Positions 1 to 37,757 of a DNA stretch of 37,757 nucleotides are shown piece by piece. Source of the stretch: Chloroflexota bacterium (GTDB taxonomy: Bacteria; Chloroflexota; Anaerolineae; Aggregatilineales; Phototrophicaceae). How positions within the stretch are numbered: position 1 is the first letter of the stretch; the number at the start of each line of letters is the position of its first letter. The notes under the pieces were generated by a model. It worked only from the letters and a program-made list of their open reading frames with translations. It was not told the DNA's origin and did not search any database. Location: assembly GCA_013388735.1 (NCBI GenBank), contig JACAES010000086.1:1-37757 (forward strand), given 5' to 3'. Made by a program: the position numbers and the translations under genes.

Positions 1-81
1 AACGACAACAGCAGCGACAACGACGACAACGACAACAGCAGCGACAACGACGACAACGACAACAGCAGCGACAACGACGAC
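1..81 (+). repeat. 27-bp minisatellite, three perfect copies
   Basis: Positions 1-27, 28-54 and 55-81 are identical 27-mers, each encoding NDNSSDNDD in frame. The array touches the window edge and may continue upstream. The unit is a multiple of three, so copy-number change would lengthen or shorten the acidic tail without a frameshift. Confidence 0.93.
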
Positions 82-162
82 GATGATGATGGCAAAGATG
101 ATGATAGCGACGACAGCAACGACAACGACGATGATGATGACGATGATGGCGACGATGACTAA
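1..162 (+). CDS. C-terminal end of an Asp/Asn/Ser-rich tailed protein (5' partial)
   Basis: Frame 1 is open from the window edge to a TAA at 160-162, giving 53 residues made almost only of Asp, Asn and Ser with one Lys and two Gly. The first 27 residues are three exact copies of the 9-residue unit NDNSSDNDD. The remainder is an almost pure Asp run. Composition and position resemble the acidic tail of the membrane protein ending at 3646, so the missing upstream part may be a related secreted or membrane protein; this is inference. The tail has no hydrophobic residue and is probably disordered and strongly anionic, possibly metal-binding. A hairpin terminator follows 18 bases after the stop. 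Confidence 0.7.
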   Translation, partial: NDNSSDNDDNDNSSDNDDNDNSSDNDDDDDGKDDDSDDSNDNDDDDDDDGDDD

Positions 163-180
163 CCGGTAATCGCCTCGTCA

Positions 181-203
181 GGGAGAGGGCGCGCCCCTCT
201 CCC
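181..203 (+). terminator. Intrinsic-type hairpin downstream of the acidic-tail gene
   Basis: A perfect 9-bp stem (GGGAGAGGG paired with CCCTCTCCC) closes a 5-base loop CGCGC. It is followed by a modest T-rich stretch (ACCTTTCATTT). It lies 18 bases after the stop at 162 and before the next gene at 251. The stem also resembles the arms of a GC-rich repeat found later inside the gene at 21373-24018, so it may be a repeat recruited as terminator. Confidence 0.65.
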
Positions 204-250
204 ACCTTTCATTTAATCCCAACCCGACGAAAAACACGGCAGGTGTTTAT

Positions 251-1849
251 ATGATAAGGCTTCGCATATCTAAACATCCATCTGTAGCGCCTCAGCCAGC
301 AGGTTTAAGCGCGGCGTTCAGGCCAGATCGAACCGCTTTACAGACGGACGCTAAACCGTTTCCGCTCTGGGCGCGAGGGCTGCTGCTGTATATTTTTTGC
401 TTCGCTGTGTTAAGTTTGCTGATCTTCGCAGCACCGGGTTTTTTCGGCACGGATGACTATTATCACGCACGGATCGCCACGCAAATTATTGAACAGGGAC
501 GGTTGAATTTATCCTTCCCCTGGCTGCCGAAAACCATTCTCAGCCCGGAGCGATTTACCGACCATCATCTGCTCTACCATCTATACATCGCACCCTGGGC
601 ATATACTTTTGGTATGGCAGGGGCAAAACTGGCAACCGTCAGCATTACCGCTGGGATTTTTGCAGCCACCTGGGTGCTGCTGCGCGGGGTAGGCGCCCAG
701 CACGCGGCATTCTGGACGCTGGCGCTGTTCGGCGCTTCGGTGCCGTTTTTATACCGGCTGCTGATGATTCGCACCCAGGGAGCATCCCTGCTGCTGCTGA
801 TTATCACCCTGCACCTGCTTTTTACCCGGCGCTGGCGCTGGCTGATTCTGGTTGCCTTCGCCTACACCTGGCTTTACAACGGTTTTGTGTTAATTATCGC
901 TTTCGCCGGCCTGTACGCCGCCGCAACCTGGACTGCCGAAAAACGGCTTGCCTGGCAGCCGGTTCTCTATACCGCGCTCGGTGTGGGATTGGGGCTGGTG
1001 ATTAACCCCTATTTTCCACAGAACATTCTGTTTATCACCGATCACCTGGGCGCAAAAGTGGATATTGAAACCAGCGTGCGGGTCGGTAGCGAATGGTATC
1101 CCTACACGACCGGGGCGCTGATGGCGAACTCCGGCGGGGCGCTGATGGCGCTGGCGCTGGGTTTCCTGGCACCCAGCTTTGGCGGCCAGCGGCGCGACCA
1201 CATTGAAAACACCCTGCTTTTCACTGCGCTGCTGACCCTGTTCATGGTCTTTCGTTCCCGGCGGTTTATCGAATATTTCCCCGCCTTCGCCGTATTATTC
1301 TGCGCTGTCGTCTGGGGGCGCAGTCCGGTTCGCCTGACCGAATGGCTTCCGACGGTTTTTCGCTCCCGTTGGCTGGTCGCACTTGGCGTGGCGGCGCTGA
1401 TGGGAATTTTTAGCATCACAACAGTATCGCAGGTTTATCAGGACGCGCAGGCATCCCGGTCGCCGGACGACCTGGCCGGGGCAGCCACCTGGTTGCGAGA
1501 AAACACGCCGCCGGGTACATTCGTCTTCCAGACGGACTGGGACGACTTTACACGCCTGTTTTACTACAATACAAGCAGCACCTACCTCGTCGGACTCGAC
1601 CCGACCTATCTGGAAATTGCTGACCCGGCGCTCTGGGATCGCTGGGTACACATCACGCAGGGGAAAGTCTCGTCACCGGCGCAGGTTATCTGGTCGGAAT
1701 TCGGCGCGGCTTATATCGTCAGCGACGCGCAGCACGACCGGTTTATTGAACGCGCGAACGACGATCCCAACATGGAACTTGTTTATCAGGATCAATACAG
1801 CTACATCTGGCATTTATCCGAAGCTGCTACCGCATCATCCAGAGAATGA
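251..1849 (+). CDS. GT-C type membrane glycosyltransferase, STT3/PMT-like
   Basis: The 532-residue product has a cytoplasmic N-terminus of about 40 residues and then around ten hydrophobic helices from residue 43 to about 395. After the first helix comes an acidic motif DDYYH (68-72), which resembles the Asp motif in the first extracytoplasmic loop of GT-C enzymes (compare the DxxYH-type motif of STT3/AglB). A soluble C-terminal domain carries a QTDWDD segment (427-432) where oligosaccharyltransferases have WWDxG-like residues. The likely role is transfer of a sugar from a polyprenyl-phosphate donor outside the membrane; donor and acceptor are unknown. AGGT at 241-244 is a plausible ribosome binding site. 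The stop overlaps the next gene by ATGA, so it is probably co-translated with the sigma factor. A true STT3 orthologue cannot be claimed. Confidence 0.7.
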   Translation: MIRLRISKHPSVAPQPAGLSAAFRPDRTALQTDAKPFPLWARGLLLYIFCFAVLSLLIFAAPGFFGTDDYYHARIATQIIEQGRLNLSFPWLPKTILSPERFTDHHLLYHLYIAPWAYTFGMAGAKLATVSITAGIFAATWVLLRGVGAQHAAFWTLALFGASVPFLYRLLMIRTQGASLLLLIITLHLLFTRRWRWLILVAFAYTWLYNGFVLIIAFAGLYAAATWTAEKRLAWQPVLYTALGVGLGLVINPYFPQNILFITDHLGAKVDIETSVRVGSEWYPYTTGALMANSGGALMALALGFLAPSFGGQRRDHIENTLLFTALLTLFMVFRSRRFIEYFPAFAVLFCAVVWGRSPVRLTEWLPTVFRSRWLVALGVAALMGIFSITTVSQVYQDAQASRSPDDLAGAATWLRENTPPGTFVFQTDWDDFTRLFYYNTSSTYLVGLDPTYLEIADPALWDRWVHITQGKVSSPAQVIWSEFGAAYIVSDAQHDRFIERANDDPNMELVYQDQYSYIWHLSEAATASSRE

Positions 1850-2433
1850 GCATGATACTGATTGTCCTTCCCGACATCCCGGCAGAAGATCGCCTTCTGG
1901 CTCAGGCCCGCCAGGGAAGCCAGGACGCCATGATGCAGATTTACGAAAGTTACTTCTCGCCAATCTACAACTTCATCCGGCTGCGGGTGGACGATCAGCA
2001 TATGGCCGAAGACCTCGCCAGCGAGGTGTTTATCAAGCTGATGAGCGCCTTCCGCAGCCATACCGCCCCCCACCACAGCCTGCGCGGATGGCTGTTCCGG
2101 GTCGCCCGTAACATTATTCACGATCATTATGGCCGCGCCCGCCAGTTGACGACCGAAGCCCTGGAAGAATGGATGCCGGAGTCCCCTGATAATGACCCGG
2201 AAGTTCAGTTTATGCGTGCGCTGGATATCGAACGCACTCGCCATGCCCTGCGAACGCTTTCAGCCGAGCAGCAGGAAGTGCTGATTTTACGCTTCGGCCA
2301 GATGTTAAGCCTGGAAGAAACAGCCGATATTATGGGCAAAAAAGTCGGCGCGGTGAAATCGCTCCAGTTCCGCGCGATCAATGCGCTCCGGCAGGCTTTT
2401 GGCGAACTGCGGATGGAAACAGAAAATGGCTGA
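1846..2433 (+). CDS. ECF-type RNA polymerase sigma-70 family factor
   Basis: The 195-residue protein has the two-domain layout of extracytoplasmic-function sigma factors. Region 2 spans about residues 28-95, with the typical AEDLASEVFIKLM segment and a RGWLFRVARN helix. Region 4 spans about 135-186, with LSAEQQEVLILRF, the EETADIMGK helix-turn-helix and a recognition helix ending in LRQAF. It would direct RNA polymerase to a small regulon. Its start overlaps the preceding stop (ATGA at 1846-1849); a second ATG at 1852 is equally possible. Its 3' end overlaps the following membrane-protein gene by 8 bases, the usual arrangement for a sigma factor and its regulator. Confidence 0.92.
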   Translation: MSMILIVLPDIPAEDRLLAQARQGSQDAMMQIYESYFSPIYNFIRLRVDDQHMAEDLASEVFIKLMSAFRSHTAPHHSLRGWLFRVARNIIHDHYGRARQLTTEALEEWMPESPDNDPEVQFMRALDIERTRHALRTLSAEQQEVLILRFGQMLSLEETADIMGKKVGAVKSLQFRAINALRQAFGELRMETENG

Positions 2434-3646
2434 CCAGGACTTGCTAAACGCCTTTGACAACTGCATCAACCGCCTCGCCTTCGGGCAAACGGTAGACGAC
2501 TGCCTGCGCGCCTATCCTCAGTATGCCCCGGCGCTGCGCCCCATGCTGGAAGCCGGCCTGGCGATTCGCCGCGCGCGGGTGAACGCAGCCGAAACGACTC
2601 AGGCGCAGGTGCGCGTTCGGGCGCGCGTAGAGATGGCCGCCCGCGCCGCACCCACTCGAACCGCTTACCCGCTGCGGCCTTTGGCGGCGCTGGCTGCCGC
2701 GCTGCTGATCGTTTTCCTGGTTGTTTCCGGCGGCGCGGTTACACTGGCGCAAAACAGCCTGCCCGGTGACCCACTCTACAGCATCAAACGCCTGACCGAA
2801 AATGTGCGGCTGACCATCAGCGAAAACAATCCGGCGCTGCAAGCGGAGTTCGCTGCCCGGCGCATCGGCGAAATTCAACAGGTTTTGGCATTCGGGCGCG
2901 CCACCGACGTAGACTTCGCGGGCAAAGTCGAAGCCATTAGCGGCGCGGATTGGGTGGTCGCCGGCCTGCCGCTGCGTGTGCCGGAAAATATCCCCGGCGC
3001 GGCGGAAATCCGCACCGGTGATGAGGTCGAAATCAATGCTTATACAACTTCAACGAGGACGCTCATCGCGCGGGAAATTCACCTGACCGAACCGAGCGAG
3101 CGGGAACCGCTGCCGACACCAACGCCTGTCCCAACTCGATCCATTGCCACATCCACGCCGCTGCCGACCGCCACCGCCACACCCGTGCCGACCAACACAC
3201 CACCGCCATCATGGACGCCAACACGAACGCCGACGCCCACCCGCACCCCAACAATCACACCTACTTCCTCTGCTACCGACTGCGTGCCGTTCCAGCCGCA
3301 GGGGTGGGAGGTTTATACCATCCAGGCGGGGGATACGCTTTCGGCGCTGGCCGCCATCCGGGGCATCACACTCGACGAACTTATGCGCGTTAACTGCCTG
3401 ACCAACCCGCGTCTGATTTTCGCCGGACAGCGGCTCTATCTGCCGCCTGGCCCACCGCCGCCGCGACCGACGGCACAGCCAACAACTGCCGTGCCGGCAC
3501 AGCCAACAGCTCCTATCGAAGATATAAATCCGCCGCCCGGAGACAACAATCCGCCGCCCGGTAATGACAATGTTCCGGGAGATAATACCAATGACAACCA
3601 TGATGACGACAATGACAATGACAATGACGATGATGACGATGACTGA
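2426..3646 (+). CDS. Single-pass envelope protein with DUF5667/DUF5666-like regions, LysM and acidic tail (candidate anti-sigma or sensor)
   Basis: The start is taken at ATG 2426, overlapping the sigma stop by 8 bases (ATGGCTGA); the frame is open further upstream, but there it only runs inside the sigma gene. The 406 residues contain, in order: an N-terminal cytoplasmic helical region (1-80), a transmembrane helix (about 85-106), a segment with the LPGDPLYSIKRLTE pattern of DUF5667-type proteins (about 110-150), an OB-like GKVEAISGADWVV segment resembling DUF5666 (164-220), a Thr/Pro linker (228-282), a LysM domain (about 295-340, YTIQAGDTLSALA), a Pro-rich stretch and an Asp/Asn tail (about 370-406). 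Known biology: LysM binds peptidoglycan glycans. Inference: the protein may sense the wall and control the adjacent sigma factor. No ZAS zinc motif is visible, so an anti-sigma role is unproven. Confidence 0.75.
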   Translation: MADQDLLNAFDNCINRLAFGQTVDDCLRAYPQYAPALRPMLEAGLAIRRARVNAAETTQAQVRVRARVEMAARAAPTRTAYPLRPLAALAAALLIVFLVVSGGAVTLAQNSLPGDPLYSIKRLTENVRLTISENNPALQAEFAARRIGEIQQVLAFGRATDVDFAGKVEAISGADWVVAGLPLRVPENIPGAAEIRTGDEVEINAYTTSTRTLIAREIHLTEPSEREPLPTPTPVPTRSIATSTPLPTATATPVPTNTPPPSWTPTRTPTPTRTPTITPTSSATDCVPFQPQGWEVYTIQAGDTLSALAAIRGITLDELMRVNCLTNPRLIFAGQRLYLPPGPPPPRPTAQPTTAVPAQPTAPIEDINPPPGDNNPPPGNDNVPGDNTNDNHDDDNDNDNDDDDDD

Positions 3647-3661
3647 TCGATAGAATCGTTA

Positions 3662-3691
3662 GCGCCCAGCATGTGCCGATGTGCTGGGCGC
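3662..3691. terminator. Strong hairpin between convergent genes
   Basis: GCGCCCAGCA (3662-3671) pairs perfectly with TGCTGGGCGC (3682-3691) around a 10-base loop. It sits between the plus-strand stop at 3646 and the minus-strand stop at 3745, so it could terminate both. The tracts beyond the stem (ATTATTCGT on plus) are only weakly T-rich. Confidence 0.65.
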
Positions 3692-3744
3692 ATTATTCGT
3701 CAGAGCGTTAATCGCCCTAGTACGAAAGTGTGGCGATTCCGGCT

Positions 3745-4431
3745 TTATCGCCGCCGGTTAGCCAGGCTGATGTAATACAGCAGGTTCAGCAGCGCCGTCA
3801 CTGCTGCCGCGACATAAGTCAGCGCCGCCGCCGTCAGCACCGAACGCGAACCGCTGGCATCCTCAGATGTCACCATCAGGCCGGTTTCGCGCAGCAGTCT
3901 CAACCCCCGCCGGCTGGCGTCAATTTCAACCGGCAGCGTGAGCAGCATAAACACCACCACCACGCCGTAAACCAGGATGCCCAGTTCGATCAGACCAACA
4001 ATGTTAAGCAGCAGCCCAATCACGATCAAAAAGTAAGACACCATCGGGCTGAACTGCATGGCCGGCACCAAGAAACCTCTCAGCTGGATAAACACCGAAT
4101 TTTCGGCGTGCTGCTGGGCATGACCCAGTTCGTGCGCCACCACTGCCATCGCCGCGACCGATGGGCGCGTCGCCACATCCTGGGATATACGAATGGTATG
4201 CGAGGATGGGTCGTAATGGTCGGTGTGCTGGCCGGGTACGCCTTCCAAACCAACACCATACAGCCCCGCTCGCCGGATGATACGTTGGGCTACCTCGACG
4301 CCTGTCAGCCCGGCGCCGTTGCGAACCTTTCCCCAACGGGCAAAAGCAGAACTCACCATAAGCTGCGCCAGCAGCGACAGCAGAATCGCCGGTATCAGAA
4401 TGGTCAAATACAAGGGGTCGAAGTAAAACAT
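3745..4431 (-). CDS. YugP-like membrane zinc metallopeptidase
   Basis: The 228-residue product is a polytopic membrane protein with an HELGH zinc-binding motif (100-104), preceded by the VAAMAVVAHE helix typical of the neutral zinc metallopeptidase 2 family (YugP). A hydrophobic segment lies at the N-terminus and three or four more at the C-terminus, and length matches the family. The frame is open to 4452. A GGGGGAG ribosome site at 4447-4441 is 9 bases from the ATG at 4431 and only 3 from the ATG at 4437, so 4431 is preferred. It is followed by the hairpin shared with the convergent gene. Substrates of this family are poorly known; membrane protein quality control is a guess. Confidence 0.88.
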   Translation of the reverse strand: MFYFDPLYLTILIPAILLSLLAQLMVSSAFARWGKVRNGAGLTGVEVAQRIIRRAGLYGVGLEGVPGQHTDHYDPSSHTIRISQDVATRPSVAAMAVVAHELGHAQQHAENSVFIQLRGFLVPAMQFSPMVSYFLIVIGLLLNIVGLIELGILVYGVVVVFMLLTLPVEIDASRRGLRLLRETGLMVTSEDASGSRSVLTAAALTYVAAAVTALLNLLYYISLANRRR

Positions 4432-4440
4432 GGGCATAAT

Positions 4441-4447
4441 CTCCCCC
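4441..4447 (-). promoter_or_regulatory. Shine-Dalgarno site deciding the YugP-like start
   Basis: GGGGGAG on the minus strand lies 9 bases upstream of ATG 4431 and within the longer alternative frame beginning at 4452, which argues against the 4452 start. Confidence 0.6.
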
Positions 4448-4529
4448 AGCATTCGTTAATCGCTTACAGTTTATACGCAGACACGTATATGTTGTCTCAG
4501 AGATTCATCAATCTATCATTAAAGCGTTT

Positions 4530-5411
4530 CTACCCGCCCAGGACAGCCGTCAGGTCGGCGCGGTTGTTCAAGTCCGGCGGCAGCAGCCGGTTATCAATCA
4601 GCCGCGTCGCGCCAACCCGCGCCGCCATCGAAAGCAGCATGGGCGCGTCGCCGGGCGCGTCCAATTCGCGCAGGCTGCGCGCATCGGCGACAGAAACATA
4701 TTCCGGCTCAGCCAGCGGTTCGGCGCGCAGCATGTCCAGCATGATCGCCCGCAGCGCATCCGGGTCACGCAGCCCGGCGGCGTGCGCGTCGCCGGCGGCG
4801 GACAGAGCGCGATACAAAACCCCCGCCGCGCGCCGCTGTTCGGGATTGAGATAGGCGTTTCGAGAACTCATCGCCAGCCCATCGGCCTCGCGCACCGTCG
4901 GACAGATGACCAGTTCCAGCGGAAAGTCCAGGTCGCGCACCATCCGTTTGATGACAGCCACCTGCTGGGCATCCTTCTGGCCGAAGTAGGCCGCATGAGG
5001 CTGGAACAGGTTGAAAAGTTTAGCAACTACCGTCGCCACGCCCCGGAAATGTCCCGGACGGCGTTCGCCTTCCAACCCGCGCGATACCTCAGCCACCTCA
5101 ATCCAGGTCTGGAAGCCGGGCGGATACATCAAGTCCGGCGTCGGGGTAAAAACCACGTCCACGCCCGCTTTTTCCAGCGCGGCCAGGTCGCCGGGCAGAT
5201 CGCGCGGGTAGCGGCTTAAATCCTCGCCGGGGCCGAACTGCGCCGGATTGATAAAGATGCTGACCATCACAGCATCACAATCCGCCCGCGCCTGCCCCAC
5301 CAGCGACAGATGCCCGGCATGAAGCGCGCCCATCGTCGGCACCAGTCCCGTCCGCCCTTTCAGTTCCGCCCGCGCAGCGCGCAGCCCTTCAATGGTGTCA
5401 ATCATCCGCAT
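4530..5411 (-). CDS. panC: Pantothenate synthetase (pantoate-beta-alanine ligase)
   Basis: The enzyme condenses pantoate and beta-alanine with ATP to make pantothenate in the cytoplasm. The sequence shows the nucleotidyltransferase motif PTMGALHAGH (25-34), the conserved PAQFGPGEDLSRYPR stretch, FGQKDAQQ, and a KMSKS-like LAMSSRN loop. The start at 5411 gives MRMIDTIEGLR, which aligns with the usual beta-strand at the start of PanC; a longer frame to 5453 would run into panB. It overlaps panB by 14 bases, so translation is probably coupled. At 293 residues it has the normal family length. It is the last gene of the punA-to-panC run, ending 98 bases before the start of the YugP-like gene. Confidence 0.97.
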   Translation of the reverse strand: MRMIDTIEGLRAARAELKGRTGLVPTMGALHAGHLSLVGQARADCDAVMVSIFINPAQFGPGEDLSRYPRDLPGDLAALEKAGVDVVFTPTPDLMYPPGFQTWIEVAEVSRGLEGERRPGHFRGVATVVAKLFNLFQPHAAYFGQKDAQQVAVIKRMVRDLDFPLELVICPTVREADGLAMSSRNAYLNPEQRRAAGVLYRALSAAGDAHAAGLRDPDALRAIMLDMLRAEPLAEPEYVSVADARSLRELDAPGDAPMLLSMAARVGATRLIDNRLLPPDLNNRADLTAVLGG

Positions 5412-6255
5412 GGTCATCCGCCCCGTCGGCGCGAATCGCCGCCAGAATATCATCCTTCATGCCGGTGGCCTGCTCCATCGTCGGAAAGCGGCGGGCTTTT
5501 ACATCCTCGACGTACTGCGTTAAGGCCGACTGAATGGCCGCGCCCGCGTCGGTATACCGGCGGGCATGGCGCGGCCCAAAGGTCGGGAACAACCCCAGCA
5601 GATCATGAAAAACCTGTACCTGTCCGGCGCAGTGCGGCCCGGAACCAATGCCGATGGTCGGGATGTCCAGTCGTTCGGTAATCATCTGCGCCAGCGGGGC
5701 GGCCACCAGTTCCAGCACCACCGCGAATGCGCCGGCCTCCTGCACGGCATCAGCATCGCGCAGCAGTTGTCTGGCGGAAGCGACTTCCCGCCCCTGCACG
5801 CGAAAGCCGCCAAGCTGGTACACGCTCTGCGGCGTCAGGCCAATGTGCGCCATCACCGGGATGCCAGCCTGAACGATCTGCCGGATAGCCGGCGCGACGA
5901 ATTCACCGCCTTCCAGTTTGACGGCGTTCGCTCCGCCTTCCTGAATCAGCCGTCCGGCGCTGATCGTGGCCTGTTCCAGGCTGGCATGGTAGGTCATAAA
6001 CGGCATATCGGCCACGATCATGGCCCGCTGTGTTACACGAGTGACGATCTGTGTATGGTAAATAATGTGTTCCAGCCTGACCGGCAGTGTCGAGTCATGC
6101 CCCTGGATGACCATACCCAGCGAATCGCCCACCAGCAGCATGGGCGCGCCTGCCGCTTCTCCCAGGTAGGCGCTAGTGGCGTCGTAAGCCGTCAGCATCG
6201 GGATCGGCTCGCCGGCGGCTTTCATCTTTTGAATATCACGAATTGTCAGTCGCAT
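5398..6255 (-). CDS. panB: 3-methyl-2-oxobutanoate hydroxymethyltransferase (ketopantoate hydroxymethyltransferase)
   Basis: PanB transfers a hydroxymethyl group from methylene-tetrahydrofolate to 2-oxoisovalerate, the first committed step to pantothenate. The 285 residues include LTAYDATSA (21-29), the metal-binding VGDSLGMVIQGHDSTLPV region beginning at residue 42, the KLEGG motif, MAHIGLTPQ and IGIGSGPHCAGQVQV, all hallmarks of the TIM-barrel family. The ATG at 6255 has an AGGAAG ribosome site 5 bases upstream, lying inside the preceding gene, which it overlaps by 20 bases. Length and motifs are ordinary, so it is very likely functional. Confidence 0.98.
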   Translation of the reverse strand: MRLTIRDIQKMKAAGEPIPMLTAYDATSAYLGEAAGAPMLLVGDSLGMVIQGHDSTLPVRLEHIIYHTQIVTRVTQRAMIVADMPFMTYHASLEQATISAGRLIQEGGANAVKLEGGEFVAPAIRQIVQAGIPVMAHIGLTPQSVYQLGGFRVQGREVASARQLLRDADAVQEAGAFAVVLELVAAPLAQMITERLDIPTIGIGSGPHCAGQVQVFHDLLGLFPTFGPRHARRYTDAGAAIQSALTQYVEDVKARRFPTMEQATGMKDDILAAIRADGADDHADD

Positions 6256-7120
6256 CTTGAGCTTCCTGCTCTAAAACCCGTTTGATCGCTTCAGTCGGGA
6301 TGCCGCGCGCGGCTGCCAATGGAAGCGTCATCCCGGCCAAAGCTCGATACAAACTCAACACCTGCGGATCAACGAATGCCAGCGCCCGCAGATGAGCGCG
6401 AATCGTCCCTGCGTCAGCGCGCATAAACGGCCCCGTGAGCGCCGCCGGGACGCTCTGTGCACGCAGGTTTTCGACCGTGCCGCGCAGCAGCGCGTTCAGC
6501 GCGCCATCGGCAGCCGCGCGCGGCGCGCCGATTTCCGTCAGCAGCCGTTCCGCGATACTATACAGTGTAACGGTATAATTGCTGACGATCACCATTGCAC
6601 AATGGTAGACCGCTTTGCCGCCCGCAGGTATAACCAACACGCGCCCATCCAGAACGCAAACCAAAGCCTCTAACCACTGATTCAGCGGCGGCTCGGCTTC
6701 GACCGCGAAGGTCGCGCCCGGCAGCCCGGCCAGCGCCGCTTCCACATCAACGAACGGATAGGCCGGATGCAGGCTGCCGACCATCGCGCCGCCAGCCGCC
6801 AGCGGCGCAAGCGCCGATGCGTCATGCGCGCCGGAAGTGTGAATAACGCCTTTTCCGCTCAGCGCGGTTGTTCTGATGGATGCAGCCAGCGGTTCGATCA
6901 TATCATCCGGCACGGTCAGCAGCGTTAAATCGGCGCCTTCGATCACAGCTTCGACCGAATCGACTGCTCGTGCGCCGGTCAGCGCCGCCAGTGATGAGGC
7001 TTTGCCGCCATCTCGGCTGTAAACAGCGGCGACGGTATAACCGGCCTGATACCACAGACGCGCCAGCGTCGAGCCGACCCTGCCCGCGCCCACAAATCCC
7101 AGCGACGGTTTCTCGTTCAT
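6236..7120 (-). CDS. Rossmann/DUF2520 oxidoreductase-like protein, candidate ketopantoate reductase
   Basis: The 294-residue protein starts with a dinucleotide-binding fold (GFVGAGRVGSTLARL, with GAGRVG at 11-16). It continues with LTVPDDMI and HTSGAHDASAL segments and a mostly helical C-terminal domain typical of DUF2520 proteins, which resemble F420-dependent or NADP-dependent 6-phosphogluconate-type reductases. It overlaps panB by 20 bases and precedes panB-panC. The pathway step between PanB and PanC, reduction of ketopantoate to pantoate, has no other candidate in this operon. The assignment to that step is inferred from context; the protein is not a clear PanE by sequence. Alternatives are another NAD(P)-dependent reductase or a regulator. 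Confidence 0.8.
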   Translation of the reverse strand: MNEKPSLGFVGAGRVGSTLARLWYQAGYTVAAVYSRDGGKASSLAALTGARAVDSVEAVIEGADLTLLTVPDDMIEPLAASIRTTALSGKGVIHTSGAHDASALAPLAAGGAMVGSLHPAYPFVDVEAALAGLPGATFAVEAEPPLNQWLEALVCVLDGRVLVIPAGGKAVYHCAMVIVSNYTVTLYSIAERLLTEIGAPRAAADGALNALLRGTVENLRAQSVPAALTGPFMRADAGTIRAHLRALAFVDPQVLSLYRALAGMTLPLAAARGIPTEAIKRVLEQEAQDATDNS

Positions 7121-7129
7121 AACCGGGCT

Positions 7130-7927
7130 TTACTGCTGCTGGAGTGGGGTCGGCGTGGGAATCGGTTCGCTGATGGTGATGTTCACCATACACGCCGCCT
7201 TTAACGTATTGGTGCTGTCGAAAACCGTGATGCGGAACTGGTACTGCCCCGGCTCGTAAAACGCCGGCACGAACTGTCCCAGCACGCCGGTTTCCATCAC
7301 CGGAAGATTATAGTCGCGCAGCGAGACAAAACTGCCAAAGGTGCTTGGCCCGTTGATCTCGAAGCGGTAAAAAGCGAAGTTGTCGGCACTGGCCGTTCCG
7401 ATCACGTTGATCGGCTCGAACACCAGCATCCCGTTGGCCGGAACTTGCAGCGTCGCGCCGGGCGTGTCACAGCCCGCAATCGGCGCGGGGTTGGGCAGGA
7501 TCGTCCCAACCGGCGTCGGCGTCAGGGTCGGCGTGGCGATCACCTGCACGACCTCTTCTTCCCCGATCTGCACGCTGCCAACATCAATCGGCGCGCCACC
7601 GAAAACCACCTGCGGCGGCGTCGGCGTGTAAAAAGGCTGGTCGGTGATCGGGCTGAAGACCTCCGCAACGTCCATTTGCTCGCGTATCGCCGGCGCGACC
7701 ACGCGCTGAACGCCAAGAATCGCCAGGCTGAATTCGACTACTACGATCAGTGCCGTCAGCGCATTGGCGCGTTCATACCGGAAGATGTCGCGCTCCAGTT
7801 CAAAGTGCGTGGCGCGCAGTTCCCGCTGCGCCCGCGACATCCGCCGCCACGCGAATAACCCGACTACCCCGGCCAGGATATACAGGCCAATCGCAATCTG
7901 TTCGATTAAAAACACCAACGCCGTCAT
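7130..7927 (-). CDS. Two-helix membrane protein with Pro/Thr linker and Ig-like domain, function unknown
   Basis: The 265-residue product has a hydrophobic segment at about 5-27, a short charged helical loop, and a second hydrophobic segment at about 57-78. A long extracytoplasmic region follows, with TPTPP and TPTLTPTPV linkers. After the linkers comes a beta-rich domain (about 155-255, with VIGTASADNFAFYRFEI and PGQYQFRITVFD) that looks like a PKD/Ig-type sandwich with a Cys near each end. The C-terminus is TPTPLQQQ. The start overlaps the stop of the nucleoside phosphorylase (ATGA), and 9 bases separate it from the DUF2520 gene. It is thus embedded in an operon of soluble metabolic enzymes with which it has no evident biochemical link. 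Confidence 0.75.
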   Translation of the reverse strand: MTALVFLIEQIAIGLYILAGVVGLFAWRRMSRAQRELRATHFELERDIFRYERANALTALIVVVEFSLAILGVQRVVAPAIREQMDVAEVFSPITDQPFYTPTPPQVVFGGAPIDVGSVQIGEEEVVQVIATPTLTPTPVGTILPNPAPIAGCDTPGATLQVPANGMLVFEPINVIGTASADNFAFYRFEINGPSTFGSFVSLRDYNLPVMETGVLGQFVPAFYEPGQYQFRITVFDSTNTLKAACMVNITISEPIPTPTPLQQQ

Positions 7928-8763
7928 GCCAGCACCCGTAAAACACCCTTCAGTACGGCGGTCAGCCGGGGAACCAGAATCTTCCCCGCGTCCAGCACTT
8001 CTTCATGGCTGGCTTCCATCCCGGCATCCACCGAGTCAATCGCTTCATTCGTGATGCCGGAAAAAGCCATCACGCGCATCCCGGCGTGCCGCGCCACCAG
8101 CACTTCATGAACAGTAGACATCCCTACGGCGTCTGCACCCAATACCCGCAGCATCCGCACTTCCGCCGGAGTCTCGAAATTCGGCCCGGCCAGACAGACA
8201 TAAACGCCTTCGTGGAGTGGGACGCCGGCTTCCGCCGCTGCCTGTCGTGCCGTCCGACGCAGATCACGATCATAGGTATGGGTCATCCCCACAAAACGTG
8301 GGCCAAAACGCTCGTCATTCGGGCCGACCAGGGGGTTGCCGCCGCCCATGCCGATCCAGTTGATATGATCGTTGAACAGCATCAGATCGCCGACGCGGTA
8401 GGCCGGGTTCAGGCCGCCGGCGGCGTTCGTCAAGATCAACGTTTTAACACCTAGCAGGCACATGATTCGAACCGGAAAAGTGATCGCCTGGGGTGAATAG
8501 CCCTCGTAGAAGTGCGCCCGACCCTGCTGAACGATCACCGGCTGGCCTTCCAGCCGCCCGACCACCAACTGCCCATGATGCCCATGCACCGTAGACTGCG
8601 GCCAGCCTGGGATGGTTTCGTAGGGAATAACCGTGCGTTCGCTCACAGCATCGGCCAGCCCTCCCAGGCCAGAACCAAGCACCAGACCAATTTTCGGTTG
8701 CATCGTGATCTGGTTTCGGATAACCGTGATCGCCTGATCGTAGTCCATTGGTTGTACAACCAT
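7924..8763 (-). CDS. punA: Purine nucleoside phosphorylase, trimeric inosine/guanosine type
   Basis: The enzyme splits purine nucleosides with phosphate to free base and ribose-1-phosphate. The 279 residues show the phosphate-binding GSGLGGL (30-36), VHGHHG (59-64), LTNAAGGLNP, AGPNFETPAE (192-201), GMSTVHE (214-220) and SGITNEA (235-241). Asn239 is at the position that favours 6-oxopurines; methylthioadenosine phosphorylases carry Asp there. Guanosine and inosine are therefore the expected substrates. A perfect TATAAT box lies 36 bases upstream. It is the first gene of the run leading to the Ig-like membrane protein and pan genes. Context elsewhere in the window (Mo hydroxylase, SsnA-like) fits onward catabolism of the released base. 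Confidence 0.95.
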   Translation of the reverse strand: MVVQPMDYDQAITVIRNQITMQPKIGLVLGSGLGGLADAVSERTVIPYETIPGWPQSTVHGHHGQLVVGRLEGQPVIVQQGRAHFYEGYSPQAITFPVRIMCLLGVKTLILTNAAGGLNPAYRVGDLMLFNDHINWIGMGGGNPLVGPNDERFGPRFVGMTHTYDRDLRRTARQAAAEAGVPLHEGVYVCLAGPNFETPAEVRMLRVLGADAVGMSTVHEVLVARHAGMRVMAFSGITNEAIDSVDAGMEASHEEVLDAGKILVPRLTAVLKGVLRVLA

Positions 8764-8798
8764 AACACCATCTCTGGTCTAACATCGCACAGTTGACT

Positions 8799-8827
8799 AT
8801 TATACCCGCGAAGCAAGCATGATTGAA
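8799..8827 (-). promoter_or_regulatory. Candidate sigma-A promoter for the punA-pan operon
   Basis: On the minus strand TATAAT occupies 8804-8799 and a weak -35 TTCAAT occupies 8827-8822, with a 17-base spacer. The -10 is a perfect consensus and the -35 is poor. It is properly placed 36 bases before the punA start. Confidence 0.55.
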
Positions 8828-8862
8828 ATTTGTGTGAAATCTGTGTGCGCCGCCGAAAAAAC

Positions 8863-8881
8863 CCTGAATTTCAGGTACAAT
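8863..8881 (+). promoter_or_regulatory. Perfect 13-base palindrome abutting a TACAAT box, possible operator-promoter
   Basis: CCTGAA-T-TTCAGG spans 8863-8875 and is immediately followed by TACAAT at 8876-8881, about 59 bases before the first plus-strand start. No convincing -35 is present, which would fit a promoter needing an activator or blocked by a dimeric repressor; this is inference. Confidence 0.35.
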
Positions 8882-8939
8882 AGGGTTAAGTTCGTGTAAC
8901 AAAAATCACATCTAACGGACGGCATCGAAGGTGGTCGAA

Positions 8940-9179
8940 ATGGATCTCAGCTCTGAAAAGGCGCTGATGCGCTACTCAGAGGCGTATCAACTGCTCTACA
9001 ATCGTAAGCCCCGCGACCTGCGCACGCTGGAAAACGGCTGGGTCATCGTCAACGGGGCGCGGATGCGCGCAGCAGAACTGGACTATCTGACGGTGCAGCT
9101 TCAGAACGAATACAACAAAGGTCTGGAGCAGCGCCGGACGGTCGTCCAGCGACTTCTGAAATGGTTCAAACAGAACTGA
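8940..9179 (+). CDS. Small basic protein of unknown function
   Basis: The 79-residue protein (ATG at 8940; GTG at 8931 is an alternative) is preceded by GAAGG at 8927-8931, well spaced for the ATG. I do not recognise a family. It has an N-terminal amphipathic helix with LMRYSEAYQLLYNRKPRDL, a short strand-turn-strand GWVIVNGARM, and a C-terminal helical stretch rich in Gln, Arg and Lys ending RLLKWFKQN. No signal peptide or membrane helix is evident. Its stop overlaps the next start as TGATG, implying coupled translation with the following protein and perhaps a physical complex. Confidence 0.72.
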   Translation: MDLSSEKALMRYSEAYQLLYNRKPRDLRTLENGWVIVNGARMRAAELDYLTVQLQNEYNKGLEQRRTVVQRLLKWFKQN

Positions 9180-9538
9180 TGCCCATCCGGCGTGAACTCA
9201 GCGCGGCGCTTATGGGCCAGGATCGGTTTGAGGCGCTCGCCCTGGTCGAATTAAACCAGGATCGTCTGCTGTTCCTGGGGACTGCCCCGGAAGCCGCCGC
9301 CGAGCTGAAACCGCTCCTGGAAGATTTTCTGCTCCGACTGGTGACGGACACCGAGAGTCACGATCAGTTCCGGGACAGCGACGAGTTCGTTTTTTATGAC
9401 CTGACCGAGCGGCAGTTGGTTCTGCACTACTTTGAAACAGCCGACAAACGCTGCGTGTTGGTGGCCGTTGTTTACCCGCAAAAGACCTACAAGCAGGTTG
9501 TCCGGCGGCTGGCGAAAACCCTCAGGCCGCTAATCTGA
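9179..9538 (+). CDS. Small alpha/beta protein, possibly Roadblock/LC7-like, function unknown
   Basis: The 119-residue product starts at ATG 9179, overlapping the preceding stop by one base (TGATG); an in-frame ATG at 9161 is possible but lacks a ribosome site. The layout is helix-strand-helix-strand-strand-helix: ALVELNQDRLLFLG, a long acidic helix, then QLVLHYFETADKRCVLVAVVYP and a C-terminal amphipathic helix. This order resembles Roadblock/LC7 or profilin-like folds, but no diagnostic motif is present. It could be a small sensor or scaffold. It lies 50 bases before the potassium-channel gene on the same strand, so the three may be one transcription unit. Confidence 0.7.
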   Translation: MPIRRELSAALMGQDRFEALALVELNQDRLLFLGTAPEAAAELKPLLEDFLLRLVTDTESHDQFRDSDEFVFYDLTERQLVLHYFETADKRCVLVAVVYPQKTYKQVVRRLAKTLRPLI

Positions 9539-9588
9539 TTTTCCGCTATACTTCCCACAGGAAAATAGTCTGGATGGATTGAATTATA

Positions 9589-11610
9589 GTGGAGTCCTTC
9601 AAGGATATACAGCGCCAGATTCGCGCGGCGCTGGCAGCTATCGCCCTGGTGATTATCATCGGCGTCATCGGTTATATGGTCATCGAGCAGATGTCGTTAC
9701 TGGATGCCGCCTGGGAAACGGTGGTCACACTTGCAACCGTCGGTTACGGGGACATCGTTCCGCGCACGCCCCAGGGTCGTATCTTCACCATCCTGCTCAT
9801 CATCATGGGTCTGAGCGTTTTCGCCTATGGGTTGCAGGCGTCGGCCACCTTCATCGTCAGCCCGGTCGTGCGCGAAGCGCGCCAGCGGCGGCGTATCCAG
9901 CGTGCGATTAACCGGCTTCAGCACCATTACATCATCTGCGGCGCAGGCGAACTGGTGGATAAAACCGTCAGCTATCTGATCGAAGGGGCTAAACAGCGCC
10001 AGGAAACGCAGCTTGCCCGGCTTTACGAGCCGGTGGATACCGTCCTCGACCGCATTTTTGGCGATGACGCGCGCGGACACTTTCCGCGAATGCGGCGGCG
10101 AGTTCGCCGTCTGTTTTATCTTTTCATCCGTCTGTGGCATCGCGGCGACACGCTGCTGGACGTGGTAGTGGTCGTCACGCCCAGCCATGCCTTTGCCGAT
10201 CATCTGCGCGAAAACGGCCTGATGGCGATCGAAGGCGACCCAACCGAAGACGGCGTATTACGCCGCGCCGGAATCGAACACGCCCACGCCCTGATGGTGA
10301 TGTTGGATGATGACACCGAATCGCTGCTCACCGTCCTTACTGCCCGCGCCCTGGCCCCCGAACTGGACATTACTGCTGCCACTCAGGAAGACCGGGTGAC
10401 GCCCAAGATATTACGTGTCGGCGCGAACGGCGTCATCGCACCCTTTGACACCGCCGGACAGTTTTTGAATAATGCGACTCTGCGCCCGGCAGTCAACGAC
10501 TTTTTCAACGCAGTGCTGTACAGCCCGCGTGTTGATCTGCAAACGACGGCGGTTCACCTGTGGGACGACTCGCCCTGGATCGGACAAACGCTTGGCAGCC
10601 TCAACCTGCGCGAGCGGTTTGAGGCCGGAGTCATCGGCCTGCGGCGGGAAAACGGTGAGTATTTTTATGCCCCCGGCGATTCATACTTGCTCAAGCAAAA
10701 CGAGATTCTCATCACCGTCGCGCCATCCAAATGGATCGCGCCGCTCCAGCAGGCCGCACGCGGAAGTGCGCCCGGCAGGCCGCGTCCGCTGGTATGGCAG
10801 CGGCTTCCGCTTATGGCCGCACCGCATCACGAGCCGCACCCGGTTTACAAATCCCTGTACGACCAGCAGCAAATCGCGGATATAAGCCGGCATTACGTCA
10901 TCTGCGGCTCCGGGCGCGTTGCCCGAAACGCCATCAAAAAGCTCAATCCGCAGCGACCTTTCGTTATCATCAGCGACGACGAAGTTTATGCCGACGACCT
11001 GCGCCAGCAGGGTTTTCGCGTGGTCAGCGGCAGCCCCCTTGATGAGGATACGCTGCGGCAGGCGGGCGTGTCCCGCGCGCTGGCGCTGATGGTCGCGGTC
11101 GAAGACCCGGCAGTCAGCATTCTGGCGGTACTTAACGCGCGGACGTTAAGCCGGGGACTGCTCATCACGGCGGCGGCGCTGACCGACGACATGATCCCCA
11201 AACTCCGGCGCGCCGGTGCTGACCGGGTGATTAATCCGTTTCAGGTGGCGGCGCTGGCGGTGCTGCTGACGGCCACCCGCCCCGCCGTCAGCGATTTTCT
11301 GCAATACGTCATTTTTAACCCGCACGTCGGCGTCGAAACAACCGAGCTTTACATGCAGGACGATTCGCCCTGGATTGGCCGCACAGTGGAGTCCTTACAC
11401 TTGGGGCGCATCTATCGCGCCGGCGTGATCGGCCTGCGCCTGGCCGATGGGCGGTATTTATACGCGCCGCCGGGCAGTCATATCCTGGGGCGGGATGAAG
11501 TGCTGATTGTAGTCACACCGATGCAGTATGCCGACGACCTGCGCCTGGCCGCGCATGGCAGCGAAACCAAACGTCCGCATACTTTAAGACGCGGCTTTGT
11601 GTCCGATTAA
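9589..11610 (+). CDS. Two-helix K+ channel subunit with tandem RCK domains (GsuK-like architecture)
   Basis: The 673-residue protein has TM1 (about 16-34), a pore loop with the canonical TVGYGD filter (50-55) and TM2 (about 66-90). RCK module 1 has a Rossmann GAGELV at 118-123 and a TrkA-C part (about 315-380). RCK module 2 has GSGRVA at 440-445 and a TrkA-C part (about 580-655). Two RCK modules per chain let a tetramer form one eight-domain gating ring, as in GsuK. RCK1 contains an insertion (about 134-186) rich in Arg and aromatic residues between the first and second Rossmann units, not present in RCK2. The start is GTG 9589; an in-frame TGA at 9580 excludes longer forms, and the ribosome site is weak. 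The stop shares TTAA with the convergent gene. Confidence 0.93.
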   Translation: MESFKDIQRQIRAALAAIALVIIIGVIGYMVIEQMSLLDAAWETVVTLATVGYGDIVPRTPQGRIFTILLIIMGLSVFAYGLQASATFIVSPVVREARQRRRIQRAINRLQHHYIICGAGELVDKTVSYLIEGAKQRQETQLARLYEPVDTVLDRIFGDDARGHFPRMRRRVRRLFYLFIRLWHRGDTLLDVVVVVTPSHAFADHLRENGLMAIEGDPTEDGVLRRAGIEHAHALMVMLDDDTESLLTVLTARALAPELDITAATQEDRVTPKILRVGANGVIAPFDTAGQFLNNATLRPAVNDFFNAVLYSPRVDLQTTAVHLWDDSPWIGQTLGSLNLRERFEAGVIGLRRENGEYFYAPGDSYLLKQNEILITVAPSKWIAPLQQAARGSAPGRPRPLVWQRLPLMAAPHHEPHPVYKSLYDQQQIADISRHYVICGSGRVARNAIKKLNPQRPFVIISDDEVYADDLRQQGFRVVSGSPLDEDTLRQAGVSRALALMVAVEDPAVSILAVLNARTLSRGLLITAAALTDDMIPKLRRAGADRVINPFQVAALAVLLTATRPAVSDFLQYVIFNPHVGVETTELYMQDDSPWIGRTVESLHLGRIYRAGVIGLRLADGRYLYAPPGSHILGRDEVLIVVTPMQYADDLRLAAHGSETKRPHTLRRGFVSD

Positions 11611-12956
11611 CCAATCCCGGCGCTGCGACGTTCGTCGCGGTAGTCCTGCGGCGTATCAATGTCGCGCAGCACACTGTCGGTATCCACGTTCACGTAACCG
11701 ATACGATCTTTATATTTATCAATCACGTCGCGCGGCACGCCATCCGGCGGCAGGTTCAGGATGTCCTGCCAGTAGCGCCGGTCAATCAGGATAGGATGGC
11801 CGCGCCGCATCTGGTAGCTGGGCGCAATGATGTCTCCCGCGCCTTCAGCATAGGCCGTCAAAACCTGAGCGATCACGCGCGGTTGGATGCGCGGCTGGTC
11901 CCCCAGCACCACCAACACCGCCGAAATATGCGGCGGCATGGCGCGCAGCCCAACCTTGAGCGATGACAGCATTTCGCCGGTGGCATAGTCCGGGTTGTGA
12001 ACGGCCTCCGCCCCCATCCGAACAGCCAGCGAATACACATCCGGGCTTCGGTGGCCGGTGACGACGGTGACGCGCGGCACTTTCGCCAGGAAAAGCTGTT
12101 CCAGAATATGCTCGATGATGGTTTTACGTCCTTCCCAGGGCAGCAGCACTTTCGGCTGCCCCATCCGGCGCGACATGCCCGCCGCCAGCACGACCGCCCC
12201 TACCTGCCGCTGAACCTCGTGAATCGGCTCAGCCCCGCGCACTGAACCCAGCGCCACGCCGTAAACGCGCGGCGAACGCAGGATGAACTGGGCGATCATC
12301 CGCGCCCGCCCCCGCAGATAGCCCTGCGCCGGAACCTGATTGAGCAGCGCCACCACCCGCACTTTATCCGGCACACCCTTCAGGCCAAGCGTTTCATCAC
12401 GAATAACCTGCGCCACCCAGGGCGATTTGACGCGGTTGCCGATGCCAAACCCGTAACGCTTGTCTATCGCCTCGGCGTTGTAAACGTGTTCTTCGTCCAG
12501 CGGTTGGCCGAGGACGCTCAACGAAGCCACCGGCACGACCAGCGTGGTCTCCGCCGGGATAACCGGCTCGTGCGCTTTCGGCGCTTTCAATGGCAGCCCG
12601 CGCGCCCCATCAGCTTCGATCAACAGCACATCCGAGTCAATCGAATCGAGCAGGCGGGGGATTTGTTCACAGGTCGCGCCGTAAACTTTGTTCTGGCGGA
12701 TTTCATCGTACAGGAATACAAAACGATGGTCACTCAGCGCCAGCGACACCGCCGACATGGACGTATCCAGCCGCGCGGCATATGGCACCAGTCCCAACTG
12801 GTCATCGCTGATACGGGTGGTCGTGGTTGCCAACACGCGCAGACCGGCTTCGGCCAGTTCGTAGCCAAGTGCGATCATGGTGGTGGTTTTGCCGCCCGCG
12901 CCAACGAGCGCCACCACATCGCCAGGATTGATGTCAAATGCGCGTTGGAGCTTCAT
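11607..12956 (-). CDS. Fusion of YqeC-like protein and MocA-like molybdopterin nucleotidyltransferase
   Basis: Residues 1 to about 250 match YqeC, a putative accessory protein of selenium-dependent molybdenum hydroxylases, with a P-loop-like GAGGKTT (19-25), TTTTRI and the LLIEADGARGLPLK segment (from 111). Residues 251-449 are a MobA/MocA-type nucleotidyltransferase with LAAGMSRRMGQPK (257-269), VVLGDQPRI and a GHPILIDR loop. Such enzymes attach CMP (MocA) or GMP to molybdopterin for hydroxylases of the xanthine dehydrogenase family. The two are usually separate genes, so the fusion directly links them. It is the last gene of the operon, overlapping the EF2563 gene by 23 bases. Its stop codon overlaps the convergent channel stop. 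Confidence 0.9.
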   Translation of the reverse strand: MKLQRAFDINPGDVVALVGAGGKTTTMIALGYELAEAGLRVLATTTTRISDDQLGLVPYAARLDTSMSAVSLALSDHRFVFLYDEIRQNKVYGATCEQIPRLLDSIDSDVLLIEADGARGLPLKAPKAHEPVIPAETTLVVPVASLSVLGQPLDEEHVYNAEAIDKRYGFGIGNRVKSPWVAQVIRDETLGLKGVPDKVRVVALLNQVPAQGYLRGRARMIAQFILRSPRVYGVALGSVRGAEPIHEVQRQVGAVVLAAGMSRRMGQPKVLLPWEGRKTIIEHILEQLFLAKVPRVTVVTGHRSPDVYSLAVRMGAEAVHNPDYATGEMLSSLKVGLRAMPPHISAVLVVLGDQPRIQPRVIAQVLTAYAEGAGDIIAPSYQMRRGHPILIDRRYWQDILNLPPDGVPRDVIDKYKDRIGYVNVDTDSVLRDIDTPQDYRDERRSAGIG

Positions 12957-13782
12957 AACCCGTCAAATAAGGGCGCACCTGGGGCGCGGCCAGGACTGCT
13001 TCCAGCACGCCGCCGCCCACTGCCAGCGATTTATCCGAAATGGTGAAACAATTCTCGCGGCGAATGCGCGGGTCGAGATCGCCGATTTTCGCGCCTGCTT
13101 CGACCCGCACCTGTTCGTGAATCAGCCCACGCAGCACACCGGTGAAAGCGGCCACAACCGACTGCCCGTTCACCGACGCAATCACCTGGCCGGCCTCGAT
13201 GATTTCACCGATCTGCCGGTATGCCTGAACATAACCTGCCGACGGCGCACGCAGCACCCGCGAATGGCTCTGTCCCGCCGTGATACCCGGTTCGCCGGTA
13301 TCCGCTTCAGCCGCCCCCTGCCAGATCACCCGCCCCAGGTCATGCCCGCGATTGGTTTCGATCACCGCGTGGCAGTCCGTCCCCGCCGTAAAACCGGGGC
13401 CGAGCGCGACCACCAGCGGCGCGTCATCCAGGCGCGTACCCAGGTTTTTTTTCGCCATGCGCCCATCCAGGACGACCGCTGGAGATAAGCGCCTGATGGC
13501 CTGCCCGTCCGGGTCAGCCAGCACCGGCACAACGCCGGACGCAAGCATCGCACCAACGGCATGATCGGTCTCGGCGCGTTGAGCGGATACGCCGTCTATC
13601 TCCATCACGCCCTCATAAATCGCCGAGCCATAACACACGGCGCGCCGCACCAGCAGCGGTTGTGCCAGTTCGGTGACAATCACCGGAAAACCTGCGCGGT
13701 GCAGGCGATAAATCGCGCCGCTGGCGAGGTCGCCGCCGCCGCGCACCAGCACGAGCGCGCGCCTAAAAAACACCGATGCCAT
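12934..13782 (-). CDS. EF2563-family molybdenum hydroxylase accessory protein (YqeB-like)
   Basis: The 282-residue protein has the N-terminal VRGGGDLASGAIYRL motif (13-27) and the LVVALGPGFTAG and ADTGEPG segments typical of the EF2563 family. Members co-occur with XdhC, YqeC and, in some genomes, SelD in the proposed labile-selenium molybdenum hydroxylase system. The C-terminal part (about 180-250) contains a biotinyl/lipoyl-like hammerhead with GYVQAYRQIGEIIEAGQVIASVNG. It probably helps mature or sulfurate/selenate the Mo cofactor; the exact reaction is unknown. It overlaps both neighbours by about 20 bases, so translation is coupled. It is soluble with no signal peptide. Confidence 0.88.
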   Translation of the reverse strand: MASVFFRRALVLVRGGGDLASGAIYRLHRAGFPVIVTELAQPLLVRRAVCYGSAIYEGVMEIDGVSAQRAETDHAVGAMLASGVVPVLADPDGQAIRRLSPAVVLDGRMAKKNLGTRLDDAPLVVALGPGFTAGTDCHAVIETNRGHDLGRVIWQGAAEADTGEPGITAGQSHSRVLRAPSAGYVQAYRQIGEIIEAGQVIASVNGQSVVAAFTGVLRGLIHEQVRVEAGAKIGDLDPRIRRENCFTISDKSLAVGGGVLEAVLAAPQVRPYLTGYEAPTRI

Positions 13783-16012
13783 GGTCCCGCAGCGCGGCCA
13801 CCACTCGGTCTGGCGTGAGTGGAATACCGTCTATCCAGATGCCGGTCGCATCAAATACCGCCGCCGCGATAGCCCCCGCCAGCGGCAGATAAGGCATTTC
13901 TCCCATGCCACGCGCCCCCCAGGGGCCGATGGGATCGGCATATTCGAGGATGACCGACTTCACCTCATCCGGCACATCCAGCACGGTCGGAATGAGATAG
14001 GTTGACAGATAGGGATTGAGGATGCGGCCTTCCTCGGTGACAAGATTTTCCATGATGGCATAACCCTGCGCCTGCACGACCGCGCCTTCGATCTGCCCCT
14101 GCACCAACTGTGGGTTCACCGCCCGGCCAACATCGTCGGCACATACCACGCGCGCCAACCGGATATGCCCCGTTTCGACATCCACTTCGACTTCGACCGC
14201 CTGCGCCACATAACCATAAGCGAAGTTCGGCTCCGAACGCCCGGTTTCCGGGTCATAGGGGGTGGTCTTTGGCGGACGATACTGGTGGGTCGCCACTGCC
14301 GGACGTTCCTCATTCTTCCAACGCTCCAGCGCCAGCGCCGCCGCCCCCCGGATGGCATTACCCGCCATAAACGTCATGCGCGAAGCTGAGGCGCTGCCCG
14401 ACGTGAGCGTTTCGGCGGTATCATGGCTGATGAGCCGCACCTTCGACAGCGACACGCCGGTCGCTTCGGCGGCCATCTGGGCCATTACTGTGTGCGCCCC
14501 CTGCCCCACTTCTGCCCCGGCATGGCGTACAACAACTTCTTCGATTTCGGCATCTCCATGCAGTTCAATCGTCGCCCAGCTTTGTTCCGGGAAGCCGAAG
14601 CTAAACCCAACATTTTTGAACCCGGCGGCGAACCCAATCCCGCGCCGGATGGCCGGGTCGGTCGGCTGCGGCGTCGGCGGGCGCTGCCAGCCATCGCCGT
14701 TGCGCTTCCAGTAGCTTTGTTCCGCGCACTGCTCAACCACCTGGCCGATGCTCACGCCGGGCGGTAGCGGCGTACCGACCGAAAGCAGACTGCCTTCCCG
14801 CAGGACGTTCCTCACGCGAATCTCGACCGGATCCATGCCCAGAGCTTGAGCCAGTTTGTTCATCTGGCCTTCGGCGGCAAAAGCGCCTTGCGGCCCGCCA
14901 AAACCGCGAAACGCGCCGGTGAGTAAATTATTGGTGTGAACAGCGTAGGTATCCACACGAATATTCGGAATTTCATACGGCCCGGTGACGCACAGGTTGG
15001 CGTTACCCATCACTTTGGTCGAAGTGTAGTTGTAAGGCCCAGCATCACCGATGACGGTCGCTTCTGCCGCGACGATTTTGCCATCCTTTGTCGCGCCCCA
15101 TTTGGCACGGATCACAGTTGGATGGCGCTTATGATGGTAAAGAATAGATTCCTCTCGACTCCACAAAATTTTGACCGGGCGGCGCAGTTTCCAGGCCGCC
15201 AGCGCCAGGACGATCTGTACCGACATATCCTCGCGCCCGCCGAATGCCCCGCCGATGGCCGGGTAAATCACCCGCACCTGATCTTCCGGCAGGTTCAGCG
15301 CATGGCAGATCTGCTCCTGGTCTTCATGCACCCACTGGCCGGCGACAATCACCGTCACACGCCCCTGCTCATCCATATAACCCAGGCCGGCTTCGGGCTG
15401 AAGGTAGGCATGTTCCTGATAACCGGTATGATATTCACCCTCGACAACAACATCGGCCAGCGCCCAACCCGCCGCCATGTCGCCCTTACGGATTTTATAG
15501 TGGCACAGGATGTTGCCGGGCCGGTTGGCGTGAATTTGCGGCGCGTCCGCCTGCATGGCTTCCAGTGGATCAAACACCGCCGGCAAATCTTCGTAGGTCA
15601 CTTCGATCAGCCGGGCTGCTTCTGCGGCAGTCGCTTCGGTTTCGGCCACCACGACGGCGATACAATCGGCATAACAGCGCGCTACGTCGGCATCGGCCAC
15701 CTGGCTGTTACTGCCCGGCCCGATCAGAACCGGCTGATCTTTGATGACCAGGCCGTATTCGTTCTGCGGCACGTCTCTGGCGGTAAAAACCCCGACGACT
15801 CCCGGCAGCGCCTCTGCCCTGCTGGTGTCCACCGCCAGCACGCGCGCATGGGCGCGGTCGCTAAATCGCAGTTTCATCCACAGTTGGCCGTCCAGGTTAA
15901 TGTCACCGGGGTAGGGCGTTTCACCCGTAACTTTACCGACTGCATCAATACGCTGAACGGTTTGTCCAAGAACGATGGTTTTTTTTGCTGACACCGTGAT
16001 TTCTTCCTTCAT
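13763..16012 (-). CDS. Molybdopterin-binding catalytic subunit of a xanthine dehydrogenase-type hydroxylase
   Basis: The 749 residues form an N-terminal 'hammerhead' domain (VTGETPYPGDI, 28-38) and the long Mo-cofactor region. This carries GGAFGGRE (254-261), GAFRGFGGPQG (366-376), VGQGAHTV (502-509) and the C-terminal ARGMGEMPYLP (700-710). Glu705 aligns with the catalytic Glu of this family. Arg369 aligns with the purine-binding Arg of bovine xanthine oxidase, and CO dehydrogenase-type motifs are absent, so an aromatic heterocycle such as a purine is the likely substrate; this is inference. Electrons would pass to the 2Fe-2S and FAD protein encoded at 18131-19561. It overlaps the preceding gene by ATGA and the EF2563 gene by 20 bases. 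Confidence 0.95.
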   Translation of the reverse strand: MKEEITVSAKKTIVLGQTVQRIDAVGKVTGETPYPGDINLDGQLWMKLRFSDRAHARVLAVDTSRAEALPGVVGVFTARDVPQNEYGLVIKDQPVLIGPGSNSQVADADVARCYADCIAVVVAETEATAAEAARLIEVTYEDLPAVFDPLEAMQADAPQIHANRPGNILCHYKIRKGDMAAGWALADVVVEGEYHTGYQEHAYLQPEAGLGYMDEQGRVTVIVAGQWVHEDQEQICHALNLPEDQVRVIYPAIGGAFGGREDMSVQIVLALAAWKLRRPVKILWSREESILYHHKRHPTVIRAKWGATKDGKIVAAEATVIGDAGPYNYTSTKVMGNANLCVTGPYEIPNIRVDTYAVHTNNLLTGAFRGFGGPQGAFAAEGQMNKLAQALGMDPVEIRVRNVLREGSLLSVGTPLPPGVSIGQVVEQCAEQSYWKRNGDGWQRPPTPQPTDPAIRRGIGFAAGFKNVGFSFGFPEQSWATIELHGDAEIEEVVVRHAGAEVGQGAHTVMAQMAAEATGVSLSKVRLISHDTAETLTSGSASASRMTFMAGNAIRGAAALALERWKNEERPAVATHQYRPPKTTPYDPETGRSEPNFAYGYVAQAVEVEVDVETGHIRLARVVCADDVGRAVNPQLVQGQIEGAVVQAQGYAIMENLVTEEGRILNPYLSTYLIPTVLDVPDEVKSVILEYADPIGPWGARGMGEMPYLPLAGAIAAAVFDATGIWIDGIPLTPDRVVAALRDHGIGVF

Positions 16013-17763
16013 GCCTCTTCAAGCGCCCGACCGTTAATCGGCTGCCCGGCGCGGCGTCTCTCATTGGCAAAGATGCGCCGCAGGATGGCGATGGCGGTTG
16101 CGTAAGTCGGGTCAATGCCCGCATAACTCAGGCTGCCCGCGCCCAGATTGCGTCCTTTGCTCATCGGCGTATCCGAAGCGTAATACAAAAATCCCGTCTC
16201 GAACGGCACGCCGTAAAGGTTGACGATTTCGTTGTAGGGATGCCGCTGCGGACGAAACGCCTCGTAGACCGCCGATAGATACGGCCCGGCTTCCATCTCA
16301 ACAATCGTATAACCTTCGCGGTAAAAGACGCTCATATAGCGCGGGTTTTGCAGGAATGTCCCCCGCGCGCTGACCGCCTTCTGATTATCCAGCACCGTGC
16401 CGTATCTCAGATAAGGCGCGACATCCTGAGCCGAAAAACAGTTGTTGAACAGATAGGTGTTCTGCGAATGCTCATCGTGAACCACGTTCGGGATCATCAC
16501 ATCGCCCACGCGCGCATTCAGTGAAGCCGCCTTGCCCATGATGTACACGCCCAGCAGTTCATCCACCCGCTCCGTTACACGGTTCAGGATTTCATAACTC
16601 GCCAGCCCCAGCGGATAATCAATGTTGATAATCAGCGCATCGCTCCCCACCAGCTCGATATCCAGCCCGTCGCGCAAGCGTGTATCGAGCCAGTCCGGGC
16701 GCAGTTTGTTGATTTCAATCACCTGGGTTTCGATGTCGAAACCATGTCTGCTGGGGACGCGATGAATGCCAATGGTTTTTTCGTCTGCCGCCAGTGATGA
16801 GCGCGCCGTCTCACCATGATCGGCCAGGTACTTCCGCAGCACATAATACAGGAAGTTATCCAGGCTTTTCAGATCGTCGCTGTCTCGAATAGCCTGGTAC
16901 TCCGCTGCCAGATCGCCCTGATTGAAGTTCTGGATATATTCGATCAGATGGCGTTCCTCGCGCCGGGCAAAACCAGTGAGCATGTTCACCAGCGAGTGCG
17001 TGTTGCTGGACACAAAGTAGACCGGGCTGCCTTCCAAACTGACCGTATCCCGCAGATGATCGCGCAGTTCACCCCACCAGTGCGCCGTGCCGCGCCGGTA
17101 GTCTGCCAGCGACCCGGCCAGCATTCGCAGACCGATGTCCTTGGCGCCGGCAGCAATCTTGTGGAGCGTCTCAACAAAACGCTCACCCCACACCACTTCC
17201 AACCGGCGCAGATCATCCCGGCTTATCCGCAGCGCCGCCGCCAGCTGCACGGTTTCAGCCTCCTGGAGCGGCGCGCCGCGTTCGGGGTTCTGGCTCAAAA
17301 ACAGCTTCGGGGCTTCATCCTGGAGCAAAAAGTGCAGTTTGTTCCATTCAATCTGGTAGGCGGTCAGCGTCGGCACCAGGTCGTCAATATCTGACCGGCT
17401 GGCGATGAACACGGCCAGGGTGTGATCGCCATCAAAATGCACCCGGCGGCGGCGGCCTGGCGCGTTCACGCGCGGCCATTCCGCGATAGCGTAGCCTGCC
17501 GTCACAAATGACCGCTCAACCTGGCCGATCAAAACCTGCTCGACATCCAGCATACAGTCCGGCAGGCGCAGGCTGGCGTACACCAGTGCCGATATATCCG
17601 GCTCTGGCGCGAGCGCGCCGACGTGCAGCGACGACTCCATCGCCATGTGCGTTTCTTCCAGTGTTTCGATGCGAATCGAATGCGTCGAACGCAGCAGCGA
17701 ATAATACGTCCGCATAAACAGTTCGATTTCTTCGCTGCCGGTCTTCGGCACGGTGCGATCCAT
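16009..17763 (-). CDS. Uncharacterised 584-residue protein with nucleoside phosphorylase-like C-terminal region
   Basis: I cannot name the family with certainty. The first 330 residues are mainly helical and contain WNKLHFLL, FVSSNTHSLVNMLTGFARREERHLIEY and a Trp/His-rich ADYRRGTAHWWGELRDHL patch. Residues 365-570 alternate strands and helices with GKAASLNARVGDVMIPN (410-426) and TIVEMEAGPYLSAVYE (486-501). The GDVMIPN and VEMEA pattern resembles the PNP/UDP phosphorylase superfamily, where the Met-Glu pair binds the ribose. No signal peptide or membrane segment is present. Its stop overlaps the Mo-subunit start (ATGA), and only TAG separates it from the upstream small membrane protein. A role in supplying or modifying the purine substrate, or hydrolysing a nucleoside, is possible but unproven. 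Confidence 0.85.
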   Translation of the reverse strand: MDRTVPKTGSEEIELFMRTYYSLLRSTHSIRIETLEETHMAMESSLHVGALAPEPDISALVYASLRLPDCMLDVEQVLIGQVERSFVTAGYAIAEWPRVNAPGRRRRVHFDGDHTLAVFIASRSDIDDLVPTLTAYQIEWNKLHFLLQDEAPKLFLSQNPERGAPLQEAETVQLAAALRISRDDLRRLEVVWGERFVETLHKIAAGAKDIGLRMLAGSLADYRRGTAHWWGELRDHLRDTVSLEGSPVYFVSSNTHSLVNMLTGFARREERHLIEYIQNFNQGDLAAEYQAIRDSDDLKSLDNFLYYVLRKYLADHGETARSSLAADEKTIGIHRVPSRHGFDIETQVIEINKLRPDWLDTRLRDGLDIELVGSDALIINIDYPLGLASYEILNRVTERVDELLGVYIMGKAASLNARVGDVMIPNVVHDEHSQNTYLFNNCFSAQDVAPYLRYGTVLDNQKAVSARGTFLQNPRYMSVFYREGYTIVEMEAGPYLSAVYEAFRPQRHPYNEIVNLYGVPFETGFLYYASDTPMSKGRNLGAGSLSYAGIDPTYATAIAILRRIFANERRRAGQPINGRALEEA

Positions 17764-17766
17764 CTA

Positions 17767-18138
17767 TCAGCGATCCTTCATCTGTTTGTTGATCCGCCGC
17801 TGAAGTTCTTTTTTGGCTTTGATGTTCCGGCGCAGTTGTTCGCGTTCTTTAGCCAGGTCTTTCTCTCGAACATCCATCGCCTGCTTTGGCCTGAACAGCG
17901 CGACAACCAGGCTGGAAAACATCAACAGGATGACGAACATCACACCGGTGGCGATCCAGTTCCAGGTGGTGCGGGGAACTTCCGGTGACGGAAAACCCCG
18001 GACGATATTGGAAGCATCCATCCAGTCAATCACAATCGGCCCCAACGCCCAGGACAAAACGCCCAGCGAAAGCGCCAGGATGAATCCGATCAACGGCCAG
18101 AATGCGCGGTTTTTACCGCCGCCTCTGCTGCTAGACAT
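17767..18138 (-). CDS. Small two-helix membrane protein with basic coiled-coil tail
   Basis: The 123-residue product has a short basic N-terminus, TM1 at about 13-35, a roughly 23-residue loop with Pro and Trp, TM2 at about 58-82, and a C-terminal helix (about 88-123) very rich in Lys, Arg and Glu that should form a coiled coil. No family is recognised. The start ATG (18138) overlaps the stop of the FAD/2Fe-2S gene by 8 bases and it ends in tandem stops TGATAG just before the next ATG. It could anchor the hydroxylase complex or its partner protein to the membrane; this is inferred from operon position only. Confidence 0.78.
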
Positions 18139-19561
18139 GCCTCACCTCGCTGTTCTTTTTTGCGGCTTCTTCAACGGCCTGCACGATTTTGTAGTATCCC
18201 GTACACCGGCACAGGTTGCCGGTCATGCTCTGCTGAATCTGCTCGCGGGTCGGCTGCGGGAATTCTTCCAGCAGCTTAACCCCGGCCATCAGAAATCCCG
18301 GCGTGCAGTATCCACACTGCACCGCGCCTTCTTCGACGAACGCTTGCTGCACCGGATGAAGCTGGCCGTCCTGGCGCAGCCCTTCGACGGTGACGATCTG
18401 CGCGCCGTGCGCACGCGGGGCCGGCACCATGCAGGCCATCACTGCCGCACCATCCAGAAAGACGGTGCAGGCCCCACATTCCCCCTCGGCGCAGCCCTCT
18501 TTCGTCCCCGGCAGTCCAGCATCCTCCCGCAGAAAACGCAGCAGCGTTTTGTCAAAACCGGTCGAAACCTTCACCGGCTGCCCATTAACGGTCGTTTCAA
18601 TCAGCACGCCCGCCGTGTGTTCCAACGGCTGCGGCAGCCCCGCCTTCACTTTACCCTGTTCTGCGCCCCATAACATGACCGGGGACTGCGGCCAGCTCTC
18701 GCGTTCCCGACCGGCAGCCAGCGCGCGCAATGCCCGCGAAACCAGCACACGTACCATCTCGACCCGGTAATCCGCCGAGCCGCGAATATCATCAATCGGC
18801 GATGGCGTGGCCGCTGCCAGCCGCGCTGCTTCCCGGATGCGCTCCGGCGTCAGCGGACTGCCCAGCAGCGCATGTTCCGCCACCGGCACGCGAATGATCG
18901 TCGGCGCGACGCTGCCCAGCGTGATGGCCGCCTGCGATACTTTTTCCCCATCGAAGGCCAGCACGATCGCTACGTTCACCACCGAAATGGCTTGCGCGCG
19001 CCGCAAACCAAGCTTGATGAATATCCCGCGTTCGCTGCGCGCCAGCCCCGGAAAGGTGATGGCCGTCAGCATCTCGTCGGCACGCATGACGGTTTTCCGC
19101 ACGCCGGTATAAAACTGCGCCAGCGGTACGGTGCGTTCGCCTTCCAACGAGGCCAGCGTCACCTCCCCGCCCAGCGCCATCAGCGGCGTGATGGTATCGT
19201 TAGCCGGCGAGGCCGTAATCAGGTTTCCGGCCACCGTCGCCCGGTTGCGAATCTGCGGCGCGCCCACCTCCCAGCAGGCTTGCGCCAGCGGCAGGCCGCG
19301 CTCAACCACCAGCGGGCTGCCGACCACCTGATTATGCGTGACCAGCGGCCCCAGGCGGATCTGGTCGCCATGCTGCCTGATGCTGTCCAGCCCCGGCACG
19401 CGGCTGATGTCTACCAGGACATCCACGCCGGGGCGAACGTGCCGCTCCAATTCCAGAATAATGTCCGTCCCACCGGCGATGATTCGCGCCCGTTCACGGA
19501 ATTTTGCCAGCAGTTCAAGCGCCTCGGTCAGCGATGTTACGCTGTAGTAGTGAGTCCACAT
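18131..19561 (-). CDS. Fused FAD-binding and 2Fe-2S subunit of the molybdenum hydroxylase
   Basis: Residues 1 to about 290 are the FAD-binding domain of CoxM/XdhB type, with IIAGGTDI (27-34) and [17 protein letters not shown] (107-123) contacting FAD. A linker to about 320 leads into the CoxS/XdhC-type 2Fe-2S domain. The plant-type cluster ligands are Cys357, 362, 365 and 377; the helical-domain cluster ligands are Cys416, 419, 451 and 453, so both clusters are intact. The order FAD then Fe-S is the reverse of eukaryotic xanthine dehydrogenase, where Fe-S precedes FAD. It is the first gene of the operon running to 11607. Electron flow would be Mo, 2Fe-2S, 2Fe-2S, FAD, then NAD or another acceptor. 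Confidence 0.95.
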
Positions 19562-19833
19562 AGACTATTTAATCCTGTAATTCGTCAAACCTGGGCTGCA
19601 ATCGCCCTTTGATTCATGGCTTTCCGGCGAATCGTACCGGCATCCATCCTTACTTGCAGGGAACGACGCCAGGTTCTGTTGACATTTGGGTTTCAGTAAT
19701 GAATGCGCTTCGGCCCTCACCCTAAATCCCAGCGCAGCGTTCGGGAGAAGAGGCCGGGGGATGAAGGCGAAAAGGCATTTAAAGCAAATGTCAACACAGC
19801 CTAGTTTAACACAAGGCGGTTTGCGCCCCAACT
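19562..19833. other. Intergenic region dominated by a palindromic element
   Basis: No convincing gene is seen. A minus-strand open frame through 19831-19565 exists only because it crosses the repeat described at 19677-19796; its translation has no family-like features. Any promoter of the molybdenum hydroxylase operon should lie here or in the roughly 115 bases between the repeat and 19561, but I could not place a clear -35/-10 pair. Confidence 0.6.
19677..19796. mobile_element. 120-bp MITE-like palindromic element with 12-bp perfect terminal inverted repeats
   Basis: TGTTGACATTTG at 19677-19688 is exactly inverted as CAAATGTCAACA at 19785-19796. Inside, the left arm (AATGC..TTCGGCCCTCACCC, near 19703-19722) matches the complement of the right arm (AATGCC..TTCGCCTTCATCCC, near 19778-19755) with a few changes. 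The whole element is therefore one long imperfect stem around AGCGCAGCG. It contains no gene. No target-site duplication is visible. The inner arm resembles the GC-rich repeats at 23340 and 23475. Confidence 0.7.
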
Positions 19834-20466
19834 TTAAGTTTGCGGGAGATCTACGTCCAGCACCGTCACCGGATTAATGTTGACGATCACCGTGCCGCCG
19901 CGCTCGGTGCGGGTGATCGTGCGCCGGTCATAGGTGTGAACATGACCATGCACCATATAGCGCGGGCGATACCAGTCTAAAAAATTCAGCAGCGCCTTAA
20001 ACCCGCGATGAGGCAGGTCTTCCGCGTCATGGATGCCCAGCGGCGGCGCGTGCGTCACCAGCACGTCCAGCCTGCGGCCCTGCCAGCGGCGCAGTCGCAG
20101 CCGCAGTCCGGCGTTAAACACCAGGCGGAACATTTCGCTTTCGGAATACTGGATCGGGGCGCGGCTGTAACGCGGGCTGCCTTCCAGGCCAAAAAACGTC
20201 AGCCCGTTAAACTCGACCAGCCGGTTATGCAGGTCTTCGCCACCAGGGGGGGTCTGGCTGTAGCCTTCATCGTGGTTGCCGCGCACGTAAAACAGCGGCA
20301 CATTCAGTACCGAGGTGATGAATTCCAGATATACAGCCGGTAAATCGCCGCAGCTAATAATCAACTCGACATCATCGTACTGCCGGCGCAGATTGACGGC
20401 GCTTTCCATCTGCGGCATCACGGTGTCGCTCACGCATAAAATTTTCACCGCCAGACCTATAATCAA
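19834..20466 (-). CDS. Calcineurin-like metallophosphoesterase with altered first motif
   Basis: The 210-residue cytoplasmic protein carries the family blocks GD (40-41), GNHDE (63-67), THAPP (138-142) and HGHVHTY (173-179), which bind two metals. The first block, normally DxH, reads SDTV (13-16): the Asp is present but Val replaces His. Some small phosphoesterase subfamilies share this change, so it may still be active, perhaps with different metal binding. The ATG at 20466 is used; a GTG at 20448 giving VKILCVSD is an alternative with a weak AGG ribosome site. It lies 73 bases downstream of xdhC. The substrate is unknown; phosphodiester or phosphomonoester hydrolysis is expected. Confidence 0.87.
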   Translation of the reverse strand: MIIGLAVKILCVSDTVMPQMESAVNLRRQYDDVELIISCGDLPAVYLEFITSVLNVPLFYVRGNHDEGYSQTPPGGEDLHNRLVEFNGLTFFGLEGSPRYSRAPIQYSESEMFRLVFNAGLRLRLRRWQGRRLDVLVTHAPPLGIHDAEDLPHRGFKALLNFLDWYRPRYMVHGHVHTYDRRTITRTERGGTVIVNINPVTVLDVDLPQT

Positions 20467-20539
20467 TTTTTCGATTCTGTGTTAAATATAATCCTCTTGA
20501 CCCACCGCTCAGTAATCTTCTAATGTGATGTCCAGACCG

Positions 20540-21376
20540 TCAGCCAGTGCCGCCCGCCTCGGCCACGTCGCCCATCCATTTCATCGCTGCGCCGGTGCCG
20601 CCCCGCTGCACCAGGATGATCTGCGCCAGGATGCTGATGGCGATTTCGTGCGGCGTTTCGGCGTTCAGTTCCAGGCCAATCGGCGCGTACACCCGCTTGA
20701 TCTGTTCTTCGCTCAGGCCACGCTCTTCTTTCAGCGCCTTGACCGCCAGTGCCCAGCGGCGGCGGCTGCCGATCAGGCCGATGTAAGCCGCCTCAGTTTG
20801 CAGCAGCGCCGGGATCAGATCGAGGTCAACCGGCAGACCGCGCGTCACGGCAGCCACGTAGGTCTGCGGCGTGATCTCAACGCAGGTCGTGATTTCGCCC
20901 GGTTTGCACACAATATATCCGTCCATACCGGGCAGATAGTCCGGGTTACAGAACGCCTCGCGGTCATCGCTGACGATCACCCGGTAGCCGACCCACTTGC
21001 CCAGTTCCGCCAGCGCCCTACCCACATGCCCACCGCCGATCACCAGCAGCGCCGGCGATACTCCAACCGGCTCGATGAACACCTGCACCGTGCCGCCGCA
21101 TACGCCGGGGTCGCCCGCGCCCAGGTCATTCAGGTTATAACGCGGCAGGCGCGGCTGGCCGTCTTTCATTGCTTCCAATGCCGCCAGAACGACCAACTGC
21201 TCCATCGCGCCCCCGCCGACCGTCCCGACAATCGAACCATCAGCCCGCACCAGCATTTTGCTGCCGGCGCGGCGCGGCACCGACCCCTGTGTGCTGACGA
21301 CCGTCGCCAGCGCAACCGGATGCCCTTTGGCCTGGGCTTCGACGAGTGCCTCAAAAACGGCGCGATTTTCACTCAT
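20540..21376 (-). CDS. xdhC: XdhC/CoxI-family molybdenum hydroxylase maturation protein
   Basis: XdhC binds the molybdenum cofactor, protects its sulfurated form and inserts it into xanthine dehydrogenase-type apoenzymes. The 278 residues show the N-terminal GSVPRRAGSKMLV and GTVGGGAMEQ motifs (31-60), a CGG segment (93-95), and a C-terminal Rossmann domain with VIGGGHVGRAL (112-122), IGLIGSRRR and the YAPIGLEL stretch. Length is normal. It is encoded on the same strand upstream of the hydroxylase operon, separated by the phosphoesterase and the palindromic element. The start overlaps the stop of the upstream membrane glycosyltransferase gene (ATGA), an odd partner functionally. Confidence 0.94.
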   Translation of the reverse strand: MSENRAVFEALVEAQAKGHPVALATVVSTQGSVPRRAGSKMLVRADGSIVGTVGGGAMEQLVVLAALEAMKDGQPRLPRYNLNDLGAGDPGVCGGTVQVFIEPVGVSPALLVIGGGHVGRALAELGKWVGYRVIVSDDREAFCNPDYLPGMDGYIVCKPGEITTCVEITPQTYVAAVTRGLPVDLDLIPALLQTEAAYIGLIGSRRRWALAVKALKEERGLSEEQIKRVYAPIGLELNAETPHEIAISILAQIILVQRGGTGAAMKWMGDVAEAGGTG

Positions 21377-24018
21377 TTGATCTCAACTTCCCCGATGAAC
21401 AGCCGCCTATATTCGTCTCCACCCGCATCCGGCATCAAACGCTCGAACGTGGCCGGGTCATAAAAGCCGATGGCGACCGGATACTTTCCTGGCGGCACAT
21501 CCTTCACATTCACCCAGATTATGTCACGAAGCAGGCCCGGTAGCCAGTTCCCCGGCGGCAGCGCCCCCCCGCCGGGGCGGATATCCGTCTGCGCGACCGG
21601 CGGCTGGTTCACGTCCTCGTACAGATGCACAAAAGCGATGTAATCCCCCGTCGCGCTGCCGTCGGTGTACCATTCAAAATTGACGCCCAACTGTTCCGCA
21701 CCGGGCTGATAACTGATGTCCGCCGCCGCCAGCACAATCGCACCTGACTGGTAGGCAGCGATCTGTGTTTCTGGCCGGGATTCAATTTTCGGCGGGCCGT
21801 AAAGCCAGTGATAAGCCGGCATATAGAAGCCATTGGCAACATGCGCCACAATGCGAATACTGACAGTATTAGACGTCAAGCGGTTTCCCCAGGCTATAGC
21901 CTGGGGAATCACGGTTGCCACTTCAAGCCACCGGCCCGGAATCGCCGGAATCCAACGTGTTCCCACAAGTTTACCGTTGGCATAAATGTCGAGCGTTCCG
22001 GCAGCAGCAGGCTGTAACCGCGTCACAAGCGTGACATCCGATGCGCTTCCCGAATCCGAATAGCCGGTATATAAATCAAAGGTTTCTTCGCCGCCGATTC
22101 GCCTCACCCCATCTACCTGAATACAGTTTTCGACGATGCAGCTTACATACCCCCGTTCATGAACCTCGGTAGGAAACCCGGCCAGCGGCTTGCTGTCGTG
22201 CCAGTGGTAGTTTGTTCGCGCTTCATCTTTCAAATCGGCGACATTGACAGAACTCAATGGAAGTTCATTAAGTCCATAAGGGATAAACGTGGAAGGCTGA
22301 AGTGATTTATCCGTATACTGGAAAGACGACGTTTCCCATTCCGGCTTATAAATCCCCTGGTAGGCCGCCGCCAGCGCGACGTTGTAACGATCATCCAGCG
22401 GCACGGTAAATTCGGCCAGCGGCGCGCCATAGATGCGCGTGTCGGCCACCATGCTCAGGCCGAAGCCATGTCCCGGCCCGTAGGCGGCGATGTAGTCCGG
22501 TCGTCTACCCATTAAAAACTCGGCCACTGCGCCGGGGCCATTACGCCAGTAATCCGCTGCGCCGGGGGTCGTCAACCCGACTATATCAATCGTCGTGCGT
22601 CCACCTTCGTAACGCAGCAGGCCGGTATCATGCACCGCGACGACGGCGTCCGGCGGCGTGTTGGCTTGCAGCCAGCGCGCCATTTGCAGCGGTTGAAAAT
22701 AGACGTAAGACACGTTCAGCGCGTAATGATGCAGGAAAGCCGGCCACGTCCACAGGGATGAGGCCAGTAGAATGATACTCAAAACACCCGCAAGTACCTG
22801 GAACACTTGCCTTCGATTTTGACTAAGGACTAAGGACTGAGGACTGAGGACTGCTATTCCCCACCCCGCCAGCGGGAACAGCAGCGCCATAAACGGCATC
22901 TGGTAGCGTTTGAAGTGCCAGAAGGCCGTATCCAGCGTGGACACCGCCAGCGTGCCAACCACCAGCCAGCCGAGGATGACGACAGCGACGCGAACGTGGC
23001 CCCGCAGGGACAAGGCATGTCTCGCCCCTGTTAACCATACTAACCCCACCGCCGCCAGCACAAGCATCCCTGGCAGAAGATACATTCCTTCGCGCGGGCT
23101 GATGCCGGTGAAAAACTCGCCCCACATGCGCGCGAAGTTTTCTGTGATGCGCCGGACGGCCTCGCCCCATTCAAACGGCACGATGCCGAACACCGACTTG
23201 GCTGCATTGCCCGATGCCACCGCCGAGCCGGTGAAAATCAGATTCACCACCGGCTGCACGCCTATCGCCAGCAGCGGCAGCAGCAGGAACACACTATGTC
23301 GCGTCCGTATGAATCGCCACTGTCGGAAGCACATTTGTTCCCCTCGCCCTAAGGGGGAGGGGCTAGGGGTGAGGGCAGCCGCCCCCACCGCCAGCAGCGT
23401 CAGAATCGCGCCCTCCGGTCTTATCAAGGCCAACAGCGTCGCCATAACCACCAGCAGCCACAAATGCCGCAATTCCCCTCTCCCTGAGGGAGAGAGGGCA
23501 AGGGTGAGGGCATACACCGTCCACAGACTAAACAGCACAACCAGCCCGGTTTCCATGCCGCTCATCGAGTGCCACGATACCGCGCCGTTGAGCGTAAATA
23601 TGGGAATAAGCGCAAAGGATAACCACTGCGGCGCACCACCGGCCCACACCAGCCGGTACACCAGCCAGGCCGAACCGGCCAGCGCCAGCGCACCGATGCC
23701 CATCGCCCACAGGCCGAGGTTCAGCCCTTGAAAACCAAGCCGATAACCGACCGCCAGCAGGTAGGGGTACAGAAAGCTGGTTGCGCCGGAAGACGGCGGC
23801 AGACCGGGGTTATAGACGTAAGGCTGCCCGGCAGCAATCTGTTTAGCATACTGGAAGTGAATGTAAACATCATCGAGGGGCATCACCAACTCGCCGCGTC
23901 CCGCCGACAGGCTGGCAAAACTGTAGGCCAGAAACACCGCCCCGGCCAGCGCGCAGCAGAACGTCCAGACAAGCAGCGGGCGTCCCCGCCAGACGTCCGG
24001 TGAAAGTGATTGAGTCAT
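21373..24018 (-). CDS. Large GT-C-like membrane glycosyltransferase with repeat-derived loops
   Basis: The 881-residue product has about ten membrane helices in its first 420 residues and a long extracytoplasmic C-terminal region. An acidic loop after TM1 (PLDDVYIHFQYAKQIA, near residues 48-63) matches the Asp motif of GT-C enzymes acting on polyprenyl-phosphate sugars. The C-terminal part (about 430-881) is beta-rich, with an HDTGLLRYEGGRTTIDIVGL segment often seen in bacterial membrane mannosyltransferase-like proteins. At least five short repeats of different families lie within the frame (21885, 22821, 23005, 23340, 23475). They encode loop sequences such as ALSPSGRGE and LTPSPSPLGRGE and do not break the frame. 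Specific sugar and acceptor are unknown. Confidence 0.8.
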   Translation of the reverse strand: MTQSLSPDVWRGRPLLVWTFCCALAGAVFLAYSFASLSAGRGELVMPLDDVYIHFQYAKQIAAGQPYVYNPGLPPSSGATSFLYPYLLAVGYRLGFQGLNLGLWAMGIGALALAGSAWLVYRLVWAGGAPQWLSFALIPIFTLNGAVSWHSMSGMETGLVVLFSLWTVYALTLALSPSGRGELRHLWLLVVMATLLALIRPEGAILTLLAVGAAALTPSPSPLGRGEQMCFRQWRFIRTRHSVFLLLPLLAIGVQPVVNLIFTGSAVASGNAAKSVFGIVPFEWGEAVRRITENFARMWGEFFTGISPREGMYLLPGMLVLAAVGLVWLTGARHALSLRGHVRVAVVILGWLVVGTLAVSTLDTAFWHFKRYQMPFMALLFPLAGWGIAVLSPQSLVLSQNRRQVFQVLAGVLSIILLASSLWTWPAFLHHYALNVSYVYFQPLQMARWLQANTPPDAVVAVHDTGLLRYEGGRTTIDIVGLTTPGAADYWRNGPGAVAEFLMGRRPDYIAAYGPGHGFGLSMVADTRIYGAPLAEFTVPLDDRYNVALAAAYQGIYKPEWETSSFQYTDKSLQPSTFIPYGLNELPLSSVNVADLKDEARTNYHWHDSKPLAGFPTEVHERGYVSCIVENCIQVDGVRRIGGEETFDLYTGYSDSGSASDVTLVTRLQPAAAGTLDIYANGKLVGTRWIPAIPGRWLEVATVIPQAIAWGNRLTSNTVSIRIVAHVANGFYMPAYHWLYGPPKIESRPETQIAAYQSGAIVLAAADISYQPGAEQLGVNFEWYTDGSATGDYIAFVHLYEDVNQPPVAQTDIRPGGGALPPGNWLPGLLRDIIWVNVKDVPPGKYPVAIGFYDPATFERLMPDAGGDEYRRLFIGEVEIK
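21885..21908. repeat. 24-bp perfect palindrome inside the glycosyltransferase gene
   Basis: The half-site TTCCCCAGGCTA is followed directly by its exact reverse complement. It encodes PQAIAWG in a C-terminal loop of the host protein. A zero-loop perfect palindrome of this length is unlikely by chance and looks like a dispersed repeat unit. Confidence 0.75.
22821..22853. repeat. Tandem 7-bp repeats (GACTRAG) inside the glycosyltransferase gene
   Basis: GACTAAG twice, GACTGAG twice, then GACTG run without gaps. The unit is not a multiple of three, yet the frame stays open and gives an SPQSLVLSQ-like loop between two membrane helices. Confidence 0.85.
23005..23030. repeat. 26-bp imperfect palindrome inside the glycosyltransferase gene
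   Basis: CAGGGACAAGGCA is followed by TGTCTCGCCCCTG; ten Watson-Crick pairs, one G-T pair and two mismatches form the stem. It encodes part of the loop TGARHALSLRG between membrane helices. Confidence 0.55.
23340..23375. repeat. GC-rich 36-bp repeat, copy 1, inside the glycosyltransferase gene
   Basis: The repeat starts CCCCTCGCCCTAAGGG and ends GGGGTGAGGG, with self-complementary ends (CCCTC and GAGGG). On the coding strand it gives LTPSPSPLGRGE, a signature often produced when this type of repeat lies in coding sequence. It closely matches copy 2 at 23475-23510. Confidence 0.8.
23475..23510. repeat. GC-rich 36-bp repeat, copy 2, inside the glycosyltransferase gene
   Basis: It begins CCCCTCTCCCTGAGGG and ends AGGGTGAGGG, in the same orientation as copy 1 and 135 bases from it. 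It encodes LALSPSGRGE in the loop between two membrane helices. Confidence 0.8.
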
Positions 24019-24034
24019 AGCACAGATACGCTGC

Positions 24035-24060
24035 AGGGGCAGGTTTAGAAACCTACCCCT
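24035..24060. repeat. Intergenic hairpin repeat between LLM oxidoreductase and glycosyltransferase genes
   Basis: AGGGG and AGGTT (24035-24045, separated by one mismatch position) pair with AACCT and CCCCT (24050-24060) around a short loop. It lies in the 48-base gap downstream of the LLM gene. No T-run follows on the minus strand, so it looks like a palindromic repeat more than an intrinsic terminator. Confidence 0.6.
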
Positions 24061-24066
24061 ACCTCA

Positions 24067-25077
24067 TTAACGCGAGTACCCTTCGGCGAACGTGTCAATC
24101 ATCAGCCGCACATCACCCAGCGGATACAGAATGGGGCAGGTTGCGCCGGAACTGATGTACTCGCGCACCTTCGCCTTCACTTCATCCGGCGTGCCGGAAG
24201 CGGTAATCATCTGCACCACATCATCCGGCACCAGCCGCATGGCCTCTTCGATCTGCTCTTCGGTCGCCGGCCAGGTTAACACCTGGGCAATTTCATCCAG
24301 CAGTTCCTGGCTGACGCCGCTGGCCTTCATAATGTGCGGCTGCTGGCCGAGATACTGTGTCACCAGTTTGCGCGCGGCATCCAGCGCCCTCTTACGATTT
24401 TCCGGTTCACCCACCGAGCAAACCACCAACTGCGGACGATCAATATCATCCAAGCGGCGGCCTGCCAGCTTTGCGCCTTCTTCAAGCTGCGCCAGCGCCG
24501 CATCATTGTACTTCGGTGAGACGAGGTAATTCAGCACCACGCCGTCGGCAATTTCCCCCGCCAGCGCCATCATCTTCGGGCCGGTCGCGCCGATGTAAAT
24601 CGGCACATTGCGCGGCTCTTTGCGTCCGTGTACCACGTCCAGTTCCACATCGGTCAGGTGGACGAATTCGCCATGAAACGTCACGCGCTTGCGCGCCAGC
24701 AGATCGCGCACGACGGTAATCACCTCGCGCATCGCCAGCAGCGGTTTCGTCCGGGTAATGCCCACTTTCTGCGCTAGGGGATCCCACCACGCGCCAATGC
24801 CGCAGATAATCCGGTCAGGCGCGAGATCGTCCAGCGTCAGGAAGGTCGCCGCGATCACCGCAGCATTGCGCGTCCAGTTGTTGATGACACCCGACCCGAT
24901 CTGGATCCGGGAAGTAGTGGCCGCAAAAGCCGCCATCGGTACGACGGCATCCCGGACCAGGCGGCTTTCGGCCTGCCATACGGCCTCGAACCCGCGCGAT
25001 TCGGCATACTGCACGTATTTGATCGCCTCCTGAAGCGAATGCGCGTCCTGCAAATAAAGGGCAACCCGGTCTGCCAT
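24067..25077 (-). CDS. LLM-class F420-dependent oxidoreductase (Mer-like)
   Basis: The 336 residues form a luciferase-like TIM barrel. The N-terminus is [20 protein letters not shown], followed by [22 protein letters not shown] and [19 protein letters not shown]. The pattern [31 protein letters not shown] is typical of methylene-H4MPT reductase-like members that use F420. A long Glu-rich helical segment (about 265-300) precedes the C-terminal [15 protein letters not shown]. It would transfer hydride between F420H2 and an unknown substrate in the cytoplasm. It lies 19 bases after cofC in an F420 gene cluster, which supports F420 over FMN as the cofactor. An AGAGGG ribosome site precedes ATG 25077. 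Confidence 0.9.
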
Positions 25078-25096
25078 GTTTTTAACCCTCTGATCT

Positions 25097-25711
25097 TTAT
25101 TTAGGATTGTAGAATCGCATCAGATCATTGTACACCGCCAGGTCTTCCGGCACATCAATATCCAGCATCAACCGCTGCGACTCGTACAATTTCACTTCTG
25201 CGCCTACCCGGCGTGCCATATCCACATGGCGCTGGTAACTGCCTGCTCCGTAGGCATACCCGATCAATCCCGGCGGGCGGATGAACAGCGCATTCGTGCC
25301 GTCCTGGTGCTGGTCCGTGGCGATGACCACCGTCCGGTCGGTCTGGCCCAGTTCCACCAGACAATTCACATCTTCGGCGGCGATCAACGGCAGATCGGCA
25401 GGCAGGATCAATACAGCGCCGCTTTTCCAGCGGGCAACCACCTGGGTCGCTCGCAGCAGGGCTTCGTTCAACTGCGGCGAGCCGCTCTCCTGAACAGTGC
25501 GCGCGCCGTACTCGCGGGCAATAGACAGCGCCTTGCCGTCGCGGCTGATAACTAACGTACCCATCACCTGAGGCACCGAACGCACCACACTAAGAACGTG
25601 GCGCAGCATGACTTCGGCCAACTGCTGCCGCTCAGAAGGGGATAACACCTGGGACAACCGGCTTTTCGCGCGGTTCAACGGCTTGACCGGGATAATTGCC
25701 CAGACGCTCAT
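25097..25711 (-). CDS. cofC: 2-phospholactate (or phosphoenolpyruvate) guanylyltransferase
   Basis: CofC/FbiD activates a three-carbon phosphoacid with GTP, giving the donor used by CofD in F420 synthesis. The 204-residue protein has the start [17 protein letters not shown] typical of the family, the [18 protein letters not shown] segment, an [10 protein letters not shown] metal/nucleotide site, and the [11 protein letters not shown] loop. ATG 25711 gives the family-like [10 protein letters not shown] start; ATG 25726 is also in frame. Its neighbours cofD and cofE confirm the pathway. Whether it uses phospholactate or phosphoenolpyruvate cannot be read directly; the adjacent FbiB-like reductase suggests a dehydro intermediate, as in actinobacteria. 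Confidence 0.93.
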
Positions 25712-25799
25712 AATGATTAGCGCCATCTGCCGGCTGATGCACAGCAGCGCGCTACTCCTCCTTTCGTTAATTGGGGGTAAGGGCGCAGATTCAAATCCC

Positions 25800-26744
25800 T
25801 TAAACCTGTAATGAAACCCAACTCTTTATCCACTCTAACACAGTTTGCGCAAGATATATCTTGTCATTATCAAACTTCATGATAGTTTCAAAAGCGGCGA
25901 CATGAGCTAAGGGGAGGCTTAAGAAACCATCAGACCGGTCATAGACAAAGCCGTTGATCGCTTCGCCATAATGCCGTACCACCGCCTCCGGCGACGGTTC
26001 GTAACCTAACTCTACCATCAGTTTAGCAGCAGGGCCTTTCAACGCCCTACCCCCAACAATTGGGGTGACGGCCACACGCGGCACAGGGCGCGCGATCAGC
26101 AGCGCCCGCAGCCCCGGCACAGCCAGGATAGGGTCAATCGAGAGCCAGGGATTGGACGGGCCGAGCAGGATGATGTCTGCTCGCTCCAGCGCAGCCTGCA
26201 CCTCCGGCGTCATAGCCGCCCGCTCGATCCCCTCAAACCGCAGCCCCGTGACCACCGGCTGCCAGCGGTAGCGAACGAAATAGGTCTGGAAGCCAATCTC
26301 GCCATATTCGGCGGTCGTGACCATCGTCGCCACCGGATCATCGGTCATCGGCAGAATCGTCTGCCGCACGCCCAATGCCGCAGAAAGCCGCGCCACGATT
26401 GTCGTCAGCCGTTCGCCATCCCGCAGCCATCCCGTCCGCAGCAGGTGCGTGGCGATATCCTGGTCGCCCAGCCGAAACCAGGTTTCCTCGCCATAACGGC
26501 GCAGCGCGTCCAGGGCGATGGTCGTATCGCCGCCCACGCCCCAACCGTTGGTTCGGTCTACCAGCCCGGACAGGGTGTACAGGATCGTATCCAGATCGGG
26601 GCAGATGCGCAGGCCGTACAGCCAGAAATCATCCGCCGTATTGACGATGATCGTCAGATGTTCCGGCGGCAGGATACGCGCCAGCCCAAAAGCCAGTTTT
26701 GCGCCTCCCACGCCGCCCACCAGTACCACAACATTCAGCGCCAC
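25800..26744 (-). CDS. cofD: 2-phospho-L-lactate transferase (F420-0 synthesis)
   Basis: CofD joins the activated phosphoacid to FO, making F420-0 or dehydro-F420-0. The start is GTG 26744: a GGGGGAG ribosome site at 26759-26753 is 8 bases upstream and the product then begins MALNVVVLVGGVGGAKL, with GGVGGAKL at 10-17 as in the family. The longer open frame to 26894 is antisense-free but would run through the nitroreductase gene. Other marks are NTADDFWLYGLRICPDLDT, WGVGGDTT, LGPSNPWLSI and PIVGGRALKGPAAKLM. The 314-residue length is normal. It overlaps the nitroreductase stop by 10 bases. Confidence 0.96.
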   Translation of the reverse strand: MALNVVVLVGGVGGAKLAFGLARILPPEHLTIIVNTADDFWLYGLRICPDLDTILYTLSGLVDRTNGWGVGGDTTIALDALRRYGEETWFRLGDQDIATHLLRTGWLRDGERLTTIVARLSAALGVRQTILPMTDDPVATMVTTAEYGEIGFQTYFVRYRWQPVVTGLRFEGIERAAMTPEVQAALERADIILLGPSNPWLSIDPILAVPGLRALLIARPVPRVAVTPIVGGRALKGPAAKLMVELGYEPSPEAVVRHYGEAINGFVYDRSDGFLSLPLAHVAAFETIMKFDNDKIYLAQTVLEWIKSWVSLQV

Positions 26745-27364
26745 AGTGTGATCTCCCCCGGCGGGCGGCGCGTTTTTTCGCGGCTTTCCGCCGGATACCC
26801 CAGCGTAATCAATCCCTGGGGCTGCCAGTCGGCAGGTAATTGTAACACATCGCTTACTGCATCTGGACAGAACAGCGGGGCGCACATCCAGCACGCGCCA
26901 AGCCCGGCGTCGTGCGCCGCCAGCAGCAGATTTTGCCCGGCCATCGCGGCGCTCTGTACGGCCATCCGGTGTTCCAATTCACTGCGCCGCCGGTCAGGGT
27001 ACACGTCCATATCGGTCATTGTCAGGCACACCACGATCAGTATCGGCGCTGATGATAACCGCCGGACAGAACGCGCAGCGTCGGCTTCGATGACATCCGC
27101 CGACGCGCCATCCTGTGCCAGATCCTGCCGCAGTCGCGCGCCCATCGCATCCGCCAGCTTTGTTTTCACATCATCGGACTCGACGACGACGAATCGCCAG
27201 GGCTGGCGATTATGCGCCGACGGCGCCCAGCCGGCGGCTTCCAGCAGGTTTTCGACGACCGCCCGCGACACGCTGTCGGGGTGATAACGCCGGATTGAGC
27301 GCCGGGAACGCATGATTTGAAGCAATGGCGATTGTAATTGTAATTCTACCTCATCCATCATCAT
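26735..27364 (-). CDS. Nitroreductase-family protein matching the C-terminal half of FbiB (candidate dehydro-F420-0 reductase)
   Basis: The 209-residue protein has the FMN-binding nitroreductase pattern: RSRRSIRRYHPD (19-30), AAGWAPSAHNRQPWRF, a central basic/acidic helical part, AMAGQNLLLAAHDAGLGACWM and ITLGYPAE. In actinobacteria this domain is fused behind CofE in FbiB and reduces dehydro-F420-0. Here it is a separate gene directly after cofE (30 bases) and overlapping cofD. The fused role is therefore likely kept by two proteins; this is inference from family and context. Several ATG codons cluster at the start, so the first residues are uncertain. Confidence 0.88.
   Translation of the reverse strand: MMMDEVELQLQSPLLQIMRSRRSIRRYHPDSVSRAVVENLLEAAGWAPSAHNRQPWRFVVVESDDVKTKLADAMGARLRQDLAQDGASADVIEADAARSVRRLSSAPILIVVCLTMTDMDVYPDRRRSELEHRMAVQSAAMAGQNLLLAAHDAGLGACWMCAPLFCPDAVSDVLQLPADWQPQGLITLGYPAESREKTRRPPGEITLWR
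26753..26759 (-). promoter_or_regulatory. cofD: Shine-Dalgarno site deciding the cofD GTG start
   Basis: GGGGGAG on the minus strand lies inside the end of the nitroreductase gene, 8 bases from GTG 26744. It supports the short cofD start and translational coupling. Confidence 0.7.
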
Positions 27365-27394
27365 CCATCGTGTATCATCAAACCCTGCCGCCGT

Positions 27395-28165
27395 TCAGCG
27401 GTACAGGTTCAGCGACGGCGGGCGGTTCAGGTCGCTGGCGCTGCCGTCCAGTGGGGGGAAGTTCAGGCCGCGCAGCAGCACCACCGGGCGACCTTCAGCG
27501 CCCTCCCCGGCCAGCAGGTTGGCCGCCGCCGCCACTTCGTCCGCATAACCCTGCACACTGATGCGCAGTTCCCGTCCAAACAAATCCGGTTGGCCGCGCA
27601 AATCCAGCAGCGCCGGCATCCCGGCCACACCGATTGCCACGCCTACGTTTCCCAGACGGAAAGGGCGGCCATGCGAATCGCTGATGATGATGCCGATCTG
27701 CGCCCCGGTGGCCTCCAGTAGCCGGGAGCGAACCGCCCGCGCCGAAGCATCCGGGTCAAGCGGCAGCAGCAGCACGCTGTTTTCGCTTCCATCTACGTTG
27801 GACTGGTCAATCCCCGCGTTGGCGCTGGTGAACCCCAGGCGATTTTCCGTCACCAACACACCAGGCGCTTGGCGGGAAATACCCCGGCTTTCGTGCAGGA
27901 CAAGTTCGACGACGCGCGGGTCTTTGCGCGTCTCCGCCGCCAGCCGGACGGCTTCTTCGCCTGGCTCAACCGTCCGCAGGTCTACGAAACGACCTTCGGC
28001 TTTTGATACGATCTTGGAGGTGATGACCAGCGCATCGCCATTCTGCAAAGCGATTCCCGCCCGCGCCAGCGCGTCCAGGATGATCTGCGCCAGATCATCG
28101 CCGGGCTGAATAATCGGGATACCCGGCAGGGCGACGGCGGTAAATGAAACCAGTCCGCTTTCCAC
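27395..28165 (-). CDS. cofE: Coenzyme F420-0:L-glutamate ligase
   Basis: CofE adds gamma-linked glutamates to F420-0 with GTP. The 256 residues include ALPGIPIIQPGDDL, DALVITSKIVSKAEGR, the metal-binding HESRGI, GFTSANAGIDQSNV, LLPLDPDASA and ISDSHGRPFRLGNVGVAIG, all typical of the family. The start is GTG 28165, two bases after the npdG stop. It is a single-domain CofE, not the FbiB fusion, and the missing FbiB C-terminal domain is encoded by the next gene. The number of glutamates added cannot be predicted. Confidence 0.96.
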   Translation of the reverse strand: MESGLVSFTAVALPGIPIIQPGDDLAQIILDALARAGIALQNGDALVITSKIVSKAEGRFVDLRTVEPGEEAVRLAAETRKDPRVVELVLHESRGISRQAPGVLVTENRLGFTSANAGIDQSNVDGSENSVLLLPLDPDASARAVRSRLLEATGAQIGIIISDSHGRPFRLGNVGVAIGVAGMPALLDLRGQPDLFGRELRISVQGYADEVAAAANLLAGEGAEGRPVVLLRGLNFPPLDGSASDLNRPPSLNLYR

Positions 28166-28167
28166 AG

Positions 28168-28839
28168 TTACGGCAACCCGGTGATGCGGATACCGGCACC
28201 TTTGATGCCATAAGCCTTGTTGATATACAGCAGCACCGGCGTCAGCGACTCGACTGCGACAGCGTTCGCCAGCGGCCCGGCGTCTACCGCGCGCATCCCG
28301 ACCGCCTCAACCAGTTTCGTCACCAGCGCCTTATCTTCAGCCCGGTCGCCACACACCAGCACGTCACAATCCACGATGTGCGCCGGGTCGTTCAACTCGG
28401 CGGCGCTCACGTTCTGGAAGGCCGCCACCACGCGCACCGAATCGCCCAGAAGGGCCTGGGCTTCCAGCGCCGCCGCCTTGCCGGGCGGCAGATGAACGGT
28501 GCGCACCTGCGGCGGTTGCAGCGGCACGGTCAGGTCAACCAGCACCTTGCCCGCCAATTCATCTTTTACGCCTTCCAGCGTAGCTTTGTGGGCGGCATAC
28601 GGCACGCTCAATACCACCACATCGGCTCGCGCCGCCGCTGCCGCGTTGGAATCCCCGGTCAGGTAATCCCCGCCGATTTCGGCATTCATCTCGCCCACTC
28701 GCGTCCGCGCTCGTTCGGCATCGCGTGAGCCGATGATTACCGGATAGCCCGCTAAAGCCCATCGTTTCGCTAGGCCGGAGCCTTCCTTGCCTGTGCCGCC
28801 CAAGACGGCAATCGTTAGCAGTGTTTTTTCGTCAGTCAT
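28168..28839 (-). CDS. npdG: F420-dependent NADP+ reductase
   Basis: The enzyme exchanges hydride between F420H2 and NADP+, linking the F420 pool to NADPH. The 223 residues begin with a Rossmann fold, IAVLGGTGKEGSGLAKRWA (10-28), and IIGSRD (35-40), where Ser-Arg bind the NADP 2'-phosphate. They continue with VVVLSVPYAAHKATLE, VAAFQNVSA and the C-terminal SLTPVLLYINKAYGIKGAGIRITG that closes the F420 site. Length is normal. It heads the npdG-cofE-nitroreductase-cofD run, and upstream is the SsnA-like gene 25 bases away, so both may share transcription. Confidence 0.95.
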   Translation of the reverse strand: MTDEKTLLTIAVLGGTGKEGSGLAKRWALAGYPVIIGSRDAERARTRVGEMNAEIGGDYLTGDSNAAAAARADVVVLSVPYAAHKATLEGVKDELAGKVLVDLTVPLQPPQVRTVHLPPGKAAALEAQALLGDSVRVVAAFQNVSAAELNDPAHIVDCDVLVCGDRAEDKALVTKLVEAVGMRAVDAGPLANAVAVESLTPVLLYINKAYGIKGAGIRITGLP

Positions 28840-28864
28840 CCAGGAAAAGCCTTTACGTTATGTG

Positions 28865-30208
28865 TTAAAGAAGCGTCTTTACATTGGCGGTGTATCGCTC
28901 CCAAACTCTGGGGGCAAGTTCCAGCGCCACCCGCGCAATCTCAACTTCGTCCAGCGTCAATAACTGCCGGTCGCGCATCAGCACCGAACCGGCCACGATG
29001 GTCGTCGTCACCATCGAAGCCTCGAAGCCGAACAGAATATGCCAGGGCAGATTGCCTTCGGTCAGCGGCGTGTAGGGATGGTAATCCACCAGGATGATGT
29101 CCGCCGCCGCGCCCGGTGACAGCACGCCCAAGCGCGTATCCGGGAAAAACCGCTCGGCCAGGCGCGCATTATTGTAAGCCGCCGCGTTAAAAATATCAGC
29201 CCCATTTGCCCGGCGCGGGTCACGGTTGGCAACCTTGTGCAGCAGATAAGCGGCTTTCCAGTCCTCCCACATGACGTTGCTGAAGCCGTCGTTACCGATA
29301 CAGACTTTCATGCCCTGCGCCATGAACCGGTCAAAAGCCATCGCACCCACGCCGTTGTTCATATTGGAGCGCGGCTGATGGCTGATCCATGTGCCGGTTT
29401 CCTGCAAAATGGCGCGCTCGGCTTCGTTGATATGGATGCAGTGGGCAGCAATCGTTTTGTCGCCCCACACGCCGTATTCGTGCAGGCGTTCCACCACGCG
29501 CTTACCACTGCGGCGCAGGCTGTCTTCTTCATCGGCCTCATGTTCTGCCACATGCACGTGAAAGCCTGCCCCTTCCGGGCGCGCGTCGGCGCAGGCTCGC
29601 AGCGCCGCATCATCCAGTGTTAAACTGGCGTGCAGCCCGAACGTGCCGGCGATCAGCGGATTTTCGTTGTTCGTCATAAAGCGCACATTTTCGGCAATAC
29701 CCGCGCGCATCTTCTCCTCGCCATCCCGGTCGGTGACTTCGTAACACAGCACCGCGCGCAGCCCGGCCCAGTCCACCACATCGGCGATCACGTCCAGGCT
29801 GCCTTCGATGCAGTTCGGGCTGGCGTGGTGGTCTATCAACGTGGTTGTGCCGTGTTTGACGGCATCTACCAGACAGACCAGCGCGCTCATCCGCAGACTG
29901 TCGCGGTCAAGCGCCTTATCCAGCGGCCACCACAGGCGTTTGAGAATTTGCGGAAAATCCTCCGGCGCGGGGCCGGGTATCGCCATACCCCGCGCATACG
30001 CGCCATAAAAATGCGTGTGCGCGCAGATGTTTCCCGGCATAACAAGCTGGCCGCGCGCATTCAGCCGTTCGGCCTGCGGATACCGCGCCAGCAGTTCGTC
30101 CGTCCGTCCCACCGCCTGAATAACGCTATCCTCGATATACAGCGCATGATCGCTCAGAATGCGATTGGGCGTTTCGTTCGTGATAAGCGTTCCATCTGTA
30201 ATCAGCAT
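28865..30208 (-). CDS. SsnA-like aminohydrolase (amidohydrolase superfamily)
   Basis: The 447-residue enzyme has the metal-binding pattern of amidohydrolases: His64-x-His66 (CAHTHFYGA), His217-x-His219 and Glu222 with His223 in FHVHVAEHEAD, His256 (AAHCIHI) and Asp307 (GNDGFSN). It is closest in feel to SsnA-type proteins and chlorohydrolase/guanine deaminase relatives. SsnA genes sit in selenium-dependent molybdenum hydroxylase and anaerobic purine-degradation clusters, where they are thought to deaminate purine-derived rings. A GGAGAG ribosome site is well placed before ATG 30208. The hydroxylase operon is about 9 kb away. Guanine or a triazine-like ring are alternative substrates. Confidence 0.85.
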   Translation of the reverse strand: MLITDGTLITNETPNRILSDHALYIEDSVIQAVGRTDELLARYPQAERLNARGQLVMPGNICAHTHFYGAYARGMAIPGPAPEDFPQILKRLWWPLDKALDRDSLRMSALVCLVDAVKHGTTTLIDHHASPNCIEGSLDVIADVVDWAGLRAVLCYEVTDRDGEEKMRAGIAENVRFMTNNENPLIAGTFGLHASLTLDDAALRACADARPEGAGFHVHVAEHEADEEDSLRRSGKRVVERLHEYGVWGDKTIAAHCIHINEAERAILQETGTWISHQPRSNMNNGVGAMAFDRFMAQGMKVCIGNDGFSNVMWEDWKAAYLLHKVANRDPRRANGADIFNAAAYNNARLAERFFPDTRLGVLSPGAAADIILVDYHPYTPLTEGNLPWHILFGFEASMVTTTIVAGSVLMRDRQLLTLDEVEIARVALELAPRVWERYTANVKTLL

Positions 30209-30243
30209 TGTTGGCTCTCCAAGCCCGTCCCCTGCCGGGCCTC

Positions 30244-30918
30244 TTATTCCCCTTCCATCGGGAGGCTGATCGTCAGCGGCCCACCCTGCCGCGCGATCTC
30301 GGCGCGAATCGCCGCCAGAATCGCATCCTCCGGCTGGCTGTCATCCAGGTAAAACACGCCGTTCGCCGGATCGGTGGACGCCACCAGCGCACCTTTCTGG
30401 CACAAGATACGCAGTTCCGGCGGCGCGCTGCGATACTCAGCCTCCCAGGTGCGTTCAGCCGGTACGCCCACGTTCCGCAGCGCATAATAAATTCGGTCTA
30501 CGAAATAATCCGCCTGGCTGTACAGGTCGCCAATCGTGCGGGCATGAACGAAGCGATCCCAGGTGGTATAAATAAACGTAATCACCCGCCGGGTTGGATT
30601 CAACACCGGCGGGTCTTTTTCGATCAGGTCGCCGATCTGCACTTTATAGTACACGGCGTTCGCGCGCGGGTGATCGTCCTCTCGCGGCAGCAGGTCGCGC
30701 CGGTAAGCCAGTTCCAGTCCCCGGCGTTCGGCAAAGTAGCGCACAGCGCCGTTCTGCTCACCAAACGCCCGGCTCAGATAAAAGGCCAGATATTCCGCAT
30801 TCACGCCGCGCGGCAGCCGCTCCTGCGGGATACGATACCAGCGTTCGTCCCGCGCATGAGTCAGATCGCGCTTCCGGTTGATGACGCCGACGAGGACGCG
30901 GTCTTCGGGATACATCAC
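30244..30918 (-). CDS. Hypothetical protein, cytoplasmic, function unknown
   Basis: The 224-residue product is not recognised. The N-terminal 110 residues alternate strands and helices (DRVLVGVINRKRDL, WYRIPQERLPRG, LAFYLSRAFG, AVYYKVQIGDL) and include several Arg/Tyr/Trp positions. They resemble small RNA/DNA-binding or PUA-like folds only in general shape. The C-terminal part has RVITFIYTTWDRF, a helical FVDRIYYALRNVGVPAERTWEAEY and a final strand-helix-strand. No signal peptide or membrane segment is seen. It lies directly downstream of the small membrane protein (gap of zero bases) and so is likely co-transcribed with it and the PLP enzyme. Confidence 0.75.
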   Translation of the reverse strand: MMYPEDRVLVGVINRKRDLTHARDERWYRIPQERLPRGVNAEYLAFYLSRAFGEQNGAVRYFAERRGLELAYRRDLLPREDDHPRANAVYYKVQIGDLIEKDPPVLNPTRRVITFIYTTWDRFVHARTIGDLYSQADYFVDRIYYALRNVGVPAERTWEAEYRSAPPELRILCQKGALVASTDPANGVFYLDDSQPEDAILAAIRAEIARQGGPLTISLPMEGE

Positions 30919-31278
30919 CTAACCCTGAACCCGGCGCAGTTCAATCCCTGTCCAGATTGCGCCAGACAGATCAATCACGCCGACCAGCAGCACCGGCGGC
31001 TCGGCCAGACCCAGCAGCACAAACACGCCTAAAAAGAGGATGACCGAAGCGCGGGTGTAAACCGTCCACCGGATAAACAGCATCATCTCGTGACGGGCGG
31101 CCTGCACATAATAAAACGCCAGCAGCACCAGCAGCATCCCCACCACGCGAACCCACACATCGGCAGCTTTTGGCAGACCATAAAGCGGCAGCCAGACATC
31201 CGGTATCACCAGCAGCGCCAGGCCGAGCAGAATCACGTAAACACTGAATACGGCCAGGCTTCGAGCCGGGCGGCTCAT
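30919..31278 (-). CDS. Small four-helix membrane protein, function unknown
   Basis: The 119-residue product has four hydrophobic segments (about 7-30, 42-60, 69-87 and 91-112) separated by short charged turns and ends in ELRRVQG. The ATG at 31278 is chosen; GTG 31284, which overlaps the PLP-enzyme stop, is an alternative. No family motif is visible. It sits between the PLP enzyme and the unknown cytoplasmic protein with almost no gap, so it is probably co-expressed. A small transporter subunit or a regulator are possible, but nothing in the sequence decides. Confidence 0.75.
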   Translation of the reverse strand: MSRPARSLAVFSVYVILLGLALLVIPDVWLPLYGLPKAADVWVRVVGMLLVLLAFYYVQAARHEMMLFIRWTVYTRASVILFLGVFVLLGLAEPPVLLVGVIDLSGAIWTGIELRRVQG

Positions 31279-31280
31279 GC

Positions 31281-32672
31281 TCACCCCCGCGCCGTCCGCT
31301 GCCGGTACTCAAGCAGCCGGGCATCAATATCGCTCACCATCTGCTGGTGCGCCTCCCACCAGGCCGGATCGCGCTGCGCGTCCAGTTCTTCGACGCTTTT
31401 GCCCTGCTGTTCGACCCAGGTGTAATACTTGAGGTTGTGCCAGCGGGTTCGGCTTTCCGGTGTGCCGGGCATAATCCAGTCGGTGCGCTGCCCCCGGAAG
31501 ATGCTCTCCACCCGCCCGACAGCGGCAGCCTCATCCAGACGCCCATAACACTCGGCCATACTATCCATGACCGAGTGATACCGATCTAAGCCGTCGGTGG
31601 CGATGGTGTAGATCACATCGTCTTTTCCGCAGCCATAATATCGGGCAGTTTTGATCGCGCCCAGGATGTTACAAATGCTGCTGATGCCCAGCAGGCTGTA
31701 AACCCGCTCAACCCAGGCCGCATCTATGCCGTAGCGCCCCACCAGCGTCGAGCGCCCGGCTTCCTCCGCGAACACCTGCAAACCTTTTTTGACCTCAATA
31801 TCGTCCAGGCACATCAAGGCATCCATATTCCAGACATTATGAATCCAGGTCACGTGTTTGTCGCCAATGCCCTGAATATCGTGCGTGCCGTAGCCGTTGT
31901 TATAAAGCGTCGGGCATTGTATCGGCTCCAGACCGACGATCTTATGATCCGGCCAGACCTGTTTCAGCCGGTCGCCCGCTGCAATCGTGCCGCCGCTGCC
32001 CATTGCGGAGACAAACGCCGCCGCACGGCCATTGCCGACTCCGCGCTGTTGCAGTTCCGCCGCCAGTTCGACGACGGTATTGCCGGTAACATAATAGTGA
32101 AAACGATAGTTCCCCATCACCTCAAACTGGTTAAGGACGCGAACGTTCGGGTCGCCGGCGCGCAGCCGGTGAGTCTCGTCGTAAATTTCTTTAACGTTGC
32201 TCTCCGAACCATAGGTTCTGATGATCTCCGCCCCATAGCTGCGGATGAGGTTAAAGCGTTCCTGGCTCATCCCTTCCGGCAGCACGACCAGGCTTTTGCA
32301 GCCCATCCGGCAGCCCACCCATGCCCCGCCAATGCCATAGTTGCCGGTAGACGGCCAGACCAGGGTATGCACGTTCGGGTCTACTTCGCCGTACAGTTCC
32401 TTTTCCAGCAGCACGGAATAAGCTGCGCCGACTTTGTGACTGCCGGATGGAAACTCGCGCCCGTACAGGACGACGATATTGGCGTCCACGCCGGTGAGTT
32501 GTTTAGGCAGCACAAAGTAATAAATCTTATTGTCACCATCGCGCCAGGTGATGTTATACAAGTTGATCGGGTCGAGCGGATCTGTTGCCCGCATCTTCAA
32601 AGCCTGCTGCCGGATACTCGGCGCAATGCGATCAGGATGCAGCATTTCCTCAAAAGTTGGGCCGGTAATCAA
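31281..32672 (-). CDS. Fold-type II PLP-dependent enzyme of unknown substrate
   Basis: The 463 residues carry the PLP Lys in SGSHKVGAAY (Lys80), the asparagine loop STGNYGIGG (108-116) and the phosphate-binding SAMGSGGT (222-229), as in tryptophan synthase beta, threonine synthase and cysteine synthase relatives. It is longer than cysteine synthase and has a C-terminal extension (about 375-463) rich in Trp and Arg, which is not typical. The start appears to be TTG 32672 with GGAG about 10 bases upstream; the next in-frame ATG would remove nine residues. Substrate is unknown. Diaminopropionate ammonia-lyase is a PLP partner in purine clusters, but the motifs here do not match it well. Confidence 0.85.
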   Translation of the reverse strand: MITGPTFEEMLHPDRIAPSIRQQALKMRATDPLDPINLYNITWRDGDNKIYYFVLPKQLTGVDANIVVLYGREFPSGSHKVGAAYSVLLEKELYGEVDPNVHTLVWPSTGNYGIGGAWVGCRMGCKSLVVLPEGMSQERFNLIRSYGAEIIRTYGSESNVKEIYDETHRLRAGDPNVRVLNQFEVMGNYRFHYYVTGNTVVELAAELQQRGVGNGRAAAFVSAMGSGGTIAAGDRLKQVWPDHKIVGLEPIQCPTLYNNGYGTHDIQGIGDKHVTWIHNVWNMDALMCLDDIEVKKGLQVFAEEAGRSTLVGRYGIDAAWVERVYSLLGISSICNILGAIKTARYYGCGKDDVIYTIATDGLDRYHSVMDSMAECYGRLDEAAAVGRVESIFRGQRTDWIMPGTPESRTRWHNLKYYTWVEQQGKSVEELDAQRDPAWWEAHQQMVSDIDARLLEYRQRTARG

Positions 32673-32710
32673 GATCGGTTGTCTCCTATGGCGTGTGTAT
32701 TGAGAGGGTG

Positions 32711-32950
32711 TTATCCCTCATCATCGGTGATCTGCAACTGCTGTTCAAGGGCGCGCATCTGGTTCAGCAGATCATCGCGCTTGCGGGCTAACTGACGGTA
32801 ACGCGCCAGTTCTTCCGGGGACATGGTATCCTTATGCCCGCCGTGTGCCGCCAGCAGATTATCAATTTCTTCATCGAGCGCCTCGTAGAGCAGAACGATT
32901 TTACGGTACTCCTGCACCTGATGGAGTACGTTACGCTCATTTTCGCCCAT
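32711..32950 (-). CDS. Small coiled-coil protein, function unknown
   Basis: The 79-residue product is almost entirely helical with heptad-like Leu, Ile and Val positions in two helices (about 5-37 and 43-72) joined by a short loop containing GGHKDTMSPEEL. An AGGGG ribosome site lies 7 bases before ATG 32950. It is very hydrophilic, with no membrane segment, and its start lies 9 bases after the stop of the glycosyltransferase encoded at 32960-33961. It could be a helical hairpin adaptor; no family is recognised. Confidence 0.72.
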   Translation of the reverse strand: MGENERNVLHQVQEYRKIVLLYEALDEEIDNLLAAHGGHKDTMSPEELARYRQLARKRDDLLNQMRALEQQLQITDDEG

Positions 32951-32959
32951 GCTACGCCC

Positions 32960-33961
32960 CTACAACTCTGGTTCGGGTGTCGCCTTTGCTTCTCGGCTGC
33001 TTAATTTGACCTTTTGAATGTGATCCAGGTTTGTTCTGGTAGCAACCACGTACAGAGGCCGTCCCCGTGCTTCATCGTAAATACGCGCAATGTACTGCCC
33101 CATCACAAACAGGAAAAACAACTGGAACGCGCTCACCATCAGCAGCAGCACAATGGTTGTCACCTGACCGCCCAGGAAATTGTAACCCAGAACCAGGCGT
33201 AAGATGGCAATAATCGGGATCGCCAGCACCGCCAGCAGCCCCAGCACAAACGCCACATATACCATGATTTGCAGCGGGAAATACGAAAAGCCGGTCACGG
33301 CGTCCATTGCGAAACGCACCATCTTCTTAAGCGGGTATTTCGTTTCACCCCACTCACGCGCCTCACGAACATAGGTTACGCCGGTTTGTTTGAAGCCAAT
33401 CCAGCTCGTCATGCCCCGGATGAAACGATTATGCTCGCGCATCGCGTTCAGCACGTCCACCACTTTGCGATCCATCAGCCGGAAATCGCCGGTGTCCAGC
33501 GGGATGTCCACGTCGGTGATGCGGTAGATCATCCGGTAGAAAATCTTGGCGGTCATCAGCTTAAACCAGCTTTCGCCCTTCCGCTCCTGGCGAACGGCAT
33601 AAACAACTTGATACCCCGCCTTCCAGCGTTCAATCATCTCCAAAATCAGTTCGGGAGGGTCTTGCAGGTCAGCATCAATCACCACCATCGCGTCGCCGGA
33701 AGTATGGTCTAACCCGGCGGTCACGGCGATCTGATGTCCGAAATTGCGCGCGAAATTGACGATTTTGATGCGCGAATCCTGCGCGGCGATCTCCTCCAGC
33801 AGTTCCAGCGAACGGTCGCGGCTGCCATCATTGATCGTCACCAGTTCCCAGGGTTCGCCCGTTGAATCCATGACGGCGCACACGCGCTCATAGAGTTTTT
33901 TGATGTTGCCTTCTTCATTGTAAATGGGAGCAACGATGGAATAACGCGGTTTCTCGCTCAT
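32960..33961 (-). CDS. GT2 glycosyltransferase, GtrB/DPM1-like polyprenyl-phosphate glycosyltransferase
   Basis: The 333-residue protein has an N-terminal GT-A domain with APIYNEEGNI (11-20), NDGSRDRS (44-51), NFGHQIAVTAGLDH (73-86) and the metal-binding DADLQDPPEL (96-105). Two membrane helices follow at about 236-262 and 276-300, then a basic cytoplasmic tail. This layout is typical of enzymes that load glucose or another sugar onto undecaprenyl phosphate at the inner face of the membrane. Products would feed GT-C enzymes such as the two in this window. GAGGA overlapping the thrC stop is the ribosome site; the genes are 6 bases apart. Confidence 0.92.
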   Translation of the reverse strand: MSEKPRYSIVAPIYNEEGNIKKLYERVCAVMDSTGEPWELVTINDGSRDRSLELLEEIAAQDSRIKIVNFARNFGHQIAVTAGLDHTSGDAMVVIDADLQDPPELILEMIERWKAGYQVVYAVRQERKGESWFKLMTAKIFYRMIYRITDVDIPLDTGDFRLMDRKVVDVLNAMREHNRFIRGMTSWIGFKQTGVTYVREAREWGETKYPLKKMVRFAMDAVTGFSYFPLQIMVYVAFVLGLLAVLAIPIIAILRLVLGYNFLGGQVTTIVLLLMVSAFQLFFLFVMGQYIARIYDEARGRPLYVVATRTNLDHIQKVKLSSREAKATPEPEL

Positions 33962-33967
33962 GCGTCC

Positions 33968-35206
33968 TCACAAGTTCAAAGCCTGTCGAACCGAGTCCAA
34001 AGTGGGCTGCACCCGCAGTCCTCCGGCGACGGACTCCTGCGCGCGCCGCACGTCTTTCAAGCCATTACCGGTCACCAGCAGCAGCACGCTTTCTGCCGCC
34101 CCGATCACCCCTGATTGTACAGCAGCCTGCGCCCCGGCGAAAACTGCGGCAGCCGCCGGTTCGGCAAAAACGCCGGTTGACCGGGCCAGAGCAGGAATTG
34201 CCCCGATAATTTGTTTATCCGACACCGTAACAAATGCGCCTTGCGTTTGCCGTACAGCCCGCAGCGCCCTGGCGCGGTCGCGCGGCAGCCCGGCGGAAAT
34301 GCTGTCCGCGACGGTGTGAGCAGCGATAGGCTGCATATTTTCGGCGCGCGTGCCATCTTTCCATGCTGCAAAAAGTGCGGCGCTGCCTTCTGCTTGTACA
34401 CCGATCAGGCGCGGAATCCGCTCTATCCAACCCAACTGGTACAGATCATAAAACCCTTTATGCACCCCGGTGATGATATTACCATCTCCAACGCTGACGA
34501 CCACCACATCCGGCACATTCCAGTTGAGCTGTTCGGCGATTTCAAACGCGACTGTCTTTTTGCCCTCAACCGTGTACGGGTTAATGCCCGTGTTCCGGCA
34601 GTACCAGCCTTCGCTCTGGCAGGCCGCATAACACAGATCAAAAGCGTCGTCGTAAGTGCCTTCGACCAGCAGCACCGTCGCGCCGTACACCAGAAGCTGC
34701 GCGATCTTCGCTTCCGGCGCGGCTGCCGGCACAAAAATAATCACCTTCATGCCCACCGACGCAGCAAGGCCGGCCAGCGCCGCCGCCGCGTTGCCGGTGC
34801 TGGCAGTGCTGACGACCGCGATGCTCTGCTGCATGGCGCGGGCGACGACCAGCGCGCTCGCCCGGTCTTTGAGCGAACCGGTCGGGTTCGCGCCGTCGTC
34901 TTTCACCCAGGCGCGGTAAATGCCCAGGCTCTCGGCGGCGCGCGGCGCATCATACAGCGGCGTAAAACCCACCCGCAGCGGCGGCGCTTCTGTATCCGAC
35001 AGAACAGGCAGCAGCATTTTGTAGCGCCACATACTGTACGGCTGATTACGCAGCGTCTCGCGGTCAAGCTGCGTCCGCAGCGCGGGATAATCGTACAGCA
35101 CGTCCAGCGTGCCGACCGGCCTACACACTGGGCAGGTATAGGTGACTTCCTTTGCCTGGTAGCTGCGCCCGCAGACCGAGCAGCGCAGTTCAAGAATATC
35201 GGCCAT
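33968..35206 (-). CDS. thrC: Threonine synthase
   Basis: The enzyme converts O-phosphohomoserine to threonine with PLP. The 412-residue protein has an N-terminal zinc-ribbon-like pattern (Cys9, Cys12, Cys25, Cys28) found in many prokaryotic threonine synthases. The rest is the fold-type II domain: DDGANPTGSLKDRA with Lys113 as the PLP lysine, STASTGNAAAALAG (153-166), SVGDGNIITGVHKG and a C-terminal VLLLVTGNGLKD. An AGGA ribosome site lies upstream of ATG 35206. It stands next to unrelated glycosyltransferase and HIT genes. A related PLP fold with other substrate is possible, but the motif set fits threonine synthase well. Confidence 0.93.
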   Translation of the reverse strand: MADILELRCSVCGRSYQAKEVTYTCPVCRPVGTLDVLYDYPALRTQLDRETLRNQPYSMWRYKMLLPVLSDTEAPPLRVGFTPLYDAPRAAESLGIYRAWVKDDGANPTGSLKDRASALVVARAMQQSIAVVSTASTGNAAAALAGLAASVGMKVIIFVPAAAPEAKIAQLLVYGATVLLVEGTYDDAFDLCYAACQSEGWYCRNTGINPYTVEGKKTVAFEIAEQLNWNVPDVVVVSVGDGNIITGVHKGFYDLYQLGWIERIPRLIGVQAEGSAALFAAWKDGTRAENMQPIAAHTVADSISAGLPRDRARALRAVRQTQGAFVTVSDKQIIGAIPALARSTGVFAEPAAAAVFAGAQAAVQSGVIGAAESVLLLVTGNGLKDVRRAQESVAGGLRVQPTLDSVRQALNL

Positions 35207-35227
35207 CGGGAAAAATCCTTTAACCCA

Positions 35228-35255
35228 GAGACACAGAGGGCTTCCCCTGTATCTC
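35228..35255. repeat. Imperfect hairpin between the HIT gene and thrC
   Basis: GAGACACAGAGGG pairs imperfectly with CCCCTGTATCTC across a 3-base loop, just downstream of the HIT stop on the minus strand. The flank matches a dispersed 'CAGAGACACAGAG' type of sequence. It could end HIT transcription, but no T-run is present. Confidence 0.45.
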
Positions 35256-35267
35256 CGAGTCGCTGTA

Positions 35268-35741
35268 TTACGCTTTTAATTCTTCAAAATACTGCCGCAA
35301 TTTGTCGGCATACGGTAGGCGTTCTTCGCGCGTTGTTAGACGGTAAGCATGATGATCTTCATACAGCCGGTCGCCATGATAGCGCGGGAACACATGCAGA
35401 TGATAATGAAACACTTCCTGATAGCCTGCCGGTTCATTGTGCTGCCGTGTCGACGTACCGCCGCAGCCATATACATGCTTAAACGCAATCGCCACCCGCC
35501 GCGCCGCCTCGTGAACATGAATGGCAATGTCTGGCGTCAGGTCATAAATATTCTCGATGTGCCGGTTCGGAATAACCAGTGCATGTCCGGGATTATTGTT
35601 CCACCAGCGGACGTTAATCAATGCCGTGATGTGTTCTGTTTGCCAGAATACGTCTGATTGGTAGTTCCAGCCTTCATTTTCCAGCCCGGCCACAATGCGG
35701 CAGAAATGGCACTCGTACCCTTCCGGTGCATGATTGTACAT
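35268..35741 (-). CDS. HIT-family nucleotide-binding protein
   Basis: The 157-residue protein ends its core with the HIT motif HYHLHVFPRY (His112, His114, His116), where the middle His forms a nucleotidyl intermediate. A CHFC pair (Cys11, Cys14) at the N-terminus is often found as a zinc site in HIT hydrolases. Known members hydrolyse dinucleoside polyphosphates or AMP adducts; the natural substrate here is not known. The start ATG 35741 is just downstream of an 8-bp tandem repeat (35744-35765). It is cytoplasmic. Context (carbamate kinase upstream, threonine synthase downstream) gives no clear pathway. Confidence 0.93.
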   Translation of the reverse strand: MYNHAPEGYECHFCRIVAGLENEGWNYQSDVFWQTEHITALINVRWWNNNPGHALVIPNRHIENIYDLTPDIAIHVHEAARRVAIAFKHVYGCGGTSTRQHNEPAGYQEVFHYHLHVFPRYHGDRLYEDHHAYRLTTREERLPYADKLRQYFEELKA

Positions 35742-35743
35742 AG

Positions 35744-35765
35744 CTTTGCGCCTTTGCGTCTTTGC
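35744..35765. repeat. 8-bp tandem repeat (CTTTGCGY) upstream of the HIT gene
   Basis: CTTTGCGC, CTTTGCGT and CTTTGC follow without a gap. It occupies the untranslated gap between arcC and the HIT start. The base after it opens into ATTACGCTTTT (35766-35776), a string that recurs at 35267-35277 across the HIT stop. Confidence 0.8.
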
Positions 35766-35781
35766 ATTACGCTTTTCGCTT

Positions 35782-36732
35782 CTATTCCGGCACGACCCAG
35801 GTTCCCGTTTCGCCCCGCAGCGCCGGCACCAGAAAATCCGGCCCGGTGATGATCGCCTTCGGCCCGCCGTTCTGCACGAAGTCCACCGCCGCTTCGATTT
35901 TCGGCAGCATACTGCCTACGCCGAAGTGTCCCTCTGTTATATAGTGCCGCGCTTCGGCCAGCGTCAGACGGTCAAGCAGTTGTTGGTTGGGTTTATTGAA
36001 GTTGAGCGCCACCTTCTCCACGCCGGTGGAAATCATCAGCAGGTCGGCGCGCAGCGTAAGCGCCAGCAGCGCGCTGGCCCGGTCTTTGTCAATCACCGCG
36101 TACACCCCGCGCAGGCTGCCGTCCGGCTGCCGCACCACCGGGATACCGCCGCCGCCGCAGGCGATCACCACGTAGCCGCTGAGCATGAGCGCCTGAATGG
36201 CGTTGATTTCAACGACCGATTTCGGAATAGGCGAGGCCACCACCCGCCGCCAACCGCGCCCGGCATCTTCCATCACCTGCCAGCCCTCGGCCTCGAATTT
36301 GCGCGCTTCTTCCTCGGTCATGAAGCCGCCGATGGGTTTGGATGGCTTCTTAAAAGCCGGGTCGTCGGCGTCCACGCGCATCTGCGTGATGACCGTCGCG
36401 CAGGTGCGGTTCATGCCCAGGCGGCGCAGCGCGTCATCCAACCCCTGCTGAAGCATATAACCGATGCTGCCCTGCGTATCGGCCACCACCAGATCGAGCG
36501 GCACATCATGGATGCCGCCCTCTTTAGCCGCGATTTCGCCCCGCCGCAGGATGTACCCGACCTGCGGCCCGTTGCCGTGCGTAACGACCACATGCCAGCC
36601 GTCCGCCACCATGCGCGCGACATGGTTGCAGGTTTTACGCGCCGCTTCCCACTGGCGGGCGATGCCGGGCTGCTTCGGGTCTTCGATCAACGAGTTGCCG
36701 CCGATGGCGACAATTGCCAGTTTTTCGATCAT
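35782..36732 (-). CDS. arcC: Carbamate kinase
   Basis: The enzyme interconverts carbamoyl phosphate plus ADP with carbamate plus ATP, usually in the ATP-yielding direction. The 316 residues hold the amino-acid kinase pattern: AIGGNSLIEDP, VVTHGNGPQVGYIL, DTQGSIGYMLQQ, VVASPIPKSVVEI, VIACGGGGIPVV, AVIDKDRASALLAL and the end GSMLPKIEAAVDFV. Length is normal and key motifs are complete. No ornithine carbamoyltransferase or arginine deiminase is nearby, so the carbamoyl phosphate source is not arginine on this evidence. In anaerobic purine breakdown a carbamate kinase harvests energy from ureido intermediates; this fits the other purine genes, but the arcC gene is isolated here. Confidence 0.96.
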   Translation of the reverse strand: MIEKLAIVAIGGNSLIEDPKQPGIARQWEAARKTCNHVARMVADGWHVVVTHGNGPQVGYILRRGEIAAKEGGIHDVPLDLVVADTQGSIGYMLQQGLDDALRRLGMNRTCATVITQMRVDADDPAFKKPSKPIGGFMTEEEARKFEAEGWQVMEDAGRGWRRVVASPIPKSVVEINAIQALMLSGYVVIACGGGGIPVVRQPDGSLRGVYAVIDKDRASALLALTLRADLLMISTGVEKVALNFNKPNQQLLDRLTLAEARHYITEGHFGVGSMLPKIEAAVDFVQNGGPKAIITGPDFLVPALRGETGTWVVPE

Positions 36733-36762
36733 ATTCAGCGTTTAGCCTTTGGCAAATAGCCG

Positions 36763-37698
36763 TCAGATGTTAATTCTTCTGATGCGCTGCCGGAACACTT
36801 TATCAAGCCGTATCATTTTCTCGATAAGCATATCCTGAAGCTCCGGCCATGTCTCTGGATCGTCCAGACCTCCATATCCCTCAATATACTTGCGGACACG
36901 GCTGGCTCGTTTCTCGTCCAGGCGCTGCCAACCCAAGACATCGCCGAACTCACTTTCAATGGTCGCTCCTTCAGCATAGAGTAAATCAAATATCTTCTTG
37001 TTCTTCTCTTGATCTACAGTATTAATATATACCTCAACCCCTGCCCGATCTTTAAAGATGAGATAAACAAAAATGACCCCACTGCGCCCTGAACTTTTTT
37101 GTATCCAGGGACGTGTGCTGGGTGTTATTCCAGCGAACAGGTTTGTTCTATCCTTACTCCGCTCCAACAGCCCCTTCCAGAATTCTTTACAGCGATAATC
37201 ACGTGCTGCCAGTTCCTTCGTCGTTTCGGCAATCTCGCGGGTTTGTTCATCCGGCGCGGCCAGGACAGTAAACAGCGGGGCATATGGCGAGTCGGCAATT
37301 TTGACGGCTTCAACGCGAACCAGATAAAACGAGAAATCGGCACCGGTGGATTTGTTCAGCCAGTCAATCACGCGCTGATGTTCGGACCGGACTTCCGGCG
37401 TCACCCAGACGGCGGTTTTCGCTCCCAGGTTCACCATGTAGGTGAGCAGCTTCCCAAGATGGTCGTGATCGGTGCGCTCAAGCTGATTTTCAATAATGAC
37501 ATACGTTCCGTTTCGATCTTCACAAAAAAGATCAACATTAAACGAACCGACCGCCTTTTCGCGTTCTAACACCGTCAAATCTATACCGATACGTTGAGCC
37601 AAAGCATCAATATTCGACTCAAGCCACAGCGTAAAGTTATGCGCTTCGTGCCGGAAGGCATCCCGCACCGGCACAATTTCCAGCTTGCTGATGTTCAT
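36763..37698 (-). CDS. DUF4268-like protein with N-terminal PDDEXK-type nuclease fold
   Basis: The start ATG 37698 has AGGA at 37708-37705, 6 bases upstream; a longer frame to 37731 lacks such support. The N-terminal half of the 311-residue protein has a nuclease-like core: Asp56 in FNVDLFCEDRN, then VIIENQLERTDHDHLGKLLTYM with Glu70 and Gln72, a DxxxE-x-Q variant of the PD-(D/E)XK site. The C-terminal half is the DUF4268-like region with KEFWKGLLER, FVYLIFKDRAGVEVYI and RKYIEGYGGLDDP. Such proteins are often linked to restriction or defence loci. The gene is visibly more AT-rich than its neighbours, suggesting acquisition by transfer. Confidence 0.82.
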   Translation of the reverse strand: MNISKLEIVPVRDAFRHEAHNFTLWLESNIDALAQRIGIDLTVLEREKAVGSFNVDLFCEDRNGTYVIIENQLERTDHDHLGKLLTYMVNLGAKTAVWVTPEVRSEHQRVIDWLNKSTGADFSFYLVRVEAVKIADSPYAPLFTVLAAPDEQTREIAETTKELAARDYRCKEFWKGLLERSKDRTNLFAGITPSTRPWIQKSSGRSGVIFVYLIFKDRAGVEVYINTVDQEKNKKIFDLLYAEGATIESEFGDVLGWQRLDEKRASRVRKYIEGYGGLDDPETWPELQDMLIEKMIRLDKVFRQRIRRINI

Positions 37699-37704
37699 GG
37701 CATA

Positions 37705-37708
37705 TCCT
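37705..37708 (-). promoter_or_regulatory. Ribosome site supporting the DUF4268-like start
   Basis: AGGA on the minus strand lies 6 bases before ATG 37698 and inside the longer alternative frame, favouring the shorter product. No clear promoter can be placed in the few bases left before the window edge. Confidence 0.5.
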
Positions 37709-37757
37709 GACACAGCACTACCAATTCCCAAGCTTGTACCCGATAAGCTCGCCCAAT

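Follow-up and report, generated by a model that had tools for sequence, protein, structure and literature searches.

In the reading that we favor, with about even confidence, the window (the whole 37,757-nucleotide stretch of DNA analysed here, contig JACAES010000086.1 of a Chloroflexota bacterium) holds an F420-using Chloroflexota purine/urate cluster, and DUF6909 (PF21850), a protein family encoded in its molybdenum hydroxylase operon, is a new family of the NP-I superfamily, probably a purine N-glycosidase, recruited to a known pathway. The features concerned are as follows.

7924..8763, minus strand: ordinary purine nucleoside phosphorylase (PRK08202 and PNPH models above cut-off; PF01048)
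11607..12956, minus strand: YqeC-MocA fusion, molybdenum cofactor maturation (TIGR03172, 158 bits, cut-off 73)
12934..13782, minus strand: YqeB/EF2563-type maturation protein (TIGR03309, 348 bits, cut-off 220)
13763..16012, minus strand: molybdopterin-binding catalytic subunit, xanthine dehydrogenase family (PF01315, PF02738, PF20256)
16009..17763, minus strand: DUF6909 protein, 584 aa (PF21850, Pfam E 9.8e-222)
17767..18138, minus strand: small two-helix protein, 123 aa, with a charged tail (hydropathy; no Pfam family above cut-off)
18131..19561, minus strand: FAD and [2Fe-2S] electron-transfer subunit, FAD domain first (PF00941, PF03450, PF00111, PF01799)
19834..20466, minus strand: metallophosphoesterase, immediately 5' of the operon (PF00149)
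20540..21376, minus strand: XdhC-type maturation factor (PF13478, PF02625)
24067..25077, minus strand: luciferase-family oxidoreductase, probably F420-dependent, candidate yanthine reductase (PF00296)
25097..28839, minus strand: F420 genes, namely CofC, CofD, FbiB-C-like nitroreductase, CofE, and NADPH-F420 reductase
28865..30208, minus strand: SsnA aminohydrolase (TIGR03314, 501 bits, cut-off 455.5)

Open reading frame calls confirm the coordinates of a six-gene operon on the minus strand (11607 to 19561) in which neighbours touch or overlap; a first-pass annotation of this DNA had described it so, and the domain assignments agree. That annotation also set the DUF6909 gene between two electron-transfer subunits, a placement we correct: of the two subunits that enclose it, one is the FAD/2Fe-2S subunit, and the other, the molybdenum subunit, is catalytic. 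These two subunits would form a purine hydroxylase of the xanthine dehydrogenase family, matured by YqeB, YqeC-MocA, and XdhC. The molybdenum subunit scores under cut-off with all 13 listed NCBIfam models, and its nearest PDB sequences are 4-hydroxybenzoyl-CoA reductase, nicotinate dehydrogenase, aldehyde oxidoreductase, and xanthine oxidase. Among the F420 genes, TIGR03552, TIGR01819, TIGR01916, and TIGR01915 are matched above cut-off and TIGR03553 below it; for the adjacent luciferase-family gene, none of the 25 NCBIfam models listed exceeds its cut-off. An 881-aa neighbour at 21373-24018, probably a multi-helix membrane protein, was set aside.

The operon had been proposed as an undescribed module; its surroundings instead form a recognisable Chloroflexota reductive purine/urate cluster. 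The island fits the F420 variant of reductive uric-acid degradation that the accessible part of PMC12507026 (2025) notes for Chloroflexota; there, anaerobic urate breakdown by the F420-dependent route is a prediction only. As in the cluster presented in that text, SsnA stands near a xanthine dehydrogenase homologue (PF01315 subunit) and a PF00296 enzyme in one island, the arrangement that marks the variant, and both SsnA and the luciferase-family enzyme would act in steps downstream of the hydroxylase. This genome differs from the variant, as far as the same text describes it, in that YgeY, which is above cut-off, is encoded on a separate contig outside the window (G000:C91) and that nothing exceeds the TIGR03528 cut-off for YgeX (diaminopropionate ammonia-lyase) in the 94% complete genome. 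A literature search found DUF6909 absent from the accessible text, and the two-helix protein was not met there.

YqeB/EF2563 is a proposed marker of selenium-dependent molybdenum hydroxylases, the loci of which were described by Haft and Self (2008; PMC2276186). Within the accessible part of that paper, TIGR03309, TIGR03172, and SsnA are markers shared with the island, and the genome pairs the YqeB marker (348 bits against 220) with a SelD over its cut-off, encoded with one in-frame TGA. The locus departs from those described in the same text in that selD lies elsewhere and in that the MocA half of the fusion scores 167 bits with TIGR03310, below the cut-off of 186. Since selA is also present and selD is on another contig, selD is not an orphan.

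The protein that the first-pass annotation called unknown already has a Pfam family, DUF6909, previously unassigned and given no function, which no paper mentions within the literature searched. Sequence comparison detects no kinship with the NP-I superfamily (PNP, MTAN, uridine phosphorylase, and AMP nucleosidase): a profile search at E<=10 reported PNP_UDP_1 (PF01048) in none of 59 DUF6909 members, Pfam and NCBIfam scans and a PDB sequence search returned no NP-I family, and hhalign gave probabilities of at most 2% against E. coli AMN, MTN (MTAN), UDP, and DeoD together with 31 PNP sequences. The sole PDB profile match, IpgB2, has an E of 0.41 and was dismissed as chance-level. The motifs GDVMIPN and VEMEA are both present, as had been noticed. 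A pattern of the form GD[hydrophobic]2 ... [DE]ME[ASTG] ... SD matches 92 of the 96 DUF6909 ORFs and none of the 1186 other ORFs called at the same 101 loci. It was composed after the DUF6909 protein had been viewed, and among four E. coli NP-I enzymes it finds mtn and misses amn, udp, and deoD, so it shows that the motifs are combined beyond chance without showing that they define the fold.

The AlphaFold model of the DUF6909 protein (pLDDT 87.6, pTM 0.87) yields 569 Foldseek matches in the PDB at E<=1e-3, the best at 7.5e-7, and all 50 matches listed are nucleoside phosphorylases, MTA/SAH nucleosidases, uridine phosphorylases, or AMP nucleosidases, with modest TM-scores of 0.32-0.63 by target and 0.22-0.29 by query. 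DUF6909 is thus predicted to adopt the NP-I alpha/beta fold, in agreement with the original guess of a PNP/UDP phosphorylase, for which a structure prediction had been suggested as the check. The description of its layout changes. The NP-I-like fold begins at about residue 247 and includes a helical insertion (∼257-330) behind the first core strand, a feature that sets it apart from the NP-I superfamily, so the phosphorylase-like part exceeds the C-terminal third first assigned to it; the preceding domain (∼1-245), taken for a long helical N-terminus, is mixed alpha/beta in the model. This extra domain, likewise foreign to the superfamily, has no PDB match at E<=1e-3 when modelled alone and searched with Foldseek.

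In NP-I enzymes, a Met-Glu pair binds the ribose and an Asp is catalytic. The corresponding candidates in DUF6909, Met490-Glu491 and Ser530-Asp531, are invariant across 116 aligned rows, a conserved candidate active site of the kind that the first-pass annotation had proposed to look for; they were matched to the NP-I residues by motif and strand order rather than by superposed coordinates. Of the 80 related loci, 58 are in alignment A1 and 55 in alignment A2, each together with the window, L048 and L055 being omitted for an in-frame stop. The G-D, M-E, and S-D motifs follow one another in E. coli MTAN as they do in DUF6909. The likeliest activity of DUF6909 is to cleave (or form) the N-glycosidic bond in a purine nucleoside or nucleotide; the ribose would be held by Met490 and Glu491, and Asp531 would donate a proton to the departing base. 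Alternatively, the NP-I scaffold may carry a regulator that binds nucleotides without catalysis, which would accommodate the large N-terminal domain, its triple arginine R104-R106 (invariant in the 116 rows), and the lack of sequence similarity to catalytic families; we regard it as improbable, as a mere scaffold need not keep the catalytic-looking residues that are invariant here.

Of 301 genomes sampled from the phylum, 100 carry DUF6909, 95 of them with a single match. Among 100 loci, 51 have the FAD-FeS subunit within 3 kb on the upstream side, 47 have the molybdenum subunit downstream, and 46 have both; at least 2 kb of upstream sequence is available in 89 loci (48 with FAD-FeS) and at least 2.5 kb downstream in 80 (41 with Mo); adjacency counts are biased to close relatives because the related loci are the best 80 of 327, and L062/L084 and L030/L158, each pair on one contig, are not independent. 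The proximity to molybdenum hydroxylase genes claimed at first therefore holds for part of the family and fails elsewhere, the operon arrangement occurring at 0 of 20 distant DUF6909 loci. Neither outcome that had been named as fatal to the original proposal, a structure without a phosphorylase fold or homologues never near such genes, was obtained.

On a tree of 98 of the 100 loci plus the window, built by a quick method without L048 and L055, 6 changes suffice to explain the operon label, whereas shuffled labels require 25.7; 16 rows are unlabelled because of short flanks. Linkage to the hydroxylase recurs on several Anaerolineae branches, mostly in the same gene order. Two loci labelled 'Pleurocapsa' (L020) and 'Bacteroidetes' (L008) fall within Chloroflexota clades on this tree and seem to be mislabelled bins. 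Linkage extends to the purine island as a whole: among operon loci with 7.5 kb or more of upstream sequence, 25 of 35 have a PF00296 gene, versus 0 of 48 other DUF6909 loci (29 of which have at least 6.9 kb upstream), and a PNP gene is present at 24 of 52 operon loci versus 1 of 48. The PF00149 metallophosphoesterase is conserved at 34 of 52 operon loci versus 0 of 48.

A class-wide survey with the FAD-FeS subunit as query (E<=1e-100, up to 8 candidates scored per genome, paralogues possible, and splits at contig ends missed) finds DUF6909 adjacent to it in no fewer than 12 of the 59 genomes that carry DUF6909, a lower bound since nine plus-strand matches start less than 3 kb from a contig start. 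At the same threshold the subunit is unmatched in 18 of these 59. Conversely, of the 116 genomes of the class with the subunit, 104 show no DUF6909 gene next to it in this survey, and none is in view at 20 of those 104 loci inspected. DUF6909 is an optional but recurrent addition to the operon.

This distribution bears on a second explanation, by which DUF6909 serves nucleoside or nucleotide salvage or repair in general, is not tied specifically to the hydroxylase, and sits in the operon as a clade-level convenience. Its breadth and single-copy occurrence speak for this, as do its unrelated neighbours outside the operon (SelD, a translin-like protein, a nitroreductase, a hydrogenase maturation protease, and a YdcF-like protein). 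Co-occurrence with the FAD-FeS subunit is weak (41 of 59 DUF6909 genomes versus 75 of 140 others, p 0.04, uncorrected for kinship), as is that with SsnA (over cut-off in 48 of 59 versus 98 of 140, counted manually), and there is none with YqeB: 17 of 55 YqeB genomes versus 83 of 246 others carry DUF6909, which rules it out as a marker of YqeB genomes. SelD was discarded as a discriminator, being over cut-off in 240 of 301 genomes. Moreover, two genomes of the window's family have the island without DUF6909: G472 has PNP, YqeC-MocA, Mo, FAD-FeS, PF00296, and F420 genes, with SsnA just below cut-off, and G456 most of the island, with SsnA not over cut-off. Against this stands the linkage on several Anaerolineae branches, in mostly constant order and accompanied by the purine island, and we hold a general enzyme to be possible yet rather unlikely.

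Another alternative puts DUF6909 on the cofactor side, processing a nucleotide tied to molybdopterin cytosine dinucleotide or to selenium insertion. YqeB and YqeC-MocA share its operon; a SelD gene lies immediately upstream of DUF6909 at five loci (L061, L076, L077, L176, and L177, one BLAST cluster), both of the two examined being above the SelD cut-off; and in G240 (L030/L158) YqeC-MocA directly follows DUF6909 without an intervening Mo gene. With 38 of 55 YqeB genomes lacking DUF6909, and 83 of 100 DUF6909 genomes lacking a YqeB above cut-off, we think a cofactor role quite unlikely.

The small protein encoded between DUF6909 and the FAD-FeS subunit has two hydrophobic, probably transmembrane, helices. 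Hydropathy finds small ORFs of two or three helices in the corresponding position of 42 of the 51 operon loci (44 slot ORFs have at least two; L072, of 393 aa, and L080, of 223 aa with four helices, were left out). The suggestion of a small membrane partner is upheld as to position and not as to partner: a similar protein follows the hydroxylase subunit at 8 of 20 loci without DUF6909, plus one doubtful case, and hence it is not a DUF6909-specific partner. Nor does it belong to DUF6909 as a rule, an upstream ORF with at least two helices occurring at 5 of 45 non-operon loci, none clearly of this type; we withdraw L030/L158 as a case of its retention with DUF6909 without FAD-FeS, since only ∼200 bases of contig precede the small gene there. 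CO dehydrogenase is recruited to the membrane by CoxG. The likeness here is that of a small membrane protein beside a molybdenum hydroxylase, although the two-helix protein has no family match; it probably holds the hydroxylase at the membrane.

Returning to the N-glycosidase reading, in some Anaerolineae lineages the DUF6909 gene, placed between the small protein and the molybdenum subunit, would contribute an enzyme that supplies purine base to the pathway. That DUF6909 feeds the hydroxylase, as first suggested, is plausible, and weakened by the 104 of 116 genomes and by the ordinary purine nucleoside phosphorylase already within the window. A bolder version, in which the family acts directly on nucleotides, R104-R106 gripping the phosphate, and, in the lineages with the operon, passes the purine to a membrane-tethered Se/Mo hydroxylase within one assembly, seems to us doubtful.

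The analysis offers a testable function for DUF6909, a strongly conserved family carried by a third of the phylum genomes sampled. For F420-dependent anaerobic urate breakdown in Chloroflexota, it also puts forward candidates for an entry enzyme and for a membrane partner.

The operon consists of six genes at 11607-19561, all on the minus strand, that touch or overlap one another, as the first-pass annotation had observed. Pfam and NCBIfam models recognise an FAD and 2Fe-2S fusion (FAD-FeS), YqeB, a YqeC-MocA fusion, and a molybdenum-binding (Mo) subunit of the xanthine dehydrogenase family. The Mo subunit scores over the cut-off of none of the NCBIfam models listed; the substrate of the hydroxylase is therefore one that we infer. 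The 584-residue protein belongs to DUF6909 (Pfam PF21850; E 9.8e-222), of which no mention was found in the literature searched.

7924-8763: purine nucleoside phosphorylase (PNP), by model match, downstream of the operon
16009-17763, minus strand: DUF6909 protein
17767-18138, minus strand: small two-helix protein, 123 residues
Upstream of the operon: metallophosphoesterase, XdhC, PF00296 luciferase-family enzyme, F420 genes, NADPH-F420 reductase and SsnA

An AlphaFold2 model of the DUF6909 protein, built from 59 aligned sequences (pLDDT 87.6, pTM 0.87), gave 569 Foldseek matches in the PDB at E<=1e-3, with a best E of 7.5e-7. The best 50 of the 569 are PNPs, MTA/SAH nucleosidases or phosphorylases, uridine phosphorylases and AMP nucleosidases, and nothing else, which bears out the earlier guess of a phosphorylase-like fold as far as a predicted model shows. 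TM-scores ranged from 0.32 to 0.63 by target and from 0.22 to 0.29 by query; relative to the matched structures, the query has an insertion and, at its N-terminus, a further domain. Modelled separately, residues 1-250 (pLDDT 89.9) had no PDB match at E<=1e-3. Sequence methods detect no link to the nucleoside phosphorylase/nucleosidase (NP-I) superfamily: PNP_UDP_1 is absent from the profile-scan hits of 59 members, comparison with PDB sequences gave no hit of note, and hhalign gives no support. The assignment is thus drawn from the predicted fold and from motifs. NP-I enzymes hold the ribose by a Met-Glu pair and use an Asp as general acid; invariant residues in 116 aligned DUF6909 rows include M490, E491, S530, D531, G420, D421 and R104-R106, among others. 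A motif-order pattern, composed after the DUF6909 protein had been seen, is present in 92 of 96 DUF6909 ORFs versus 0 of 1186 other ORFs; of four NP-I enzymes from E. coli it catches just one. DUF6909 very probably carries an NP-I fold and is somewhat more likely than not to be catalytic.

Of 100 DUF6909 loci (the 80 best of 327 relatives and 20 more distant), 51 have the FAD-FeS gene no more than 3 kb upstream, 47 have the Mo gene no more than 3 kb downstream, and 46 have both; neither gene is that close in any of the 20 distant loci. On a 99-row tree the operon label requires 6 changes, and shuffled labels require 25.7 on average. The linkage therefore either is old or arose a few times, and some branches have lost it. 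An even sampling of the class (199 genomes) gave the FAD-FeS subunit in 116 genomes, DUF6909 in 59 and the two together in 41; the genes lie within 5 kb of each other in at least 12, since pairs cut by contig ends escape the count. DUF6909 occurs in 100 of the phylum's 301 sampled genomes and does not track YqeB over cut-off (17/55 versus 83/246, Fisher p 0.75). Two operon carriers labelled Bacteroidetes (L008) and Pleurocapsa (L020) are placed inside Chloroflexota clades and are probably mislabelled bins.

The small protein had been proposed as a membrane partner of DUF6909. It does recur: in 42 of 51 operon loci, the FAD-FeS and DUF6909 genes are separated by a small ORF encoding two or three hydrophobic helices, the slot being too short in six sister loci (L033-L038) and L068 and occupied by larger multi-helix ORFs in L072 and L080. 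Of 20 hydroxylase loci that lack an adjacent DUF6909, 8 also have it after FAD-FeS, plus one doubtful case. It is therefore not a companion of DUF6909 alone; more likely it belongs to the hydroxylase.

Away from the operon, the neighbours of DUF6909 vary from group to group. A SelD gene lies directly upstream in five loci (L061, L076, L077, L176 and L177), four of which have a creatinase/M24-peptidase-like gene downstream. A translin-like gene is a neighbour in four non-operon loci and a YdcF-like gene in three; a TIR-like gene is found in six and a nitroreductase in five Thermoflexus-like loci, and four Bellilinea-like loci, two of them one contig, have a hydrogenase maturation protease. The TIR, translin and YdcF labels are presumptive readings of the sequence; NCBIfam places the translin-like protein, below cut-off, as a haloacid dehalogenase superfamily protein.

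The purine/urate island accompanies operon-type DUF6909 loci, and DUF6909 loci elsewhere lack it. The PF00296 gene occurs in 25 of 35 operon loci with at least 7.5 kb upstream versus 0 of 48 other DUF6909 loci, 29 of which have long upstream flanks, and the PNP gene in 24 of 52 versus 1 of 48. Several further genes were observed in the window. An 881-residue protein rich in hydrophobic stretches (21373-24018), with relatives in 22 of 52 operon loci, has no Pfam or NCBIfam family over cut-off and no PDB match. A two-lobed protein on the opposite strand (9589-11610), with relatives in 18 of the 52, resembles a TrkA-type potassium-channel protein; its gene and the YqeC-MocA gene share 4 bases at their ends. 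Within the purine island, the stretch 24067-30208 has five F420 synthesis or reduction genes (CofC, CofD, FbiB-C-like, CofE and NADPH-F420 reductase) flanked by the putative F420-dependent enzyme on one side and SsnA on the other. The E. coli uricolytic cluster includes a carbamate kinase, and one lies farther upstream in the window (35782-36732; PRK12352 over cut-off), a possible member of the island.

According to PMC12507026, SsnA marks the reductive uric acid pathway, and in Chloroflexota clusters a putative F420-dependent PF00296 enzyme replaces YgfK or UacX; the window matches this variant as described there. PMC2276186 proposes the YqeB, YqeC and YgfJ families as accessory to selenium-dependent Mo hydroxylases and has SsnA sharing their gene clusters. 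The window's genome has both selA and selD; the latter (G000:C121:11521-12456) contains a single in-frame TGA, a feature it shares with selD in many of the phylum's genomes, and by its sequence SelD is likely a selenocysteine-containing protein. YgeY is over cut-off on a contig other than the window's, and YgeX has no match over cut-off in this genome.

DUF6909 is best read as an NP-I-type enzyme acting on an N-glycosidic bond. Its consistent company, where present, is the purine pathway, and its substrate may accordingly be a purine nucleoside or nucleotide. That the window also has an ordinary phosphorylase suggests that DUF6909, if active, acts on a different substrate. Supplying a base to the hydroxylase would be the simplest reason for the gene linkage, a tentative reading that is at best evenly balanced. 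Most occurrences of the hydroxylase are without DUF6909, which was in none of the 20 loci examined out of 104 with FAD-FeS but no adjacent DUF6909. In G472, a genome of the window's family, one stretch holds PNP, YqeC-MocA, Mo, FAD-FeS, the PF00296 gene and F420 genes, with SsnA just under cut-off, and DUF6909 has no match anywhere in that genome; in another genome, G456, most of the island is present, with neither SsnA over cut-off nor DUF6909. The proposal of an undescribed module claimed too much: the island of PF00296 and SsnA fits the pathway variant in PMC12507026. The system is a variant of a known pathway to which DUF6909 is added, a protein that is uncharacterised and optional and whose role can be tested.
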